NCBI RefSeq assembly: GCF_015223355.1
Contig: NZ_JADFFK010000004.1
Location: 62,001-126,000 of the forward strand
Reading direction: 5' to 3'
DNA: 64,000 nt
From: Salipiger mangrovisoli
Lineage (GTDB): Bacteria; Pseudomonadota; Alphaproteobacteria; Rhodobacterales; Rhodobacteraceae
Shown piece after piece: positions 1-64,000 of the stretch; within the stretch, counting starts at the first letter, position 1, and each line of letters opens with the position of its first letter. A program made the position numbers and the translations under genes. A model generated the notes under the pieces. It was not told the origin of the DNA. It made no database searches and saw only the letters and a program-made list of their open reading frames with translations.

Positions 1-2
1 TG

Positions 3-1145
3 CACCTGGCCGAGGCGGGACTGGACGTGGCGCTGCTGGAAGCGCATCGGGTCGGCTTCGGTGCCTCGGGGCGCAATGGTGGCCAGCTCGGCTCCGGCCA
101 GCGGCAGGACCAGGTGAGCCTCGAGAAGATGGTCGGCACGGCGAACGCCCGCGTGCTCTGGGAGCTTGGCGAAGAGGCCAAGGACCTGTGCCGGTCGCTG
201 ATCAGCAAGCACGGCATCGACTGCCACCTGCGCGACGGCGTGGCCTGGTGCGGCTCGTCGAAGAGCGACGTGGAACACCTGCATCACTACGCCGCGCACA
301 TGGGCGAAAACTACGGATATGAGATCGAAAGCTTGGACGGCGGGGCCTTCCGCGCGCTCTGCCCCTCGCCCGACTACCGCGGCGGCGTGCTCGACATGGG
401 CGCGGCGCATCTGCACCCGCTGCGCTTCGCGCTCGGTCTGGCGAAGGCCGCCGCGGGTGCCGGAGCACGCATCTATGAAACCAGCCACGTCGAAAGCGTC
501 GAGCAGGGCCGCGAGGTGCTGATCCACACCAGCGGCGGCACGCTGCGCGCGGGCCAGGTGATCTTTGCCTGCAACGGCTATCTTGGCGGGCTCGAACCGA
601 AGGTCGCGGCGCGGGTCATGCCGATCAACAATTTCATCGTCGCGACCGAGCCGCTCGGGAATCGCGCCGACGAGGTGCTGACCCGCGACGTGGCGGTGGC
701 CGATTCGAAGTTCGTGGTGAACTACTTCCGGCTCAGCCATGACGGGCGGCTGCTGTTCGGCGGGGGGGAGAGCTACGGTTACCGCTTCCCGCGCGACATT
801 GCCGCGCTGGTGCGCAAACCGATGCTGGAGATCTTCCCGCATCTGGCGGACGTGCGCATCGATCACGCCTGGGGGGGCACGCTGGCGATCACCATGAAGC
901 GCCTGCCGCTGCTCGCCCGGCTTGCGCCCAACATGCTGACCGCCTCGGGCTATTCCGGCCACGGCGTCGGCACCGCCGTGCACGCGGGTCGGCTGCTGGC
1001 CGAGGCGGTGCGCGGCCAATCCGCCGGCTTCGACGCCATGGCCGCCCTGCCGGTGCCCGGCTTCCCCGGCGGCGCAGCGCTGCGCGCGCCGCTGCTGGCT
1101 CTGGCGATGAGCTGGTACGCGCTGCGCGATCGTCTCGGCTTCTGA
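3..1145 (+). CDS. FAD-dependent amine oxidase, PuuB/OrdL-like (5' partial)
   Basis: The reading frame is open from the window edge, so the N-terminal FAD-binding GxGxxG loop is outside the window and about 380 residues are visible. The remainder of the Rossmann fold begins with LLEAHRVGFGASGRNGGQ, the pattern of the DAO family and especially of gamma-glutamylputrescine oxidoreductases. The C-terminal FAD motif SGYSGHGVGTAVHAGRLLAEA is intact. Such enzymes oxidise gamma-glutamylputrescine or related amines with FAD in the cytoplasm. No puu genes are visible on this side, so the exact substrate is an inference. A D-amino-acid-dehydrogenase-like role is the alternative. Confidence 0.8.
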   Translation, partial: HLAEAGLDVALLEAHRVGFGASGRNGGQLGSGQRQDQVSLEKMVGTANARVLWELGEEAKDLCRSLISKHGIDCHLRDGVAWCGSSKSDVEHLHHYAAHMGENYGYEIESLDGGAFRALCPSPDYRGGVLDMGAAHLHPLRFALGLAKAAAGAGARIYETSHVESVEQGREVLIHTSGGTLRAGQVIFACNGYLGGLEPKVAARVMPINNFIVATEPLGNRADEVLTRDVAVADSKFVVNYFRLSHDGRLLFGGGESYGYRFPRDIAALVRKPMLEIFPHLADVRIDHAWGGTLAITMKRLPLLARLAPNMLTASGYSGHGVGTAVHAGRLLAEAVRGQSAGFDAMAALPVPGFPGGAALRAPLLALAMSWYALRDRLGF

Positions 1146-1256
1146 GAGAAAATCCGCTGATCTCGGGCGAATGCTTCCCACGGGGAAGGATTTTCACTTG
1201 GGTGTCACAGGGGTGATGTTTAAGATTTTCAAAAGAAACTATTTGGGTTTATCAAT

Positions 1257-2468
1257 ATGAGCCGTCTTCCGAACATGCATGACGCGGAACCCATTCCCGA
1301 GGAGGCCCGCGCCGAGATCGACCGCCTGCTGCTGTCTGGCGACCTGTTCCGCTACACCGCCCCCGAGGATGCCCCCGTTGCGCTGCTCGAACGCGAGTTC
1401 GCGGCGCTGCTCGGTACCAAATACGCGCTGGCGGTGTCGAGCTGCTCGGCGGCCCTGTTTCTCTCGCTGAAGGCGCTCGACCTGCCGCGCGGCGCGCGCG
1501 TGCTGATCCCCGGTTTCACCTTTGCCGCGGTGCCCTCGGCGGTCGTGCATGCCGACTGCGTGCCGGTGCTCTGCGAGGTCGGCGAGACCTACCGCATCGA
1601 CCTGTCCGACTTCGAAGCCAAGCTGGACGGCGTCAGCGCGGTGATCATCAGCCACATGCGCGGGCATACCTCGGACATGGACGCGATCCTGCGGCTCTGC
1701 GATGCGCGCGGTCTGCCGGTGATCGAGGATGCGGCGCATTCGCTCGGCACCAAGTGGGCTGGCCGCAACATCGGCACGCTCGGTCGAATCGGCTGCTTTT
1801 CCTTTCAGAGCTACAAGCTGGTCAACGCAGGCGAAGGCGGCATCCTGATCACCGATGACGCCGAACTGGTGGCCCGCGCGGTGATCCTCTCGGGGGCCTA
1901 CGAGCACAACTGGAAAAAACACATGGCGCCGGGGGACAATTCGTCCGAGCTCGAGGAGGCCTTTGCGCGCTGGCAGAACCGCCTGCCGCTCTACAACCTG
2001 CGCCTGTCGAACCTGGCCGCCGCGGTGATCCGTCCGCAGCTTGCCCATGTCGAGCGCCGGGTGCGCGACGGACGGCGCAACCACGACCACGTTGCCGAGA
2101 TCCTGCGCCGTTCGCCCTGGATCGAGGTGCCCGAGAAGCTGACGCCGGAGGACCGCGCGCCAGATTCGCTCCAGTTCAACCTGACCGGGATGAGCGCAGA
2201 GGACATGCGCGCGTTTCTCTCCGCCGCCGAGGCCGCAGGCGTGAAGGTGCAGTTGTTCGGCCTTTCAACCGACAACGCCCGCGCCTTCTGGAATTGGCAG
2301 TTTCTCGAAGAGGTGCCCGAGCTGCCGCGCACCCGCGCGATGCTCGAACGGGCCTGTGACACCCGCCTGCCGGCACGGCTCACGCTGGCGGAGTGCACGG
2401 CCGTGGCCGAGGTGCTGGTCGATGCCGCCGAAGGGGTGATGGGGCCGCTGCCTGCCTATGGCACCTGA
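1257..2468 (+). CDS. DegT/DnrJ/EryC1/StrS family PLP-dependent aminotransferase
   Basis: A 403-residue protein of normal length for the DegT family. It shows the N-terminal substrate and PLP region (TKYALAVSSCSAALFLSLKAL), the cofactor Asp segment EDAAHSLGTKW, and the Schiff-base lysine in CFSFQSYKLVNAGEGG. Family members transaminate keto-sugars or similar ketones for cell-surface or secondary-metabolite sugars. No sugar-biosynthesis genes lie nearby, so the substrate is unknown. The ATG at 1257 has no strong ribosome site; the ATG at 1275 is an alternative start. The 3' end overlaps the convergent EamA gene by 13 bases. Confidence 0.85.
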   Translation: MSRLPNMHDAEPIPEEARAEIDRLLLSGDLFRYTAPEDAPVALLEREFAALLGTKYALAVSSCSAALFLSLKALDLPRGARVLIPGFTFAAVPSAVVHADCVPVLCEVGETYRIDLSDFEAKLDGVSAVIISHMRGHTSDMDAILRLCDARGLPVIEDAAHSLGTKWAGRNIGTLGRIGCFSFQSYKLVNAGEGGILITDDAELVARAVILSGAYEHNWKKHMAPGDNSSELEEAFARWQNRLPLYNLRLSNLAAAVIRPQLAHVERRVRDGRRNHDHVAEILRRSPWIEVPEKLTPEDRAPDSLQFNLTGMSAEDMRAFLSAAEAAGVKVQLFGLSTDNARAFWNWQFLEEVPELPRTRAMLERACDTRLPARLTLAECTAVAEVLVDAAEGVMGPLPAYGT

Positions 2469-3409
2469 GACATGTCTTTGCTGGCCGCGGCTGGCCTGCG
2501 GCGGCGCAGCCGTGCCGCCAGCCTGCCGTCGGTCACCACCAACCCCGCGGCGATGATCGCCAGCCCGAAATAGACGCCGGGCGGGAGTTGTTCGCCGAGG
2601 AAGATCCGGCCGAACACGATGGCGAAGGGCGGGATCAGCAACGTCACCAGCATGAGGTTCGCCGCCCCGGCCCGCACCAGGATGGCGAAATAGAGGATGA
2701 AGGCCAGCGCGGTCGCCAGCAGCGACAGGCCGAGCAAGGCGCCCCAGACACGGGCCGAATGGTGCGGCCCCGGCAGGCCCTCCTGCCAGACCACCAGCGG
2801 CAGCATGATCACCGCGCTGCCGGCCAGCATCCCGAAGGCGTTGAGCAGCGGCGGCTGGCCCGAGAGACGGAGCTTGGCCCAGACGCTGGCGAGCGAGTAG
2901 CTCAGCGCCGCCAGCAGCACCGCGCCCTGCGCGAGGTTTCGCGGATCGAGCGTTGTCAGCCGATCCGGGCCGATCACCACCGCCACCCCGGCAAGCCCCA
3001 ACGCCGCCCCCGCCAGCCTGCGCCAGCTGAGCCGCTCGTCGCGCAGCAGAAGCCCCGCCACCACCGCGCCCAGCACCCCGGTCGAGGCATTGAGGATCGC
3101 TGCCAGCCCGGTCTCGATATGGGTCTGGCCCCAGAAGATCAGGGTGAAGGGCAGCGCGTTGTTCAGTGCCCCCATCACGAGGTAGGACCCCCAGAGGCGC
3201 GGCGAGAGTGGCACCCGCAGCCCGCGCCAGCGCAGCACCAGCCAGAGCGCCGGCAGCGCCAGCACCACCCGGTGCAGCGTCACCTGCATCGGGCTGAGTT
3301 CGGTCAGCGCGATCTTGGCGAAAAGGAAGCTGCTGCCCCAGAGCGCCGCCAGCGAGAGCAGCAGCAGGGCAGAGAGCCGGTCGATACGGGGAGACGCCGA
3401 ATGTTCCAT
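2456..3409 (-). CDS. EamA/DMT family transporter
   Basis: A 317-residue integral membrane protein with about ten hydrophobic helices in two repeats, as in the drug/metabolite transporter superfamily. The first repeat begins LSALLLLSLAALWGSSFLFAK and carries the GSSF/FAKIAL signature; the second begins near NLAQGAVLLAALSYSLASVWAK. The C-terminus is a short basic cytoplasmic tail. I chose the ATG at 3409 (MEHSASPRID) because the longer frame upstream encodes low-complexity charged residues and runs into the phaR terminator. Substrate unknown; members export amino acids or other metabolites. Confidence 0.87.
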   Translation of the reverse strand: MEHSASPRIDRLSALLLLSLAALWGSSFLFAKIALTELSPMQVTLHRVVLALPALWLVLRWRGLRVPLSPRLWGSYLVMGALNNALPFTLIFWGQTHIETGLAAILNASTGVLGAVVAGLLLRDERLSWRRLAGAALGLAGVAVVIGPDRLTTLDPRNLAQGAVLLAALSYSLASVWAKLRLSGQPPLLNAFGMLAGSAVIMLPLVVWQEGLPGPHHSARVWGALLGLSLLATALAFILYFAILVRAGAANLMLVTLLIPPFAIVFGRIFLGEQLPPGVYFGLAIIAAGLVVTDGRLAARLRRRRPAAASKDMSQVP

Positions 3410-3457
3410 GGACGTGCTTTGCCCGATGCCGAGGGCAGAGGAAATCCGGATCCTGCG

Positions 3458-3484
3458 AAAAAACATCGGGCCCCGAAGGGCCCG
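3458..3484 (-). terminator. Intrinsic terminator of phaR
   Basis: A 7-bp stem CGGGCCC/GGGCCCG at 3467-3484 closes a four-base loop that reads UUCG on the minus-strand transcript. It is followed on that strand by ATGTTTTTT. It lies just after the phaR stop codon and before the EamA start. Confidence 0.8.
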
Positions 3485-3489
3485 CTGCG

Positions 3490-4047
3490 TCACTTGTCTA
3501 TTTTCGAGAGCTTCTGCTGCAATTCGGCGAGCTGCTTCTTGATCGCCGCGAGATCCTCGTCGCTCTCGGCCGTCGGCGCTTCCTTCTCGGGGCCGGACCA
3601 GCTCTTGCCCATGTTGCCGGCCATTGCCTTGAGGAAGGCTTCCTGCTGCGCCTTCATCGCCTCGAGCCCCGGTATCTTCGGCATCATGGGGTTCATCTGG
3701 CTCATGCCTTCGGCCCATTTGCTCTGGCTGTCGCGGAACATCTCGAAGCTGGCGGCCAGGAACTGCGGCACCACCGAAGTCGCCTGCGTGGTATAGCTGC
3801 GCACCAGGTCGGTCAGCACGTTGATCGGCAGCACGCTCTCGCCGCGGCTCTCGTGCTCGGCGACGATCTGGAGAAGGTACTGGCGGGTCAGGTCATCGCC
3901 CGACTTCAGATCGACGATCTGCACATCGCGCCCATCCCGGATGAAGCCCGAGATATCTTCGAGTGTCACGTAATCGCTGGTCTCGGTATTGTAGAGCCGC
4001 CTGCTTGCATAGCGCTTGATCAGCAGCGGTTTGTCCTTGTCGGCCAC
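3490..4047 (-). CDS. phaR: Polyhydroxyalkanoate synthesis repressor PhaR
   Basis: A 185-residue protein. The N-terminal PHB/PHA accumulation regulator DNA-binding domain shows KRYASRRLYNTETSDYVTL, followed by the PHB_acc repeat region (QYLLQIVAEHESRGESVLPINVL) and a C-terminal heptad-like stretch (AAIKKQLAELQQKLSKI). PhaR binds PHB granules and represses phasin and PHA genes when polymer is absent. I chose the GTG at 4047 (VADKDKP) because GGAGGGAGG lies seven bases upstream; an in-frame GTG at 4065 has no such site. The phaC/phaP genes are not in the window. It has its own terminator. Confidence 0.93.
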   Translation of the reverse strand: MADKDKPLLIKRYASRRLYNTETSDYVTLEDISGFIRDGRDVQIVDLKSGDDLTRQYLLQIVAEHESRGESVLPINVLTDLVRSYTTQATSVVPQFLAASFEMFRDSQSKWAEGMSQMNPMMPKIPGLEAMKAQQEAFLKAMAGNMGKSWSGPEKEAPTAESDEDLAAIKKQLAELQQKLSKIDK

Positions 4048-4186
4048 GATGGTGCCTCCCTCCACGCAGAGCTCAATGAAAAGCCTATGCGAGCGCAGAA
4101 AAAAAGAAAAGCCTCAGTTTCACCGATACTTGCTGTACGGCCGCCGCGCTGTTTCTGCGCCGCGGCCGGAAAAATGCTGCGCAGCA

Positions 4187-5161
4187 TCACACCTGCGGCG
4201 CAGCGGCGAACACCCGGTCGATGAATTCCTGCGTTCCGCGGCAGAACTCCAGCGGCAGCGGATAGTCGGCCCGCCCCTGCACCGCCGCGTTGAACGCCTC
4301 GGCCTGCAGCACGTAATGATTCTCTGCCGGCCAGCGCCAGGTTCGGGTTTCCAGACCCGGCCCGTGCAGTTCCAGCCGAGCCTCGCCGAACACCTGCACG
4401 TTGAACGGCACCGGCAGGCGCATCACCGCCTTGGTGCCGTGCAGCAGGATTTCCTGCCAGGGGGCCGCGCGGGTCGAGACCCGGCCCGTGTAGAGAAACC
4501 CCGAAAACCGCGCCATCACATGCGCCGCGCCATCCACGCCGTTCTGCCAGTCGATCTCGGCCGCGAGGATCTCGCCCGGCTCCTGCCCGGTGATCAGCCG
4601 CACCGAACCGAAGGCGTAGACGCCGACATCGCGCAGCGCGCCGCCGCCCACCGCGGCCTGATTGCGGATGTTGCCCGGATCGTCGTTGAAGAAGCTGTGC
4701 GTGCTGTCGACCCGGACCAGATCGCCGATCTCGCCCGCCTGCAAAAGCTCGCGCGCCTTGGCGAACTGCGGGTGATGCGCCACCATCCAGGCCTCGGCCA
4801 CCAGCTTTCCCGTCGCCTGCCGCACGGCGATCAGCTCGTCGATCTCCTCGGCCTGCATGGCGATGGGCTTTTCGCAGAGCACGTGCTTGCCTGCCTCGGC
4901 CGCCTTGCGTGTCCACTGAGCATGCAGCGAATTGGGCAGCGGAATGTAGACGGCGTCGATCTCGGGATCGGCCAGCAGCGCCTCGTAGCTCTCATGCACC
5001 CTCAGACCGGGCGCGAAGTCGGCGAAGGGTGCGGCCTTTTCGGCGCTGGAGGTGGCGATGGCACTCAAGGCCCCGCCGCGCGCGGCATGGATCGCCGGGC
5101 CCATGTGGTTCTTCGCGAAATTCGCCGCGCCCAGAATGCCCCATCTGACATGATTGGCCAT
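4187..5161 (-). CDS. Gfo/Idh/MocA family NAD(P)-dependent oxidoreductase
   Basis: A 324-residue protein with an N-terminal Rossmann fold (RWGILGAANFAKNHM, residues 6-20) and the family's EKP motif in GKHVLCEKPIAM (near residue 97), where the lysine acts in catalysis. The C-terminal alpha/beta domain starts near GDLVRVDSTHSFFNDDPGNIRN. Members oxidise or reduce sugars, inositols or cyclic diols. There is no sugar operon around it, so the substrate cannot be assigned. It is transcribed away from rpoH on the same strand. Confidence 0.88.
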   Translation of the reverse strand: MANHVRWGILGAANFAKNHMGPAIHAARGGALSAIATSSAEKAAPFADFAPGLRVHESYEALLADPEIDAVYIPLPNSLHAQWTRKAAEAGKHVLCEKPIAMQAEEIDELIAVRQATGKLVAEAWMVAHHPQFAKARELLQAGEIGDLVRVDSTHSFFNDDPGNIRNQAAVGGGALRDVGVYAFGSVRLITGQEPGEILAAEIDWQNGVDGAAHVMARFSGFLYTGRVSTRAAPWQEILLHGTKAVMRLPVPFNVQVFGEARLELHGPGLETRTWRWPAENHYVLQAEAFNAAVQGRADYPLPLEFCRGTQEFIDRVFAAAPQV

Positions 5162-5220
5162 GATCTCTCCCTTTCCTCAGTCGGGCGGATGGTAGCGCCC
5201 ACAGCGCGGCCCGCAAGCGA

Positions 5221-5247
5221 AACGCCCGCCGCAAGGCGGCAGGCGTT
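5221..5247 (-). terminator. Intrinsic terminator of rpoH
   Basis: Hairpin with arms AACGCCTGCCGC and GCGGCGGGCGTT on the minus strand (one mismatch), followed by TTTCG. It begins about 25 bases after the rpoH stop codon. Confidence 0.6.
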
Positions 5248-5271
5248 CACAAGGTTCAAGCCGGAGATGGT

Positions 5272-6168
5272 TCAGGCGTCGGTGAGCATGCCCTGCTCGA
5301 TCGCCAGCTCGCGCATGCGCTTCTGCAACTTCTCGAAGGCACGCACTTCGATCTGCCTAATGCGCTCGCGGCTGACATCGTAGATGCCCGACAGTTCCTC
5401 GAGGGTCACCGCCTGCTCGGCGAGACGGCGCTGTGTGAGAATGTCCTTCTCACGCTCGTTGAGCACATCCATCGCCTGCGCCAGCAGCGCCCGGCGCGCA
5501 TCCATCTCGTCGCGCTCGGCATAGTCGGCGGCCTGATCGGCATCCTCGTCCTCGAGCCAGTCCTGCCATTGCATGGACCCTTCGCCCTCGGAGCCGACGG
5601 TGGCGTTGAGCGAGGCATCCCCGCCCGACAGGCGCCGGTTCATCGAGATCACCTCGTCCTCCGAGACGCCGAGGTCGGTGGCGATCTTCTCGACGTGCTC
5701 GGGCCGAAGGTCGCCCTCTTCCAGCGCGCCGATGCGGTTCTTCGCCTTGCGCAGGTTGAAGAAGAGCTTCTTCTGCGCCGAGGTGGTGCCGAGTTTGACC
5801 AAACTCCACGAGCGCAGGATGTACTCCTGGATCGAGGCGCGGATCCACCACATGGCGTAGGTCGCGAGGCGGAAGCCCTTCTCGGGATCGAAGCGTTTCA
5901 CCGCCTGCATCAGCCCGACGTTGGCCTCCGAGATCACCTCGGCCTGCGGCAGCCCGTAGCCCCGGTAGCCCATGGCGATCTTCGCCGCGAGACGCAGGTG
6001 GCTGGTGACCATCTTGTGGGCCGACTCGGCGTCCTGCTCCTCGACCCAGCGCTTGGCCAGCATGTATTCCTCTTCCGGCTCCAGCAGCGGGAACTTGCGG
6101 ATCTCCTGCAGGTAGCGGCTGAGGCCGGCTTCCGGCGACGGCGCCGGCAGATTGGCATAGTTGCTCAC
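5272..6168 (-). CDS. rpoH: RNA polymerase heat-shock sigma factor RpoH (sigma-32)
   Basis: A 298-residue group 2/3 sigma factor. Region 1.2 (LSRYLQEIRKFPLLEPEEEYMLAKRW) comes first, then region 2 with the core-binding and -10 helices (LISEANVGLMQAVKRFDPEKGFRLATYAMWWIRA region). The RpoH box QKKLFFNLRKAKN that marks the sigma-32 family follows, then region 4 with the helix-turn-helix LEELSGIYDVSRERIRQIEVRAFEKL. It directs transcription of chaperone and protease genes on heat or oxidative stress. Rhodobacteraceae often carry two RpoH paralogues with partly different roles; which one this is cannot be told from one window. Confidence 0.95.
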   Translation of the reverse strand: MSNYANLPAPSPEAGLSRYLQEIRKFPLLEPEEEYMLAKRWVEEQDAESAHKMVTSHLRLAAKIAMGYRGYGLPQAEVISEANVGLMQAVKRFDPEKGFRLATYAMWWIRASIQEYILRSWSLVKLGTTSAQKKLFFNLRKAKNRIGALEEGDLRPEHVEKIATDLGVSEDEVISMNRRLSGGDASLNATVGSEGEGSMQWQDWLEDEDADQAADYAERDEMDARRALLAQAMDVLNEREKDILTQRRLAEQAVTLEELSGIYDVSRERIRQIEVRAFEKLQKRMRELAIEQGMLTDA

Positions 6169-6204
6169 GTGCCCCTTCCTCCAATGTTATGAGGGTTAAC
6201 ATGC

Positions 6205-6233
6205 CATATGGGCAGCCCCTCGATGGAATTCAA
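6205..6233 (-). promoter_or_regulatory. Candidate sigma-70 promoter of rpoH
   Basis: On the minus strand TTGAAT and CATATG are separated by 17 bases, with the -10 about 37 bases before the rpoH start codon. The -10 is a poor match, so this is tentative. The rest of 6169-6348, between rpoH and the end of rluD, holds no gene that I can see. Confidence 0.35.
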
Positions 6234-6348
6234 CCACCCCACTGTGCAGCGGCGCACCGAGGGGTGTTCAAGGTTTTCACGTATTTAACGCACAGTCCCG
6301 CCGCGCGGATCCGGATTTCGACGATCTCACGCAGATGCGAAGGATATG

Positions 6349-7377
6349 TCAGCCCTCGCGCAAAGTCTGCAACAGATGCGCCATGTCCGCGGGAAGCTCG
6401 GCCTCGAAGCGCAGCTGCTCGCCGTTCACCGGGTGTTCGAAGCCCAGCAGCGCCGCGTGCAGCGCCTGCCTCTCGAAGCGGCCGATCTCAGCCACGACCT
6501 GCGGCGGCAGCGCCTTGGCGGCGATCTTGCGGCGCCCGCCGTAGACCGGATCGCCGATCAGCCCGTGGCCGGCATGGGCCATGTGCACGCGGATCTGATG
6601 GGTGCGCCCGGTCTCCAGCCGGCATTCGACCAGCGCCAGTGCTGGCGGCGTGCCAAAAGTTTCCAGCACCCGCGCCCGCGTCGTGGCGTGGCGTCCCTGC
6701 CCGTCGAAATAGACCGCCTGCTTCTGCCGGTCGGTCTTGTGCCGCGCCAGCCCGGACTGGATGCGGATCACCTCGCCCGGCTCGACCGAAACGCCGCGCA
6801 CCCCGTGCAGGCGCGGATCGGCGGTGCTCGGAACCCCGTGGACCAGCGCAAGATAGGCACGCTCGGCGCTGTGCTTCTCGAATTGCGCCGCCAGCCCATG
6901 GTGCGCCCGGTCGGACTTCGCCACCACCAGCAGCCCCGAGGTGTCCTTGTCGATCCGATGCACGATGCCCGGCCGTTTCATGCCGCCGACACCCGAGAGC
7001 GCGTCGCCGAAATGGAACAGCAGCGCGTTGACCAGCGTGCCGGTCGGCGTGCCCGGCGCAGGGTGCACCACCATGCCCGCGGGCTTGTTGACGACCACAA
7101 GGTCCTCATCTTCCCAGACGATGTCGAGCGGGATATCCTCGGGACCGATGTGGCTGTCCTCCGCCTGCGGCACGCGGATCTCCAGCACGTCCCCCTCCTC
7201 GACCTTCGTCTTGGGATCGGACAGCACCTCGCCGCCGCGCGTCACCGCGCCCTCGGCGATCAGCTTCGCGAGGCGGGTGCGCGACAGCGCGGCTTCCTCT
7301 GGCACATCGCGTGCCAGCGCCTTATCAAGACGCGGCGGCGGGTTTTCCCCGATGACGACGCGCAGAGGCTGCTCCAT
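6349..7377 (-). CDS. rluD: 23S rRNA pseudouridine synthase RluD-type
   Basis: A 342-residue RluA-family enzyme. An N-terminal S4 RNA-binding domain (LSRTRLAKLIAEGAVTRGGE) precedes the catalytic domain with GIVHRIDKDTSGLLVVAKS (catalytic Asp about residue 143) and GRTHQIRVHMAHAGHGLIGD. It isomerises uridines in helix 69 or related rRNA positions. The start at 7377 has AGGAG nine bases upstream. The divergent gene on the other strand begins inside this start codon (shared CATG), so each gene's ribosome-binding site lies in the other's coding region. An RluC-like specificity is possible. Confidence 0.9.
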   Translation of the reverse strand: MEQPLRVVIGENPPPRLDKALARDVPEEAALSRTRLAKLIAEGAVTRGGEVLSDPKTKVEEGDVLEIRVPQAEDSHIGPEDIPLDIVWEDEDLVVVNKPAGMVVHPAPGTPTGTLVNALLFHFGDALSGVGGMKRPGIVHRIDKDTSGLLVVAKSDRAHHGLAAQFEKHSAERAYLALVHGVPSTADPRLHGVRGVSVEPGEVIRIQSGLARHKTDRQKQAVYFDGQGRHATTRARVLETFGTPPALALVECRLETGRTHQIRVHMAHAGHGLIGDPVYGGRRKIAAKALPPQVVAEIGRFERQALHAALLGFEHPVNGEQLRFEAELPADMAHLLQTLREG

Positions 7378-7699
7378 GTCCAATACTCCTGAAGATCCCG
7401 AACTCCTGCCCGAACCGGCCAACTTGCGCTTCCTGCGCCGGCTGGTGACCGTGCTCACGGCGGTGATGATCGCAGGGCTTGTAGCCATTGTGTCGCTGAT
7501 TGTCATCCGCTTCACCGCAGCCACCAGGGCACCCGTGCCGCTGCCCAGCGAAATCACCTTGCCCGCCGGCGCCACCGCCAGCGCCTTCACCCAAGGCGGC
7601 GACTGGTATGCGGTGGTCACCACCGACAACCGCATCCTGATCTACGACCGCAAGACGCAGCAGCTGCGCCAGACCATCGCGATCGCCCCCGCCGACTAG
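7376..7699 (+). CDS. Small single-pass membrane protein, DUF6476-like
   Basis: A 107-residue protein with an acidic, proline-rich N-terminus, one membrane helix at about residues 22-45 (LVTVLTAVMIAGLVAIVSLIVI) and an extracytoplasmic C-terminal part ending in a short beta-rich repeat (YAVVTTDNRILIYDRKTQQLRQTI) that resembles a single propeller-like blade. I recognise it as the small conserved Rhodobacteraceae family placed divergently from rluD; no function is known to me. GAGG eight bases before the ATG at 7376 supports the start, although this overlaps the rluD start codon. Confidence 0.75.
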   Translation: MSNTPEDPELLPEPANLRFLRRLVTVLTAVMIAGLVAIVSLIVIRFTAATRAPVPLPSEITLPAGATASAFTQGGDWYAVVTTDNRILIYDRKTQQLRQTIAIAPAD

Positions 7700-7731
7700 G
7701 CGCGCGCCGAGAGACTTCCTGGGCGGCAGCC

Positions 7732-7791
7732 TTCTTCTAGGTCCAAATATCCTGGGGAGTCCGCGCGCAGGCGCGGACGGGGCAAAGCCCC
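7732..7791 (-). repeat. 3'-end structured repeat element, copy A (downstream of tRNA-His before integration)
   Basis: Read on the minus strand: hairpin GGGGC-ttt-GCCCC (7779-7791), a second hairpin TCCGCGC/GCGCGGA (7760-7777), then a tail with GGATATTTG and CCTAGAAGAA. The tRNA-His gene on the minus strand would have lain just upstream of this copy before the element integrated at 7862. Six other copies in the window sit after genes in the same orientation. Confidence 0.75.
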
Positions 7792-7861
7792 GAAACAGCG
7801 CTGTGCGGCCACGCGACGGCTCGCAACCCGTGGACAACGCCGCTGTCATGTAAGAGGGAAG

Positions 7862-7912
7862 ATGGTACCGCCTTCCCGGTTCGAACGGGAGACCTCTTGA
7901 TCCACAATCAAG
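7862..7912. repeat. attL: 51-bp duplicate of the tRNA-His 3' end
   Basis: This stretch is identical to 19113-19163, which is the 3' two-thirds of the tRNA-His gene including the encoded CCA, T arm and anticodon arm. The copy here lacks the D arm and 5' acceptor strand, so it is not a functional tRNA. It marks the left boundary of the integrated element. Confidence 0.95.
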
Positions 7913-7960
7913 ATTCACCCCATAACAGCACATATCAAGACAAGACATCCCATGCCGATC

Positions 7961-7984
7961 AAGCCCCTTGAAACAAGGGCTTTT
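7961..7984 (+). terminator. Terminator at the left end of the element
   Basis: Stem AAGCCCCTTG / CAAGGGCTT with an AAA loop and one bulged base, followed by TTTT. It lies inside the element just after attL and would stop host read-through before the integrase. A matching hairpin lies at the right end (19061-19087). Confidence 0.65.
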
Positions 7985-8014
7985 ATGCATATGTTATGCT
8001 TAGTGCGTAACACC

Positions 8015-8059
8015 GGGGAACAGAAGCTATAGGGCTAACCGTTCCCCAATTTGTTCCCC
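8015..8059. promoter_or_regulatory. Candidate arm-type integrase sites, left end
   Basis: GGGGAAC at 8015-8021 and two direct GTTCCCC copies at 8041-8047 and 8053-8059 lie between attL and the integrase start. The same GTTCCCC pair occurs near attR (19036 and 19047). Paired short repeats on both sides of a core site are typical of tyrosine recombinase arm sites. The function is inferred. Confidence 0.5.
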
Positions 8060-8074
8060 AGAAAGGGGCGAGGG

Positions 8075-9256
8075 ATGAAGCTGACAGCAGCGACCGTTAA
8101 GAACATCAAGGCGTCTGACGCCCGGCAGGAGATACCGGACGCGATGATGCCAGGGCTTTATTTGGTGGTGCAGCCTACCGGTAAGAAAAGCTGGAAGGTG
8201 CGCTACAGGTTCGGCGGCAAACAGCCCCGCATGACCTTGGGCAAGTATCCTGACATGTCGCTAGCGGATGCACGGGATAGAGCGCGGGACGTTTTCCGCG
8301 AGGTGCAATCTGGCTTCGACCCTCAGGCACAGGTGCGGACCGCTAAGACCGAAGCTCCCACCAACTCCGTCAGTGACGCACTGGATGACTATTACAAGCG
8401 CAAGTTGGCGGCGCTGAAATCCGGCGATCAAGCCAAGGCAATGCTTGAACGTTTCATCCGGCCCGCGCTGGGAGAGCGCGTATTGACCGACATAGCGCGA
8501 GAAGACGTGCAGAGCGTCATTGACGACATCAACACCAGCGGACGCGGCGTCACTGCAAACCGCTGTCTGGCGTACACCAAGGCATTTTTGAATTGGTGCT
8601 GTGATCGCGGAAAGCTGGAAGTCAGCCCGGCTGATAGGATCAAGAAAGCAGTCAAAGAGAAGCAGCGAGATCGGCTCTTTGATGAGGATGAGATTAGGTG
8701 GTTCTGGCAGGCTTGCGATAAGGTGGGCTACCCATGGGGCGACATCGGTAAGCTACTTCTTCTTACGGGCCAACGGCGCAACGAAATCGCTCACATGGCG
8801 GACAACGAACTTCGTGGCGAAAGTCTCGCCCTGCCTAGCGGACGAACGAAGAACGGCAGAGCGCATGCAGTACCGCTCTCTGAGATGGCCTTTGACATCA
8901 TCGAAGCCCTGCCCCGCATCGAAAATCCTAGGGGCTATCTCTTCACCACCAACGGGCGCTCGCCGGTAAGTGGCTTCACCAAGGGGCAGCAACGCATCGC
9001 CAAAGAGATGGAAAAGCTTGCCGAGCGGGAAATCCCGCATTGGACATGGCACGACCTGCGCCATTGCTGCGCAACCGGCTTGGCGTTCTACGCGCGAATC
9101 GAGGTTGTAGAGAAGGCGCTAAACCATGTCAGCGGCAAGCATGGCGGCATCGCAGGCCGCTACAATCACCACGAATATTCTATCGAGATGCGAGAAGCAC
9201 TTGAGCATTGGGCAGAAAACATTCGGCGCATCACGGGGAACAACGAAGACGAATGA
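8075..9256 (+). CDS. int: Tyrosine recombinase/integrase, P4 type with N-terminal DUF4102 arm-binding domain
   Basis: A 393-residue integrase. Residues 1-85 form the arm-binding domain (LYLVVQPTGKKSWKVRYRF, LGKYPDMSLADAR). Residues 98-185 form the core-binding domain. The catalytic domain carries R234 (TGQRRNEI), K259, H326-x-x-R329 (HDLRH), H351 and Y363, so the catalytic set is complete. It would integrate and excise the element at tRNA-His. AAGGGG six bases before the ATG at 8075 fixes the start. It points inward from the truncated tRNA copy rather than lying next to the intact tRNA. Confidence 0.95.
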   Translation: MKLTAATVKNIKASDARQEIPDAMMPGLYLVVQPTGKKSWKVRYRFGGKQPRMTLGKYPDMSLADARDRARDVFREVQSGFDPQAQVRTAKTEAPTNSVSDALDDYYKRKLAALKSGDQAKAMLERFIRPALGERVLTDIAREDVQSVIDDINTSGRGVTANRCLAYTKAFLNWCCDRGKLEVSPADRIKKAVKEKQRDRLFDEDEIRWFWQACDKVGYPWGDIGKLLLLTGQRRNEIAHMADNELRGESLALPSGRTKNGRAHAVPLSEMAFDIIEALPRIENPRGYLFTTNGRSPVSGFTKGQQRIAKEMEKLAEREIPHWTWHDLRHCCATGLAFYARIEVVEKALNHVSGKHGGIAGRYNHHEYSIEMREALEHWAENIRRITGNNEDE

Positions 9257-9300
9257 CCCCTTGTTTATATAAGAAATCGCGATTGATGCGGATCCCCAAT

Positions 9301-9330
9301 TTGCGGCGTTGTTATACTTCTTGCTAAACT
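9301..9330 (+). promoter_or_regulatory. Candidate promoter of the alpA-rep operon
   Basis: TTGCGG at 9301-9306 and TAAACT at 9325-9330 are spaced by 18 bases, upstream of alpA. Just downstream is an inverted repeat TCAGAG (9338-9343) / CTCTGA (9357-9362) enclosing two GAAC copies, a possible operator. These are weak matches and only suggestive. Confidence 0.3.
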
Positions 9331-9372
9331 GTTCACATCAGAGACGAACGTGCGAACTCTGACGAAGGAAAA

Positions 9373-9406
9373 GGCCCCGAGAGCGCGCCAACGCTCTCAA
9401 GGGGCC
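9373..9406 (-). terminator. Long hairpin between int and alpA
   Basis: GGCCCCGAGAGCG pairs with CGCTCTCAAGGGGCC around a six-base loop. The plus strand has no T-run after it, but the minus strand reads TTTTCCTTC directly after the stem. It therefore looks like a terminator for transcription running against the operon. No minus-strand gene is visible nearby; a short antisense RNA is possible. Confidence 0.45.
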
Positions 9407-9469
9407 GGGTAGATACCTGCGAGGATCTGCCCCCTTCTTAGCACTGCTTGCTATGATGGGGCAACAAGA

Positions 9470-9655
9470 ATGCCGAACCTTATTACTGCGAATGACGTGT
9501 GCGCGCGCCTCGGCGGCGTCACGAAGATGACCCTTTGGCGCTATCTTAACGACGAAGAGATGGCCTTCCCCAAACCGATCTACATCCGAACCCGGCGCTA
9601 CTGGAAAGAAGCCGATCTTGCGGAATGGATTGAGGGGTGCGCCACGAATGCTTGA
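9470..9655 (+). CDS. alpA: AlpA-family transcriptional regulator
   Basis: A 61-residue protein made almost wholly of a MerR-like winged helix-turn-helix: LITANDVCARLGGVTKMTLWRYL, then FPKPIYIRTRRYWKEADLAEWIE. This is the AlpA/Prophage CP4-57 regulator pattern. In P4-like elements AlpA activates integrase or excision, and in Gram-negative PICIs it is the usual master activator. It is the only recognisable transcription regulator in the element. The next gene overlaps its 3' end by eight bases, so they are translated from one transcript. Confidence 0.9.
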   Translation: MPNLITANDVCARLGGVTKMTLWRYLNDEEMAFPKPIYIRTRRYWKEADLAEWIEGCATNA

Positions 9656-10211
9656 TCAAAAAGAAACCCCCAGCGGCGAACTGGGGGCGCAAGAGATGAA
9701 GGATAACGGTACTTACGGCTTTGATATCACAGATACCTTTGATTGCACAATAGAGGCATTTGAAGCTGTGGTTGACGCCAAGCGGGCCGAGGTCGCGAAA
9801 TGGAACGATCGCGTTGCCGCGTACCGTGAGAAGACGGATAAACCGCTGCCCCGTTCTGCCTATCGCGAACACCCCGCATTTTGCGACCTCTATGACATTT
9901 GCGCACTTACGTATGTCGGTGGCGATGAAGAGGAAATCCGGGACCATGTGGCAATTACGCTTTCAAAGGTTTCCAAGTCGGACGACGGCAGCCTTTTGTT
10001 TGATGGTCGTGGGCGTGACATGGTGAAGGCTTGGATGGACGCTGCCGTTCGCACCCGAAATGTGGCATCCGAACGCGGCGATATCGCAACCTGCGGCGCT
10101 GCGGACCAGATTGCGGAATGGGCTGGGTACCTAGATTGCCTTCTTTGGGAAGAGGGTCCGGTGGCATACATCCCTGCCGCTATCGCGATCCGCGAGGCTC
10201 AGTATGGCTGA
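9648..10211 (+). CDS. Uncharacterised satellite protein
   Basis: A 187-residue acidic soluble protein that I do not recognise. It has an alpha-helical central part (FDCTIEAFEAVVDAKRAEVAKWNDRVAAYREK) and no membrane segment or cysteine cluster. Start at the ATG 9648, with GAGGGG about ten bases upstream and an eight-base overlap with alpA; its end overlaps the RepA-like gene start by eight bases. Its place between alpA and the helicase suggests a replication or control role, which is inference from position only. Confidence 0.7.
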   Translation: MLDQKETPSGELGAQEMKDNGTYGFDITDTFDCTIEAFEAVVDAKRAEVAKWNDRVAAYREKTDKPLPRSAYREHPAFCDLYDICALTYVGGDEEEIRDHVAITLSKVSKSDDGSLLFDGRGRDMVKAWMDAAVRTRNVASERGDIATCGAADQIAEWAGYLDCLLWEEGPVAYIPAAIAIREAQYG

Positions 10212-11352
10212 GGTGGATAGCTGGCTGGCGGCTAAAGAGGTCGAAGATAAACAGAAGGAGGCGGCGAAAGTCGTCCCCCTCCAGCCCGCGCCCTACAAAG
10301 GAAAGGCGGCACCAGCGCCCCAAGCCTTTAACCTTGTCCCCATTGGCAGCTTAGAACTGACGGAACCTGAGTTTCTGATTGATGGCCTGATCGAGACGGA
10401 AACTTTGTCGCTTCTGTTTGGTGATCCCGGATGCGGCAAGACGTTCCTGGCACTGGACTTGGCGGGATGCACTGCCGCCGGGATCCCCTTCCATGGGCGT
10501 GAAGTCATGCACGGTCCGGTTGTCTATATGGCTGGTGAAGGACACAACGGCATTATCCGGCGCTTCATGGCATGGGCGAAAGAGAACGGCATTGAAGACC
10601 CTGCCAGCTTGCCGTTCTTCAAGAGCGAGCGGGCGGCGAACTTCCTTGACGGTGCCACCATGCAGGCCGTCAGTGCGGCGTGTGATGCTGTTGCGGCCTC
10701 TCACGGTCAACCCCGCCTGATCGTCGTAGATACGGTAGCCCGCAGCTTCGGCTCTGGTGATGAGAACTCCACGCAAGACATGGGGACATTCATCTGCGCT
10801 GTTGATGATCTAAGGGCGCGCTATCCCGGTGCCACCATTCTTCTAGTCCACCACACCGGACACGGGGACAAGAGCCGAGCACGTGGCGCAATGGCGCTCA
10901 AGGGTGCGCTAGACGCTGAATACCGGATTGAGAGGTCAAACGGCGTCGTTAGCATGACCGCGACAAAGATGAAGGATGCGCCAGAGCCGGAAGAGATCGG
11001 CTTTGAATTGGTGGACGTGCCGCTTGGGACGGACAAAAAAGGCAATCCGTTCGGGTCTGCCGTTTTGCGCCAAGCCGATGTGCCGACCAAGAAAGGCAAG
11101 CTGAATGCCAACCAGCGTATTGCTATCGAGAGCTTCAAGATGGCGGCACACGAAAAGGGCGTTCGCGATGATGGCGGATTCCGTGGTGTTTATCTCGAAG
11201 ACTGGCGCGAGTACTTCTATCGCAAGCATCCCGGCGAAAACACGGACAGCAAGCGTCGTGCGTTCAATCGGGAACGGCAGAACCAAGACCTCTTTGACGT
11301 TAACCATGATCTCTACATTCTTAAAGGCCATGGCGTGGAGGATTTGCTATGA
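10204..11352 (+). CDS. RepA-like AAA/RecA-fold replicative helicase
   Basis: A 382-residue ATPase. After a disordered N-terminus (1-45) comes LSLLFGDPGCGKTFLALDLAG with Walker A at 73-80, a Walker B strand LIVVDTVARSF, and HHTGHGDKSRARGAMALKGALD resembling the DnaB/RepA H4 segment. This matches the AAA_25 / RSF1010 RepA class of hexameric helicases used by plasmids and satellites for self-replication. Its C-terminal 90 residues look like a separate helical domain. It is directly followed by the GGGACA repeat cluster, a natural place for the origin it would act on. Confidence 0.85.
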   Translation: MAEVDSWLAAKEVEDKQKEAAKVVPLQPAPYKGKAAPAPQAFNLVPIGSLELTEPEFLIDGLIETETLSLLFGDPGCGKTFLALDLAGCTAAGIPFHGREVMHGPVVYMAGEGHNGIIRRFMAWAKENGIEDPASLPFFKSERAANFLDGATMQAVSAACDAVAASHGQPRLIVVDTVARSFGSGDENSTQDMGTFICAVDDLRARYPGATILLVHHTGHGDKSRARGAMALKGALDAEYRIERSNGVVSMTATKMKDAPEPEEIGFELVDVPLGTDKKGNPFGSAVLRQADVPTKKGKLNANQRIAIESFKMAAHEKGVRDDGGFRGVYLEDWREYFYRKHPGENTDSKRRAFNRERQNQDLFDVNHDLYILKGHGVEDLL

Positions 11353-11462
11353 GGGACAAGCGGGACATTTGCGGGACATGTCCCGTTGTCCCGATCGGCA
11401 GTTGTTATGCAATGTAGCGGGACAGACGGGACACACCCCTATAGGGGTGTCCCGTGTCCCGC
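11353..11462. repeat. Cluster of nine GGGACA/TGTCCC repeats, candidate satellite origin
   Basis: GGGACA starts at 11353, 11362, 11373, 11419 and 11428; TGTCCC starts at 11379, 11387, 11448 and 11455. Two perfect palindromes lie inside: CGGGACATGTCCCG (11372-11385) and an 18-bp one centred on CCCCTATAGGGG (11433-11450). The cluster fills the gap right after the helicase gene. An iteron-type replication origin is the most likely reading; an operator array or packaging site is possible. Confidence 0.6.
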
Positions 11463-11478
11463 CCATAACTGAGGAAGG

Positions 11479-11661
11479 ATGAGTATGAAGATTGGTGGAA
11501 TGATTGCATTCGGAATTGTGCGTGGCGGAAAGCTCGCAACGGTGCAGTGTGGATTTGTTCCTGCCGTTGGGCAGATTTTAGAAGAAAAGGGGGATCGGTA
11601 CAGGATTATGTCGGTCAATCCGGTCGGCGAACACTACGATCTTTTCTTGAAGAAGCTATAA
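11479..11661 (+). CDS. Small uncharacterised protein
   Basis: A 60-residue protein with a beta-rich pattern (MIAFGIVRGGKLATVQCGFVP, then GDRYRIMSVNPVGEHYDLFL). GAGGAAGG lies just before the ATG at 11479, so it is likely translated. It follows the repeat cluster and is closed by its own terminator. I do not recognise the family. The position suggests a small control or anti-host protein, but nothing in the sequence proves this. Confidence 0.6.
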   Translation: MSMKIGGMIAFGIVRGGKLATVQCGFVPAVGQILEEKGDRYRIMSVNPVGEHYDLFLKKL

Positions 11662-11672
11662 CCACCCCGATT

Positions 11673-11700
11673 AGCCCCGCCACCGTGCGGGGCTTATTAT
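11673..11700 (+). terminator. Terminator between replication and structural modules
   Basis: AGCCCCGC (11673-11680), six-base loop, GCGGGGCT (11687-11694), then TATTAT. It separates the replication genes from the head genes, which start at 11726 with their own ribosome site. Confidence 0.75.
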
Positions 11701-11725
11701 TACCAAATGATTATGAGGGTGGAAC

Positions 11726-12136
11726 ATGAGCACTAAGGGATTTGCCGCGTCTGTTGGCGCATGGACGAAGAAGGCCAAGACATTGCCGGACGAAGCGTTT
11801 CAAGAGTTTCTGAGATTGGTCTATCAAGAGCTAATGCGCGCAATGCCTGAGGTGACGGGCAATCTCAAGCGTAGTGTGCTGGTGACGGATACAGGGCTTG
11901 TGCCGGTGGATACTGACCCTGCCAAACAATACGTGGATATGACCGCCGAGAACATGGCCACCATTGCCAATATGAAGATTGGTGAGAAAGCTTATATCAG
12001 CGTGACAGCCCCCTATGCGATCAAAGAGAACTATGGCGGAGATGGTGAGTCCGGTAAGTTCTTCATTGAGATCACCGCATCCAAGTTCAAGGCATTGCAA
12101 GCCCAAGCCATTCGCAATGTGAAGGCGCGTAGCTGA
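11726..12136 (+). CDS. HK97 gp10-like neck protein (type 1)
   Basis: A 136-residue protein with features of the HK97 gp10/neck protein family: an N-terminal helical part (FLRLVYQELMRAMPEVTGNLKRSV) and a central beta part containing AYISVTAPYAIKENYGG, close to the usual apYA..hEyG signature of this family. Such proteins cap the head side of the neck and receive the tail. GAGGGTGGA precedes the ATG. It opens the structural operon and overlaps the next gene by one base. In a tail-less satellite it would contact the helper tail. Confidence 0.75.
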   Translation: MSTKGFAASVGAWTKKAKTLPDEAFQEFLRLVYQELMRAMPEVTGNLKRSVLVTDTGLVPVDTDPAKQYVDMTAENMATIANMKIGEKAYISVTAPYAIKENYGGDGESGKFFIEITASKFKALQAQAIRNVKARS

Positions 12137-12492
12137 TGGCGTTCTATGATCGTGCAAGGGCAGCGCATGGGCGTCTTATGGCGTCCTATGGGCATGGCAG
12201 CGTGACGCTGACCAAGACCGAGACAGTGCCAGGCCCGAACCCTTGGGATCCACCAACTACAGTGGAGACCGACGAAACCCTAGACGCCATTGTGAGCGGC
12301 GTGACGGAAGAGTTTGTGAATGGTAGCGGCAGCATCGTAGCTACTGACCTCAGTGTGCAGTGTGGTGTCCCCACGGACATGCCCAATGCTGGCGACCAAG
12401 TGAAGGTTGATGGCGTTGCCCGTGCTGTGCTGGCTGTGCATCCGCTGCCCGGTGCTGGTGATCCCGTTGCCGTTCGGATCATATGCCGATGA
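12136..12492 (+). CDS. Putative head-closure/connector protein
   Basis: A 118-residue protein whose ATG overlaps the stop of the gp10-like gene. It is beta-rich (GSVTLTKTETVPGPNPWDPPTTVETDETLDAIVSG; then GDQVKVDGVARAVLAVHPL), in the style of phage head-closure (Hc1) proteins, which have a TLT...DpWdpp... opening. Size and position beside the gp10-like gene support a neck role. The assignment rests on pattern and context rather than a decisive motif. Confidence 0.6.
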   Translation: MAFYDRARAAHGRLMASYGHGSVTLTKTETVPGPNPWDPPTTVETDETLDAIVSGVTEEFVNGSGSIVATDLSVQCGVPTDMPNAGDQVKVDGVARAVLAVHPLPGAGDPVAVRIICR

Positions 12493-12585
12493 CTGCATAT
12501 AAGGTCCCAATGCCCCTCGATATGGGTGAACCGGCGTACGCGGAGCGGGGTTGCGAAGTCTCTCTCAGAAAAATTCGGGGGAAAA

Positions 12586-14121
12586 ATGGCGGGTAGACCA
12601 AGTAAACAAGCCTCTTCCGCAATTGCGTTCTTCAATAAATTGCGCATCCCCGAAGGTAAAATGGCGGGGAAGCCGGTTAAACTGGCATCCTATCAAAAGC
12701 AATTCATCAAGGGCGCTCTTGCTCCCGGTATCATGGTGGGCTGCCTGTCTATTGGTCGTGGTAATGGCAAGACCGCACTTTCCGCTGGTCTCGCTCTGGC
12801 TGACGTCATGGGGGAACTGACCGACCAACCCAAGCGCGAGGTGATCCTTGCCGCGCGCAACCGTGACCAAGCGAAGATCGCCTTCAACTTCATCGTGGGC
12901 TTCGTGGAGACGCTGCCCGACCATGAGCAAGAGCTGTTCACCATCCGTCGCGGATCCAAGCTGGAGGTGGAGTATAGCGGCAATGGTGGCGGTCTCGCCC
13001 GCTGTATCGCTGCCGATGGCAAGTCTATCCTTGGCGGTGCCCCTACTCTGGCTATCCTCGATGAGCGCGCCGCTTGGGACCGCGAGAAAGGCGACAACCT
13101 AGAAAACGCCATCCTGTCCGGCCTTGGTAAACGTGACGGGCGGGCGCTTATCATTTCCACGTCCGCACCTGATGACGCCAACACCTTTTCCCGGTGGCTC
13201 GATGAACCGCCGCCCGGCTCCTACGTGCAAGAGCATCGCCCGGCGTTCGGCCTCCCTGCTGACGATCTGGAAAGCCTGCTGATCGCCAACCCCGGCTCCA
13301 AGGAAGGTATCGGCTCGACCGCCGAATGGCTGGTGTCTCAAGCCCGCCGCGCTATCGCCCGTGGTGGTTCCGCACTGTCGTCGTTCCGCAATCTCAACCG
13401 CAATGAACGGGTCTCGACGGAAGACCGCTCTATGCTGGTCACGGTGGACGAATGGCTGTCTGCCGAAGTGTCGCCGGACGAACTGCCGCCACGCGAAGGG
13501 CCGTGCGTTCTGGGTGTGGATCTGGGCGGCTCCCGTAGCATGTCCGCAGCGGCGCTGTACTGGCCCGAGACGGGCCGTCTTGAGGCTGTCGGGACGTTTC
13601 CGTGTGTGCCGTCTCTCGCCGACCGTGGGGCTTCTGACGGCGTGTCTGACCGTTATACGCAAATGCAGGATCGGGGCGAGTTGACCACTATGGGGGACAC
13701 GACCGTTCCCGTGGGCCGGTGGCTGGCCGAGGTGGTGGCGCTTGCGGATGGTCATGGGATTGCCTGCATCGTCGGGGACCGTTTCCGCCATGCTGAGTTT
13801 GTCGAGGCTATGCGGGCTGCCGGTCTCGACCGCGTGCCCTTCATATGGCGCGGATTTGGCTGGAAGGACGGCGCGGAAGATATCGAGCGCTTCCGCCGCG
13901 CGCTATTCGAGGGCAAGGTGCAAACCGTTCCTAGCCTGCTGCTGCGTAGCGCCTTCTCTGACGCTATCACGCTGGTTGACCCTGCCGGGAACCACAAGCT
14001 GGCAAAGGCGCGCTCTCTGGGCCGTATTGACGCCGCTGCGGCCTCTCTGCTGGCCGTGGCCGAGGGTGCCCGCATGGTGAACAAGCCTGCCACCAGAGCG
14101 CCGCGCTTCGCATGGGCATGA
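12586..14121 (+). CDS. terL: Phage large terminase subunit (TerL)
   Basis: A 511-residue packaging motor. The ATPase half has Walker A GRGNGKT (57-63) and Walker B LAILDERAAWDRE. The nuclease half has VLGVDLGGSRSMSAAALYW with the first acidic metal ligand, CIVGDRFRHAEF, and a final Asp in SLGRIDAAAASLLAVAEG. It translocates DNA into the satellite's own heads. I prefer the ATG at 12586 (MAGRPSK) because CGGGGG lies five bases upstream; a GTG at 12526 in frame has no such site. The end overlaps the HNH gene. No small terminase gene is obvious. Confidence 0.92.
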   Translation: MAGRPSKQASSAIAFFNKLRIPEGKMAGKPVKLASYQKQFIKGALAPGIMVGCLSIGRGNGKTALSAGLALADVMGELTDQPKREVILAARNRDQAKIAFNFIVGFVETLPDHEQELFTIRRGSKLEVEYSGNGGGLARCIAADGKSILGGAPTLAILDERAAWDREKGDNLENAILSGLGKRDGRALIISTSAPDDANTFSRWLDEPPPGSYVQEHRPAFGLPADDLESLLIANPGSKEGIGSTAEWLVSQARRAIARGGSALSSFRNLNRNERVSTEDRSMLVTVDEWLSAEVSPDELPPREGPCVLGVDLGGSRSMSAAALYWPETGRLEAVGTFPCVPSLADRGASDGVSDRYTQMQDRGELTTMGDTTVPVGRWLAEVVALADGHGIACIVGDRFRHAEFVEAMRAAGLDRVPFIWRGFGWKDGAEDIERFRRALFEGKVQTVPSLLLRSAFSDAITLVDPAGNHKLAKARSLGRIDAAAASLLAVAEGARMVNKPATRAPRFAWA

Positions 14122-14423
14122 GGTATGCCCGCCACGGTTCCGCGATCTACAAGACGGCCCGCTGGAAGGTGGTACGGAAGCAGGCGAAAGACCGTGACGA
14201 TTGGCGCTGTGTCGAATGTGGCAATAGAGGCCGTCTTGAGGTGGACCACATCAAGGCCATTCGAGACGGCGGTGCGGAATATGACCTCGATAACCTGCAA
14301 ACGCTCTGCATTGCATGCCATGCGCGAAAGACGCGCTTGGAAATGGGATTCCCCGATAAATCTCCTGAGCGGAAGGAATGGGACGCATTCCTGAAGCGGG
14401 ACCTGCCCGATTTAGAAAAGTGA
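14118..14423 (+). CDS. HNH endonuclease
   Basis: A 101-residue HNH nuclease starting in an ATGA overlap with terL (a further in-frame ATG lies at 14112). Zinc ligands C31, C34, C64 and C67 frame the beta-beta-alpha fold with LEVDHIKAIRDGG (H44), DNLQTLC (N59) and CHARKT (H68). HNH proteins next to terL in HK97-like phages are needed, with TerL and portal, for cos cleavage during packaging. This suggests cos-type packaging here. Confidence 0.9.
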   Translation: MRYARHGSAIYKTARWKVVRKQAKDRDDWRCVECGNRGRLEVDHIKAIRDGGAEYDLDNLQTLCIACHARKTRLEMGFPDKSPERKEWDAFLKRDLPDLEK

Positions 14424-14481
14424 TTATCGGCTGATATTCTTCGGTTGTCATGATGACTGTAACAATCCGAGGATTTAATTA

Positions 14482-15714
14482 ATGCTGGAATCGAAAAAGA
14501 TTTCGCTTCGTCAATCTGAAATTCGGCAGGCTCTGTCGGAACTGGCCGGGAAGGAAAACCCGACCGCCGATGAGATCCGCTCTATGGAAGAAATGGACAA
14601 GGAATATCGTTCCGCCGAGGTCCGGTTTCGTGCCGCTATGATTTCCGAAGAATCCGAGCGCCGGGAAGCTGGCGAGGAACTGGAAACCCGTTCGGACAAA
14701 GAATGGGCTGGCATGATCGACCGCTTCGAGGTCCGCCAAGTCGCGCTTGCTCTCGATGAGGGCCGTTCGCTCGATGGTGCCACCAAAGAGATTGTGGACG
14801 AACTGCGCTCCGCTGGTGGTTATCGCGGTATCCCGCTCCCCCTTGCCGCTCTGGAACAACGCGCTGGCGAGACCGTCTCGGCTGACCTGTTCTCCCCTAA
14901 GGCAACCCGCAACATCATCGGGCGCATCTTCCCGAACAGCGTTGCCGCCAAGCTGGGCGTGTCGTCGGTCAATATTCCGCAGGGGACCGCTGAATGGCCT
15001 GTTGCCACCGCTGGTGCCGTTACGGGCTGGCAGGCTGACGAACTGTCGGACGTGGGTGCAGCTTCGGCCTATCAGACCACCGAAGTCACCATGTCGCCGG
15101 ACAACACCCTTGGCGCGCAAATGGTTATTACCCGCAAGAGCCTCAAGCAAACGGGCCAAGGGCTGGAAAACGCTGTCCGCCAAGACATGAGCGCGGCAAT
15201 CGCCGTCGCCCTGGACAACGTGATTATCAACGGCACTGGTGCTGCGGGCCAGCCTCTGGGCATCGTCCCCGGCGCTGCAACCTATGGCATCACGTCCACC
15301 GATATGACCGCCGCTGCGCCTGACTGGGCTGCGTTCCGCGCCGAGATCATCGCCTTCATGGAAGCGAACGCCATTACCGACCCCTCGCAGGTCAAGCTGG
15401 CATTCCCGCCCGCTATCTGGGGTGATCTGGACGATACGCTGATTTCCGGCACTGCGGTTTCCGAACTCGACCGGATGACCAAGCATGGCGTGTCGCCCAT
15501 TCTGGCAAACCAGCTCACCGCTGGCAGCGCGATCATGACCACCACGGTTAACGGCGTTGCACCGGCCTTTGTGGGCCTCTGGGGCGCTGTCGATATGATC
15601 CGCGACCCCTACACCCGCGCAGCATCGGGACAGCTTGTCCTGACCGGCCTTGTCACTGCTGACGTGACCGTGGCGCGTGGTCTGCAAACCCGTATTCTGA
15701 CCAACTTCGGGTAA
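14482..15714 (+). CDS. HK97-fold major capsid protein
   Basis: A 410-residue protein. Residues 1-100 are a charged helical delta (scaffold) domain (KISLRQSEIRQALSELAG...). From about 105 on it has the HK97 core: GGYRGIPLPLAALE, NIIGRIFPNSVAAKLGV, TAEWPVATAGAVTGWQADE, MVITRKSLKQTGQGLENAVRQDMSAAIAVALDN, INGTGAAGQPLGIV and the final RDPYTRAASGQLVLTGLVTADVTVARG. This pattern is diagnostic of the family. Having its own capsid gene separates this element from satellites that remodel helper capsids. The protease follows directly after a four-base gap, and the delta domain is presumably its substrate. Confidence 0.95.
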   Translation: MLESKKISLRQSEIRQALSELAGKENPTADEIRSMEEMDKEYRSAEVRFRAAMISEESERREAGEELETRSDKEWAGMIDRFEVRQVALALDEGRSLDGATKEIVDELRSAGGYRGIPLPLAALEQRAGETVSADLFSPKATRNIIGRIFPNSVAAKLGVSSVNIPQGTAEWPVATAGAVTGWQADELSDVGAASAYQTTEVTMSPDNTLGAQMVITRKSLKQTGQGLENAVRQDMSAAIAVALDNVIINGTGAAGQPLGIVPGAATYGITSTDMTAAAPDWAAFRAEIIAFMEANAITDPSQVKLAFPPAIWGDLDDTLISGTAVSELDRMTKHGVSPILANQLTAGSAIMTTTVNGVAPAFVGLWGAVDMIRDPYTRAASGQLVLTGLVTADVTVARGLQTRILTNFG

Positions 15715-15718
15715 ACAC

Positions 15719-16324
15719 ATGGAAGCCCCCATTTTCAACGGCGGGCTTGAAATGCGGGCGGCGGGTGATGGTACTCGCCGCCTTCATGGCAGGTTCCCCT
15801 ATATGAACCGGGCAACGATCCATTCCGGTGGGAATGGCCGTAGACCTCAGAAAGAGCAATTCGCTCCCCATTCCTTCAACTTCGCGATTCATGACCCCGA
15901 GCGGGATATTAACCTTCTGGTGGGCCATAGCTTCGATAAGCCGCTTGCCAGCAAGAAAGCGGGAACGCTGCTGTTTAACGATACAGACGAAGCCCTGCTA
16001 TTCGAGGCAATCATTGTTCCCGAAATTCAGGAATCGACATGGTGGAAAGATTTCCTTGCCGCGTTCCTGTCTGGCCTGATGATTGGCATTTCCCCCGGCT
16101 TCCGTGTCGCGCCTCCCGAGGCCGTGGAAGAGGCCGAGACGGTGGAAGAGGAAGACCCCGAGGAAGGCAACGCGCTTATCCGCACCATCTTCGAGGCAAT
16201 CCTGTTTGAGATGAGCATCGTGACCCGTCCCGCCTATGACGGCACCGAACTGGACATGCGCCAACTCGATAGCGGGCTGATCGTCCCCAACCACAAACCG
16301 GCAGCATACAGGTGGCGCGCATGA
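15719..16324 (+). CDS. HK97 family prohead protease
   Basis: A 201-residue serine protease of the U35/herpes assemblin type. The catalytic histidine is H70 in INLLVGHSFDKPLAS, and the serine is S125 in GLMIGISPGF. RPAY near residue 187 matches the family's EiSvVtrPAy element. A glutamate-rich stretch (about 134-149) is unusual and may act in scaffolding or self-removal. It would cleave the capsid delta domain during head maturation. Its position after, not before, the capsid gene differs from HK97. The stop codon overlaps the next ATG. Confidence 0.88.
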   Translation: MEAPIFNGGLEMRAAGDGTRRLHGRFPYMNRATIHSGGNGRRPQKEQFAPHSFNFAIHDPERDINLLVGHSFDKPLASKKAGTLLFNDTDEALLFEAIIVPEIQESTWWKDFLAAFLSGLMIGISPGFRVAPPEAVEEAETVEEEDPEEGNALIRTIFEAILFEMSIVTRPAYDGTELDMRQLDSGLIVPNHKPAAYRWRA

Positions 16325-16827
16325 CCTCCCGTTACATCGAATCCGAGACCGAAGTTTCCATCACGTTCCCGGCGGCTCCTAGCGGCGTTACTGGCACTGT
16401 GCCCGAAGTGATCTGGTCCAAGCTGGAAGGGTACACAACCTGCCGCTGGTCTACCGCTGTGATTGACTACGTGGTGAACCCGCCGTGCGAGGTGCTGTGG
16501 AAGCCCTACAATTTCCCGGCCACCATCGACACGGTGAACGGGGAAGCGGCCACGGTTAACGAGTTTGGCGAGGTGACCATTTCCGAGCGGTGCATTGTTC
16601 GCTGCACCATCGGCGGGCAGCCCGTCACGGATGGCGTTGAAGAGGCTTACAAGCGCCTCGCGGACTACTACGCCGGAACCTCGCTCACGGGCGTGTCCCG
16701 CTATTCCATCGACGTTGGCGACATTAGCGAAAGCTGGTCCCGCCGCGTGGATCTTGGCGCACTGGGCAACTCTGGCGCTGCCGAACTCCTGAAGAAATAC
16801 CGCAAGGAAGGTGCCGCTCATGTTTGA
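16321..16827 (+). CDS. Putative head-tail adaptor/connector
   Basis: A 168-residue protein starting in an ATGA overlap with the protease gene. It combines a beta-rich N-terminal half (TGTVPEVIWSKLEGYTTCRWSTAVIDYVV...PATIDTV) with a helical C-terminal half (VEEAYKRLADYYAGTSL...AAELLKKYRKEG), broadly like gp6-type adaptor proteins that bind the portal. The next gene encodes the portal, which supports this. No decisive motif was seen. Confidence 0.55.
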   Translation: MTSRYIESETEVSITFPAAPSGVTGTVPEVIWSKLEGYTTCRWSTAVIDYVVNPPCEVLWKPYNFPATIDTVNGEAATVNEFGEVTISERCIVRCTIGGQPVTDGVEEAYKRLADYYAGTSLTGVSRYSIDVGDISESWSRRVDLGALGNSGAAELLKKYRKEGAAHV

Positions 16828-17878
16828 TTGGTTCAAGCGGAAGTCCGAACCCCAAGAGACCCGTTCCGTATCTGCGGCGGGCTATACCGCTCAAGTCATG
16901 TCGGCGCGCGAAGCGTATGTTTCCGGGCAGACTGGCCTTGGCGAACTTACCGCGACCGTGCAAGGCGCTGTGAGCCTCTGGGAAGGCGCTCTGTGTGCTG
17001 CGGATATCGACGGCACGTCGCTCCTGACCCGGCGCGATATGGCCCTTGCTGCCCGCTCTCTGGCGCTCCGTGGCGAGGCTGTATTCTACATCTCAGATAG
17101 CGGGCTACTGCCTGCCGCTGACTGGGAAATGTCCACCCGCAACGGCAAGCCCCGTGCGTATCGCCTTAGTATCCCCGAGACCGGCGGCGCGTATGCCGTG
17201 ACCGCTCTTGCCGCTGAAGTCCTGCACTTCGTCATTGGTGCCGATCCTGTCGCGCCTTGGTACGGCATTTCCCCGCTGCGCCGATCGACGCTTTCCGCTG
17301 ACATGCTCCACACGCTGGAAACGTCGCTGGCCGAGGTCTACGCCAACGCGCCTCTTGGCTCCCATATCGTGCCGTTCCCCGAAGCCCCTGGCACTGACCT
17401 AGAAACCCTTGCAAGCGGCTTCCGTGGGCGTCGTGGGCGCATCATGCTGCGCGAGAGTGTCAACGTCTCTGCGGCTGGTGGGGCCGCTCCTGCGCAAGAT
17501 TGGAAGCCGTCCAGCTTGTCGCCGGATATGACGGGCACCATGGCAACGGAGAACTGGAAGGCGGCAAAGGGCGCGATCCTGAATGCCTATGGCGTTTTGC
17601 CCGCTCTGGTGGCCGATAACGCACAAGGGCCGCTTATCCGCGAGGCTCAACGGCATCTCGCTCAATGGACGCTCCAACCCATTGCCATGCTCATGGCCGA
17701 GGAGATCAGCGCCAAGCTGGGCCAAACGGTCAAGCTCGACGTTATGCGACCGCTCCAAGCTTTTGATGCGGGCGGACGTGCCCGTGCCGCTGCCACCATC
17801 ATTCAAGCAATGGCGATGGCGAAAGAGGCGGGCGTGGACCCTGACGCCGCTATGAAACTGGTAGATTGGGGCGAGTGA
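16820..17878 (+). CDS. HK97-type portal protein
   Basis: A 352-residue protein with the typical short start MFDWFKRK and wing/stem/crown segments of Phage_portal: RGEAVFYISD, VLHFVIGADPVAPWYGISPLRRS, GRRGRIMLRESV, LSPDMTGTMATENWKAAKGAILNAYGVLPALV, and LIREAQRHLAQWTLQPIAMLMAEEISAKLG. The portal forms the dodecameric DNA gate of the head. AAGGAAGG eight bases before the ATG at 16820 fixes the start inside the end of the adaptor gene. It is somewhat shorter than most HK97-type portals. It sits after the capsid and protease genes, the reverse of the common order. Confidence 0.9.
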   Translation: MFDWFKRKSEPQETRSVSAAGYTAQVMSAREAYVSGQTGLGELTATVQGAVSLWEGALCAADIDGTSLLTRRDMALAARSLALRGEAVFYISDSGLLPAADWEMSTRNGKPRAYRLSIPETGGAYAVTALAAEVLHFVIGADPVAPWYGISPLRRSTLSADMLHTLETSLAEVYANAPLGSHIVPFPEAPGTDLETLASGFRGRRGRIMLRESVNVSAAGGAAPAQDWKPSSLSPDMTGTMATENWKAAKGAILNAYGVLPALVADNAQGPLIREAQRHLAQWTLQPIAMLMAEEISAKLGQTVKLDVMRPLQAFDAGGRARAAATIIQAMAMAKEAGVDPDAAMKLVDWGE

Positions 17879-18300
17879 TGGCAGGCCGCGCAAAGTACAT
17901 CATTGAAAAGCAATCGCCCCCGGTAACCTACTACTGGGGGCCAGAGGTGGACCGCGAGACCGCCCGCAGCATCGGACTGGTGCGCTTCTTCACCGGCAAA
18001 CCCTGCAAGTATGGGCATGTCGCCGAGCGGTGGGTTTCCAGTGGCACCTGTATTGAATGCGTCCTGCAACGCCACCGGACGCCGGAATATCGCGAGTACG
18101 TGCGTCCGGTGAATGCGGCTTGGCTTGAGGCGAACCCCGGCAAGGTAGACCAATACAACGAACAGCGGCGCGACCGGCGGGAGAATGAGCCCGAGGCAGC
18201 CGAGCAGATGCGGGCGGCAAGTCGGGCTTGGCACGCTGAGAAGTCCAAAGACCCGGAATGGCGGGCCAAGGAACGCGAGAGGCTGCGGAAGTATGCGTAA
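17878..18300 (+). CDS. Zinc-binding phage protein of unknown role
   Basis: A 140-residue basic protein starting in a TGATG overlap with the portal gene. The N-terminal half has a C-x3-H-x10-C-x2-C cluster (C43, H47, C58, C61) in FFTGKPCKYGHVAERWVSSGTC, a pattern I know from small uncharacterised phage proteins, often linked with HNH nucleases. The C-terminal half is highly charged and helical (EQMRAASRAWHAEKSKDPEWRAKERERLRK) and may bind nucleic acid. It could be a nuclease fragment, a DNA-binding packaging factor or the missing small terminase. None of these is shown. Confidence 0.65.
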   Translation: MAGRAKYIIEKQSPPVTYYWGPEVDRETARSIGLVRFFTGKPCKYGHVAERWVSSGTCIECVLQRHRTPEYREYVRPVNAAWLEANPGKVDQYNEQRRDRRENEPEAAEQMRAASRAWHAEKSKDPEWRAKERERLRKYA

Positions 18301-18763
18301 GGCCGTCAAACTCTCTGAAGTCGTCTGGGCGCAAAAGGTGGTGTCGGGGGAATATCCGCCTGCACCATCCGGCATGTCGCCCCATGGTGCTGACGACCTG
18401 TGGCCGCTGGTGGAGGAAAAGCTTGGCTATGGCGTGGGTAAGCGCCGGGTCCGTTACATGCTCCACGACCAAGGGGCCAAGTGCTCCAAGCCGCTGGCCT
18501 TCTACCCGCCCGAATGGTGGAACGTGGTAAGCATCGAAGAGGCTGCGCGGGTGGTCGATGACCGGGGCGAAGAGACCGGCGAATTTGTCTATCAGACCCC
18601 TAAGCCCCGCAAAGACGGTTCCGTGGCGATCCGTCTAGGCCGTGTGACGGTGATAGAGGCTGAGATTGATGGCCCCGAGGTAGGCATCCCCGAGGCCGTG
18701 CGTTACGCGCTTACGTGGGCTGAGAAGCAGCCTAGGAGCGCGAGGGGTAGGACCCTTACTTAA
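18293..18763 (+). CDS. Uncharacterised satellite protein at the end of the structural operon
   Basis: A 156-residue protein whose ATG overlaps the end of the zinc protein gene by eight bases; GAGAGG is suitably placed upstream. It has a helical N-terminus (VKLSEVVWAQKVVSGEYPP), a possible helix-turn-helix-like stretch around DDLWPLVEEKLGYGVGKRRVRYML, and a beta-rich C-terminal part. I do not recognise it. As the last gene of the packaging cluster it is one candidate for a divergent small terminase. The end meets the antisense small gene head-on with an eight-base overlap. Confidence 0.6.
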   Translation: MRKAVKLSEVVWAQKVVSGEYPPAPSGMSPHGADDLWPLVEEKLGYGVGKRRVRYMLHDQGAKCSKPLAFYPPEWWNVVSIEEAARVVDDRGEETGEFVYQTPKPRKDGSVAIRLGRVTVIEAEIDGPEVGIPEAVRYALTWAEKQPRSARGRTLT

Positions 18764-18935
18764 AGCTGTTCCCGTTGATAAGTGCTCCCTTCAGCGCCTT
18801 GGCGCACGCATCGACAAGTTTCAGAAACTCCCCAGCGTCTTGAATTTTCGGGCTGGTACCCTTCGAGTCGTACCAAATGTTTTTAGCCATATCGTGCGCT
18901 GTGACGGCCAAGCCCTTGTCGGAATCGCTACTCAT
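18756..18935 (-). CDS. 59-residue antisense protein at the right end of the satellite
   Basis: On the minus strand an ATG at 18935 is preceded by AGAGGAAG at good spacing and opens a 59-codon frame. The product begins MSSDSDKGLAVTAHDMAKNI and ends ALKGALINGNSFK. It is helical and soluble by eye, with no cysteine cluster. It is the only gene in the element on this strand and lies between the structural operon and attR, where satellites and prophages often carry cargo or immunity genes. Family and function are unknown to me. Confidence 0.6.
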   Translation of the reverse strand: MSSDSDKGLAVTAHDMAKNIWYDSKGTSPKIQDAGEFLKLVDACAKALKGALINGNSFK

Positions 18936-19035
18936 TTCACTTCCTCTTTCTATAGGTCCGCGAACGGTAGCAGATGGCAGGAATCGGGCAAGATGGTCTG
19001 ACGCGAGTTCGCATCACGCGCTATGTAAGGCCATT

Positions 19036-19053
19036 GTTCCCCCGGCGTTCCCC
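19036..19053. promoter_or_regulatory. Candidate arm-type integrase sites, right end
   Basis: Two GTTCCCC copies at 19036-19042 and 19047-19053 mirror the pair at 8041 and 8053 near attL. The first parts also happen to read GTTC-N7-GTTC, the alphaproteobacterial LexA box, but the spacer is GC-rich and no gene start is close. Otherwise 18936-19112 holds only the terminator below. Confidence 0.45.
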
Positions 19054-19060
19054 AAAAACC

Positions 19061-19087
19061 AAAAGCCCCTAGCGATAGGGGCTTTAA
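19061..19087. terminator. Terminator-like hairpin at the right end of the element
   Basis: AAAAGCCCCTA - gcga - TAGGGGCTTT is a perfect stem with A/T tails on both sides, so it can act on both strands. With the left-end hairpin it insulates the element from host transcription. Confidence 0.75.
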
Positions 19088-19112
19088 CTTACGCATAAGT
19101 CATTGATTTATA

Positions 19113-19163
19113 ATGGTACCGCCTTCCCGGTTCGAACGGGAGACCTCTTGATCCACAATCAAG
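19113..19163. repeat. attR: 51-bp repeat inside tRNA-His
   Basis: Identical to 7862-7912. Here the repeat is continuous with the tRNA 5' half, so integration rebuilt an intact tRNA gene on this side. Confidence 0.95.
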
Positions 19164-19190
19164 CGCTCTAACCTACTGAGCTAAGGCGGC
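19114..19190 (-). tRNA. tRNA-His (GTG)
   Basis: A 77-nt cloverleaf with an encoded CCA. Acceptor GCCGCCT pairs with AGGCGGT, so position 1-72 is G-U; the discriminator is A73 and there is no encoded G-1. This is the unusual alphaproteobacterial tRNA-His type, in contrast to the G-1/C73 form elsewhere. The anticodon arm CTTGA-TTGTGGA-TCAAG gives GTG. The 3' part is the attachment site of the satellite. Confidence 0.95.
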
Positions 19191-19200
19191 ACGCTCGGGG

Positions 19201-19229
19201 GGAATAACGCCAGCCCTTTTCGATTGCAA
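19201..19229 (-). promoter_or_regulatory. Promoter of tRNA-His
   Basis: On the minus strand TTGCAA and TATTCC are 17 bases apart, the -10 ending 10 bases before the tRNA 5' end. The promoter lies outside the element, so integration left the tRNA expressed. Confidence 0.6.
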
Positions 19230-19243
19230 GCCCCAATCCTGAG

Positions 19244-19753
19244 TTAAATTGCCCGCTCCCAATGCTGCTCGACAAGCGGCACGCCGAAGCTGGTCACGGG
19301 CGTTGAAGACACAAGGGAAAACCCGTTCTTCGCGTAGAGCGCGCAGGCGGCGCGATGGCTTTCATGGGTCCAGAGCGTCATGCGGTGGTAGCCGGCGTCC
19401 CGCGCGAATCCCAAGCAAGTGTCGAGCAGGCGCTGTCCCAGCCCCCGGCCGCGCGCCTCCGGCAGCAGCAGGAAGAGGCGCAGCTTGGCCAGCGCCGCGC
19501 CGCCGTCGCTGCCCGCGTCGACGCAGAAGATGCTGCCAAGCCGCTGCCTCCCCTCCCAGGCGATCCAGCCGCGCTCGCGTGCCGGATCATGGCTGGCGTC
19601 GAAGTCGCGCAGGATCCGATCGACCAGGGTCCCGAAGCTTGCGTCGAACCCCTCGTCACGGGCGTAAAGCTCGGCATGCTGGCGCACCAGCCACTCCCGG
19701 TCGCCGGGACCGTAGACCCGCAGGTCGATCGGCTCACCCGCCGCGTGCAACAT
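19244..19753 (-). CDS. GNAT family N-acetyltransferase
   Basis: A 169-residue acetyltransferase domain. The acetyl-CoA binding motif A is LRLFLLLPEARGRGLGQRLLDTCLGFARDAGYHRMTLWTH, with the loop EARGRGLG replacing the usual QxxGxG/A. ALYAKNGF marks the C-terminal motif B. The domain resembles the GNAT half of MarR-GNAT fusions, but no MarR domain is present. Start uncertain: ATGs at 19759 and 19753 follow GGGGGAG; I chose 19753 for spacing. Substrate unknown. Confidence 0.82.
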   Translation of the reverse strand: MLHAAGEPIDLRVYGPGDREWLVRQHAELYARDEGFDASFGTLVDRILRDFDASHDPARERGWIAWEGRQRLGSIFCVDAGSDGGAALAKLRLFLLLPEARGRGLGQRLLDTCLGFARDAGYHRMTLWTHESHRAACALYAKNGFSLVSSTPVTSFGVPLVEQHWERAI

Positions 19754-19831
19754 GGACATCACTCCCCCCGCGCTTGCAATATGCACCCTGCGGGTCTAAG
19801 CCCGCGCAATTCCAGTTTCATGGGGACGGTC

Positions 19832-20026
19832 ATGGGGATCAACACCGAACGCGACATCGAAGCCAACCTGCAGATCGGCCCGACCGATCAGGGCATGGTG
19901 CGTCTCTACATCTATGCCGGCGACCTCGAGATCCCGATGGATTTCGATCCCGAGGAAGCCGAGGAAATCGCCGAGGAGCTGCGCGCTGCCGCCGCCACGG
20001 CGCGCAACGTCAAGAAACGTCGCTAA
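19832..20026 (+). CDS. Small conserved acidic protein, DUF6324-like
   Basis: A 64-residue protein with the pattern MVRLYIYAGDLEIPMDFDPEEAEEIAEELRAAAATA and a basic end NVKKRR. I recognise it as a short family found in Rhodobacteraceae; its role is not known. The ATG at 19832 follows GGGGA by five bases; an in-frame ATG at 19820 is possible. It stands alone between divergent and convergent neighbours. Confidence 0.65.
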   Translation: MGINTERDIEANLQIGPTDQGMVRLYIYAGDLEIPMDFDPEEAEEIAEELRAAAATARNVKKRR

Positions 20027-20044
20027 GGCGCGATTCCCGGCACG

Positions 20045-20506
20045 TCACCCCCAGGCGTCCAGGCGCGCCTCGGGGTCGCGCAGCGCATGGAGCCGCCGCG
20101 CCGCATGGGTGGCAAACCGCCGGGTGAGCGCGCTGCGCCGCGCGCCGTTCAGCTTGTGCTCGGGCGCCATGCGCAGGATCTCGGCGTCATAGGCGTCGGC
20201 AATGATGAGCCCGGTGCCCTCGGGCAGAAGGTCGGTCGGGAACAGCTCGTCCACCGCCCAGAAATAGCGGTCGCACCAGTCGAGATAGCCCTGCCACTTG
20301 CCGTCCGACATGAAATCAGCCCGGCTGCTCTTGCACTCCACCACCCAAATCTCGCCCTTCGGTCCCAGCGCCATCACATCGACGCGCCGGCCACGCTCGG
20401 GCACGAATTCCTCGACCGGCGCGAAGCCCAGGCTGGCCAGGTGACGGCACACGCCGCGCGCCAGCAGCTGACCGGGCATCATCGGGGTTTCGTTCAGAAG
20501 GGTCAT
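20045..20506 (-). CDS. mmcB: MmcB family DNA repair protein
   Basis: A 153-residue protein matching the MmcB/DUF1061 family: LLARGVCRHLASLGFAPVEEFVPERGRRVDVMALGPKGEIWVVECKSSRADFMSDGKW. The D...E-x-K arrangement (RVDVMALG...VVECKSS) is the core of a PD-(D/E)XK nuclease-like fold. In Caulobacter, mmcB is SOS-regulated and needed for mitomycin C resistance. Here a GTTC-N7-GTTC box lies 11 bases before the ATG at 20506, which supports the identification. Confidence 0.9.
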   Translation of the reverse strand: MTLLNETPMMPGQLLARGVCRHLASLGFAPVEEFVPERGRRVDVMALGPKGEIWVVECKSSRADFMSDGKWQGYLDWCDRYFWAVDELFPTDLLPEGTGLIIADAYDAEILRMAPEHKLNGARRSALTRRFATHAARRLHALRDPEARLDAWG

Positions 20507-20517
20507 GCCCCCACTAT

Positions 20518-20532
20518 GAACATTAGGTGAAC
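20518..20532 (-). promoter_or_regulatory. LexA (SOS) box of mmcB
   Basis: On the minus strand the sequence reads GTTCACCTAATGTTC, a perfect alphaproteobacterial GTTC-N7-GTTC LexA site, between the coding start and the likely promoter. Confidence 0.85.
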
Positions 20533-20615
20533 AAAGGCAAGTCGCAGCCCACTCACTCTTTTTTGCGCCGCGCGCACGCCTATTTGCTGTCACATGCTTG
20601 CAGGAGGCCCCGGCG

Positions 20616-21974
20616 ATGACCGACACGATGCACGACGAGACCGGCGACATCCGCTCCCCCGGCTCGAAGACCCGCGGACTGCGTCATGCGCGCGAGCTCG
20701 AACAGCATCTTGGCTGGCTCGACACGTTTTCCGGCACCGCGCTCGGCGTGCTCTCGGTCGCCTCGGGCATCTATACCTATCTCGGCGTCTCCTCGCTGCT
20801 CGAAGAAGGTGGCGCTTTCACCGTCTTTGCCGCCATCGCCTATTCGGTGGCGGTCTCGGTCGGCATCTTCGTCTTCTGGTCCTACCTGATGCGACTCTTC
20901 CCGGCGATGCGCTCGACCCGCTCCCGCATGGGGCTTCTGGGGGCGATGGGGCTCGGCTCGCTGGCGATCATCGCCATGTCCTCCTGGCTGAACGCCGCGG
21001 CCCTGGCCGGCTCGGCGGCAGTCGAACAGCACCTGGCCGAAACCGTGCAGGACTACCAGGGCGCGCTGGAGCGCACGCATGAAATCGCGCTGACCGGCCA
21101 GTCGCTCGAGCGCGACGTGGCGCGGGTGCGGCAGAGCTTCGAGGATCTCTCCGAGCAGGAAGCCGAGGGATCGCTCTCCGGCCTCGCCGGGCGCGGCGCG
21201 GTGTTCCGCGTGCTGCGGCAGAAATCGGCGGAACTCTCCGCCCTCGAGACGCAGATCGCCGAGCAGACGCCGTTGGTGGACAGCGCCTTCGCGCAGGGCA
21301 ACGCCATTCTGTCGCGGATGCGCGCGCTCACCGTCGAGCCCGGCCCGGTCGAGCCACGCTCGGTGGAATTCTCCGGGGCCGCGGTAGAGCTGCAGGGCCT
21401 CATCGCGCAGCTCCGCCAGCTGTCGGTCGCGCCGCTGGTCGAGCGCGCGGCGCAGGATCTCGCCGCCTCGGTGGTGTTGCCCGAGCTCGATGGCCGCAAT
21501 GATATCGACCGCGGCACCCAGGCGGCGGCGATCACCTCCGTGCTGGAGGTCCTGGGGCAGCGCGCCACCACGCTGGAGCGTGCCGCCCAGAACGTGCTGG
21601 CGCTGACCCCCGCCGCCGAGGTCACCTACACGCCGGTTTCGGCCGCCGACGCGGTGATCATGTACGCCCGCAACTTCATCCCCTCCTGGGCCGGCGCCAT
21701 CGCCATCGACCTGCTGCCCGCGGTGCTTGTGCTGATCCTTGCCGTCACCCACGGCGCGATCCGCCACGGCCGCGAGGGTGCCGAGATCGAGGACACGCTG
21801 ACGCTGGCCGAATTGCGCGCGGCGCTGCGCGCCATGCGCGAGGTCGAGGGCACGCTGCACCCGACCGCCGCCGCGCCCATGCCCATTTCCGCGCAGCGCG
21901 ACGACCACGCTGAGCCTGCCGCCGAAAAACCCGAGGCTCCCGAGGTCTCACGTTTCACCGGGCGCACGCCATGA
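20616..21974 (+). CDS. Uncharacterised inner-membrane protein with long coiled-coil periplasmic region
   Basis: A 452-residue protein. Three hydrophobic helices lie at the N-terminus (TALGVLSVASGIYTYLGV; FTVFAAIAYSVAVSVGIFVFW; GLLGAMGLGSLAIIAMSSWL). A long helical charged region with heptad character follows (roughly 135-330), then a fourth helix (WAGAIAIDLLPAVLVLILAVTHGAI) and a cytoplasmic acidic tail. AGGAGG eight bases upstream fixes the ATG at 20616. No catalytic motif is visible. It lies 10 bases before the ClpP-like gene and is probably co-expressed with it. The shape suggests a sensor or scaffold in the envelope; function unknown. Confidence 0.75.
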   Translation: MTDTMHDETGDIRSPGSKTRGLRHARELEQHLGWLDTFSGTALGVLSVASGIYTYLGVSSLLEEGGAFTVFAAIAYSVAVSVGIFVFWSYLMRLFPAMRSTRSRMGLLGAMGLGSLAIIAMSSWLNAAALAGSAAVEQHLAETVQDYQGALERTHEIALTGQSLERDVARVRQSFEDLSEQEAEGSLSGLAGRGAVFRVLRQKSAELSALETQIAEQTPLVDSAFAQGNAILSRMRALTVEPGPVEPRSVEFSGAAVELQGLIAQLRQLSVAPLVERAAQDLAASVVLPELDGRNDIDRGTQAAAITSVLEVLGQRATTLERAAQNVLALTPAAEVTYTPVSAADAVIMYARNFIPSWAGAIAIDLLPAVLVLILAVTHGAIRHGREGAEIEDTLTLAELRAALRAMREVEGTLHPTAAAPMPISAQRDDHAEPAAEKPEAPEVSRFTGRTP

Positions 21975-21984
21975 GACACCGCAG

Positions 21985-22725
21985 ATGAGGCATCTGACCG
22001 TCGCCCGCGCCCTCACCGGCGCCCTGTTGCTGCAAATCGCCCTCGGGGCCTTCCTCGTGCTCGGCGATCTCAGCAGCGGCGATTTCTCCCTGCCGCGCTT
22101 CGGCCCGTCAGCGCCGCGCCTGACCCAACCGGTCACCCCCGGCGACCAGCGCCGCACCTTCGCGCCGAATCGCGACCTGCCGCCGCTGTCGCCGCTGCGC
22201 GATCCCGGCAAGCTGCCGAACCGCCTCGCGCTGACTGAGGCCGAGGGCGGGACATGGCGGCTCGAGGGCACCATCGCCGAGGGAGACGCCGAGCGCATCA
22301 TCGCCGCGCTGGACGGGGCCCCCGGCATCGAGCGGCTGATCCTGCAAAGCCCCGGCGGCTCGGTGCCCGACGCGCTCGCGATCGGGCGGCACCTGCGGCA
22401 GATGGGCCTCGGCACGCGGATGCTCGAGGGGGAATTCTGCTATTCCGCCTGCCCCTACCTGCTGGCCGCCGGCACCCCCCGCGACATCCCCGAAGGTGCC
22501 TCCGTCGGCGTGCACCAGCATTATTTCGGTGAAAGCACCCTGCTGCCGGCCTTCGTCGCCGTCGAGCAGATCCAGCGCGGCCAGGGCGATGTCATGGAAT
22601 ACCTGCAAGAGATGGGCATTGACCCGATGGTGCTGCGCCCCGCCCTCGCCACTCCCGCCGATCAGATCTACATCCTGCTGCCCGAGGAACTGGCCCGATA
22701 CAAATTCGTGACGCCGGAAGGCTGA
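21985..22725 (+). CDS. ClpP/crotonase-fold protein with N-terminal membrane anchor (COG3904-like)
   Basis: A 246-residue protein. Residues 7-28 form a signal or anchor helix (ARALTGALLLQIALGAFLVLGD). From about 85 the ClpP-like fold appears: IERLILQSPGGSVPDALAIGRHLRQMG, then EGEFCYSACPYLLAAGTPRDIPEGASVGVHQH, with the presumed nucleophile S154 and a following histidine pair. The SPGGS loop is the oxyanion element of this superfamily. It is probably a periplasmic serine peptidase or inactive relative. It forms a two-gene unit with the upstream coiled-coil membrane protein. Confidence 0.75.
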   Translation: MRHLTVARALTGALLLQIALGAFLVLGDLSSGDFSLPRFGPSAPRLTQPVTPGDQRRTFAPNRDLPPLSPLRDPGKLPNRLALTEAEGGTWRLEGTIAEGDAERIIAALDGAPGIERLILQSPGGSVPDALAIGRHLRQMGLGTRMLEGEFCYSACPYLLAAGTPRDIPEGASVGVHQHYFGESTLLPAFVAVEQIQRGQGDVMEYLQEMGIDPMVLRPALATPADQIYILLPEELARYKFVTPEG

Positions 22726-23007
22726 CTCCGGCACCTCGCCCCTTGTCGCGGAGCCTTGCCGGCACTATCTCGGGATCAGGCGGGTTCTGACCTTTGCGTG
22801 CATGGTTGCATTCCGGTGGCCTTAAGCAATTCCGAGGGAGTTGGCTCTGTCCGGGCCCTGGTCCGGTTACCTGACGCCCACCTGTATATACAGGTCCTCG
22901 GGAATGAGATAACCCCACGGAAGGACCGGTTCCCGCCGCTTTCTCTACCGACATGGTCGCACATCCCCGCCCTGCGCAGCCGCGCGCCACGGTCGGCTGG
23001 GACATCC
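22726..23007. other. Gene-free intergenic stretch with a 16-bp palindrome
   Basis: About 280 bases between the ClpP-like gene and the terminator of the convergent small membrane gene. I see no credible gene. The only distinct structure is the perfect palindrome ACCTGTATATACAGGT at 22880-22895, which could bind a dimeric regulator. Open frames here on both strands have no ribosome site or domain pattern. Confidence 0.5.
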
Positions 23008-23039
23008 GACAACAAGAAAGCGCCCCCGCGAGGAGGCGC
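23008..23039 (-). terminator. Terminator of the small membrane protein gene
   Basis: On the minus strand AAGCGCC pairs with GGCGCTT around a ten-base loop and is followed by TCTTGTTG. It begins 27 bases after the stop at 23066. Confidence 0.65.
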
Positions 23040-23065
23040 TTCGATTCGCAACAGGTCATCCGCGG

Positions 23066-23377
23066 TCAGAGCAGCCGGCGCTTCTTCTGCTCGACGGGGA
23101 TGCGGATCGGCATCGGCTCGACCGCCATGCGCTTGCCCCCGGTCGGCCGGTCCTGATCGCCGGACAGGCGCATCACCGTCATGGCGAATTGCGCACCGGC
23201 AAAGACCAGCCCGTTGAAGATCCACAAAAGAAACACCGCCAGCATGCCCGCGTCGGAATGGGTCACCAGATGCTGCAGGTTGGCGACATTCTGCCAGAGC
23301 AGCAGCGCCACGAACCCCGCCGACAGGCCGAAGCCGATCGCGCATTGGGTGATGTAGAGGCGGACGAGTTTCGGCAT
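23066..23377 (-). CDS. Small two-helix membrane protein of unknown function
   Basis: A 103-residue protein with two membrane helices (ITQCAIGFGLSAGFVALLLW, about residues 8-27, and MLAVFLLWIFNGLVFAGAQFAMTVM, about 49-73) and a basic cytoplasmic C-terminus ending RIPVEQKKRRLL. AAGGAGAG ahead of the ATG at 23377 fixes the start; longer upstream frames are not supported. I do not recognise a function. It is monocistronic with its own terminator. Confidence 0.7.
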   Translation of the reverse strand: MPKLVRLYITQCAIGFGLSAGFVALLLWQNVANLQHLVTHSDAGMLAVFLLWIFNGLVFAGAQFAMTVMRLSGDQDRPTGGKRMAVEPMPIRIPVEQKKRRLL

Positions 23378-23540
23378 GTGACTCTCCTTCATCAGGTGAA
23401 AGAAGCGTAGCGGACCCGCGTCAAAGCACAAGACCCGCGGAGAATTCCGCTCCGTCACATTCAAATGTAGGCATGCCGCAGTGAAACGCAAGCCGCGCTT
23501 CCCCGAGGACAGCGGCGCGCGGTGCCAAAGGCGGCCGAGA

Positions 23541-23575
23541 AAAGGGCCGGTCACGACGCGCGCGACCGGCCCTTT
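23541..23575 (-). terminator. Intrinsic terminator of the ribB-ribH-nusB operon
   Basis: A perfect 12-bp stem AAAGGGCCGGTC/GACCGGCCCTTT with an 11-base loop, followed by TTTTC on the minus strand. It lies beyond the 3'-end repeat element that follows nusB. Confidence 0.8.
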
Positions 23576-23635
23576 CTTCTAGGATCAAATATCCCGGGGG
23601 AGTCGCGGCGCAGCCGCGGCGGGGGCAGCGCCCCC
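23574..23635 (-). repeat. 3'-end structured repeat element, copy B (downstream of nusB)
   Basis: Read on the minus strand: GGGGGC-gct-GCCCCC, then CGCGGC-tgc-GCCGCG, then the tail CCCGGGATATTTGATCCTAG followed by AAGAAA. A separate canonical terminator follows, so the element is not needed merely to end transcription here. Confidence 0.8.
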
Positions 23636-23649
23636 TGCCCCGCAGGGCC

Positions 23650-24132
23650 TCAGAAAGCCTCGGGCTTGGCCTCGCGCGCCATGTGGTCGAGCACGGCATT
23701 GACGAACTGCACCTCGCGGCCCTCGTTGAAGAAGGCGCGGGCCACGTCGATGAACTCGGTGATCACCACCTTCGGCGGCGTGTCGAGCGCCACCATCTCG
23801 GCACCGGCGGCGCGGAACAGCGCGCGCAGGATCGGGTCGATCCGGTCGATCGGCCATTTCGCCACCAGCGCGCGGTCGGTCATCTGGTCGATCTTCGCCT
23901 GCCAGTTGACCGCCTCGCTGATGATCTTGCCGAAAAGGTCCACGTCCCCGTCCATCAGCTCGACGCCCTCCTCGACTTCCGCACCGAAACGGTAGTCGAG
24001 GAATTCGCGCATCGTCTTCTCAGCCGTCGTGCCGGAGATCTCCATCTGGTAGAGCGCCTGCACGGCATAGAGCCGGGATGCGGATTTCATACGGCGTTTG
24101 AGATTGCCGGAGGGGGGGACCGGGGTCGTCAT
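23650..24132 (-). CDS. nusB: Transcription antitermination factor NusB
   Basis: A 160-residue all-helical protein: SASRLYAVQALYQMEISGTTAEK at the N-terminus, and the conserved C-terminal region IDPILRALFRAAGAEMVALDTPPKVVITEFIDVARAFFNEGREVQFVNAVLDHMAR. NusB with NusE (S10) binds boxA in rRNA leaders. Start ATGA-overlaps the ribH stop, the common ribH-nusB arrangement in alphaproteobacteria. Confidence 0.96.
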   Translation of the reverse strand: MTTPVPPSGNLKRRMKSASRLYAVQALYQMEISGTTAEKTMREFLDYRFGAEVEEGVELMDGDVDLFGKIISEAVNWQAKIDQMTDRALVAKWPIDRIDPILRALFRAAGAEMVALDTPPKVVITEFIDVARAFFNEGREVQFVNAVLDHMAREAKPEAF

Positions 24133-24680
24133 GCGCTATGCTTTCCTTTGGAAGCGCCCGCGATCTGGTATTCATCCTGGGCGGGCACGAATCCCACCCC
24201 CTTGCGGGCGCCGCCCCACCTACGGGCCAGCGCCACAAGATGCAAGGCTGCAGCCGCGGCACCGCCGCCCTTGTTCTGGCCCGTCGATTCGGCGCGCACG
24301 CGCGCCTGCTCGAAGTTCTCGACGGTGAGGATGCCGTTGCCGATGCAGAGCCCCTGCAGGCCGAGCAGCGTCAGCCCGCGCGAGCTGTCGTTGCAGACGG
24401 TCTCGTAGTGGGTGGTCTCGCCGCGGATCACGCAGCCCAGGGCCACGTAGCCGTCGAAGTTGGACATGCGCTCGGCGATGCCGATGGCGGTCGGAACTTC
24501 CAGCGCGCCGGGCACTTCGACGATCTCGTGAAAGCCGCCTGCCGCCTCGATCTCGGCGATGGCGCCGGCGATCAGCTCGTCGGCGATATCCTTGTAGTAG
24601 GGTGCCACGACGATGAGGATCTTCACCGGCTTGTCGAACTCGGCGCGCGGCAGGGTGTAGTGGGTTTCGCTCGAGGCCAT
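24129..24680 (-). CDS. ribH: 6,7-dimethyl-8-ribityllumazine synthase
   Basis: A 183-residue lumazine synthase: VVAPYYKDIADELIAGAI, EVPGALEVPTAIGIA, the loop VALGCVIRGETTHYETVCNDSSRGLTLL with the catalytic His, and GNGILTVENFEQARVRA. It condenses the pyrimidine intermediate with the butanone phosphate made by RibB, the next gene upstream. The ATG at 24680 follows GGAGAG and overlaps nothing; it begins three bases before the ribB stop. Confidence 0.96.
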   Translation of the reverse strand: MASSETHYTLPRAEFDKPVKILIVVAPYYKDIADELIAGAIAEIEAAGGFHEIVEVPGALEVPTAIGIAERMSNFDGYVALGCVIRGETTHYETVCNDSSRGLTLLGLQGLCIGNGILTVENFEQARVRAESTGQNKGGGAAAAALHLVALARRWGGARKGVGFVPAQDEYQIAGASKGKHSA

Positions 24681-24682
24681 CG

Positions 24683-25804
24683 TCACTCTCCGATCTTGCG
24701 GGTGCCCACGATCTCGAGCCCGTAGGCCTCGAGCCCGACGACGCGCGGGGTGGGCGAATTGGTCAGCAGCACCATCTTCGACAGGCCGAGCGACGAGAGA
24801 ATCTGCGCACCGAGCCCGTATTGACGCAGGGTGCGCGGAGACACGTCATCATGCAACTCCAGCTTCATCGAGGTGTCGCGCAGCAGCACGACCACGCCGC
24901 GCCCCTCTTCGGCCACCGCCTGCATCGAGTCGCGGAACTCGTCGGACCGTCCGGTGTGACCGGTGCCGATGATGTCGAGCATCGGATCAAGCGCGTGCAT
25001 CCGCACCAGCACCGGCTCGGGGCCGGAAATATCGCCTTTGGTCAGCACGATATGCTCGTCGCCATGGGACTGGTCGGTGTAGATGCGCATGTGCCAGTCG
25101 CCGCCGAACTCCGAGCGGACGACCTCTTCGGAGCGCACGCGCACGAGGTTGTCGTGGCGGCGGCGGTAGGCGATGAGATCCGAGATCGTGCCGATCTTCA
25201 AACCGTGCTTCTGGGCGAAGGCCACCAGCTCGGGAAGGCGCGACATGGTGCCGTCCTCGTTCATGATCTCGCAGATCACCCCGGCGGGGTTCAGCCCCGC
25301 AAGCCGCGAGACGTCGACCGCCGCCTCGGTATGGCCGGCACGGACCAGCACGCCGCCATCCTTGGCGCGCAGCGGGAAGACGTGGCCCGGCGTGGCGATG
25401 TCGGCGGCGCCCTTCGAGGCGTCGATGGCCACGGCCACGGTCTTGGCGCGGTCGGCGGCCGAAATGCCGGTGGTCACGCCCTCGCGCGCCTCGATCGAGA
25501 TGGTGAAGGCCGTCTCGTGGCGCGAGGAGTTGTTCACCGACATCAGGTGCAGGCCCAGCTCGTCGATGCGCTTGGAAGTCATCGACAGGCAGATCAGCCC
25601 GCGACCATGGGTCGCCATGAAGTTGATCGCGTCGGGGGTCGCCCATTGCGCCGGGATCACGAGGTCGCCCTCGTTCTCGCGGTCCTCGTGGTCGACGAGG
25701 ATGAACATCCGCCCGTTGCGGGCGTCCTCGATGATCTCCTCGACCGAGGAAATCGCGTCTTTCCAGTTTTCTTCAACCGGTCCGGGGTTTTCGTAGTCCG
25801 CCAT
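24683..25804 (-). CDS. ribB: 3,4-dihydroxy-2-butanone 4-phosphate synthase with degenerate GTP cyclohydrolase II domain
   Basis: A 373-residue two-domain protein. The DHBP synthase half (about 25-225) is intact: [82 protein letters not shown]. The C-terminal half follows GTP cyclohydrolase II but the zinc-binding cysteines are gone: where RibA has RMHSECLTGD this has [10 protein letters not shown]. So it probably makes only the butanone phosphate and a separate RibA is needed, as in other alphaproteobacteria with this RibBX type. It heads the ribB-ribH-nusB operon. Start ATG 25804. Confidence 0.93.
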
Positions 25805-25912
25805 GTCGCCTCGCAATTCGTCCCCCGCCAAATAAGGCAGGAGGGCAAGAAAGACTAGGCCGGTTTTTGTGCGGGACTGTGCTGCCCCCTGTGCATGCCA
25901 GGGCGCGCCGGC

Positions 25913-26233
25913 TCAGTCGAAGATGTCCTCGAGCAGATCGAAGATCCCCCTGGCCGCCCGCTGCGCCGGAGATCGGCGTTTCTTGCGCGGCTTTTGCGCC
26001 ATCTTGCGCATCGCCTTGTCGGCCTTGCGCTGCGCTTTCGACGGATCCGGCAGCGGACGCGCCTGCCACGGGGCGGGCCCGGTGGCGCCGCGCCCCGTTT
26101 CGGACTTCAGGTTCTTCAACTGGCGCAGCGGAGCGCCGCAGGAGGCGCAGCTGAGTTCGTGGCGCTGCGTGCCGTTCAGCACGAGGGCGGCGCGGCTTCC
26201 GCAATAGCAACAGGTGGCAATCGTCTGGACCAT
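25913..26233 (-). CDS. Small zinc-ribbon protein with basic tail
   Basis: A 106-residue protein. The N-terminal 35 residues hold two CxxC knuckles (CYCG at 9-12, CASCGAP near 29-35), a zinc ribbon. The rest is lysine/arginine rich (KAQRKADKAMRKMAQKPRKKRR) and ends in an acidic helix GIFDLLEDIFD. It could bind nucleic acid or ribosomes. I know similar hypothetical proteins in this family but no function. It lies between ribB and rlmB on the same strand. Confidence 0.7.
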   Translation of the reverse strand: MVQTIATCCYCGSRAALVLNGTQRHELSCASCGAPLRQLKNLKSETGRGATGPAPWQARPLPDPSKAQRKADKAMRKMAQKPRKKRRSPAQRAARGIFDLLEDIFD

Positions 26234-26281
26234 GCGCCCGATATGGGCGCGCCGCCGCCGCGCCGCAAGCTCACCCGCCGC

Positions 26282-27061
26282 TCAGGGTCTTGCAGCGTAG
26301 AGCGCCACCGCCGCCGCGTTCGACACGTTGAGCGAGCCGAAACCGCGCGCGAAGTCGATCTTCACCAGCTGGTCGACGGTTTCCTTGGTGCGCTGGCGCA
26401 GCCCCGGCCCCTCGGCCCCCAGAACCAGCGCCACCGCGCGGTCGCGCTTGCCGTCCATCGCCGTATCGATGCTGATCTCTGCCTCGCCGTCGAGCCCGAG
26501 CACGATGTAGCCCATCCCCTGCAACGCCACGATGGTGTCCGCGAGGTTGCGTTCGCGCAGGTAGGGCTGACGCTCCAGCGCGCCCGAGGCGGTTTTTGCC
26601 AGCGCGCCGGTCTCGGGCGCGGAATGGTGCAGCGTGCCGATCACCGCCTGCGCGCCGAAAACCTCGGCCGAGCGCAGGATTGCCCCAACGTTATGCGGAT
26701 CGGTCACCCGGTCGAGCAGCACCAGGCGCGGCGGCGTTTCGCCATCTCCGAGCGCCACATCCTCGAGTCGCCCCCAATTCAGCGGCTTCACTTCCAGCGC
26801 CGCACCCTGGTGCACCGACTGCGGGTCGAGCGGCGCCCCGAAGCTGCGCGGATCGTGAATCTCGGGCTCGATACCCCCCGCCTCCAAAGCGTCTTCGAGC
26901 TTGGATTTTGCGTTCAATGTCAGGATCAAGCGCAGTTTCTCGCGCTTCGGGTTCATCAGCGCGTCACGCACCGCATGCAGGCCGAACAGCCAGACGGTCT
27001 CGGCTGCCTTGGCCTTCTTCGACTGTTCCTTCTCGACCACCCATTTCGGTTTCTTGACCAT
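26282..27061 (-). CDS. rlmB: 23S rRNA (guanosine-2'-O-)-methyltransferase RlmB
   Basis: A 259-residue SpoU/TrmH-class SAM methyltransferase. The N-terminal substrate-binding domain (VWLFGLHAVRDALMNPKREKLRLILT) is followed by the knotted catalytic domain with motif 1 LLDRVTDPHNVGAILRSAEVFGA, motif 2 ALVLGAEGPGLRQRT and motif 3 GFGSLNVSNAAAVALYA. It methylates G2251 (E. coli numbering) of 23S rRNA. It lies divergent to tRNA-Tyr. Confidence 0.92.
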   Translation of the reverse strand: MVKKPKWVVEKEQSKKAKAAETVWLFGLHAVRDALMNPKREKLRLILTLNAKSKLEDALEAGGIEPEIHDPRSFGAPLDPQSVHQGAALEVKPLNWGRLEDVALGDGETPPRLVLLDRVTDPHNVGAILRSAEVFGAQAVIGTLHHSAPETGALAKTASGALERQPYLRERNLADTIVALQGMGYIVLGLDGEAEISIDTAMDGKRDRAVALVLGAEGPGLRQRTKETVDQLVKIDFARGFGSLNVSNAAAVALYAARP

Positions 27062-27131
27062 GGCACGCGTCCTTTTTTCCTGAGCTTCGGTCTCTGCATC
27101 GCCCGGTGACGCGCTGCAAGATATTTTCCTG

Positions 27132-27160
27132 TTGACGACCCTTTTGAGTGCTTGTAGTCA
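27132..27160 (+). promoter_or_regulatory. Promoter of tRNA-Tyr
   Basis: TTGACG (27132-27137) and TAGTCA (27155-27160) with a 17-base spacer, 53 bases upstream of the tRNA 5' end. Confidence 0.65.
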
Positions 27161-27213
27161 GCGCCCCACGACGCCGGTCATACGGCGGAGGACGCCAGAG
27201 ACTGGCGGAAAGT

Positions 27214-27297
27214 GGGCGACAGGCCGCAAGGTGTGGCAGGGGACTGTAACTCCCTCGCGGAGACGCACGCCTGGTTCGATTCCAGGGTCGCCCACCA
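27214..27297 (+). tRNA. tRNA-Tyr (GTA)
   Basis: An 84-nt class II tRNA with a long variable arm. Acceptor GGGCGAC pairs with GTCGCCC, discriminator A, encoded CCA. The anticodon loop in GGGGACTGTAACTCCC gives GTA. T arm CCTGG-TTCGATT-CCAGG. Confidence 0.95.
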
Positions 27298-27444
27298 CTT
27301 TCCCCTTCGGAAATCCCTCCCTATCTGTCCAGGTTGCGATGGCGGTGCGGAATCACCTCGCCCCAGAGTGTTGCGGCGCTTGGCCCTTCGGCCTAAGTGC
27401 CTTTTTCATATCATGGTCATGCCCCGAGGACCCAGCCCCCGACG

Positions 27445-28650
27445 ATGCTGCGTTACCGCCTTCTCCTATCTCTCTTTGCGGCCGTCGTTCTGGGCCGCGC
27501 CGCGCTGAGGCGCGACTGGGATGGAATGCGGGCGCGACTCGGCCATGGCAGGGCGAATCCCGGTGCGCATGTCTGGCTGCATGCCGCCTCGAACGGCGAG
27601 CTGGCCTCGGCCAAGCCGGTGATTGAAGCGCTCTGCGCCGCACGGCCGGACATGAAGCTTCTGGTCACCTGCAATTCCGAGTCGGGCGTGGCCTTGGCGC
27701 AGAGCTGGGGACTCTGCGCGCGACTCGCACCGCTGGACCTTGCCCGCGTCAGCAAGCGCTTCCTCCGTCGCTGGAACGTGCGCAGCCACATCACGATGGA
27801 ATCGGAGCTCTGGCCGCACCGGCTGCTGAACTGCCCCGGCCCGGTCATGGTGCTCGGCGGGCGACTCAACGAAGGCACCGCCAAGGGCTGGCGGCTGTTC
27901 GGCGGGCTGCACACCCGCGTGCTGCACCGGGTCGCCTTCCTCTCGGCACAGGATCCCGACTCGCGTGAGCGCTTCGTTGCGGCTGGCCTTCCGAAGGCGG
28001 CGCTCGGCCCTGTGGTCGATCTCAAGGCGCTCTACACCCCTCCCGAACAACACGACCCGGAGCTTGAGGCGGAATTTGCCCGCGCAAGCACCTGGCTTGC
28101 CGCCTCCACACACGAGGGCGAAGACGAGACCGTGCTCGCCGCCCACGCCGAGGCGCGTCGGCAGGAGCCCGGATTGCGGCTCATTCTCGCGCCGCGCCAT
28201 CCGCGCCGGGCCGAGCAGATCGCCCGCCTCGCCGCCGCGCAGGGCCTCAGCTGCGCGCGGCGCAGCCTTGGCGAGACTCCGCGTGGCGCGGATGTCTACC
28301 TGGCCGACACGCTCGGCGAGATGGCGCTGTTCTACCGCCTCGCGGGGCGCGTCTTCGTCGCTGGCACACTCACAGATCGCGGCGGTCACACCCCCTACGA
28401 GCCCGCCGCCTTCGGCGCGGCTCTGATCCACGGACCCGATGTCCGTAATTTCCGCCCCCCCTTTGCCCTGCTCGACGCCGCCGGAGCCGCGCTGCCCGTC
28501 GAGGACGCCGCCGGGCTGGCCGCCGCGCTGCTCACCCTCGGCGGCGATGCCGCGCAGCAGCGCGCCGGTGCCGCGGCCCGAACTCTGCTCGAACCGGAAG
28601 CATCCGCGGCGGAACTCGTGAAAGATCTGACACAACATATGGACGCCTGA
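27445..28650 (+). CDS. waaA: 3-deoxy-D-manno-octulosonic acid (Kdo) transferase
   Basis: A 401-residue GT30 glycosyltransferase. After a short N-terminal anchor helix (LLLSLFAAVVLGRAAL) come the conserved VWLHAASNGELASAKPVIEAL (acceptor loop with catalytic Glu), LVTCNSESGVALAQ, ITMESELWPHRL, and the C-terminal CMP-Kdo part with LILAPRHPRRAEQIARLA and TLGEMALFYRLAGRVFVAGTL. It adds Kdo to lipid A precursor at the inner membrane. The ATG at 27445 places the anchor directly at the N-terminus. Confidence 0.93.
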   Translation: MLRYRLLLSLFAAVVLGRAALRRDWDGMRARLGHGRANPGAHVWLHAASNGELASAKPVIEALCAARPDMKLLVTCNSESGVALAQSWGLCARLAPLDLARVSKRFLRRWNVRSHITMESELWPHRLLNCPGPVMVLGGRLNEGTAKGWRLFGGLHTRVLHRVAFLSAQDPDSRERFVAAGLPKAALGPVVDLKALYTPPEQHDPELEAEFARASTWLAASTHEGEDETVLAAHAEARRQEPGLRLILAPRHPRRAEQIARLAAAQGLSCARRSLGETPRGADVYLADTLGEMALFYRLAGRVFVAGTLTDRGGHTPYEPAAFGAALIHGPDVRNFRPPFALLDAAGAALPVEDAAGLAAALLTLGGDAAQQRAGAAARTLLEPEASAAELVKDLTQHMDA

Positions 28651-28694
28651 CAAAAACCGGCGCAGCATCAGCTCAAAACGAGCAGGGCAACAGG

Positions 28695-29162
28695 ATGGGC
28701 ACCTCACTGAACATCGACCTTACCGCGCCGGGCGCACGGCAGCTGCCCAAGCGGACCCACGTTCAATATGCCGCGCTGTGCTTTCGCATCCGCGAGGGCA
28801 AGGTGAAGGTGCTGCTGATCACCAGCCGGGGCCGCCAACGCTGGACCCTGCCCAAGGGCTGGCCGATGGCGGGGCTCAGCCCGGCGCGCGCCGCCGCCCG
28901 CGAAGCCTGGGAAGAGGCCGGCGTCCGGGGCGAGGTCCTGGAGACCTGCGTCGGCGGCTTCACCTACACCAAGCGCACCTCGCCGCATCCGCACATGGCA
29001 CTGGTCTACCAGCTGGAGGTGGTCTCGCAGGAGAAGAAGTTCCCCGAGCGCGGCGAGCGCAAGCAGCGCTGGGTCAGCCCGAAACGCGCCGCCGAACTTG
29101 TCGAGCACCCGCAGCTCGCACGGCTGCTGCGCGAGTTCCACCCGCACCTGCGCAAGCACTGA
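28695..29162 (+). CDS. Nudix hydrolase, DIPP-like
   Basis: A 155-residue Nudix protein. The Nudix box runs GWPMAGLSPARAAAREAWEEAGV; the REAWEEAGV part with catalytic glutamates is intact while the early Glu of the GX5E consensus is not obvious. WTLPKGWP and the N-terminal AALCFRIREGKVKVLLITSR resemble diphosphoinositol/diadenosine polyphosphate hydrolases. It likely cleaves a nucleoside diphosphate-linked compound. It has a monocistronic look between waaA and DUF1178. Confidence 0.85.
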   Translation: MGTSLNIDLTAPGARQLPKRTHVQYAALCFRIREGKVKVLLITSRGRQRWTLPKGWPMAGLSPARAAAREAWEEAGVRGEVLETCVGGFTYTKRTSPHPHMALVYQLEVVSQEKKFPERGERKQRWVSPKRAAELVEHPQLARLLREFHPHLRKH

Positions 29163-29222
29163 CACCCGCTTGAACCTGCGCCGAATTTGACTAGGTAAAA
29201 GAGATCATCTCGGAAAAGCCGC

Positions 29223-29666
29223 ATGATCCAATACTCTCTCAAATGCGCGGAGGACCACCGCTTCGACAGCTGGTTCCAATCGGCCGGTGCCTTCGACAAG
29301 CTGCACGCCGCCGGCATGGTAGCCTGTGCCGTCTGCGGATCGCCGAAAGTCGAAAAGGTGCTGATGGCCCCGCGGGTCAACAGCGGCGCGGCGCGGCCCG
29401 AACCGGCCGCCGCCCCCGAGAAGCCCAAACTCTCCGAACCGGCCTCCGAGGCGGAAAAGGCCCTGCGCGCCCTGCGCGAGCACGTCGAGAAGACCTCGGA
29501 CTACGTTGGCCGCGACTTCGCGCGCGAGGCCCGCGCCATGCACATTGGCGATGCGCCGCACCGCCCGATCTGGGGCGAGACCCGCGGCGACGAGGCCAAG
29601 GCATTGATCGAGGACGGGGTGCCCGTCGCCCCCCTGCCCTTCATGCCGACACGCAAATCCAACTGA
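29223..29666 (+). CDS. DUF1178 family protein
   Basis: A 147-residue protein with the DUF1178 signature: MIQYSLKCAEDHRFDSWFQSAGAFDKLHAAGMVACAVCGSPKVEKVLMAPRV. A C...CxxC set (C8, C35, C38) suggests zinc binding. The second half holds DFAREARAMHIGDAPHRPIWGETRGDEAKALIEDGVPVAPLP, also typical of the family. Function unknown; it is usually found in proteobacteria next to nucleotide or Nudix genes, as here. Confidence 0.88.
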   Translation: MIQYSLKCAEDHRFDSWFQSAGAFDKLHAAGMVACAVCGSPKVEKVLMAPRVNSGAARPEPAAAPEKPKLSEPASEAEKALRALREHVEKTSDYVGRDFAREARAMHIGDAPHRPIWGETRGDEAKALIEDGVPVAPLPFMPTRKSN

Positions 29667-29676
29667 AAGTATTCCC

Positions 29677-30321
29677 ATGACCCTGCTGATCACCGGCGCA
29701 AACCGCGGCATCGGCGCGGCACTGGCAAGAACCCTCGAAGCCCGCGGCAACAGGGTTTTGGGCACCGCGCGCAACACGCCGGGCCTGCTTCCGCTAGACG
29801 TGAGCGAGCCTGCCTCGATCACCGCTCTGGCAAGTGAACTGGGCGACACCGCGCTTGACGCTCTGATCTGCAACGCCGGAGCCTATCTCGACAAGCCCGA
29901 GCCTCTCGACACCGGCTACCCGCCGGAGATGTGGGCCGAGATGTTCGCGGTGAACGTCACCGGCGTGTTTCTCACCGTGCAGGCGATGCTGCCGCTGCTC
30001 GAGCGAACTGCGACGCCGAAGATCATGATCGTCTCGTCGCAGATGGGTGCCAACGCCCTCGCCAAGGGCAACGCGCTGATCTACCGCGCCTCGAAGGCGG
30101 CGGCACTGAACCTTGGCACCAACCTGGCCGTGGCACTCAAGCCGCGCGGCATCGCGGTGGGCATCTATCATCCCGGTTGGGTGGCCACCGACATGGGCGG
30201 CGCCGAAGCGGATCTCACGCCCGAGCAATCGGCGACCGGGCTCGCCGACCGGCTCGATGCGCTGAACCTCGAGACCACCGGCTGCTTCGAGACCTGGGAT
30301 GGCCGCGCCCACCCCTATTGA
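29677..30321 (+). CDS. SDR family oxidoreductase
   Basis: A 214-residue short-chain dehydrogenase. The cofactor loop TGANRGIGAAL (residues 6-16), NAG motif LICNAGAYL, active site Ser in MIVSSQMG, and YRASKAA (YxxxK) are all present. It reduces or oxidises an unknown carbonyl or alcohol substrate using NAD(P). The following gene overlaps its 3' end by 23 bases, so they are co-translated. Confidence 0.87.
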   Translation: MTLLITGANRGIGAALARTLEARGNRVLGTARNTPGLLPLDVSEPASITALASELGDTALDALICNAGAYLDKPEPLDTGYPPEMWAEMFAVNVTGVFLTVQAMLPLLERTATPKIMIVSSQMGANALAKGNALIYRASKAAALNLGTNLAVALKPRGIAVGIYHPGWVATDMGGAEADLTPEQSATGLADRLDALNLETTGCFETWDGRAHPY

Positions 30322-30769
30322 GCCGCCACGGCGGCCCGAGGATTTTCCCGCCGCTTTCGCCGACGCCTGGGCCCGGCGCGACGGTGCCGCCATCGCCGCG
30401 CTTTTTGCTGAAGACGCCGAGTTCGTGAATGTCACCGGCCTGTGGTGGACCGGGCGCGACGCAATTGCCCGCCCGCATGACTATGCCCTCAAGAGCTTCT
30501 TTGCAGAAACAACGCTGCGCCCCGGCCGTGTCTCGGTCCGCCAACTCGGCCCGCAGCACGCCGTGGTGCGCTGCCGCTTCCACATGGACGGCCAGCGCGC
30601 GCCCGACGGTGCGGAGGCTGGGCCGCGGCAGACCATCCTCATCTTCGTGCTGGAACGCGGGGCGTCAGGTTGGCAGGCGGTCGCCGCGCAGAACACCGAG
30701 GTCATGCCAGGACAGGAGACCTTCCTGGCGCGGGACGGGCTTTCCCCGACCAGCTATCGCCGCGGCTGA
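30299..30769 (+). CDS. SgcJ/EcaC-like NTF2-fold protein (DUF4440)
   Basis: A 156-residue single-domain protein: FPAAFADAWARRDGAAIAALFAEDAEFVNVTGLWWTGRDAIARPHDYAL, then VRQLGPQHAVVRCRFHMDG and LIFVLERGASGWQAVAAQNTEV. This is the SnoaL-like/calcium-kinase II association fold found in small oxidoreductase-linked proteins. The substrate is unknown. The start lies inside the end of the SDR gene, so the two probably act together. Confidence 0.8.
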   Translation: MAAPTPIEPPRRPEDFPAAFADAWARRDGAAIAALFAEDAEFVNVTGLWWTGRDAIARPHDYALKSFFAETTLRPGRVSVRQLGPQHAVVRCRFHMDGQRAPDGAEAGPRQTILIFVLERGASGWQAVAAQNTEVMPGQETFLARDGLSPTSYRRG

Positions 30770-30955
30770 AACAGGAGCCCGGAGCCGGCACCGGCAGAAC
30801 CGCGACATGCAGGCGCTTTCATCTTTGCGAAAATACTCGAAACCCCCGGTTGCCGCGCAGTGATCGCTCGTCCCGGCGGCGCAATCCCCTTGCGCAGCCC
30901 CGCCCCCCCGCGTAAAGGACCGCTGATTCAAGGATACCACCCTCGGGGAAATGCC

Positions 30956-32215
30956 ATGCCCGTTCTCGTGATGAAATTCGGCGGCACGTCCGTCGCCACG
31001 CTGGACCGGATTCGCCGGGCCGCCAAACGCGTCGGCGTGGAAGTGGCCAAGGGCTACGACGTGATCGTCATCGTCTCGGCCATGTCGGGCGAGACCAACA
31101 AGCTCGTCGGCTACGTCGAGGAAACCTCGCCGCTGTTCGACGCGCGCGAGTATGACGCCGTCGTCTCCTCGGGCGAGAACGTGACCGCCGGCCTCATGGC
31201 GCTGACGCTGCAGGAAATGGACGTCCCGGCCCGCAGCTGGCAGGGCTGGCAGGTGCCGCTGATCACCACCTCGGCGCACAGCTCCGCGCGGATCGAGGAG
31301 ATCCCGACCGAGAACATCACCCGCAAGTTCGGGGAAGGCATGAAAGTGGCCGTGGTCGCCGGCTTCCAGGGCATCAGCCCCGAGGGCCGCATCACCACGC
31401 TTGGCCGCGGCGGCTCGGACACCACCGCCGTTGCTTTCGCCGCCGCCTTCGGCGCGGAACGCTGCGACATCTACACCGACGTCGACGGTGTCTACACCAC
31501 CGACCCGCGCGTCTGCGAGAAGGCCCGCAAGCTCGACCGCATCTCTTTCGAAGAGATGCTCGAACTGGCGTCGCTGGGCGCCAAGGTCCTGCAGACCCGC
31601 TCGGTCGAGCTGGCAATGCGCTACAAGGTGAAGCTGCGGGTGCTCTCCAGCTTCGAAGAACAGTCCGACGAGGCAGGTACGCTCGTCTGTGACGAGGAGG
31701 ATATCATGGAATCGAAAGTTGTGGCCGGTGTGGCCTTCTCGCGCGACGAGGCCAAGATGACCCTCGTCACCATCGCGGACCGTCCCGGCATCGCGGCAGC
31801 CATCTTCGGCACGCTGGCGGATGCGGGCGTCAACGTGGACATGATCGTGCAGAACGTGTCCGAACTGAACTACCAGGGCCACGAGGGCGGGGTCACCGAC
31901 ATGACCTTCTCCTGCCCGGTGAACCAGGTGAAGCGCGCCGAGAAGGCGCTGGCCGATGCGCAGGCGGCTGGCACGCTGACCTTCGACAAGCTCGAATCGG
32001 AAACCGAGGTCGCCAAGGTCTCGGTGGTCGGCATCGGCATGCGTTCGGCCGCCGGCGTCGCGGCGAAGATGTTCAAGATCCTCTCGGACGAGAACATCAA
32101 CATTCAGGTCATCACCACCTCTGAGATCAAGATCTCGGTGCTGATCGAGCGCAAGTACATGGAACTTGCCGTGCAGGCCCTGCACGACGCTTTCGAGCTC
32201 GAAAAGGCCGACTGA
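30956..32215 (+). CDS. lysC: Aspartate kinase
   Basis: A 419-residue enzyme of the alpha/beta-fused type. The kinase domain starts VLVMKFGGTSVATLDRIRR and includes SSGENVTAGLMALTL, LGRGGSDTTAVAFAAAFGAERCDIYTDVDGVYTTDPRV. Two ACT domains follow (VTIADRPGIAAAIFGTLADAGVNVDMIVQN and VVGIGMRSAAGVAAKMFKILSDENINIQVITTSEIKISVLI). It starts lysine/threonine/methionine synthesis and is probably feedback-regulated through the ACT domains. The ATG at 30956 follows GGGGA by eight bases. Confidence 0.96.
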   Translation: MPVLVMKFGGTSVATLDRIRRAAKRVGVEVAKGYDVIVIVSAMSGETNKLVGYVEETSPLFDAREYDAVVSSGENVTAGLMALTLQEMDVPARSWQGWQVPLITTSAHSSARIEEIPTENITRKFGEGMKVAVVAGFQGISPEGRITTLGRGGSDTTAVAFAAAFGAERCDIYTDVDGVYTTDPRVCEKARKLDRISFEEMLELASLGAKVLQTRSVELAMRYKVKLRVLSSFEEQSDEAGTLVCDEEDIMESKVVAGVAFSRDEAKMTLVTIADRPGIAAAIFGTLADAGVNVDMIVQNVSELNYQGHEGGVTDMTFSCPVNQVKRAEKALADAQAAGTLTFDKLESETEVAKVSVVGIGMRSAAGVAAKMFKILSDENINIQVITTSEIKISVLIERKYMELAVQALHDAFELEKAD

Positions 32216-32266
32216 AACGGGCATGGCGCCGCGCCGCGCGGCGATATGAACCGATAGCGAATTCCC

Positions 32267-32301
32267 AAAGCGGTGCCGGTCCTCCCGGCGCCGCTTTTTT
32301 T
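32267..32301 (+). terminator. Intrinsic terminator of lysC
   Basis: AAAGCGGTGCCGG pairs with CCGGCGCCGCTTT (one mismatch) followed by seven T residues. The remaining 32302-32495 is upstream sequence of ptsP with no gene visible. Confidence 0.85.
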
Positions 32302-32495
32302 CCGCGCGATGACCATCGGTTTATTCATCACCGAGCGCAATTGACGCCTCTCTCTCCCGGCGCAAGAGCGGAAACGCGCGGCATTCTTTCTTCGGTCGCG
32401 CAGGAATTACCTTGAGGTATTTGATGCCATTTCCTTTCCTGTCGCAAACCGCATATAGCTGATCGAGAGCGGAACGGATTAAGTCGAGCACGAAA

Positions 32496-34745
32496 ATGCC
32501 GGATGGCACGGAAAGCGAAAGCCGCAAGCTTCTGGGGCGGCTCCGGGACACGATGGCCGAGGATGCCGCCGGGCAGGCGCGCCTCGACAAGATCACGCAT
32601 CTGACCGCCGATTCCATGGGGTCGGAAGTGTGCTCGATCTACCTGTTCCGGGACGAGGACACGCTCGAGCTTTGCGCCACGGAGGGCCTGAAGAAAGAGG
32701 CCGTGCACCAGACCCGGATGCGCATGGGCGAAGGCCTTGTCGGCCGGGTCGCGCGCAGCGGCAAGGTGGTGAACACCGCCGACGCGCCCTCGGAACGGGG
32801 TTTCCGCTACATGCCCGAGACCGGCGAGGAGATCTACTCCAGCTTCCTCGGCGTTCCGATCCAGCGCCTCGGCGAGACGCTGGGCGTGCTGGTCGTGCAG
32901 ACCAAACAGAAGCGCGAATTTACCTCGGACGAGGTCTACGCGCTGGAAGTGGTCGCCATGGTGCTGGCCGAGATGACCGAGCTCGGCGCTTTCGTCGGCG
33001 ACACGGCGGCGCTTTCCGCGCGCCATACCCAGCCGACAATGCTGCGCGGCGGCACCGGGCAGGAGGGTACCACCGAAGGCCATGTCTGGCTGCACGAGCC
33101 GCGGGTCATGGTCACCAATCTTGTCGCCGACGATCCCGAACGCGAGAGCGAACGGCTCGCCGCCGCCATCGAACAACTGCGGGTCAGCGTCGACGAAATG
33201 CTGGCCGGAGCGGTCGAGGATGCCGAGCAGCTCGAGGTGCTCGAGGCCTACCGCATGTTCGCCAACTCGAAGGGCTGGCGGCGGCGTATGGAAGAGGACA
33301 TCTCGCGCGGTCTCTCCGCCGAGGCTGCGGTCGAAAAGGAGCAATCCGCCGCCCGCGCCCGGATGAGCCAGGTCGCCGACAATTACCTGCGCGAACGGCT
33401 GCACGATCTCGATGACCTGTCGAACCGGCTGCTGCGCATCCTGACCGGACAAGGCAAGGACACCGGCGCCTCGATGCCCGCCGACCCGATCCTCGTCGCG
33501 CGCAACATCGGTCCCGGCGAGCTTCTGGAATACGGCCGCCAGTTGCGCGGCATCGTGCTCGAGGAAGGCTCGGTTGGCAGCCATGCCGCCGTCGTCGCCC
33601 GCGCGCTGGCAATCCCGCTGGTGATCAACGCCCCGCGCATCACCACCGAGGCGCTGAACGGCGATCACATCATGGTCGACGGCGATCAGGGCATCGTGCA
33701 CCTGCGCCCGGACGACACGGTGGTCACGGCCTTCCGCGACAAGATCGCCATGCAGGCAGAGGCGCAGGAGCGCTACGCCTCGATCCGGCAGAAGCCCGCG
33801 GTCTCGCTCTGCGGCAAGCGGATCAGCCTCTACATGAACGCCGGGCTGCTGGCGGACCTGCCCTCGCTGGAGAACTCCGGTGCCGAGGGCGTGGGCCTGT
33901 TCCGCACCGAGCTGCAATTTCTCGTACGCAACAAGATGCCCTCGCGCACCGAACTGGTCAGGGTCTACAAACGGGTGATCGAGGCCGCCGAAACGGCGGG
34001 CCACAAGCCGGTGATCTTCCGCACGCTCGATATCGGCTCGGACAAGGTGCTGCCCTACATGAAGCCCACCGACGAGCCCAACCCGGCGCTCGGCTGGCGG
34101 GCGATTCGCGTCGGGCTGGACCGGCCTGGCGTGATGCGGATGCAGCTTCAGGCGCTTCTGCGCGCCTCCGAGGGGCGGCCGCTAACTTTGATGTTCCCCT
34201 TCGTCGCGCAATGGGAAGAGTTCCGCGCCGCCCGCGCCGAGGTCGACAAGGCCATTGCCATCGAGCGCAAGCTTGGTCACGTGGTGCCCGAGAAAATCTC
34301 GGTCGGCACGATGCTCGAGACCCCGAGCCTTGCCTATGCCTCGAACAAGTTCTTCGAAGAGGTCGAGTTCGTCTCGATCGGCGGCAACGATCTCAAGCAG
34401 TTCTTCTTCGCGGCCGACCGCGAGAACGAGCGGGTGCGGCGGCGTTACGACACGCTCAACGTCAGCTTCCTGACCTTCCTCGAGCAGATTGTGCAGCGCT
34501 GTTCGGCCACCGGCACGCCCCTCAGCTTCTGCGGCGAGGATGCCGGCCGTCCGATCGAGGCGATCTGCCTCGCCGCCATCGGATTGCACCGGCTGTCGAT
34601 GCGCCCCGCCTCGATCGGGCCGGTGAAGAGCCTGATCATGCGCACCGACCTGGATGCGCTCTATGACGTGATCTGCGACGCCCGCGAGCGCGGCGAGCAA
34701 TCGGTGCGTGGAGCGGTCATGGAATACATGCGCTGGCAAGGTTGA
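32496..34745 (+). CDS. ptsP: Phosphoenolpyruvate-protein phosphotransferase PtsP (EI-Ntr)
   Basis: A 749-residue enzyme. An N-terminal GAF domain (about 25-150; TADSMGSEVCSIYLFRDEDTLEL...LGVPIQRLGETLGVLVVQ) precedes the PEP-utilising enzyme I domains. The phosphohistidine is about H363 in EEGSVGSHAAVVARA. The C-terminal PEP-binding barrel contains EGVGLFRTELQFLVRN, FRTLDIGSDK, MLETPSLA, SIGGNDLKQFFFAADREN and FCGEDAG. It starts the nitrogen-related PTS relay to NPr and EIIA-Ntr; GAF binding of glutamine is known in relatives. Confidence 0.95.
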   Translation: MPDGTESESRKLLGRLRDTMAEDAAGQARLDKITHLTADSMGSEVCSIYLFRDEDTLELCATEGLKKEAVHQTRMRMGEGLVGRVARSGKVVNTADAPSERGFRYMPETGEEIYSSFLGVPIQRLGETLGVLVVQTKQKREFTSDEVYALEVVAMVLAEMTELGAFVGDTAALSARHTQPTMLRGGTGQEGTTEGHVWLHEPRVMVTNLVADDPERESERLAAAIEQLRVSVDEMLAGAVEDAEQLEVLEAYRMFANSKGWRRRMEEDISRGLSAEAAVEKEQSAARARMSQVADNYLRERLHDLDDLSNRLLRILTGQGKDTGASMPADPILVARNIGPGELLEYGRQLRGIVLEEGSVGSHAAVVARALAIPLVINAPRITTEALNGDHIMVDGDQGIVHLRPDDTVVTAFRDKIAMQAEAQERYASIRQKPAVSLCGKRISLYMNAGLLADLPSLENSGAEGVGLFRTELQFLVRNKMPSRTELVRVYKRVIEAAETAGHKPVIFRTLDIGSDKVLPYMKPTDEPNPALGWRAIRVGLDRPGVMRMQLQALLRASEGRPLTLMFPFVAQWEEFRAARAEVDKAIAIERKLGHVVPEKISVGTMLETPSLAYASNKFFEEVEFVSIGGNDLKQFFFAADRENERVRRRYDTLNVSFLTFLEQIVQRCSATGTPLSFCGEDAGRPIEAICLAAIGLHRLSMRPASIGPVKSLIMRTDLDALYDVICDARERGEQSVRGAVMEYMRWQG

Positions 34746-34966
34746 GACACGGGCTGAGACACGGGCTGAGGCAGGGGCAGCGCTGCCCGGCTCCGGCTCT
34801 CAGGCTCGCCCGGCGCGTCGGTCCCCCGCGCACCGGGCGATAATCACTTCGCGCGCATCGCCGGCCCTTCTGGCACGGGACACGTCCCGCACGTTCTGCG
34901 CGGGCGCGGCGGCGCGGGTTTCACCGCGCCCCGAACCGGACCTAAGCCATTAACCTTGCAAAGCGG

Positions 34967-35731
34967 TTAACCTCGAAGCGACAGCTTCTCCTGCAAGGCC
35001 GCGACCAGTTCTTCGCGCGGCCTTCCGGTCTGCTCCGAGAGCCGCAGCAGGCCGAACTGCACATGCGCCATCTGCTGGTAGTAACTCGTGTAGGCGTAAT
35101 TCGTCGCGGCCCCGGCCGCCGCCCCGAGAATGGGCACGGTCTGTGCCGCCAGCTTCTGCCCCAGCGCCAGCGAGAGGCGCGGCGCGATCTTGCCGATCAA
35201 CCCGTGCACCGTTGCGCCCGTCAGCGTCACGCGGGTCGCGAGGAACCCCAGATCTGCACCATCATCCGCCGCAAGCGGCCCAGCCGAGGCAAAGACACTC
35301 AGGCATTCGCGCTTGATTTCAGGCATCTCGGGATCAAAGCCGTATTCCGCGGCGATCCCCTGGATGGCGCGCAGCAGCACGGTTACCGTGACCGGCAGTT
35401 CGGCCAGCGCCGTGGGCAGCCCGCCTGCCCCGCCGGCCGCGCCCATCGCCGTGGCGAGCGCGGTGTTCAGCCAGCCCTTCTGGTCGGGCACGGCGCGGCG
35501 CGATTCCGACGCGGCCTTCAGCGCCAGTTCCAGCGCCTTGGCCGTGCTGCCCTCGAGCCGCTCCTTCACCCGATCGGGCAGGCGTTCGAGCAGGTTCTCG
35601 GCCTTGCCGCCGATGATGTTGAGCACCTGCATTCCCACGCCGCCCGCGGCACGGTGGCGACGGGCCAGCGCGGCGATCTCGGCGTCGATGCTGAGGGGCA
35701 CGAGCTGCGTTCCGGTAACGGGGGCGGTCAT
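34967..35731 (-). CDS. EcsC family protein
   Basis: A 254-residue protein with the EcsC family arrangement: N-terminal helix, ALATAMGAAGGAGGLPTALAELPVTVTVLLRAIQGIAAEYGFD (amphipathic/hydrophobic), and a second glycine/alanine-rich hydrophobic part KLAAQTVPILGAAAGAATNYAYTSYYQQMAHVQFGL. Function in proteobacteria is unclear; the name comes from a Bacillus ABC-exporter neighbour. I chose the second ATG (35731) because AAGGAG is six bases upstream. It converges on ptsP; the 220 bases between hold only a short duplicated 14-mer at the ptsP stop. Confidence 0.85.
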   Translation of the reverse strand: MTAPVTGTQLVPLSIDAEIAALARRHRAAGGVGMQVLNIIGGKAENLLERLPDRVKERLEGSTAKALELALKAASESRRAVPDQKGWLNTALATAMGAAGGAGGLPTALAELPVTVTVLLRAIQGIAAEYGFDPEMPEIKRECLSVFASAGPLAADDGADLGFLATRVTLTGATVHGLIGKIAPRLSLALGQKLAAQTVPILGAAAGAATNYAYTSYYQQMAHVQFGLLRLSEQTGRPREELVAALQEKLSLRG

Positions 35732-35780
35732 GGGCATCTCCTTGGGGCTTCCCTAGAAGATCGGCGTGCCGCGCCGGATT

Positions 35781-36311
35781 TCAAGTTTTGCGCGTGACCG
35801 TGCCGGTGACGCCGCTCCAGGCACCGGGGCGCAGTTCCAGCGCCAGCACCCGTTCGGGGTTGGTCGGCGGAGGCATCTCGACATCCTCGATCTTGGCAAA
35901 GCCGAAACGGCGGTAATAGGGCTCGTCGCCGACCAGCAGCACCCGGCCCCATTCGAGATCGCGTGCCCGTTCCAGCGTGTCGCGGATCAGTGCCGCGCCC
36001 AGCCCCTCGCCCTGCGCCGTCGGATGCACGGCAACCGGCCCGAGCAGCAGCGCCTGCGCGGCACCGATGCGGATGGGCCAGTAGCGGATCACCCCGCCGA
36101 TCACCCCGGCCTCGTCCTTGGCGACGCGACATAACTCGGCCACGGGGGGAACCCCGTCGCGCAGGCGGTAGGAGGACAGCAGCGTCCGACCCGGCGCAAA
36201 GCACAGGTCATAGAGGGCCTCGACCTCCCAGAGATCATCCGGGCGTTCCTGAGACAAACTGTACAGAGGCCCGCTCTCCCCGTGGTGTTTCGGTCGAATC
36301 CGCCCTATCAC
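35781..36311 (-). CDS. GNAT family N-acetyltransferase
   Basis: About 176 residues, YhbS-like. The acetyl-CoA motif is LLLGPVAVHPTAQGEGLGAALIRDTLERARDLEWGRVLLVGDEPYYRRFGF, where PTAQGEGLG is the pyrophosphate loop and YYRRFGF the motif B tyrosine region. The start is unclear: no good ribosome site precedes any codon and I give a GTG at 36311; the frame is open further upstream to 36350 where it meets the divergent flavin reductase start. Substrate unknown. Confidence 0.82.
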   Translation of the reverse strand: MIGRIRPKHHGESGPLYSLSQERPDDLWEVEALYDLCFAPGRTLLSSYRLRDGVPPVAELCRVAKDEAGVIGGVIRYWPIRIGAAQALLLGPVAVHPTAQGEGLGAALIRDTLERARDLEWGRVLLVGDEPYYRRFGFAKIEDVEMPPPTNPERVLALELRPGAWSGVTGTVTRKT

Positions 36312-36348
36312 GGGTCCGACACACGCGCAAATAGCTGAGAGGACAGGC

Positions 36349-36951
36349 ATGTTCTACCGTCCGGAAGAGGGCCACGGCCTGCCGCACAATCCGTTCAATG
36401 CCATCGTGACGCCCCGCCCCATCGGCTGGATTTCCACCCGCGGCACGATGGGCGACAACCTCGCCCCCTACTCCTTCTTCAACGCCGTGGCCTACGTGCC
36501 GCCGCAGGTGATGTTCGCCTCGACCTCGGCCAAGGACGATCGCGAGGGCACCAAGGACAGCGTCGCCCAGGTCCGCGAAAGCGGCGTCTTCTGCGTCAAC
36601 ATCGTGGAATACGCGGCGCGCGACGTGATGAACCTCAGCTCCGGCCCCTGGCCCGCGGGAAAGGACGAATTCGAGCTGGCGGGGATCGAAAAGGCCGAAT
36701 GCGCGACCATCGACTGCCCGCGCGTCGCCGGGGCGCCCGCCTCGCTCGAGTGCAAGGTCACGCAGATCGTGACGCTTGAGGGCGCGGCGAACTACGCGGT
36801 GTTCGGCGAGGTGACCGGCGTGCACATGCGCGACGATTGCCTGGTCGATGGCATCTTCGACGTCACGACCTTCCAGCCGCTCACCCGGCTCGGCTACCGC
36901 GACTACTCGGTGATCCGCGAGGTCTTCTCGCTGAAGCGGCCGGGGGAATAA
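36349..36951 (+). CDS. Flavin reductase family protein
   Basis: A 200-residue FMN-binding split-barrel protein: NAIVTPRPIGWISTRGTMGDNLAPYSFFNAVAYVPPQVMFAS, SGVFCVNIVEYAARDVMNLSSG, and CKVTQIVTLEGAANYAVFGEVTGVHM. Such proteins bind FMN and reduce it with NAD(P)H, often for a partner oxygenase, or act on flavin-linked substrates. No partner oxygenase is next to it. Confidence 0.88.
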   Translation: MFYRPEEGHGLPHNPFNAIVTPRPIGWISTRGTMGDNLAPYSFFNAVAYVPPQVMFASTSAKDDREGTKDSVAQVRESGVFCVNIVEYAARDVMNLSSGPWPAGKDEFELAGIEKAECATIDCPRVAGAPASLECKVTQIVTLEGAANYAVFGEVTGVHMRDDCLVDGIFDVTTFQPLTRLGYRDYSVIREVFSLKRPGE

Positions 36952-37079
36952 GGCAGGGTTGCGCGCGCCGGCTTTCCGCAGGCGCGCCCAGCCCTAGTTC
37001 ACCGATCAACCACCAAGGGAGGGAGCCATGGACCAGCACCTTTGAAACACCGAAAGATGCGTTTCAGAAAGGAGGCCCC

Positions 37080-37727
37080 ATGCCCTTTGCCCTTCCCCTG
37101 TCGGATGCCGTGTATCCCATCATCCTTCCCGATGGCACGCCCCACGCGGGCACAGTCCATCTGCGCACGGTCGCAGACCACCCCCGCGTCGAGATCGGGG
37201 CCTACACCTACGCCTCGGACTTCGACCCGCCCCCGCCCGAGGGCTGGCTGGCACGGCTCGCACCCTATCTCTTCCCCTTCTCGAAGGACCGGCTGGTGAT
37301 CGGCAGGTTCTGCCAGATCGCCCACGGTGTGCGCTTCATCGGCGGCTCGGCCAATCACGCAATGCGCGGGATCACCACCTACCCGTTCACCGCCTTCGAT
37401 CCCGAGGCGATGCACGACGACCAGCCTGACCGCCGCGGGATCGAGATCGGTCACGATGTCTGGCTCGGCACCGGCGCAGTGGTGCTGGCGGGCGCGCGGA
37501 TCGGCTCGGGTGCGATCATCGGCGCCGGCGCGGTGGTGCGCGGCGAGGTGCCGCCCTATGCCGTGGTCACCGGCAACCCGGCCCAAGTGGTGCGCTTGCG
37601 CTTCCGCGAGGACGAGATCGCCCGGCTGCTGCGCCTTGCGTGGTGGGACTGGCCGCCGGCGCGCATCGCCGCCGCGCGCGCCGCGCTCGAGGCGGCGGAT
37701 GTGGCCGCGCTGGAAGCGCTGGCCTGA
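37080..37727 (+). CDS. CatB-related O-acetyltransferase (left-handed beta-helix)
   Basis: A 215-residue hexapeptide transferase. The Vat/Cat-like domain starts around VEIGAYTYASDFDPP and includes LVIGRFCQIAHGVRFIGGSANHAMRGITTYPF (catalytic His in NHAM), then hexapeptide repeats IEIGHDVWLGTGAVVLAGARIGSGAIIGAGAVVRGEVPPYAVVTGNPAQVVRLRF. Relatives acetylate chloramphenicol or streptogramins, but most chromosomal copies act on unknown sugars. AAAGGAGG fixes the ATG at 37080. A tiny five-codon ORF with a strong ribosome site lies at 37028-37045 upstream. Confidence 0.88.
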   Translation: MPFALPLSDAVYPIILPDGTPHAGTVHLRTVADHPRVEIGAYTYASDFDPPPPEGWLARLAPYLFPFSKDRLVIGRFCQIAHGVRFIGGSANHAMRGITTYPFTAFDPEAMHDDQPDRRGIEIGHDVWLGTGAVVLAGARIGSGAIIGAGAVVRGEVPPYAVVTGNPAQVVRLRFREDEIARLLRLAWWDWPPARIAAARAALEAADVAALEALA

Positions 37728-37731
37728 CGGC

Positions 37732-38148
37732 TCAAGCCCGGCTGCGGTAGCGGAAGACGCCGGTGCCCTTGGCGATCAGCTCGCCGGTCTCATCGGTGAT
37801 CGTCGCCTCGGCAAAGAAGGTGCTCTTGCCGCCGCCGGTCCGGACGCCCTCGGCGATCAGACGGGTGCCGCGCGGCCGCGACAGGTATTGCACGTTGAGC
37901 GACAGGGTCAGCGCCATGAGCTTGTCGTCGGCGTCGCCGGTCCAGCAGCCGGCGTACCCCATCGCCGTGTCGAGCATCGAGGCATGAACCCCGCCGTGCG
38001 GATTGTCATGCCGGTTGAGATGCTCCGGGCCAAGCGCGATCTCGAAACGCGCATGATCGGCCCGCCAGCCGGTCATCCGCATTCCAAGATGCGACAGGTA
38101 CCCCGAGGGGGCTTCGGTGACGGGCATATCCGCGCTCTGCGTGTCCAT
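37732..38148 (-). CDS. PaaI-type hotdog thioesterase
   Basis: A 138-residue single hotdog domain. The family motif NPHGGVHASMLDTAMGYAG holds the helix and catalytic Asp, and LTLSLNVQYLSRPRGTRLIAEG matches the later strands. It hydrolyses an acyl-CoA thioester, probably medium-chain or aryl. It is followed upstream on the same strand by a MaoC hydratase, suggesting a shared acyl-CoA role. Confidence 0.87.
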   Translation of the reverse strand: MDTQSADMPVTEAPSGYLSHLGMRMTGWRADHARFEIALGPEHLNRHDNPHGGVHASMLDTAMGYAGCWTGDADDKLMALTLSLNVQYLSRPRGTRLIAEGVRTGGGKSTFFAEATITDETGELIAKGTGVFRYRSRA

Positions 38149-38211
38149 GGGGCTCTCCTGCTGTGCGCCGCCGTTCTCCGCCCTGCGCGGCGCAGCGTCA
38201 ACCCGCGCGGC

Positions 38212-38658
38212 TCAATCGCGCAATTCGAGGAAGGTGAGCCATTGCGCCACCAGCGCCGGCGCATCGCGCCCATGGCCCTCGATTTCGATCTCGACATCCC
38301 AGTGAACGGTAAGCCGCTCGTCCCCCTCCTCGACGCCGCCGACGGTGAAATGCCCGCGGACCCGCGCGCCAACCGGCACCGGGGTGACAAAGCGCACCCG
38401 GTCGAAGCCGTAGTTCACATTCGCGATCTGTCCGGGAAACGGCGGCACGGCATCGGCGCACATCGCCGAGAGCAATGACAGCGTCAGGAACCCCTGCGCC
38501 ACCGGCGCACCGAAAAGGAACTCCGCCGAGCGCTCGGCGTCGGCGTGAAAGAACTTCAGATCGCCGGTCACCTCGCCGAAACGGGCGACGGTATCAGCAT
38601 CGAGCAGGAACCAACGCGAGACCTTGGGCTCCATCTCCAATATTGCCTCAGCCGGCAT
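38212..38658 (-). CDS. MaoC family dehydratase
   Basis: A 148-residue MaoC-type hydratase 2 domain: DADTVARFGEVTGDLKFFHADAERSAEFLFGAPVAQGFLTLSLLSAMC. The usual D-x4-H-(x)D active site is present as GDLKFFHAD, and the GAPVAQGFLTLSL segment is the family's conserved substrate loop. It probably hydrates an enoyl-CoA. It pairs with the thioesterase downstream. Confidence 0.87.
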   Translation of the reverse strand: MPAEAILEMEPKVSRWFLLDADTVARFGEVTGDLKFFHADAERSAEFLFGAPVAQGFLTLSLLSAMCADAVPPFPGQIANVNYGFDRVRFVTPVPVGARVRGHFTVGGVEEGDERLTVHWDVEIEIEGHGRDAPALVAQWLTFLELRD

Positions 38659-38792
38659 CCGCCCGCCCCCCGTCCGGTGTTGTCACCCGCCGCATCCCGT
38701 CTCCTGTATCAGCCAAAAGTCCGAGGCAGAGTGACGGATCGGCCCGACCGCTGGCAAGACCAAATCCCGGTCTCCGCGCGGGCCGAGGTGCC

Positions 38793-40331
38793 TCAGCCCT
38801 CGGCGTCCTCGCCCTGCATCTCCAGCTCGAGCGGCGCCGGCGCGCCGCCAAGGTCATCCACGCGCAGCGGAGCCGACGGCCGCGACAGCCTGTTGCGCAC
38901 GATCCAGTACAGCCGGTCCGATGCACGGGTGACGGCGACATAGGCGAGCCGCTTCCACAGCGGCTGGCCCGCCTCGACCCGCCCCATGCGCGCCGCGGCA
39001 TAGAGATCCGGACCAAAGACCTGCACGTTTTCCCATTGCGAGCCCTGCGCCTTGTGGATGGTCACCGCCGCCCCGTGCAGGAAGGTCGCCCCCATGCGCG
39101 CGGCGAAGGGGATGAAGGGCTCTTCCTCGTCGGGCTTCTCGATCTTCACGATCGAGGCGGCCGAGACCTGCGGGTCGGGCGCGCCGATCACGTGCAGGCG
39201 CGAGAAGCCGGGCTTCTTGCCCGGCCCGAGGTAGACCACCTGCGCGCCCTTGATCAGGCCGCGCGCCTCGAGGTCGAGCCGCTTCTTGCGGTGCTTGAGC
39301 GGCAGCTCGATGCCGTCGCAGATCAGCGGCTCGCCGGGCAGAAGCTCGGTCTCGGGCGCGCCATGCACGGCGCGGAAGGCGTTGATCAGCCGGATGCGCG
39401 TGGCGTTGCGCCAGACCAACACCGGCGAACGCGCCATGAGATCGACCTCGACCCGCTGGCCCCAGACGACGCGGTCGTCCTTGGCCGCCATCTCCTCGAC
39501 CAGCCGCTCGAAACGGTAGAAATCCACCTCCGGGTCGGCCAGCGCATGCGCCAGATCGAGGATCGGGCTCGAGGCCTCCTGCCGGTGGACGCGGCTGAGT
39601 TCCATCTTGCGGTCCTCGGGCACCGCGTCGAAGACCATCTTGCCCGACTGGTTCACCGGCGCCAGCTGCGCCGGATCGCCGAAGAGCAGAAGGTTCGGGA
39701 AGATCTCCTGAAGGTCCTCGAACTGCCGGTCGTCGAGCATCGAGGCCTCATCGACGAAGCCGATATCGAGCGGCTCCTCGCGGCGCTTCCAGCCGGTGAT
39801 GAAATCGCTGCCGCGCAGCCCGGCCGCGGCCAGCGCAGCCGGAACCGACTTGTGTCCCTGGTAGGACGCATAGGCGCGATCGAGGGCCTCGTCGGTCAGC
39901 GCCTCGATCTCCGGGCGCTCCTCGTTGCCCATCAGCCATTCGGCGATGCGCTCGTAGACCGGATCGTAGACCGGGGTGTAGAGAATGCGGTGAATGGTGG
40001 TCGCCGGCACGCCGCGCATGCGCAGCACCGAGGCCGCCTTGTTGGTCGGCGCCAGCACCGCCAGCGTGCGCTTGTCGCGCTTCCTGCGACTCTCGAAATC
40101 CCCCGAGACGATCTCGCAGCCCGCCTCCTGCAACGCCTTGCAAAGCTCGGCCAGCAGCAATGTCTTGCCCGAGCCGGCCTTGCCCATCAGCGCCATGAGC
40201 CTTGACGGGCCCTCGTGCGCGGGCTCGGTGGTGCCTTCATCCAAATCGACGCCGGCGCCACGCAGCATCTCGGCCACGCGGTCCCAGGCTTCGGCCTGAT
40301 CCTCGGAAAAACTGATCGCGGGCGCCGTCAT
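38793..40331 (-). CDS. RecD-like ATP-dependent DNA helicase
   Basis: A 512-residue SF1B helicase. Walker A MGKAGSGKT (50-57), motif Ia LAPTNKAASVLRMRG, motif II IGFVDEASMLDD, motif III LLFGDPAQLAPV, and a UvrD_C_2 domain with AAVTIHKAQGSQWENVQVFG and RLAYVAVTRASDRLYW. This is the stand-alone RecD-like type found in alphaproteobacteria, not the RecBCD subunit (no recB/recC nearby). It probably acts 5'-3' in repair or recombination. Start at ATG 40331; no clear ribosome site. Confidence 0.88.
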   Translation of the reverse strand: MTAPAISFSEDQAEAWDRVAEMLRGAGVDLDEGTTEPAHEGPSRLMALMGKAGSGKTLLLAELCKALQEAGCEIVSGDFESRRKRDKRTLAVLAPTNKAASVLRMRGVPATTIHRILYTPVYDPVYERIAEWLMGNEERPEIEALTDEALDRAYASYQGHKSVPAALAAAGLRGSDFITGWKRREEPLDIGFVDEASMLDDRQFEDLQEIFPNLLLFGDPAQLAPVNQSGKMVFDAVPEDRKMELSRVHRQEASSPILDLAHALADPEVDFYRFERLVEEMAAKDDRVVWGQRVEVDLMARSPVLVWRNATRIRLINAFRAVHGAPETELLPGEPLICDGIELPLKHRKKRLDLEARGLIKGAQVVYLGPGKKPGFSRLHVIGAPDPQVSAASIVKIEKPDEEEPFIPFAARMGATFLHGAAVTIHKAQGSQWENVQVFGPDLYAAARMGRVEAGQPLWKRLAYVAVTRASDRLYWIVRNRLSRPSAPLRVDDLGGAPAPLELEMQGEDAEG

Positions 40332-40460
40332 GCGCGCGACCCTACTAGAGCCGCGCGGCGCGCACCAGACGCCCACATGCTTTTCCCGGCTGCCCGCAGC
40401 TCCGCCGCCAAGTCCCGCCCTCGGCCCCGCCCCGGAGAGCTCCCGCCCAGCGCAATTGCC

Positions 40461-40500
40461 GGACCGCCTCCGGCGGGCGTACTTGTCAAAGAGAAGAAAG
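40461..40500 (+). repeat. Type II 3'-end element without an upstream gene
   Basis: Hairpin CCGCC-tcc-GGCGG (40464-40476) then GCGTACTTGTCAAAGAGAAG. The same unit follows the DUF4405 gene at 48161-48197. Here the plus-strand side has no gene ending before it. The rest of the 284 bases between the RecD-like start and uvrD end (40332-40615) holds element copy C and no gene. Confidence 0.55.
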
Positions 40501-40518
40501 GCGCAGCCGCGACCGCGA

Positions 40519-40578
40519 TTCTTCTAGGCCGAAATATCCCGGGGGTGAGGCGCGCAGCGCCGAGGGGGCAGCGCCCCC
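40519..40578 (-). repeat. 3'-end structured repeat element, copy C (downstream of uvrD)
   Basis: On the minus strand: GGGGGC-gct-GCCCCC (40564-40578), GGCGC-tgc-GCGCC, then CCCGGGATATTTCGGCCTAG and AAGAA. It starts 38 bases after the uvrD stop codon. Confidence 0.75.
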
Positions 40579-40615
40579 GGTTCCTGCCGGCACAGGGCTG
40601 CATCCGCCGATGCGC

Positions 40616-43075
40616 TCAGAACGGTACGTCACCGGCGGAATCCGCCGCGGCGACGAAGCGCGCCACCACCTTCTTCACGCCGGCCTTCTCGAACTCGATC
40701 TCCAGCTTGTCGCCCTCGATCCCGATGATCGCCCCGTAGCCGAACTTCTGGTGGAACACCCGCTCGCCCATCGTGAAGGCCGAGACCGCCTGAAGGTCGA
40801 TCACCGTGTTGCGGCTCTCGCGCGGCTGGCTGACCGGGCGCACGCTCGACGAGCGCTCCTGCAGCCGCTTCCAGCCGGGCGAATTGTAGACATTGGCCTC
40901 GGCGGCGCGGGACTCCAGCCCGGAGCCGCCGTAGCCACCCCCACCAAAGCCGCCGCTCATGCCCGCCGCGCCATAGCCGCCGCCGTAGAGGCCGGGCGGC
41001 GTGAGGATCTCGACATGGGCCTCGGGCAGCTCGTCGATGAAGCGCGACGGCAGCGCCGACTGCCACTGGCCGAAGACCCGGCGGTTGGCGGCGAAGGAGA
41101 TGGTGCAGAGCTCCTCGGCGCGGGTAATGCCGACATAGGCCAGCCGCCGCTCCTCCTCGAGGCCCTTCAGCCCGCTCTCGTCCATCGAGCGCTGCGAGGG
41201 GAAGAGCCCGTCCTCCCAGCCCGGCAGGAAGACCGCCGGGAATTCCAGCCCCTTGGCGGCGTGCAGCGTCATGATCGAGACCTTGGCGCCGGTTTCCTCG
41301 GTCTCATTGTCCATGATCAGCGCGACGTGTTCGAGGAACCCCTGCAGGTTGTCGAAGCTCTCGAGCGCCTTCACCAGTTCCTTGAGGTTCTCGAGCCGGC
41401 CCGGCGAGTCGGGGTTCTTGTCGAGCTGCCACATCTCGGTGTAGCCCGATTCGTCGAGCATGGTCTCGGCCAGTTCCATGTGGCTGACCGCACGGCTCAG
41501 CGGCTTGTCCTCGTCGATCAGCACCAGGTCGTCGTCGTCCTGCTGCACCTCGGAGGGCAGGCCGAGTTGCTGCCGGGCCACCTCGTGCCAGCGCTCGATC
41601 TGGTCGACGAAGGTGGCGAGCTTGGCCGCGCCCTTGCCGGTGATCTCCTTGTCGCGCAGCAGCAGCCGCGCGCCCACCAGCAGCGGCACGCCATGTTCGC
41701 GCGCCTTCAGCTGGATCTTCTGCTGCGCCTTGTCGCCAAGGCCGCGCTTGGGGGTGTTGACGATGCGCTCGAAGGCCAGATCGTCCTCGGGCGAGACCAC
41801 CAGCCGGAAATAGGCCATGGCATCGCGGATCTCGAGCCGCTCGTAGAAGCGCGGGCCGCCGATCACTCGGTACGGCAGTCCGATGGTCAGGAACCGGTCC
41901 TCGAAGGCGCGCATCTGGTGCGAGGCGCGCACGAGGATCGCCATGTCGTCGAGCGAGAAGGCGTGCATCCCCCGCGATCCACGCTGCGCCGCCTCGATCT
42001 CCTCGCCGATCCAGCGCGCCTCTTCCTCGCCATCCCAATGGCCGATCAGCCGCACCTTTTCGCCGCCCTGCGCCTCGGTCCAGAGTTCCTTGCCGAGCCG
42101 GTTCTCGTTGCCGCGGATCACCGAGGAGGCGGCGGCAAGGATATGCGCGGTCGAGCGGTAGTTCTGTTCCAGCCGGACGACATGCGCACCGGGGAAATCC
42201 TTCTCGAAGCGCAGGATGTTGCCCACCTCGGCGCCGCGCCAGCCGTAGATCGACTGGTCGTCGTCGCCGACGCAGCAGATGTTGGTATGGCCCTGCGCCA
42301 GCAGCCGCAGCCAGAGGTACTGCGCGACGTTGGTATCCTGGTACTCGTCCACCAGGATGAAACGGAACCAGCGCTGATACTGCTCGAGGACATCGGCGTG
42401 CTGCTGGAAGATCGTCACCACGTGCAGCAGCAGGTCGCCAAAGTCGCAGGCGTTCAGCTCGCGCAGGCGGGTCTGGTACTGGGCGTAAAGCTCGGTGCCG
42501 CGGTTGTTGAAGGCCGAGGCCTCCGACGCGGGCACGCGGTCGGGCGTCCAGGCGCGGTTCTTCCAGTTGTCGATCAGCCCCGAGAGTTGCCGGGCAGGCC
42601 AGCGCTTTTCATCTATGTTGTTGGCGGCGATCACCTGTTTCAGCAGGCGGATCTGGTCGTCGGTGTCGAGGATGGTGAAATTGGTCTTCAAACCGACCAG
42701 TTCGGCATGGCGGCGCAGCAGCTTGACGCAGATCGAGTGGAAGGTGCCCATCCACGGCATGCCCTCGACCGCATGGCCGAGCAGCCGCGCGACGCGCTCC
42801 TTCATCTCGCGCGCCGCCTTGTTGGTGAAGGTCACCGAAAGGATCTCGTTCGGCCGCGCCCGGCCGGTGGTCAGCAGATGCGCGATCCGCGCGGTGAGCG
42901 CCTTGGTCTTGCCGGTGCCCGCACCCGCCAGCATCAGCACAGGGCCGTCGAGCCGCTCGACCGCTTCGCGCTGCGCCGGGTTGAGATCGTCGAGATAGGG
43001 CGCAGGGCGCGCCGCCATGGCCCGCTGCGACAGCGAGGCTCCCTCGAATGCTTCCATGTCGTCGAAACTGCTCAT
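40616..43075 (-). CDS. uvrD: UvrD/PcrA-type DNA helicase II
   Basis: An 819-residue SF1A helicase. Motif I AGAGTGKT (about 50-57), Ia VTFTNKAAREMKERV, II FILVDEYQDTN, III CCVGDDDQSIYGWRGAEV, IV VRLEQNYRST, V VSIMTLHAAKGLEFPAVFLPG, VI EERRLAYVGITRAEE. A glycine-rich linker (YGGGYGAAGMSGGFGGGGYGG) joins the core to a C-terminal PcrA-like Tudor-type domain (GERVFHQKFGYGAIIGIEGDKLEIEFEKAGVKKV). It unwinds 3'-5' in nucleotide excision and mismatch repair. A LexA box upstream shows SOS control. Confidence 0.93.
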   Translation of the reverse strand: MSSFDDMEAFEGASLSQRAMAARPAPYLDDLNPAQREAVERLDGPVLMLAGAGTGKTKALTARIAHLLTTGRARPNEILSVTFTNKAAREMKERVARLLGHAVEGMPWMGTFHSICVKLLRRHAELVGLKTNFTILDTDDQIRLLKQVIAANNIDEKRWPARQLSGLIDNWKNRAWTPDRVPASEASAFNNRGTELYAQYQTRLRELNACDFGDLLLHVVTIFQQHADVLEQYQRWFRFILVDEYQDTNVAQYLWLRLLAQGHTNICCVGDDDQSIYGWRGAEVGNILRFEKDFPGAHVVRLEQNYRSTAHILAAASSVIRGNENRLGKELWTEAQGGEKVRLIGHWDGEEEARWIGEEIEAAQRGSRGMHAFSLDDMAILVRASHQMRAFEDRFLTIGLPYRVIGGPRFYERLEIRDAMAYFRLVVSPEDDLAFERIVNTPKRGLGDKAQQKIQLKAREHGVPLLVGARLLLRDKEITGKGAAKLATFVDQIERWHEVARQQLGLPSEVQQDDDDLVLIDEDKPLSRAVSHMELAETMLDESGYTEMWQLDKNPDSPGRLENLKELVKALESFDNLQGFLEHVALIMDNETEETGAKVSIMTLHAAKGLEFPAVFLPGWEDGLFPSQRSMDESGLKGLEEERRLAYVGITRAEELCTISFAANRRVFGQWQSALPSRFIDELPEAHVEILTPPGLYGGGYGAAGMSGGFGGGGYGGSGLESRAAEANVYNSPGWKRLQERSSSVRPVSQPRESRNTVIDLQAVSAFTMGERVFHQKFGYGAIIGIEGDKLEIEFEKAGVKKVVARFVAAADSAGDVPF

Positions 43076-43115
43076 GCCGCAAATCTAGCGCGCCGCAGGG
43101 CGCTGCGAAAGGTGC

Positions 43116-43130
43116 GTTCTCATTTTGTTC
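43116..43130 (-). promoter_or_regulatory. LexA (SOS) box of uvrD
   Basis: The plus strand reads GTTCTCATTTTGTTC, a perfect GTTC-N7-GTTC with an AT-rich spacer, 41 bases before the uvrD start codon. Confidence 0.8.
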
Positions 43131-43177
43131 GGAATTTTGATCGAACGCGATCCGCCCTGCCGCGCCCGCCGCAGGTC

Positions 43178-44356
43178 TCAGATGGCTGCGGGGCGAAACC
43201 CGCTGCAGATCAGCTCCTGGCGGTTGCGCCGGTGGCGGCGCAAAAGGCTGCGCACCCTTGCGCCGATGACCAGCGGCCGGACCGAGGCGCGCGCATCGCG
43301 CTCGCGCCCAGAGGCCAGGCCGCCAATGTCGGGGCAAGGCCCGACGGGCAGACCCTGCAACGTGCGGGCGGCAAGAAGCAGGGATTCCGCAGGAGTGCCA
43401 TTGGCCAGCACCAGCTCGTGGCGATCAAGCAGCAGATGGAAGTAGTCTACCCCATCAGGGTGCATCGATGTGACACCCCTCTGCCTGCGCAGGTGGTGCG
43501 CCGCGACCAGCACCTCGGGGCTTCCGAACATGCGCTCGGCAATGCGCGAGCGCAGCAAGATCCGGTGCTGCGGCGAGACCAGCAGGTCGCTGCTCGGCAA
43601 ACCGCGGCCGAGCGCGCCGGCCCGGATACGCACGGGCCTCAGCCGCGGCCGGGCAGCGAGGTCTTCCCCGCTCAGGATGTGGCGACCGAGGTACCGCAGC
43701 GGCTGCGGGCCGGAATCCACGGTGATCACCAGATCGCCGATGTCCAGCGTTTCGACGGGGGCGGCCCCTCTGACGGTCTCGATCAGCGTTCCCGCGGCGA
43801 AGCACAGCATCACGCCGTTGCTGTCGGTCAAATGGGCATCATTGCCGATCCCGTGCTGGCTGCCATAGGTGGCGTAGCCCGTGTCAGTGGCGAAATTTCC
43901 AATGTTGGGCGTACCGTCAAGATCGTCGCCATCGATGTGCACCAGATCGGTGCCGGGCTGATAGACTCCTGCCGCTCCACCGATGTAGTTGCCCGTGCCC
44001 GCGTCCCAGGCCCGCGAAATCGCGACACCAACCGGGCTGTTCCCGATGTAGAGACCGGTGATTCGGAAGTAATGGCCCGTATCCGGGTCAACCGTGATGA
44101 TCTCCCAGTCCGCCTCGATCACGGCGCCGGAGGGGTAGGTCACGCCGTTCAGGGTCACCGCGGCGGTCAACAGCGCGCCATCGTCGTCGGGATAGTCGCC
44201 GTCGGCGGTCTGCGCCTGCACGTCGGCGGCGCTGGAAAAGCTCAGCACGTCGCCGACGGTGGACCCCACGGTCGCGGTGTCATCCGATATCGAGCCGCTG
44301 AGCGGGTCGGTTCCGGTGATGCTCGAAAGCTCGATGATTCCGAAGACAAACGCCAA
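43178..44356 (-). CDS. Hint (Hedgehog/intein-type) domain protein
   Basis: A 392-residue protein. Residues 1-180 are acidic, rich in Asp/Gly/Thr and look extracellular (DPDTGHYFRITGLYIGNSPVGVAI...). At C185 begins a Hint_2 domain: CFAAGTLIETVRGAAPVETLDIGDLVITVDSGPQPL, later DLLVSPQHRILLRSR with the block B-like His. The C-terminus is basic. Such proteins are frequent in Rhodobacteraceae and are often exported; self-cleavage before the Cys is expected by analogy with Hedgehog. No classical signal peptide is seen. Function unknown. Confidence 0.82.
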   Translation of the reverse strand: MAFVFGIIELSSITGTDPLSGSISDDTATVGSTVGDVLSFSSAADVQAQTADGDYPDDDGALLTAAVTLNGVTYPSGAVIEADWEIITVDPDTGHYFRITGLYIGNSPVGVAISRAWDAGTGNYIGGAAGVYQPGTDLVHIDGDDLDGTPNIGNFATDTGYATYGSQHGIGNDAHLTDSNGVMLCFAAGTLIETVRGAAPVETLDIGDLVITVDSGPQPLRYLGRHILSGEDLAARPRLRPVRIRAGALGRGLPSSDLLVSPQHRILLRSRIAERMFGSPEVLVAAHHLRRQRGVTSMHPDGVDYFHLLLDRHELVLANGTPAESLLLAARTLQGLPVGPCPDIGGLASGRERDARASVRPLVIGARVRSLLRRHRRNRQELICSGFRPAAI

Positions 44357-44470
44357 GAAGGGCCTCCGTGAGCTGGCTGTCCGCGTTGGTTGATGGCAGC
44401 GGGTTGTCGCATCAGGATCATGTAATGTCGTTTAGAAATGGCGTACGGACGTCGGGTCACCTTCGGTGGA

Positions 44471-44508
44471 TTTGCAAATCTTGCGCTAACATTTGCATAA
44501 TTTGCAAA
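44471..44508 (+). promoter_or_regulatory. TTTGCAAA repeat region upstream of pyc (RamB/PccR-type site)
   Basis: TTTGCAAA at 44471-44478 and 44501-44508 and TTTGCATA at 44492-44499 lie about 90-125 bases before the pyc start. ScfR regulators (RamB, PccR) of acetyl- and propionyl-CoA metabolism are known to bind paired TTTGCAAA motifs. The use of this site at pyc is inferred. The rest of 44357-44595 holds no gene. Confidence 0.55.
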
Positions 44509-44595
44509 GCCCCTTGCGCTGCAGCGCGGCATGCCCTTGAGTTCGGAATGCGAAGCCAGGAGGGCGGCTTTTTCGCACACATTCAGGAGGAATAC

Positions 44596-47500
44596 ATGCC
44601 CGAGTTCCAGAAGATCCTCATCGCCAACCGTGGCGAGATCGCGATCCGCATCATGCGTGCGGCGAACGAGATGGGAAAGAAGACCGTCGCCGTCTTTGCC
44701 GAGGAGGACAAGCTGGGGCTCCACCGCTTCAAGGCCGACGAAGCCTATCGCATCGGCGAGGGGCTCGGGCCGGTCGCGGCCTATCTCTCGATCCCCGAGA
44801 TCATCCGGGTGGCCAAGGAATCCGGCGCCGACGCGATCCATCCGGGCTACGGGCTGCTGTCGGAGAATCCCGAGTTCGTCGATGCCTGCGACGCGGCCGG
44901 CATCACCTTCATCGGCCCCAAGGCGGCGACCATGCGCGCGCTTGGCGACAAGGCCAGCGCCCGCAAGGTGGCGATGGAGGCCGGCGTGCCGGTCATTCCC
45001 GCGACCGAGGTGCTGGGCGATGATTTCGAGGCGATCGCCAAGGAAGCGGAGGAGATCGGCTACCCGCTGATGCTCAAGGCCAGCTGGGGCGGCGGTGGCC
45101 GCGGCATGCGGCCGATCGAGGGACCGAAGGAGCTGAAGGAAAAGGTGCTCGAGGGCCGGCGCGAGGCCGAGGCGGCCTTTGGCAACGGCGAGGGTTATCT
45201 GGAAAAGATGATCCTGCGCGCCCGCCACGTCGAGGTGCAAATCCTCGGCGACAAACAGGGCAACATCTACCACCTCTACGAGCGCGACTGCTCGGTGCAG
45301 CGCCGCAACCAGAAGGTCGTCGAGCGCGCCCCCGCGCCCTACCTTTCGGAAGCGCAGCGCGAGGAGCTCTGCGAGCTCGGCCGCAAGATCTGCGCCCATG
45401 TGAACTACGAATGCGCCGGCACCGTCGAATTCCTGATGGATATGGACAGCGGCAAGTTCTACTTCATCGAGGTGAACCCCCGCGTGCAGGTCGAACACAC
45501 CGTCACCGAAGAGGTGACCGGCATCGACATCGTGCAGGCGCAGATCATGATCGCCGAGGGCAAGAGCCTCGCCGAGGCCACCGGCAAGGCCAGCCAGTAC
45601 GACATCCGCCTGACCGGCCACGCGCTGCAGACAAGGATCACCACCGAGGATCCGACCAACAACTTCATCCCCGACTACGGCCGGATCACCGCCTACCGCT
45701 CGGCCACCGGCATGGGCATCCGGCTCGACGGCGGCACCGCCTACGCCGGCGGGGTGATCACCCGCTACTACGACTCGCTGCTGGTGAAGGTCACCGCCAA
45801 GGCGCCGACCCCCGAGAAGGCCATCGCCCGCATGGACCGCGCCCTGCGCGAATTCCGCATCCGCGGGGTGAGCACGAACATCGACTTCGTGATCAACCTG
45901 CTGAAGCACCCGACCTTCCTGACCAACCAGTACACCACGAAGTTCATCGACACGACGCCCGATCTCTTTGACTTCAAGAAGCGCCGGGACCGCGGCACCA
46001 AGGTGCTGACCTACATCGCCGACATCACCGTCAACGGCCACCCCGAGGTGCAGGGACGCCCGAAGCCCCATGCCGAGCTGAAGCCCGCCCGCGCCCCCGA
46101 ACTGCGCGCCGAGACGCCGCCGCCCGGCACCCGCACTCTGCTGGAAGAGAAGGGCGCGCAGGCCGTGGCCGATTGGATGGCGGCGCAGAAGCAGCTGCTG
46201 ATCACCGACACCACCATGCGCGACGGCCACCAGTCGCTGCTGGCGACCCGCATGCGCTCGCTCGACATGATCAAGGTCGCCCCGGCCTATGCGGCGAACC
46301 TGCCCGGGCTCTTCTCGGTGGAATGCTGGGGCGGCGCGACCTTCGACGTGGCCTACCGATTCTTGCAGGAATGCCCGTGGCAGCGGCTGCGCGACATCCG
46401 CGCCAAGATGCCCAACATCCTGACGCAGATGCTGCTGCGCGCCTCCAACGGCGTCGGCTACACCAACTATCCCGACAACGTGGTGCAGAGCTTCGTCGCC
46501 CGCGCAGCGGAGAGCGGCGTCGACGTCTTCCGCGTCTTCGATTCGCTGAACTGGGTCGAGAACATGCGCGTCGCCATGGACGCGGTGATCGAGAGCGGCA
46601 AGATCTGCGAGGGCACGATCTGCTACACCGGCGACATCCTCGACCCGGCGCGCGCGAAGTACGATCTCAAGTACTACGTCGAGATGGGCAAGCAGCTGAA
46701 GGACGCCGGCGCGCATGTGCTGGGTCTCAAGGACATGGCGGGCCTGCTGAAGCCCTCCGCCGCCGGCGCGCTCGTGAAGGCGCTGAAGGAGGAGGTCGGC
46801 CTGCCGATCCACTTCCACACCCATGACACCTCGGGCGCGGCGATCGCCACCATCATGGAAGCCTCGCGCGCCGGGGTCGACGCGGTGGACGCGGCGATGG
46901 ACGCGCTTTCGGGCAACACCTCGCAGCCCACCCTCGGCTCGATCGTCGAGGCGCTGCGCCACACCGAGCGCGACACCGGGCTCGACGTCGACGTGATCCG
47001 CGAGGTCTCGAACTACTGGGAGGCGGTGCGCGGGCAATACGCGGCATTTGAATCGGGCATGCAGGCCCCCGCGTCGGAGGTCTACCTGCACGAGATGCCG
47101 GGCGGGCAGTTCACCAACCTCAAGGCGCAGGCGCGCTCGCTGGGGCTGGAAGAGCGCTGGCACGAGGTCGCCAAGACCTATGCCGACGTCAACATGATGT
47201 TCGGCGACATCGTCAAGGTGACCCCGTCCTCGAAGGTCGTGGGCGACATGGCGTTGATGATGGTGAGCCAGGGGCTGACCCGCGCGCAGGTCGAGGATCC
47301 GAAGAGCGACGTCAGCTTCCCCGACTCGGTGATCGACATGATGCGCGGCAACCTCGGCCAGCCGCCGGGCGGCTTCCCCAAGGGGATCGTCAAGAAGGTG
47401 CTGAAGGGCGAGAAACCCAACACCGAGCGCCCCGGCAAGCATCTTGCCCCGGCCGACTTCGCCGCGCTGCGCGCCGAGCTGGCGGCGAAGTTCCCGGATG

Positions 47501-48039
47501 TCGAGTTCGACGACGAGGACTTCAACGGCTACCTGATGTACCCCAAGGTCTTCACCGACTACGTGGCGCGGCACGAGGATTACGGCCCCGTGCGCGTGCT
47601 GCCGACGCTGACCTACTTCTACGGCATGCAGCCCGGCGAGGAGATCACCGCCGAGATCGACCCCGGCAAGACGCTGGAGATCCGCCTGATCACCGTCGGC
47701 GACACACAGGACGACGGCGAGGTGCGGGTGTTCTTCGAACTGAACGGCCAGCCGCGCACGGTGCGCGTGCCCGACCGCAAGGCCAAGGCGGCGGGCGGCG
47801 CCAAGCCCAAGGCCGAGCCCGGCAACCCGAACCACATCGGCGCGCCGATGCCGGGCGTCGTGGCCACCATCGCGGTGCAGGCGGGCGCCAAGGTCAAGGA
47901 GGGCGATCTGCTCCTCACCATCGAGGCGATGAAGATGGAGACCGGCCTGCATGCCGAGCGCGACGCCACCGTCAAGGCCGTGCACGTGCTGCCCGGCGGC
48001 CAGATCGACGCCAAGGACCTGCTGATCGAGCTGGAGTGA
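44596..48039 (+). CDS. pyc: Pyruvate carboxylase
   Basis: A 1147-residue single-chain enzyme. The biotin carboxylase part (1-460) shows KILIANRGEIAIRIMRAANE, KASWGGGGRGMR, FIEVNPRVQVEHTVTEEVTGID. The carboxyltransferase part (about 530-800) begins LLITDTTMRDGHQSLLATRMR and includes GLKDMAGLLKPSAAGAL and HFHTHDTSG. The biotin carrier domain ends the protein with EAMKMET, biotinyl lysine K1113. It makes oxaloacetate from pyruvate for anaplerosis. AGGAGG before the ATG at 44596 fixes the start. TTTGCAAA repeats upstream suggest control by acyl-CoA levels. Confidence 0.97.
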   Translation: MPEFQKILIANRGEIAIRIMRAANEMGKKTVAVFAEEDKLGLHRFKADEAYRIGEGLGPVAAYLSIPEIIRVAKESGADAIHPGYGLLSENPEFVDACDAAGITFIGPKAATMRALGDKASARKVAMEAGVPVIPATEVLGDDFEAIAKEAEEIGYPLMLKASWGGGGRGMRPIEGPKELKEKVLEGRREAEAAFGNGEGYLEKMILRARHVEVQILGDKQGNIYHLYERDCSVQRRNQKVVERAPAPYLSEAQREELCELGRKICAHVNYECAGTVEFLMDMDSGKFYFIEVNPRVQVEHTVTEEVTGIDIVQAQIMIAEGKSLAEATGKASQYDIRLTGHALQTRITTEDPTNNFIPDYGRITAYRSATGMGIRLDGGTAYAGGVITRYYDSLLVKVTAKAPTPEKAIARMDRALREFRIRGVSTNIDFVINLLKHPTFLTNQYTTKFIDTTPDLFDFKKRRDRGTKVLTYIADITVNGHPEVQGRPKPHAELKPARAPELRAETPPPGTRTLLEEKGAQAVADWMAAQKQLLITDTTMRDGHQSLLATRMRSLDMIKVAPAYAANLPGLFSVECWGGATFDVAYRFLQECPWQRLRDIRAKMPNILTQMLLRASNGVGYTNYPDNVVQSFVARAAESGVDVFRVFDSLNWVENMRVAMDAVIESGKICEGTICYTGDILDPARAKYDLKYYVEMGKQLKDAGAHVLGLKDMAGLLKPSAAGALVKALKEEVGLPIHFHTHDTSGAAIATIMEASRAGVDAVDAAMDALSGNTSQPTLGSIVEALRHTERDTGLDVDVIREVSNYWEAVRGQYAAFESGMQAPASEVYLHEMPGGQFTNLKAQARSLGLEERWHEVAKTYADVNMMFGDIVKVTPSSKVVGDMALMMVSQGLTRAQVEDPKSDVSFPDSVIDMMRGNLGQPPGGFPKGIVKKVLKGEKPNTERPGKHLAPADFAALRAELAAKFPDVEFDDEDFNGYLMYPKVFTDYVARHEDYGPVRVLPTLTYFYGMQPGEEITAEIDPGKTLEIRLITVGDTQDDGEVRVFFELNGQPRTVRVPDRKAKAAGGAKPKAEPGNPNHIGAPMPGVVATIAVQAGAKVKEGDLLLTIEAMKMETGLHAERDATVKAVHVLPGGQIDAKDLLIELE

Positions 48040-48077
48040 CCAACCGCGGGCCCCGGCCCGCCGAAACGGCAAGCAGA

Positions 48078-48141
48078 GGGGGCGCCGCCCCCTCTTCGCC
48101 TGCGGCGAATTCACCCCCGGGATATTTTCCCCTAGAAGAAA
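48078..48141 (+). repeat. 3'-end structured repeat element, copy D (downstream of pyc)
   Basis: GGGGGC-gcc-GCCCCC (48078-48092), TTCGCC-tgc-GGCGAA (48095-48109), then CCCCCGGGATATTTTCCCCT and AGAAGAAA. The second hairpin has a different stem from the other copies yet pairs perfectly. Confidence 0.8.
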
Positions 48142-48160
48142 TCCGGCGGGCCCGCGCCGC

Positions 48161-48197
48161 GTCTTCTCTTTGACAAATACGCCCACCGGAGGCGGTC
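48161..48197 (-). repeat. Type II 3'-end element (downstream of the DUF4405 gene)
   Basis: On the minus strand directly after the stop codon: CCGCC-tcc-GGTGG hairpin and GGCGTATTTGTCAAAGAGAA. It faces copy D head-on in the pyc/DUF4405 convergent gap. Confidence 0.6.
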
Positions 48198-48198
48198 C

Positions 48199-48714
48199 TC
48201 AGCGGGCCACCGAGACCAGTGTCGCGAGTATCTCGACCTCGCTGCGGCCTGACGCCTCGGCGATGGCCGAGAGACTCTCGTCCCCTGTGTCCACGGCGAA
48301 TCCCGCCTGCGCCAGGGTGTCGGCCAGCTGGTCCGCCGGCACATCGGCAAGCGCGGCGACCTCAGACAGGCTGCCCGCAAGCAGCAGCTGGGCTGCGGCG
48401 AATTGCGGTGGCCCGCCCCGGCGCGCGGCCCCCTCTTGCGGCGACAGGGCCGGGACGAGGAAGGACGCCGCCATCGCCGCCGAGGCAGCCATGGAGAGCG
48501 CGAAGGCCGGCTTGCGTATGTAATTGCTCATCGGCCGCCAGTTCTTCCACAGGTGCAGCACGAAGGGCAGGATCAGCACCATGCTGAGCCACTCATGCAT
48601 CCCGTGGAACCACCCCGAGTTCCAGTGGAAGAAAAGCGCGACTCCCGAGATCAGGGACACGAGGAAAAGCCCGGTGATGAGCGGCGTGGCGTAGCGATTG
48701 AGAAGACTCTTCAT
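48199..48714 (-). CDS. DUF4405 membrane protein
   Basis: A 171-residue protein. Two helices come first (LITGLFLVSLISGVALFFHW; HEWLSMVLILPFVLHLWKNWR) with His residues at the ends in the arrangement HGMHEW...HLWKNW, reminiscent of a small b-type cytochrome. A third helix (FALSMAASAAMAASFLVPAL) follows, and a soluble C-terminal part LAGSLSEVAALADVPADQLADTLAQAGFAV that looks like a small helical repeat. The ATG at 48714 follows GGAG by seven bases. Haem binding is inferred, not shown. Confidence 0.78.
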   Translation of the reverse strand: MKSLLNRYATPLITGLFLVSLISGVALFFHWNSGWFHGMHEWLSMVLILPFVLHLWKNWRPMSNYIRKPAFALSMAASAAMAASFLVPALSPQEGAARRGGPPQFAAAQLLLAGSLSEVAALADVPADQLADTLAQAGFAVDTGDESLSAIAEASGRSEVEILATLVSVAR

Positions 48715-48861
48715 GGCTCGGCTGGCTCCGAAAGTGGCGAGACCGGCACCACACCCACGTGCGGCACCCAAGATCACACGGGACGCGGCCAGGTTTCCGT
48801 CGCGTTTCATTGCGATTTTTCGCGGTCCGAGAAATTTCCGGAAGAAAGGTCGTTTTTCCCC

Positions 48862-48890
48862 TTGCGGAGGTCCGCGGGAAACTCTAAATC
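48862..48890 (+). promoter_or_regulatory. Promoter of tRNA-Gly (first copy)
   Basis: TTGCGG (48862-48867) and TAAATC (48885-48890), spacer 17, with the -10 ending 18 bases before the tRNA. Confidence 0.5.
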
Positions 48891-48908
48891 GCCCACACCA
48901 ACAAGGAA

Positions 48909-48983
48909 GCGGGCGTAGCTCAGGGGTAGAGCATTACCTTGCCAAGGTAAGGGTCGGGCGTTCGAATCGCCTCGCCCGCTCCA
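48909..48983 (+). tRNA. tRNA-Gly (GCC), copy 1
   Basis: A 75-nt cloverleaf with encoded CCA. Acceptor GCGGGCG pairs with CGCCCGC; anticodon arm TTACC-TTGCCAA-GGTAA gives GCC. Confidence 0.97.
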
Positions 48984-49054
48984 GTTGGACCTCCGGCGCA
49001 AGTCGGACCGGTGACAGGCCGGACGGGTTGAAAAACCCACATGATGAATGGTTT

Positions 49055-49129
49055 GCGGGCGTAGCTCAGGGGTAGAGCATTACCTTGCCAAGGTAAGGGT
49101 CGGGCGTTCGAATCGCCTCGCCCGCTCCA
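49055..49129 (+). tRNA. tRNA-Gly (GCC), copy 2
   Basis: Identical in sequence to copy 1 and 71 bases after its end. The spacer has no clear promoter, so the two are probably cut from one transcript. Confidence 0.97.
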
Positions 49130-49280
49130 TTCACCACCCTCCCTCGCGGAGGACAAAATCTCGGACATCGTGCAATCGACCGGCTGCGGGATCGCGCTGC
49201 CGGGATATTCGCATTTGCGCGGCGATTTCCGCCGCGGCCCTGCGGGCGACGGGCGACCCTGAAGGCCGCCCCGTACCGGC

Positions 49281-49517
49281 TCAGAACGCCTTGAAGGTCA
49301 GCGTGGTCAGCGTCCGCTCGATTCCCGGAACCATCAGGTTCTCGTTGATGAAGTGGCCCACGTCGGCACCCTCGGGGATGTAGAGCTTGAGCAGCAGGTC
49401 CCATTCGCCGGAGGTCGAGTAGAGCTCGGAGTGGATCTCCTTGAGCGCGATCTGGTCGGCCACCTCGTAGGTGGTGCCGGGCTTGCAGCGGATCTGGACG
49501 AAGACGCAGGTGGTCAT
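49281..49517 (-). CDS. Stand-alone Lrp/AsnC ligand-binding (RAM) domain protein
   Basis: A 78-residue protein that equals only the C-terminal RAM domain of Lrp regulators: MTTCVFVQIRCKPGTTYEVADQIALKEIHSELYSTSGEWDLLLKLYIPEGADVGHFI...TTLTFKAF. There is no helix-turn-helix. Such SMALL (stand-alone RAM) proteins form rings and can bind amino acids. It lies divergent to hisB, so a link with amino acid sensing is possible but unproven. Confidence 0.85.
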   Translation of the reverse strand: MTTCVFVQIRCKPGTTYEVADQIALKEIHSELYSTSGEWDLLLKLYIPEGADVGHFINENLMVPGIERTLTTLTFKAF

Positions 49518-49662
49518 GGCGGGGCCTTTCGATGATATGCGCGCAAGCTGTCACAGCGTTCCTGCCGCCGCAAGCGCGGGGCCGCACCGGCATGCGCGCG
49601 GGGCTTGGCGCGCGCCCTGCCCCGCCCTATAAGCCGCTGCGAGACATCGAGGAGTATGGTCC

Positions 49663-50250
49663 ATGCGCAAGGCCGAGGTGAGCCGCAGCACTGCCGAGAC
49701 AAAGATCGAGGTCAGCCTCGATCTCGACGGCACCGGCAGCTACGACATGAAGACCGGTGTGGGGTTCTTCGACCACATGCTGGACCAGCTGGCGCGGCAT
49801 TCGCTGATCGACATGCACGTGCGCGCCGAGGGCGACCTGCACATCGACGACCACCACACCGTCGAGGACACCGGCATCGCCATCGGCCAGGCGCTGGCCA
49901 AGGCGCTCGGCGACAAGCGCGGCATCCGCCGCTATGGCTCCTGCCTGCTGCCGATGGACGACGCGCTGGTGCGCGCGGCGCTGGACCTGTCGGCGCGGCC
50001 CTTCCTCGTGTGGAAGGTGCAGCTGCCCACCGAGAAGATCGGCAGCTTCGATTGCGAGCTGGTGCGCGAGTTCTTCCAGGCGTTGGCGACCCATGGCGGC
50101 ATCACCCTGCACATCGAGGCGATCGACGGGGTGAACTCGCATCACATCGTCGAGGCGGCGTTCAAGGCCGTGGCCCGTGCGCTGCGCGAGGCCGTGGAGC
50201 CCGACCCGCGCAAGCGGGACGCGATTCCCTCGACCAAGGGCGCGCTCTGA
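49663..50250 (+). CDS. hisB: Imidazoleglycerol-phosphate dehydratase
   Basis: A 195-residue HisBd-type enzyme: [18 protein letters not shown], the metal-binding [48 protein letters not shown], and the second half [33 protein letters not shown]. It performs the sixth step of histidine synthesis with two Mn ions. It is monofunctional (no phosphatase domain). It starts the hisBHA run. Confidence 0.97.
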
Positions 50251-50263
50251 CAGCGTCGACAGC

Positions 50264-50312
50264 GAGGGGCGCTGCCCCTCGCACTCCCCGGGATATTTGA
50301 CCCTAGAAGAAA
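50264..50312 (+). repeat. 3'-end structured repeat element, copy E (between hisB and hisH)
   Basis: GAGGGGC-gct-GCCCCTC (50264-50280), then ACTCCCCGGGATATTTGACC and CTAGAAGAAA. The second hairpin is missing. It lies between two genes of one pathway, so it either attenuates or processes the hisB-hisH transcript. Confidence 0.75.
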
Positions 50313-50346
50313 CAGGGGCGGACCGGCCGCCCGGACAGGAGGCGAG

Positions 50347-50982
50347 ATGCTGACGGCGATCATCGACTACGAAAGCGGCAACCTGCATTCCGCCGAGAAG
50401 GCCTTTCAGCGCATGGCGCGCGAGCTAGACGCCGGTGAGATCGTGGTAACCGACTCGCCCGAGGTGGTGGCACGGGCCGATCGGCTGGTGCTGCCCGGCG
50501 ACGGGGCCTTCCCGGCCTGCGCCAGGGCGCTGCGCCAGTCCGGCTGCTTCGAGGCCATGGTCGAGGCGGTCACCGTGAAGGGCCGCCCCTTCCTCGGTAT
50601 CTGCGTCGGCATGCAGCTCATGGCCCGCGTCGGTTTCGAGTACGAGGAGACGCCGGGCCTTGGCTGGGTCGATGGCGAGGTCGAAAAGATCCTGCCCGAG
50701 GACACCGCGCTGAAGGTGCCGCACATGGGCTGGAACGAGCTGGTCATCGACCGCGCCCACCCTGTGCTGGACGGGGTGAGCAGCGGCGATCACGCCTATT
50801 TCGTCCATTCCTACCAGATGCGCATGCTCAACCCCGACCACCGGCTGGCGCATGTGGACTACGGCGGCACGGTCACCGCGGTGGTCGGGCAAGGCACCAT
50901 GCTGGGCTTCCAGTTCCACCCCGAAAAGAGCGCCGACACCGGCCTCAGGATGATCGGAAACTTCCTGACCTGGGCGCCCTGA
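50347..50982 (+). CDS. hisH: Imidazole glycerol phosphate synthase glutaminase subunit HisH
   Basis: A 211-residue class I glutamine amidotransferase. [16 protein letters not shown] opens the fold, the nucleophile Cys sits in [14 protein letters not shown], and the His-Glu pair in [21 protein letters not shown]. It feeds ammonia to HisF, encoded 6.5 kb downstream. ACAGGAGG precedes the ATG. Confidence 0.96.
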
Positions 50983-51086
50983 CAGCGACGCGCCGAGCTT
51001 CCGCTCTCGCAGGGGCAGCGCGCGCATTGCAAAGCGCGCCCCCGCGCGGCTATAGGGGGCCGTCACAGACTTTGCGGAGCCGCGCC

Positions 51087-51809
51087 ATGATCCTCTACCC
51101 CGCCATCGACCTCAAGGACGGCAAGGCCGTGCGCCTGCTGCGCGGCGACATGGAGAAGGCCACGGTCTTCAATGACGATCCCGCGGCGCAGGCGATGGAG
51201 TTCGTCGAGGCGGGCTGCGACTGGCTGCACCTCGTCGATCTCAACGGTGCCTTCGCCGGCGAGCCGGTGAACGCGGCGGCGGTCGAGGCGATCCTCGCGC
51301 GCACCAAGGTGCCGGCGCAGCTCGGCGGCGGCATCCGCGACATGGCCACCATCGAGCGCTGGCTCGACAAGGGCCTCGCGCGGGTCATCCTCGGCACCGT
51401 GGCGGTCGAAAAGCCCGAGCTGGTGCGCGAGGCCGCGAGGGCCTTCCCCGGCAAGGTTGCCGTCGGCATCGACGCGCGCGACGGCCGCGTGGCGACCAAG
51501 GGCTGGGCCGAGGTGACCGACGTCGACGCGGTGGATCTGGCACGCAGCTTCGAGGACGACGGCGTCGCGGCGATCATCTACACCGACATCAACCGCGACG
51601 GTGCCATGCAGGGGCCGAACATCGAATACACCGCCGCCATGGCGCGCGCCGTTTCGATCCCGGTGATCGCCTCGGGCGGCGTGTCGAAGCTGGCGGACCT
51701 CATCGCGCTGCGCGACTGCGGCGCGCAGCTCAATGGCGCGATCTCGGGCCGGGCGCTTTACGATGGCGCCATCGATCTCAAAGAGGCGCTGGCCGCGCTC
51801 AAAGACTGA
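51087..51809 (+). CDS. hisA: Phosphoribosylformimino-5-aminoimidazole carboxamide ribotide isomerase HisA
   Basis: A 240-residue beta/alpha barrel with paired phosphate sites: [20 protein letters not shown] (catalytic Asp), [42 protein letters not shown] (second Asp), [25 protein letters not shown]. It carries out the Amadori rearrangement in histidine synthesis. GGAG upstream supports the ATG at 51087. Unlike in many relatives, hisF does not follow. Confidence 0.96.
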
Positions 51810-51830
51810 GCAACAGTCGAGCCGAATGTC

Positions 51831-51861
51831 AAAGGGCCGCCCCGGAGGCGGCCCTTTCTTC
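51831..51861. terminator. Bidirectional terminator between hisA and the RNA methyltransferase gene
   Basis: Perfect 11-bp stem AAAGGGCCGCC/GGCGGCCCTTT with a five-base loop; TTTCTT follows on the plus strand and the minus side starts with A/T-rich sequence. It serves both convergent genes. Confidence 0.85.
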
Positions 51862-51871
51862 ATTCCGGCGA

Positions 51872-52975
51872 TCAGAGCGGCTCGGTGCGGTAGAGCTTCA
51901 CCTTCAGGCTGCCATGCGCCACCGGCGCGCCGGTGGGCAGGAAACGCAGGCCGGTGGCCTTGGCCAGCCCCGGCTCGGTGGTGATGATGCCGACGCGCCA
52001 GCCCGCGAACCTCTCCTTCAGCACCGTGCCCAGCGAGGCGTGCAGCGCGTGCAGCGGGCCCTTCTCGCCAATCCGCGCGCCGTAGGGCGGGTTCACCATG
52101 ACGAGGCCCGGCGGGCCGTCGGGGCGCTCCAGCTCGCTCACCGGGCGGCACGCGAAGCGGGTCCAGTCGGTGACCCCGGCGCGCGCGGCATTCTCGGTGG
52201 CAAAGCGCACAGCGCCCGCGTCGCGATCCGAGCCGTAGTAGAGCGAGCCGGGCGCGCGCAGCGGCTCCTGCCGTTTCAGCCCCTTGAGATCGGCGGGCGC
52301 GAACACCGCCAGCCGCTCGAAATCAAAGGCGCGCGCCCTGCCGGGCAACAGGCCGGCGGCAATCTCGGCGGCCTCGATCGGGAAGGTGCCGGAGCCGCAC
52401 ATCGGGTCGAGCACCGGCTCAACCCCGTCGTAGCCGCAGGCGCGCAGGAAGAGCGAGGCCAGCGTCTCGCGCATCGGCGCCTTGCTGACCGCCTGTTTCA
52501 GGCCGCGCCGGTGCAGCGGCTGGCCGGAGGTGTCGACGGAGAAGGAGACGATATTCTCTTCGATCCGGGCAAGGATGCGCACCCCGTCGTCGGCCAGCGG
52601 CGCGCCCAACTCCTCGGTGATCGCCCGCTCGATGCGCTCCTTCGCGGCACCGGCGTGGTAGATCTTCGACTTGCGGCTCAGTGCCTCGACCTTCACCGGC
52701 ACGTCGGGCCGCAGGATGTCACCCCAGGGGAACTTGCGCGAGCGCTTGTCGAGCTGCGCGAGGTGCACCGCCGGGAAGCCGCCGATCCGGGCCAGCACCC
52801 GCGCCGCGCCGCGCAGTTCGAGGTTTGCGCGCGCCACCTCGGGCCAGCCGCCCTGGAACGACACGCCGCCCTGCTCGGGCTTCAGCGGGCCGAAGCCGAG
52901 CGACTTGGCCTCGGCAACCAGCACGGGCTCCAGCCCCGGCGCGCAGGCCAGGAAAATCTCGAATGTCTTGTCCAT
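51872..52975 (-). CDS. THUMP-domain class I SAM-dependent RNA methyltransferase (RlmL N-half/TrmN-like)
   Basis: A 367-residue enzyme. The THUMP domain (about 40-160) starts EIFLACAPGLEPVLVAEAKSLG and includes RKSKIYHAGAAKERIERAITEELG. The UPF0020 catalytic half has QPLHRRGLKQAVSKAPMRETLASLFLRACGYD, DPMCGSGTFPIEAAEIAAG (SAM site) and the NPPY motif LVMVNPPYGARIGEK. Relatives make N2-methylguanosine in 23S rRNA or tRNA. It is the last gene of the DUF952-pyrD-arsC run. Confidence 0.88.
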   Translation of the reverse strand: MDKTFEIFLACAPGLEPVLVAEAKSLGFGPLKPEQGGVSFQGGWPEVARANLELRGAARVLARIGGFPAVHLAQLDKRSRKFPWGDILRPDVPVKVEALSRKSKIYHAGAAKERIERAITEELGAPLADDGVRILARIEENIVSFSVDTSGQPLHRRGLKQAVSKAPMRETLASLFLRACGYDGVEPVLDPMCGSGTFPIEAAEIAAGLLPGRARAFDFERLAVFAPADLKGLKRQEPLRAPGSLYYGSDRDAGAVRFATENAARAGVTDWTRFACRPVSELERPDGPPGLVMVNPPYGARIGEKGPLHALHASLGTVLKERFAGWRVGIITTEPGLAKATGLRFLPTGAPVAHGSLKVKLYRTEPL

Positions 52976-52986
52976 CACATGTCCCG

Positions 52987-53325
52987 TCAGAGCAGCTCGA
53001 GCACGCGCTCGGGCGGGCGGCCGATCATCGCGCGGGCACCGGAGATGGCGACCGGACGCTCGATCAGCTTGGGTGTCTCGGCCAGAGCGCGCAGCAGCGT
53101 CTCGTCGTCGCTGTCCCGGCTCAGGCCCGCCGCCTTGAACTCGGCTTCCTTGGTGCGGACCATCTCGATCGCCGGCACGCCGAGCGCGGCCTGCGCCGCC
53201 TTCAGCTCGTCGAAGGAAGGCGCGTCCTCGAGGTAGCGGCGCACCTCGGGCTCGACGCCGTTGTCCTGCAACAGCGCCAGCGCCTCGCGCGACTTGCTGC
53301 AGCGGGGGTTGTGCCAGAGGATCAT
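52987..53325 (-). CDS. arsC: ArsC-family reductase
   Basis: A 112-residue thioredoxin-fold protein: [19 protein letters not shown] with the active Cys at position 9, [12 protein letters not shown], and the conserved [21 protein letters not shown]. This matches glutaredoxin-dependent arsenate reductases. No arsB, arsH or arsR is nearby and its ATG overlaps the pyrD stop, so a housekeeping Spx/ArsC-like role is also possible. Confidence 0.85.
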
Positions 53326-54383
53326 GTCCAGTCCCCTCGGCCGGTACCGACCGCTTCCTCGACCGAAGCGAAGCCGTCCCGCGCCAGCAGCGCGTCCAGT
53401 CCCTCGGCGATGTCCTGCACCAGCGAGAGCCCGCCGAAGACCAGCGCGGTATAGACCTGCACCGCCGAGGCGCCGGCGCGGATTTTCTGGTAAGCCTGCT
53501 CGGCCGAGCCAATGCCCCCGACGCCGACCAGCGGCATCTGCCCATCCGTCAGCTCCGAGAGCCTTGCCAGCACGCGGGTGGATTTCTCGAACAGCGGCTG
53601 GCCGGACATGCCGCCCCCCTCCGACGCGAAGGGCGAGGAGAGCCCCTCGCGCGAGAGCGTGGTGTTGGTGGCGATCACCGCGTCGACCTTGCTGGCCATG
53701 GCGACCTCGGCCACGTCCTTGAGCCCCTGCTCATCGAGATCCGGCGCGATCTTGAGGAACACCGGGATGCGGTCATCGAGGTTCGCCCGCGCATCCATGA
53801 CGCCGCCCAGCAGCGCCGCCAGCGCGTCCTTGCCCTGCAGGTCGCGCAGCCGCTCGGTGTTGGGCGAGCTGACGTTCACCGTGGCGAAATCGAGGTGCTC
53901 GCCGCAGCGCGCCAGCACCTTGGCGAAATCCGCCGCACGGTCCTCGCTGTCCTTGTTGGCGCCGAGGTTGAGCCCCAGCACCATGCCGCTCGGGCGTTGG
54001 ACAAGGCGCTGCGCGACCACCTCCATGCCCTCGTTGTTGAAGCCGAAGCGGTTGATCGCGGCCCGGTCCTCGGTCAGGCGGAAGAGGCGCGGCTTGGGGT
54101 TGCCGGGCTGCGGGCGGGGCGTGACGGCCCCGACCTCGACGAAGCCGAAGCCCGCCCGCGACAACCCCTGCAGCGCCGAGGCGTTCTTGTCGAAGCCGGC
54201 GGCAAGCCCGATCGGGTTGGGCAGCGGAAGCCCTGCCAGTTCGCAGCGTAGCCGGTCCGAGGTGATCAGCCCCGGTGCCGGGGCAAGCCCCATCTTCAGC
54301 GCCATGATCGCCAGCCCGTGCGCCTGCTCGGGATCGACCTTGTGCAGAAGCGGCAGGCCCGCCTTCTCGAGGAATCTCATCAT
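53322..54383 (-). CDS. pyrD: Dihydroorotate dehydrogenase (quinone), class 2
   Basis: A 353-residue flavoenzyme. The amphipathic N-terminal membrane-contact helices ([29 protein letters not shown]) mark class 2. The FMN barrel shows [61 protein letters not shown] with the catalytic Ser, [37 protein letters not shown]. It oxidises dihydroorotate in pyrimidine synthesis and passes electrons to ubiquinone. ATGA overlaps join it to DUF952 and arsC. Confidence 0.96.
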
Positions 54384-54721
54384 GCCAGATCGTCCGGGAA
54401 CACATGTGCGCCGTCACTGCCGAGCGGCATCGGGCGCGACCATAGTAGCCCAGCCAGCGGCAGCGCGGAATAGAGATGCGGAAACAGCGCCCCGCCGCGC
54501 GACGGCTCCCAGGTGATCTTGTCACCGAGGGACTCCGCCTCGTAGCACAGGAGTTGAAGCCCCTCAGCCCCGGCGAAGTGCTTCGCCGCCGTCTCGCGCA
54601 CCTGCTCGGCGGTAGAGAAATGGATGTAGCCATCGGCCACGTCGATCGGCGCACCGGCGGTCTCGCCCTGCGCCTGCAGCGCCGCCCATTCGTCGGCCCG
54701 GAGGATTTTGTAGATCAGCAT
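54380..54721 (-). CDS. DUF952 family protein
   Basis: A 113-residue protein: [50 protein letters not shown], then [19 protein letters not shown]. The IYKI...[12 protein letters not shown] and FPHLYg.Lp motifs are those of DUF952, a small fold related to ADP-ribosyltransferase-like or CYTH-like proteins with unknown function. It is the first gene of the pyrD operon by overlap. Confidence 0.88.
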
Positions 54722-54791
54722 GACCGGCTGATGCCGTGGAACCCCGTTCCGGTCAATCCCCGCAGTCAATGCACGTTGAGCAAATCCGCGC

Positions 54792-55019
54792 TCAGAGCCA
54801 GCGTCCGCAATGCCTCTGGATGCGCGGGATGATCACCCAGACCATCGAGAAGACCATGATCGGCACGAGCAGAAGATTGCGCTGCCAGAGCGACCATTCC
54901 GCAGTGAGCGGCCCGATCAGATAGGCCAGCAGGGTGACAAACGGGTAGACCGCGCAGAATACGAAGAGGGCGAAGCGCAGGCGGGACGGCACCCGCGGCG
55001 TAGCTGTCGTGGCAGACAT
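54792..55019 (-). CDS. Small two-helix membrane protein
   Basis: A 75-residue protein: basic N-terminus, helix 1 FALFVFCAVYPFVTLLAYLIG, helix 2 NLLLVPIMVFSMVWVIIPRI, short basic end. It is divergent from the TetR gene and shares the region with its operator, so it is the likely regulated target. The start ATG 55019 has only a weak ribosome site. Function unknown; small TM proteins under TetR control often affect efflux or membrane stress. Confidence 0.65.
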   Translation of the reverse strand: MSATTATPRVPSRLRFALFVFCAVYPFVTLLAYLIGPLTAEWSLWQRNLLLVPIMVFSMVWVIIPRIQRHCGRWL

Positions 55020-55041
55020 GGGAGGTCTCTTTATAGGAACG

Positions 55042-55054
55042 GAACGTATCGTTC
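55042..55054. promoter_or_regulatory. Operator for the TetR-type regulator
   Basis: Perfect palindrome GAACG-TAT-CGTTC between the divergent two-helix membrane gene and the TetR gene, 23 bases from the former's start codon. A dimer of the adjacent TetR protein is the natural ligand. Confidence 0.6.
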
Positions 55055-55131
55055 TCATAAGAGCTGGCCGCCTCTCCTGTAAAGGGCTATGCGGGAGGGG
55101 CGTTCCCCTTTCTTCACCTGATCCGGACCCG

Positions 55132-55725
55132 ATGACCGAAAAACGAGCTTCCATCGGCGCGCGCCGCAACCCCGAGACCGAAACCGCGATTCTGGACGCC
55201 GCTGCGGAGATCCTCGCCGAGAGCGGCATCTCCGGGCTGCGAATGGAGGCCGTGGCCAAACGCGCCCGCGCCGGAAAGGCCACGCTCTACCGCTGGTGGC
55301 CCACGCGCGGCGCCCTGTTGCTGGCGCTCTACAGGCGCCGCAAGCCGGTGGCGGCCTACCCCGACACCGGCACGCTCGAGGGCGACCTGACCGCCGTCTT
55401 CGCCCAGGTCTTCGCGCATTGGCATGGCGAGACCGGGCAAATCTTCCGATCGATCATCGCCGCCGCCCAGGCCGAGCCCGATGTGGCAGAGGCGCTGGCG
55501 GAGTTCCGGGAAGAGCGCCTTGCGGGCCTTCGGGAGGTCGTCGCCCGCGCCGGAGTCCGCGGCGAACTTGCCCCGGACGCTGTGCCCGCCCGGCTGGCCG
55601 AGGCGGTGATCGCGATGCTCTGGTACAAATTGCTCTCGGGCGGACTAGGCGACGACCCCCGGGCACTTGCCCGTCTTCTGTGCCAAGGCTGGAGCGCCAT
55701 GAAAACTTCACCCGACGTGCTTTGA
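55132..55725 (+). CDS. TetR/AcrR family transcriptional regulator
   Basis: A 197-residue regulator. The N-terminal helix-turn-helix is typical: ETAILDAAAEILAESGISGLRMEAVAKRARAGKATLYRWWPTRGALLLALYRRR. The C-terminal domain is helical (IFRSIIAAAQAEPDVAEALAEFREERLAGLREVV), resembling TetR_C_16-like domains. It likely represses the divergent membrane gene and itself through the palindrome at 55042. Ligand unknown. Confidence 0.88.
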   Translation: MTEKRASIGARRNPETETAILDAAAEILAESGISGLRMEAVAKRARAGKATLYRWWPTRGALLLALYRRRKPVAAYPDTGTLEGDLTAVFAQVFAHWHGETGQIFRSIIAAAQAEPDVAEALAEFREERLAGLREVVARAGVRGELAPDAVPARLAEAVIAMLWYKLLSGGLGDDPRALARLLCQGWSAMKTSPDVL

Positions 55726-55750
55726 CACAAAGGAATTGTCGTTGCAGGAT
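55722..55750 (+). promoter_or_regulatory. Promoter of the 5'-nucleotidase gene
   Basis: TTGACA (55722-55727), 17-base spacer, CAGGAT (55745-55750). The -35 overlaps the TetR stop codon; the -10 lies 36 bases before the start codon. Confidence 0.5.
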
Positions 55751-55786
55751 CGGAAGATAAGAAAAACCCGACAGAGAGGATTCCCG

Positions 55787-57346
55787 ATGTCGCTTCGCCT
55801 TCTGACCGGCGCTGCCGCCCTCGCCCTGACCGCAGGCACCGCCAGCGCGGACTATGCGATCACCATCCTGCACACCAACGACTTCCATGCGCGCTTCGAG
55901 CCGATCAGCAAGTACGACTCGACCTGCGGCGAAGAGGACAATGCCGCGGGCGAGTGTTTCGGCGGCTCGCCGCGCCTGCAGACCGCCATCACCGAGGCCA
56001 AGGAGCGCGCCGGCAACTACCTGCTGGTGGACGGCGGCGACCAGTTCCAGGGCACGCTCTTCTACACCTACTACAAGGGCAAGCTGGCCGCCGAGATGAT
56101 GAACCAGATGGGCTACGACGCGATGACCGTCGGCAACCACGAGTTCGACGACGGCCCCGAGGTGCTGCGCGGCTTCGTCGATTCCGTGAACTTCCCGGTG
56201 CTCATGTCCAACGCCGACCTCACGGGCGAGGGCCTGCTGAAGGGCGCGATCAAGAAATCCACCATCATCGAGAAGGACGGCCAGAAAATCGGCCTCATCG
56301 GCCTCACCCCGGTCGATACCGACGAGCTGTCGAGCCCCGGCAAGAACGTGGTCTTCACCGATCCGGTGGGCTCGGTGCAGGCCGAGGTGGACGCGCTGAC
56401 CGCCGAGGGCGTGAACAAGATCATCGTGCTGTCGCACTCGGGCTACAACGTCGACCTCAAGGTCGCCGAGGAGACCACCGGCGTCGACGTGATCGTCGGC
56501 GGCCATTCGAACACGCTGCTCGGCGACATGGATGGCGCCGCGGGCCCCTACCCCACGATGGTCAAGGACACCGCCATCGTCTCGGCCTATGCCTACGGCA
56601 AGTTCCTCGGCGAGCTGAACGTCACCTTCGACGACGAGGGCAACATCACCGAGGCCTCGGGCGCGCCGCTGATCATGGATGCCGCCGTGACCGAGGATGC
56701 CGCCACCAAGGACCGCATCATCGAGGCCGCCAAGCCGCTCGACGAGATCCGCAACAAGGTGATCGGCGAGTCGACCGCCGAGATCAACGGCAGCCGCGAC
56801 ATGTGCCGCGCCGAGGAATGCCCGATGGGCAACCTCGTGGCCGACGCCATGCTCGACCGGGTCAAGGACCAGGGCGTCGAGATCGCGATCACCAACGGCG
56901 GCGGGCTGCGCGCCTCGATCGACGCGGGCGAGGTCACCATGGGCGAGGTGCTCACCGTGCTGCCCTTCCAGAACACGCTCTCGACCTTCCAGGTCACCGG
57001 CGCGGTGATCAAGGAGGCGCTTGAGAACGGCGTGAGCCAGATGGAAGAGGGCGGCGGCCGCTTCCCGCAGGTCTCGGGGATCAGCTTCACCGTCACCCCC
57101 GCGGCCGAGGTCGGCAGCCGCATCTCCGACGTGATGGTCGGCGACGCCGCGCTCGACGAGGCGAAGACCTACGGCGTCGTGTCGAACAACTTCGTGCGCA
57201 ACGGCGGCGACGGCTATGCGATGTTCACCACCGCCAAGCAGGCTTATGACTTCGGTCCCGACCTTGCCGACGTGGCGGCCGAGTTCATCGCGGCAGGCAC
57301 CCCCTACGAGCCCTATACCGACGGCCGGATCACCATCGCCGAGTGA
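55787..57346 (+). CDS. Periplasmic 5'-nucleotidase/2',3'-cyclic phosphodiesterase, UshA-like
   Basis: A 519-residue protein with a signal peptide ([20 protein letters not shown], cut near residue 21). The metallophosphatase domain shows [42 protein letters not shown] and VGGHSNTLL (metal ligands). The C-terminal nucleotidase domain starts about residue 325 and includes [40 protein letters not shown] and the substrate-binding FVRNGGDGY. It releases phosphate and nucleosides from nucleotides in the periplasm. Confidence 0.93.
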
Positions 57347-57465
57347 GCCGCCCGCCGGGCGACAGGACGCGGGGGCGTGCCGGCAACGGCGCGCCCCCTT
57401 CGCATTCCCGCCGGTTGCCGCAACATCCTCTTCCCCCCGCGGAAATTCCGCACTATCAGGACCCC

Positions 57466-58224
57466 ATGCTGAAGACGCGCATCATCCCCTGCCTCGACGT
57501 GGCCGATGGCCGCGTGGTCAAGGGCGTCAACTTCGTCGACCTGCGCGATGCGGGCGACCCGGTCGACGCCGCCCGAGCCTATGACGCCGCCGGCGCCGAC
57601 GAGATCTGCTTCCTCGACATCCACGCCACGCATGAAAACCGCGGCACGATGTTCGACGTGGTGACCCGCACCGCCGAGCAATGCTTCATCCCGCTCACCG
57701 TGGGCGGGGGCGTGCGCACCGTCGCCGACGTGCGGGCGTTGCTGCTGGCCGGGGCCGACAAGGTCTCGTTCAACTCCGCCGCCGTGGCCAATCCCGACGT
57801 GGTTGCCGAGGCCGCCGACCATTTCGGCAGCCAGTGCATCGTCTGCGCCATCGACGCCAAGACCGTCGAGCCGGGCCGCTGGGAGATCTTCACCCACGGC
57901 GGCCGCCGCGCCACCGGCATCGACGCGGTCGAGTTCGCCATCACCATGGCGCGCAAGGGCGCGGGGGAAATCCTGCTGACCTCGATGGACCGCGACGGCA
58001 CCAAGGCGGGCTTCAACCTGCCGCTGACCCGCGCCATCGCCGACGCGGTGCCGATCCCGGTGATCGCCTCGGGCGGCGTCGGCACGCTCGATCACCTGGT
58101 CGAGGGCGTGACCGAGGGCCATGCCTCGGCGGTGCTCGCCGCCTCCATCTTCCACTTCGGCACCTACACCATCGCCGAGGCCAAGGCCCACATGGCCGCC
58201 GCCGGCGTTCCCGTGAGGCTCTGA
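57466..58224 (+). CDS. hisF: Imidazole glycerol phosphate synthase cyclase subunit HisF
   Basis: A 252-residue barrel: [21 protein letters not shown] with the catalytic Asp11-type residue, [46 protein letters not shown] (second Asp), [37 protein letters not shown]. It works with HisH. It is separated from hisA by the 5.6 kb unrelated block and is directly followed by hisE after one base. Confidence 0.97.
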
Positions 58225-58225
58225 G

Positions 58226-58549
58226 ATGACCGAGATGACGCTCGAAAAGCTCGAAGAGATCGTCGCGACCCGCGCCGCCGCCTCGCCCGACGAGAGCTGG
58301 ACCGCCAAGCTGCTCGCCAAGGGCCCCGAGAAATGCGCCGAGAAATTCGGCGAGGAAGCCATCGAGGCGATCATCGAGGCGGTGAAAGGCGACCGCGAGA
58401 AGCTCGCCTCCGAGGCCGCCGACGTGCTCTTCCACTTCCTCGTGATGCTGCGCGCGCGCGATCTGCCGCTGACGGATGTCATGGCCGAGCTTGAGCGCCG
58501 CCAGGGCCGCTCCGGCATCGCCGAGAAGGCCGCGCGCCCCAAGGGCTGA
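58226..58549 (+). CDS. hisE: Phosphoribosyl-ATP pyrophosphatase
   Basis: A 107-residue MazG-fold enzyme: [70 protein letters not shown]. The E-x3-E...E-x2-D metal sites are visible in [10 protein letters not shown] and EAADVLFH. It removes pyrophosphate from PR-ATP, the second step of histidine synthesis. Start at 58226 or the in-frame ATG nine bases later. Confidence 0.95.
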
Positions 58550-58558
58550 CCGGCGACA

Positions 58559-58620
58559 GGGGGCGCTGCCCCCTCGCCACTGCGCGGCTCACCCCCGGCG
58601 TATTTTTCAAGAGAAGAAGA
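58559..58620 (+). repeat. 3'-end structured repeat element, copy F (downstream of hisE, hybrid tail)
   Basis: GGGGGC-gct-GCCCCC (58559-58573) 10 bases after the hisE stop, a weak second hairpin, then the type II tail CCGGCGTATTTTTCAAGAGA followed by AGAAG. It joins the hairpin of type I with the tail of type II. Confidence 0.65.
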
Positions 58621-58668
58621 CGGGACGCACAGGCGGCGCACCCGTCTGATCGCTGCGGGGCCCGCGCT

Positions 58669-58728
58669 TTCTTCTAGGCTCAAATATCCCGGGGGAGACG
58701 CGCGCAGCGCGGCGGGGGCGGAGCCCCC
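58669..58728 (-). repeat. 3'-end structured repeat element, copy G (downstream of the CoA-binding protein gene)
   Basis: On the minus strand: GGGGGC-tcc-GCCCCC (58714-58728), CGCGC-tgc-GCGCG, then CCCGGGATATTTGAGCCTAG and AAGAAA. With copy F it fills the convergent gap 58550-58759, which holds no gene. Confidence 0.8.
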
Positions 58729-58759
58729 TGACCCGCGCCCCGAACGCGCCCGCAAAGGA

Positions 58760-59212
58760 TCAGCCGCCGATCACCTCGGCCAGCGGCATGCCGGCGCCCA
58801 GAAGCCGCTCGTATTCGATCTTGGTGCAGCGGTCCTGCACCACGTCGATGCCCTTGGCCGCCGCCCGCGCCGCGGCCTCGGCATGGGTCACGCCCAGCTG
58901 CATCCAGATGGTGCGCAACTGCGGCAGGTGCGACAAGGCCGCGCCGACCACCGAGGGCACCGCGTCGTGGCGGCGGAAGATGTCGACCATGTCCACCGGC
59001 GCGTCGATCTCGGAGAGCCCCGCGCGGAACTCCTCGCCGAACAGCGTCTGCCCCACATGCGCCGGGTTCACCGGGATGATCCGGTAGCCGCGCTGGTAGA
59101 GGAAGCGCGAGACGTAGTGGCTTGGCCGCACCGGATTTGTGGAGATGCCGACAACGGCGATGACCCGGGTCCGGGTCAGGATGTCTTTCAGGAAAGCGTC
59201 AGAGTAGCTCAT
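58760..59212 (-). CDS. CoA-binding protein, YccU family
   Basis: A 150-residue Rossmann-like CoA-binding domain: RTRVIAVVGISTNPVRPSHYVSRFLYQRGYRIIPVNPAHVGQTLFGEEFRAGLSEIDAPVDMVDIFRRHDAVPSVV and QLGVTHAEAAARAAAKGIDVVQDRCTKIEYERL. This is the succinyl-CoA-synthetase-like CoA-binding fold as a single domain. Physiological role unknown; possibly a CoA sensor or CoAlation-related protein. It stands alone. Confidence 0.9.
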   Translation of the reverse strand: MSYSDAFLKDILTRTRVIAVVGISTNPVRPSHYVSRFLYQRGYRIIPVNPAHVGQTLFGEEFRAGLSEIDAPVDMVDIFRRHDAVPSVVGAALSHLPQLRTIWMQLGVTHAEAAARAAAKGIDVVQDRCTKIEYERLLGAGMPLAEVIGG

Positions 59213-59281
59213 GGTGTCAGCCTGTCACAGCGCCGCGGGAAGAGGAAGCCACCGCGCGGCCTCCCGCAGGGGGACCCCACG

Positions 59282-59314
59282 GAAAGAAAAAGCGTCCGGG
59301 TAAAACCCGGACGC
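59282..59314 (-). terminator. Intrinsic terminator downstream of the CoxL-like gene
   Basis: Perfect 10-bp stem GCGTCCGGGT/ACCCGGACGC with a three-base loop; on the minus strand it is followed by TTTTTCTTTCC. It is 150 bases after the stop of the CoxL-like gene. Confidence 0.8.
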
Positions 59315-59464
59315 CAGTTACGGAACGAGGGACAGTGAAGGGGTCGCGGAGGTTCCAGTTCCGCGCCTCTGGATCAGAGATAGGCGAAAATGCCACAGAG
59401 TGAAGACCCCTCGCGATCATGTGATGAAAAAATCTTGACCTTCCTTGCGTCACGTGCTGGCGAG

Positions 59465-61756
<2,292 letters not shown>

Positions 61757-61837
61757 CTGGCTGGTCCTCCCGCGACTGCATATTTGCCGCGACTGTAGAG
61801 GCCGCAGCAGCAGAGTCCAGCGCCCGAGACTGTGATC

Positions 61838-62965
61838 TCAGTCTTGATTTTCGATTTCCACCACTCTGCGTACGCCGTAACCGTTGAAGCCGGTAACGAG
61901 CGCGCGGGAATAGGCCCCCATGCCCTCGAACAGCAGAAAGTCGCCCTCGGCAAGAGCGCCCGGCAACGGCAGGGTTTCGGGCAGGCGGTCGATGCTGTCG
62001 CAGGTCGGGCCAAAGACCACGCGGCGGATCTTGGGCCCGCCAAGCTCCGTGCCGCAGCGGCGCACCGCCCGCACCCGGTCCATCGGCGCGATGTCTCGCC
62101 ATTCGGCCAGCCCGCCGTAGACCCCGTCGTTGAGGAACACCGCCTCGTCATGCACGCCCTTCACCCGCACCGCCAGCGTCAGCGCCTCGGCGGCCAGCGC
62201 CCGCCCCGGCTCGCAGACCAGCTGCGGCGGGATGTCGAATGCACCGAAGGTGGTGTCCCGGATGATGTCGAAGATGGCCTGCAGGTTCGGCCTGCCCGCA
62301 TCGCGGTGCGCGGGGAACCCGCCGCCGACGTTGAGACGATGCAGCATGACGCCCGCCGAGCGGGCGACCGCCGCGGCCTCGACGATGTAGCGTGCCCAGG
62401 GCTCGGGGCTGGCGCATTGCGTGCCGGGGTGGAAGGTGATCGACGGGACAAATCCCATCGCGGCGACCCGCCGAAGAAGCGCCACTGCCTGCTCGGGCGT
62501 GGCCCCAAACTTCGCGCCGAAATCATAGGCCGCACCTGCCACCGGCAGCTTGAGGCGCACCGCGATCTCGGTGCCTTCTTGCAGCCCGGCCAGCTTTTCG
62601 AGTTCCGCCATTCTGTCGACCGACCAGGACAGGCAGCCAGCTTCGCGCCCCGCCGCGACCTCTGCCGCCGAGCGCACCGGGTTGTGATAGTGGAGCGCCG
62701 CCCCCGGCGCCTCGGCCCGAACCAGCGTCATCTCGGCGGGCGAGGCGACATCGAAGGCGGTGACCCCGGCCGCGTGCAGGGCGCTGATCATCTCTGGCGC
62801 CGGGTTGGCCTTGACCGCGTAGGTCACAAGGCCGGGAAACCCCTCGAGGAACTCGCGCGCCACCTCCATCAGCCGTGCGCGGTGGAAGAAGAACACCGGC
62901 TCGTCGGGGGCATTGGCCGCGAGCCAGGCCTCCGGCGTCGGGGAAAGGGTCGGATCGAGCCGCAT
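61838..62965 (-). CDS. Group IV PLP decarboxylase, ornithine decarboxylase-like
   Basis: A 375-residue alanine-racemase-fold enzyme. The PLP lysine is in LVTYAVKANPAPEMI, the middle shows LRLNVGGGFPAHRD-like glycine loop (LNVGGGFPA) and QLVCEPGRALAAEA, and the partner Cys lies in VVFGPTCDSIDRLPE, as in ornithine/lysine decarboxylases. It would make putrescine or cadaverine. A divergent Lrp/AsnC gene 87 bases away probably controls it. Confidence 0.88.
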   Translation of the reverse strand: MRLDPTLSPTPEAWLAANAPDEPVFFFHRARLMEVAREFLEGFPGLVTYAVKANPAPEMISALHAAGVTAFDVASPAEMTLVRAEAPGAALHYHNPVRSAAEVAAGREAGCLSWSVDRMAELEKLAGLQEGTEIAVRLKLPVAGAAYDFGAKFGATPEQAVALLRRVAAMGFVPSITFHPGTQCASPEPWARYIVEAAAVARSAGVMLHRLNVGGGFPAHRDAGRPNLQAIFDIIRDTTFGAFDIPPQLVCEPGRALAAEALTLAVRVKGVHDEAVFLNDGVYGGLAEWRDIAPMDRVRAVRRCGTELGGPKIRRVVFGPTCDSIDRLPETLPLPGALAEGDFLLFEGMGAYSRALVTGFNGYGVRRVVEIENQD

Positions 62966-63052
62966 CGGTCACTGCCTCCTGTCGGTTTTCTTTCAGCATG
63001 GCGCAGAAAACGCTCGGATCCGCTCGGCAGTTGGCACAGAATGTCAGGTGTG

Positions 63053-63511
63053 ATGAGGCAAATTGACGATAAATCTCTACAGATCGACGAAACAGATCGC
63101 CAGCTCGTCGCCCTGCTCGAGGCGGACGCCCGGCTGCCGGTGGCGGATCTTGCCCGCAAGCTTGGGCTGGCGCGCACCACGGTGCAGGCGCGCATCGACC
63201 GGCTGCTGGCCCGCGGCATCATCGCCGGTTTCACCCTGCGCCGCGGCGCCGCGCTGAGGGCACCGATCCGCGCCACGGTGCTGGTCTGCATCGAGCCGCG
63301 CAGTCAGCCAGAGGTGCTGGCACGTCTGCGCCAGATGCCCGCGGTCGAGGCCGCGCATACGACCTCGGGTCGGGTCGATCTTCTGGTCCAGGTCAGCGCC
63401 CGCAGCACCGAGGAACTCGATGCCACGCTCGACAGGATCGCCGAGGCGCGCGGGGTGAAGAGCTCGGAGAGCCTGATCCACCTCAGCACGAAGCTGAGCC
63501 GGTCGAGCTGA
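63053..63511 (+). CDS. Lrp/AsnC family transcriptional regulator
   Basis: A 152-residue regulator: IDETDRQLVALLEADARLPVADLARKLGLARTTVQARIDRLLARGIIAGFTLRRG is the DNA-binding domain, and IRATVLVCIEPRSQPEVLARLRQMPAVEAAHTTSGRVDLLVQVSARSTEELDATLDRIAEARGVKSSESLIHLS the RAM ligand domain. The ATG at 63053 follows AGGTG; an ATG at 63041 is in frame without a ribosome site. Its place divergent to the decarboxylase gene suggests control by ornithine or a related amino acid. Confidence 0.92.
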   Translation: MRQIDDKSLQIDETDRQLVALLEADARLPVADLARKLGLARTTVQARIDRLLARGIIAGFTLRRGAALRAPIRATVLVCIEPRSQPEVLARLRQMPAVEAAHTTSGRVDLLVQVSARSTEELDATLDRIAEARGVKSSESLIHLSTKLSRSS

Positions 63512-63514
63512 GCC

Positions 63515-64000
63515 TCAGAAGAAACTCTGCGGGTCGATGTCGATCGCCATGCGCAGCTCGCCCCTCAGGCGGAACTGCCCGGCCCATTCCGCCAGCGCCG
63601 CCTGCAGCGCCACGCCCTTCGGCGCCTTGACCAGCAGCCGCACCCGGTGCCGGCCGCGCACGCGGGCGATCGGCGCCGGTGCCGGCCCGTAGACCTGCGC
63701 GCCGATGCGCCGCAGCGGTCCGTCCTGCCGCGCCATGGCGGAGCCCAGATCGAAGACCTCCTGCACCTCGGTCGAGGACAGGATCACCCCCGCGAGCCGG
63801 CCATAGGGCGGCATCCCCGCCATGCGACGCTCGTCCGCCTCGGCCTTCCAGAAGCCCTCCTCGTCACCCGAGAGGATCGCGCGGATCACCGGGTGCTCGG
63901 GCTGGAAGGTCTGCAGAAGCGCCGTGCCCGGCTTCTCGGCCCGCCCGGCGCGCCCCGCCACCTGCCGCATCAGCTGGAACGTCCGCTCGGCCGCCCGCAG
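63515..64000 (-). CDS. priA: Primosomal protein N' PriA, C-terminal part (partial)
   Basis: The frame is open through the window edge; 161 C-terminal residues are visible. AERTFQLMRQVAGRAGRAEKPGTALLQTFQPEHPVIRAI carries helicase motif VI of PriA, and MAGMPPYGRLAGVILSS plus GPAPAPIARVRGRHRVRLLVKAPKG match the C-terminal domain. PriA restarts stalled replication forks. The helicase core and zinc knuckles lie beyond the window. Confidence 0.93.
   Translation of the reverse strand: MRAAERTFQLMRQVAGRAGRAEKPGTALLQTFQPEHPVIRAILSGDEEGFWKAEADERRMAGMPPYGRLAGVILSSTEVQEVFDLGSAMARQDGPLRRIGAQVYGPAPAPIARVRGRHRVRLLVKAPKGVALQAALAEWAGQFRLRGELRMAIDIDPQSFF

Follow-up and report, generated by a model that had tools for sequence, protein, structure and literature searches.

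The analysed sequence is a 64,000-nt stretch of Salipiger mangrovisoli DNA (assembly GCF_015223355.1, contig NZ_JADFFK010000004.1, positions 62,001-126,000 of the forward strand), hereafter the window, to which all coordinates refer. It contains an island of 11,251 bp, the length being the start-to-start distance of two perfect 51-bp direct repeats. In four congeners (L219-L222) a single 51-bp copy, 100% identical, was found in an intact tRNA-His gene with both island flanks adjoining it, and the island sequence was absent from about 4.5 kb around this empty site. The repeats and the four empty sites confirmed the original prediction of an 11.25-kb island at tRNA-His. GC content per kb ranges from 0.52 to 0.64 within the island versus 0.62 to 0.72 in the rest of the window. 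The features are as follows.

7862..7912, no strand: attL, 51-bp direct repeat, remnant of the 3' part of tRNA-His, 100% identical to 19113-19163
8075..9256, plus strand: tyrosine integrase (Phage_integrase, Arm-DNA-bind_3; phrog_1, E 5e-65)
9470..9655, plus strand: AlpA-like HTH_17 protein, excisionase/regulator (HTH_17 above cut-off; phrog_66 excisionase, E 9.5e-8)
9696..10211, plus strand: 171-aa protein of no family (no Pfam or PHROG match; one relative, in L011)
10204..11352, plus strand: RepA-like replicative helicase, AAA_25 (PF13481, E 3.6e-36)
11479..11661, plus strand: small protein, possible head-closure fragment (phrog_161, E 0.0099 only)
11726..12136, plus strand: neck1 / tail-completion protein (phrog_169, E 1.1e-10; 28-29% to Rhizobium/Sinorhizobium phages)
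12136..12492, plus strand: head closure Hc1 (phrog_161, E 3.5e-11; 30-35% to Salicola, Rhizobium and Synechococcus phages)
12526..14121, plus strand: terminase large subunit, TerL (TerL_ATPase, TerL_nuclease; phrog_9, E 1.2e-57; about 30% to HK022-type phages)
14112..14423, plus strand: HNH endonuclease of the packaging module (PF01844, E 1.1e-11)
14482..15714, plus strand: HK97-fold major capsid protein (PF05065, E 2.2e-15)
15719..16324, plus strand: prohead protease S78 (PF04586, Peptidase_S78, E 2.4e-13)
16312..16827, plus strand: head-tail adaptor, family 'conn' (AlphaFold model, VIA structure matches, operon slot)
16811..17878, plus strand: portal protein (PF04860, E 8.7e-14)
17866..18300, plus strand: endonuclease VII-like small protein (phrog_1081, E 1.2e-15; phrog_1035 endonuclease VII, E 7.5e-4)
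18293..18763, plus strand: protein without family, candidate small terminase (no family match for the longer frame 18185-18760; one relative, L009, 64%)
18756..18935, minus strand: 59-aa protein without family (ORF; profile search gave relatives in 3 further loci)
19113..19163, no strand: attR, 51-bp direct repeat within tRNA-His
19114..19190, minus strand: tRNA-His, integration site, left intact (ARAGORN, Rfam)

Pfam and PHROGs analysis bore out the gene set that had been read from the letters, namely int, AlpA, a RepA-like helicase, terL, HNH, capsid, protease, portal and neck. It also agreed with the predicted lack of tail, lysis and repressor genes, none of which was recognised in the 16 island proteins, except that the AlpA-like protein matched LacI below threshold. 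The Phage_AlpA model scored 15.4 bits on this protein, below its cut-off of 21. The best phage relative of the helicase among the matches listed belongs to Roseobacter phage CRP-406 (44% over 71% of the protein). The neck genes are located upstream of terL. A pattern scan of viral contigs with 9696-10208 returned no relatives, though the viral contig L011 has one.

A total of 196 capsid relatives were identified in genome contigs. All five core genes occur together in 149 related loci. In 145 of these the order is terL-HNH-capsid-protease-portal; of the four that depart from it, three have the appearance of circularly permuted contigs. Repeats of at least 15 bp overlapping a tRNA were then searched for in 62 loci (window included), which delimited 46 elements, 45 of them distinct, at 11 tRNA types; Markov-shuffled flanks gave only 0-1 of 62 in 20 runs. 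The 46 elements measure 9,588-11,731 bp, with a mean of 10.4 kb and a CV of 4.3%. The family was present in 36 of 345 genomes sampled from the host's family, Rhodobacteraceae, and, the window's own genome aside, in one of 19 listed congeners; it occurs mainly in Rhodobacteraceae, with relatives also in Rhizobiales, Hyphomonas and Altericroceibacterium. Paracoccus denitrificans DSM 413 (L038) and Ruegeria pomeroyi SZCCDBG043 (L065) are among the strains with a related element. The side on which the integrase lies changed 14 times on the tree, and an AlpA-type gene was detected in 11 of the 46 elements, each of which has its integrase on the 5' side.

Tail or lysis genes beside relatives and damaged head genes had been set beforehand as observations against the prediction. 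None of the former was seen, the 46 elements being closed units of 9.6-11.7 kb. By a coarse ORF-length test used as the frameshift check, terL, HNH, capsid and protease were intact in 46/46 elements and the portal in 45/46 (a short portal ORF in L037), in a set of loci picked for their similarity in the capsid, a choice biased towards intact capsids. Pairwise dN/dS against L009 was 0.061 for TerL, 0.115 for the capsid, 0.067 for the protease and 0.054 for the portal. No tail or lysis family was found among the 23 Pfam families in 144 representatives of the unlabelled ORFs of the 46 elements, a scan that covered ORFs of at least 80 aa, a size above that of a tiny holin; nor was any found among the 25 of 73 PHROG families listed. 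The unlabelled ORFs do not exceed 430 aa, with the exception of one primase, and a tape measure for a long tail therefore does not fit.

We consider the island highly likely to be an intact phage satellite, which forms its own small HK97-type head, packages its own DNA of about 10-11 kb and depends on a helper for tails and lysis. At the observed 51-bp site the island would be excised by its integrase, the AlpA-like protein acting as excisionase, and the RepA-like helicase may start its replication. The capsid, protease and portal encoded here could form a small prohead, to be filled with island DNA by TerL and the HNH protein. The adaptor, closure and neck1 proteins would then cap the head, a long helper tail would dock there, and the helper would lyse the cell. 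Members of the family probably travel by their own heads fitted onto the tails of another phage, and we infer tail theft with a roseophage as helper.

The interface between head and tail was analysed from the adaptor, an identity of 16312-16827 that was absent from the original prediction. Its AlphaFold model has a pLDDT of 80.6. The 12 best VIA matches are all neck/adaptor chains or YqbG, the best being the RcGTA neck 6te8_B (Z 9.5, 138 aligned, rmsd 3.5), and Z exceeded 8 in RcGTA matches only (Z 9.0-9.5). A plain Foldseek search gave nothing at E <= 0.001, its first row being an RcGTA chain at E 0.057. Two distinct adaptor families were found, 26 and 20 of the 46 complete elements carrying exactly one each and never both. 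The identity was assigned because of the VIA matches, the operon slot and this mutual exclusivity. The head-gene tree shows at least five exchanges of one adaptor family for the other. Of 185 sequences only 7 matched the neck1 profile, and in 21 of the 46 elements the profile search gave no closure gene. Across the family the head core is fixed, while members swap interface genes, replication genes and the integrase; this suggests that the interface is adjusted to the tails of different helpers and that head capacity fixes element size.

The RcGTA matches raise an alternative in which the satellite docks on the tails of a host Rhodobacterales gene transfer agent (GTA) instead of phage tails. 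The same genome carries on contig C11 a cluster with a Phage-tail_3 match, which we take to be RcGTA-like from its gene order; a GTA of the RcGTA type shares with the island an HK97-family capsid and a structurally similar adaptor, and the satellite family is found mainly within the host's family. A common adaptor fold is, however, no proof of docking, and a single conserved GTA tail would favour a uniform interface, whereas members differ in their adaptor and closure genes. The family also reaches Rhizobiales, Hyphomonas and Altericroceibacterium, some of which may themselves have GTAs, and we regard docking on GTA tails as very improbable. The island itself is not built as a GTA, which packages host DNA and consists of head and tail genes clustered without integrase or att sites: it has an integrase and att sites and no tail, whereas the C11 cluster has tail genes and no integrase among the neighbouring ORFs read.

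Phage-type head genes that lie at a tRNA att site and have no tail genes beside them, together with the short portal ORF of L037, could also be what is left of an HK97-type prophage whose tail and lysis genes were lost by deletion. This is still less probable, since the same tail-less unit of uniform size recurs in the 46 att-delimited elements at 11 tRNA types, with intact genes, low dN/dS and a shared layout; given the same set and size each time, independent deletions are hardly an explanation. A search of 50,697 phage records with the capsid gave 37 matches, none covering more than 80% of it, and identity did not exceed 34% in the best 20 of the 37, so that none of the phage records listed has the island capsid above that level. 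Among the nearest isolate capsids are those of roseophages CRP-811 and CRP-831 and Rhodobacter phage RcCronus (28-34% over 58-73% of the query), which differ in being complete tailed phages of 31-36 kb with capsid proteins of about 620-975 aa, compared with 410 in the island. As a possible resident helper, the window's genome contains a prophage of about 36 kb with a tape measure, adjoining tRNA-Leu; BLASTP of the island proteins against the ORFs of this stretch gave nothing significant (best E 0.036). A capsid tree of satellites, phages, GTA and EcCIEDL933 has branches of 4-5 changes per site and therefore does not settle their relations or its root; the satellites do not fall on one side of any of its branches (2 changes).

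A virus without a tail, or a vesicle-like carrier, that exits and enters cells unaided would be consistent with a near complete head gene set and with no helper having been identified. It is more doubtful again, because the island encodes adaptor, closure and neck1, proteins known for joining a tail, and neither the window proteins nor the 144 representatives yielded a gene for lysis or entry. Least credible of all is a head operon maintained by the host for capsid-based delivery or DNA storage and not for its own transfer, which has the retention of intact genes and nothing else in its favour and is opposed by the integrase, the att sites, the empty sites in congeners, the patchy occurrence (36/345 genomes; 1/19 congeners) and the 14 integrase-side changes, all of which point to a mobile element.

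Satellites with their own heads and borrowed tails are reported chiefly from enterobacteria, Pasteurella and Gram-positives; cf-PICIs were reportedly treated by Alqurainy et al. in 2023, and a 2025 Cell paper is said to concern chimeric particles. The cf-PICI prototype EcCIEDL933, which we take to be the region of E. coli O157:H7 EDL933 (NZ_CP008957) from the integrase at 1680329 to about 1694760, resembles the island in having an integrase, HTH regulator, replication gene, HK97 capsid, protease, portal, closure, connector, HNH and TerL. No tail is annotated in it, and capsid, protease and portal follow one another as in the island. Its order is capsid-protease-portal-closure-connector-HNH-TerS-TerL, whereas the island, compared with this one cf-PICI prototype, has neck-closure-TerL-HNH-capsid-protease-adaptor-portal. 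By hhalign, TerL (probability 98.5), protease (97.5) and HNH (96.0) are remotely related between the two. The capsid (BLASTP E 0.16; hhalign 3.9, E 0.011) and portal (BLASTP E 0.77; hhalign 26.2, E 7e-4) gave no significant BLASTP similarity and weak profile matches, that of the portal making a remote kinship possible, and the capsid tree, a quick one whose branches are very long, does not place the island family together with EcCIEDL933. The predicted distinct lineage is supported against this one prototype by the different order and by the lack of significant capsid and portal BLASTP similarity.

The average size of cf-PICIs is 14 kb (PMC10803314), compared with the mean of 10.4 kb in the present family, whose hosts are alphaproteobacteria. 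The cf-PISPs of Vibrio crassostreae are capsid-forming satellite-plasmids with their own head and packaging genes and no tail, for which chimeric particles with helper tails are proposed; they are episomal, with ParA/RepA and without integrase, and described from Vibrio only, whereas the window element is a chromosomal island (PMC13230959). The same paper refers to 900 published cf-PICI capsids. The Streptomyces phage satellites MulchRoom and MiniFlayer have their own capsid, portal and terminase genes, as here, and differ by actinobacterial hosts, virulent helpers, direct terminal repeats and the lack of a primase, MiniFlayer also having its own tail fibre, unlike the island (PMC10690885). 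No published report of the present elements was found in the portion of the open-access literature seen.

The best reading is that these elements are alphaproteobacterial capsid-forming satellites of cf-PICI-like build, smaller and differently ordered. A broader proposal, to which we give nearly even weight, is that they represent an independent radiation of such satellites in Rhodobacteraceae and neighbouring alphaproteobacterial orders, with heads locked to about 10.4 kb, switching helpers by swapping the adaptor family on the same head, and in some cases apparently having lost the integrase and existing as circles of about 10 kb. Within this proposal, simple volume scaling from HK97 predicts a T=3 shell for a 10.4-kb head, smaller than the T=4 heads known from other satellites. 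A family in about one tenth of the sampled Rhodobacteraceae genomes would imply a far wider origin or spread of this life style, marine roseobacters included, and many 'incomplete prophages' of about 10 kb there would be functional transfer agents. The either/or of two adaptor families provides a natural experiment on the matching of a phage head to a foreign tail, and the tight element size a way to probe the lower size limit of HK97-type heads.

No convincing small terminase was matched among the window proteins in Pfam or PHROGs; the PHROGs family named terminase small subunit matched the HNH protein only, and no P27 TerS was seen in the island. A pattern scan of viral contigs with 18296-18760 returned no relatives, though the viral contig L009 has one. 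Protein family c2 occurs in 34 loci and, in the 46 elements, is confined to those with a 3' integrase (16/31). It was folded as a TerS candidate: its best VIA match was a MerR-type regulator (Z 5.7), the viral structure library gave nothing at E <= 0.001, and no TerS was among the matches listed. In an alignment of nine related elements, conservation was limited to the head block and adaptor; for a shared non-coding packaging site, no run of at least 20 invariant columns was among the output listed.

Three contigs of about 10 kb have terminal repeats, exact in L109 and L029 and 99.2% identical in L133. No integrase match was obtained in them, and they may therefore represent an episomal branch and not excised islands, possibly integrase-less as the cf-PISPs are. 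Among plasmid records, two matched the capsid at E <= 1e-10; a 1.58-Mb replicon carries one of these matches, at 55%.

The original prediction placed an island at tRNA-His between 51-bp repeats, and its borders proved real and exact. The two copies of the repeat (7862-7912 and 19113-19163) are 100% identical, and GC is lower within the island than outside. Empty sites were found in four congeners (L219-L222, in genomes G011, G009, G010 and G005), each with a single, 100% identical 51-bp site inside an intact tRNA-His, adjoined by the left flank (87-89%) and the right flank (85-87%), with no island sequence at the site. Three more congeners (L223-L225) had a single site at 90-94% with the right flank present, and no match to the left flank.

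Pfam and PHROGs also bore out the predicted gene content. The island proteins comprised an integrase, an HTH_17/AlpA-like protein, an AAA_25 RepA-like helicase, neck1 (phrog_169), head closure (phrog_161), TerL, HNH, Phage_capsid, Peptidase_S78, portal and an endonuclease VII-like protein, and no tail, lysis or repressor family was significant among them. The helicase was closest, among the records listed, to that of roseophage CRP-406 (44%), and the neck and closure proteins were closest to those of Rhizobium, Sinorhizobium, Salicola and Synechococcus phages (at most 35%).

Proteins without family assignment (Pfam, PHROGs) and the tRNA gene at the island
9696-10211: protein without family assignment
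18293-18763: protein without family assignment
18756-18935, (-) strand: protein without family assignment
19114-19190, (-) strand: tRNA-His, containing the right copy of the 51-bp repeat

Neither Pfam nor PHROGs gave a useful family match for the gene at 16312-16827. An AlphaFold model of its product (alignment A3, 59 rows; pLDDT 80.6) gave nothing at E <= 0.001 with Foldseek alone. Rows 1-12 of the VIA list were neck or adaptor chains or YqbG, headed by the RcGTA neck 6te8_B (Z 9.5, 138 residues, 14% identity) and followed by Milano, 7-7-1, Mycofy1, DT57C/T5, YqbG and phage 812; only RcGTA rows exceeded Z 8. Row 13 was an archaeal virus tail chain (68 residues, Z 4.8), and mostly enzymes came after it. 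The product is taken to be the head-tail adaptor.

The capsid sequence and an alignment of it were used as queries; one scan returned 11 loci, and others yielded 196 relatives in genome contigs and at least 569 in viral contigs, the best 80 of each being taken on. Among the matches listed, viral contigs at 44% capsid identity or above were at most 18.3 kb long. Among 50,697 phage records, 37 matched the capsid, all below 60% identity and none aligned over 80% of the query; the best 20 of the 37 reach 34%. With the window's genome counted each time, the family capsid (E <= 1e-60) occurred in 36 of 345 genomes from the host's family, taken to be Rhodobacteraceae. Wider samples gave 2 of 385 genomes across the class and 5 of 398 across the phylum, and each of these five falls in the host's class. 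One of 19 listed congeners (G002) carried the family. The hosts named in record titles were chiefly Rhodobacteraceae (Paracoccus, roseobacters and others), and some belonged to Rhizobiales or to Hyphomonas, Ponticaulis and Altericroceibacterium. Two members (L060, L104) lie on MAG contigs titled Oceanospirillaceae and Halioglobus (Gammaproteobacteria), possibly through a host jump or misbinning. Two members on separate contigs of one genome were recorded in Paracoccus sediminis (L030/L033), Pontibaca salina (L027/L040), Paracoccus sphaerophysae (L046/L097) and Roseovarius sp. SP300 (L059/L061). The capsids of L180, L181, L183 and L184, 34-36% related, grouped with roseophage CRP-811 on a quick tree, and two of these four have capsid frames above 860 aa.

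Profiles built from the window's genes were searched against the ORFs of 185 sequences, and a shared head layout emerged: terL-HNH-capsid-protease-portal stood on one strand in 145 of the 149 loci having all five core genes. Four loci deviate. In L019, L151 and L167 this order is opened at a different point, as in a circle; joining their ends gave no proof of closure. In L028, HNH and capsid share a single ORF. The att search started from 84 loci, 22 of which were too close to a contig end. Among the 62 examined, 46 had a tRNA-overlapping repeat of at least 15 bp enclosing an integrase, and the other 16 did not; Markov-shuffled flanks gave 0-1 positives of 62 in 20 runs. These 46 elements (45 distinct, L020 and L102 being one) lie at 11 types of tRNA and are 9,588-11,731 bp long (mean 10,360, CV 4.3%). 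L021 (5293-6414), L054, L078, L110 and L118 have an additional integrase gene, next to the element or beyond it, perhaps reflecting tandem occupancy of a single att site.

The original prediction had singled out broken head genes, or tail and lysis genes, in relatives as the findings that would tell against it. By ORF length, a coarse measure at loci selected by capsid and with some HNH and capsid assigned on merged ORFs, terL, HNH, capsid and protease were intact in 46 of 46 elements and portal in 45, the ORF of L037 being shortened. Pairwise dN/dS between the window and L009 was 0.061 for TerL, 0.067 for protease, 0.054 for portal and 0.115 for capsid. Unlabelled ORFs of at least 80 aa in the 46 elements numbered 239, and 19 opposite-strand ORFs within the head block were removed; clustering gave 153 representatives, of which 144 were scanned and nine omitted. 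Pfam matched 23 families, all inspected, and no tail or lysis family was among them; the scan covered ORFs of at least 80 aa, and a tiny lysis protein could have escaped it. PHROGs matched 73 families, the 25 listed covering replication, partition, Arc, head closure and unknown. The sole unlabelled ORF above 430 aa is a primase, and there is no room in the 46 elements for the tape measure of a long-tailed phage. Two matches among the 144 ORFs suggest possible satellite cargo: one ORF to the candidate defence family HEC-09 (E 1.7e-47) and, weakly, one to an Arr-type rifampin ADP-ribosyltransferase model (E 3.7e-5).

A second adaptor family, phrog_442, lies upstream of terL in 26 of the 46 elements, and the window's family occurs in the remaining 20, lying between capsid and portal in all but one; no element has both. 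Across all loci, where the same element was sometimes counted twice, the two families numbered 88 and 70 with zero overlap. Closure genes, of one family or the other, were detected in 25 of the 46 elements. A quick tree built from TerL, capsid and portal implies at least 5 changes of adaptor type (shuffled mean 15) and 14 of integrase side. AlpA-like genes occurred in 11 of 15 elements with a 5' integrase versus none of the 31 others. Conserved sequence in nine close elements was limited to the head block and adaptor. In L010 a TerL at 52% adjoins a capsid at 88%, a mismatch that points to recombination. We infer that the head core is an inherited unit and that the interface is retuned to the tails on offer.

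According to PMC10690885, cf-PICIs need a helper for tails only, since they themselves encode capsid, protease, portal, connectors, terminases and HNH. The island has the same design. The predicted distinct lineage was assessed against EcCIEDL933, the E. coli prototype: gene order differs and BLASTP found no capsid or portal similarity. A remote relationship holds for TerL, protease and HNH, and by hhalign a distant portal kinship is possible (prob 26, E 7e-4). No report of such satellites in these hosts was found in the open-access literature. The island is filed as a probable satellite that works like a cf-PICI, with possible membership of the cf-PICIs by descent. The HK97 head is T=7 and holds about 40 kb; by volume scaling, about 11 kb would fit at T=3 and 17 kb at T=4.

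Two candidate tail sources were located on contig C11 of the same genome, and nothing was found linking either to the island. A single further PF05065 capsid was found in this genome, within a cluster at ~510,000-524,000 (L023, L024) that also has a Phage-tail_3 match and that we take, from its gene order, to be an RcGTA-like gene transfer agent. The other candidate, located through a tape-measure match, is a ~36 kb prophage beside tRNA-Leu (~553,700-590,500; L228, L229, L230) with an integrase, a phrog_15 TerL, tape measure and tail proteins. Either could supply tails.

Three relatives have terminal repeats: L109 (1-10114; unit 9,970 bp, exact repeats of 144 bp), L029 from Paracoccus binzhouensis (1-10206; unit 10,118 bp, exact repeats of 88 bp) and L133 (1-10761; 121 bp, 99.2%). 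Since no integrase was matched in any of them, they may be episomal, and would then be comparable to the Vibrio satellite-plasmids (cf-PISPs) described in PMC13230959.
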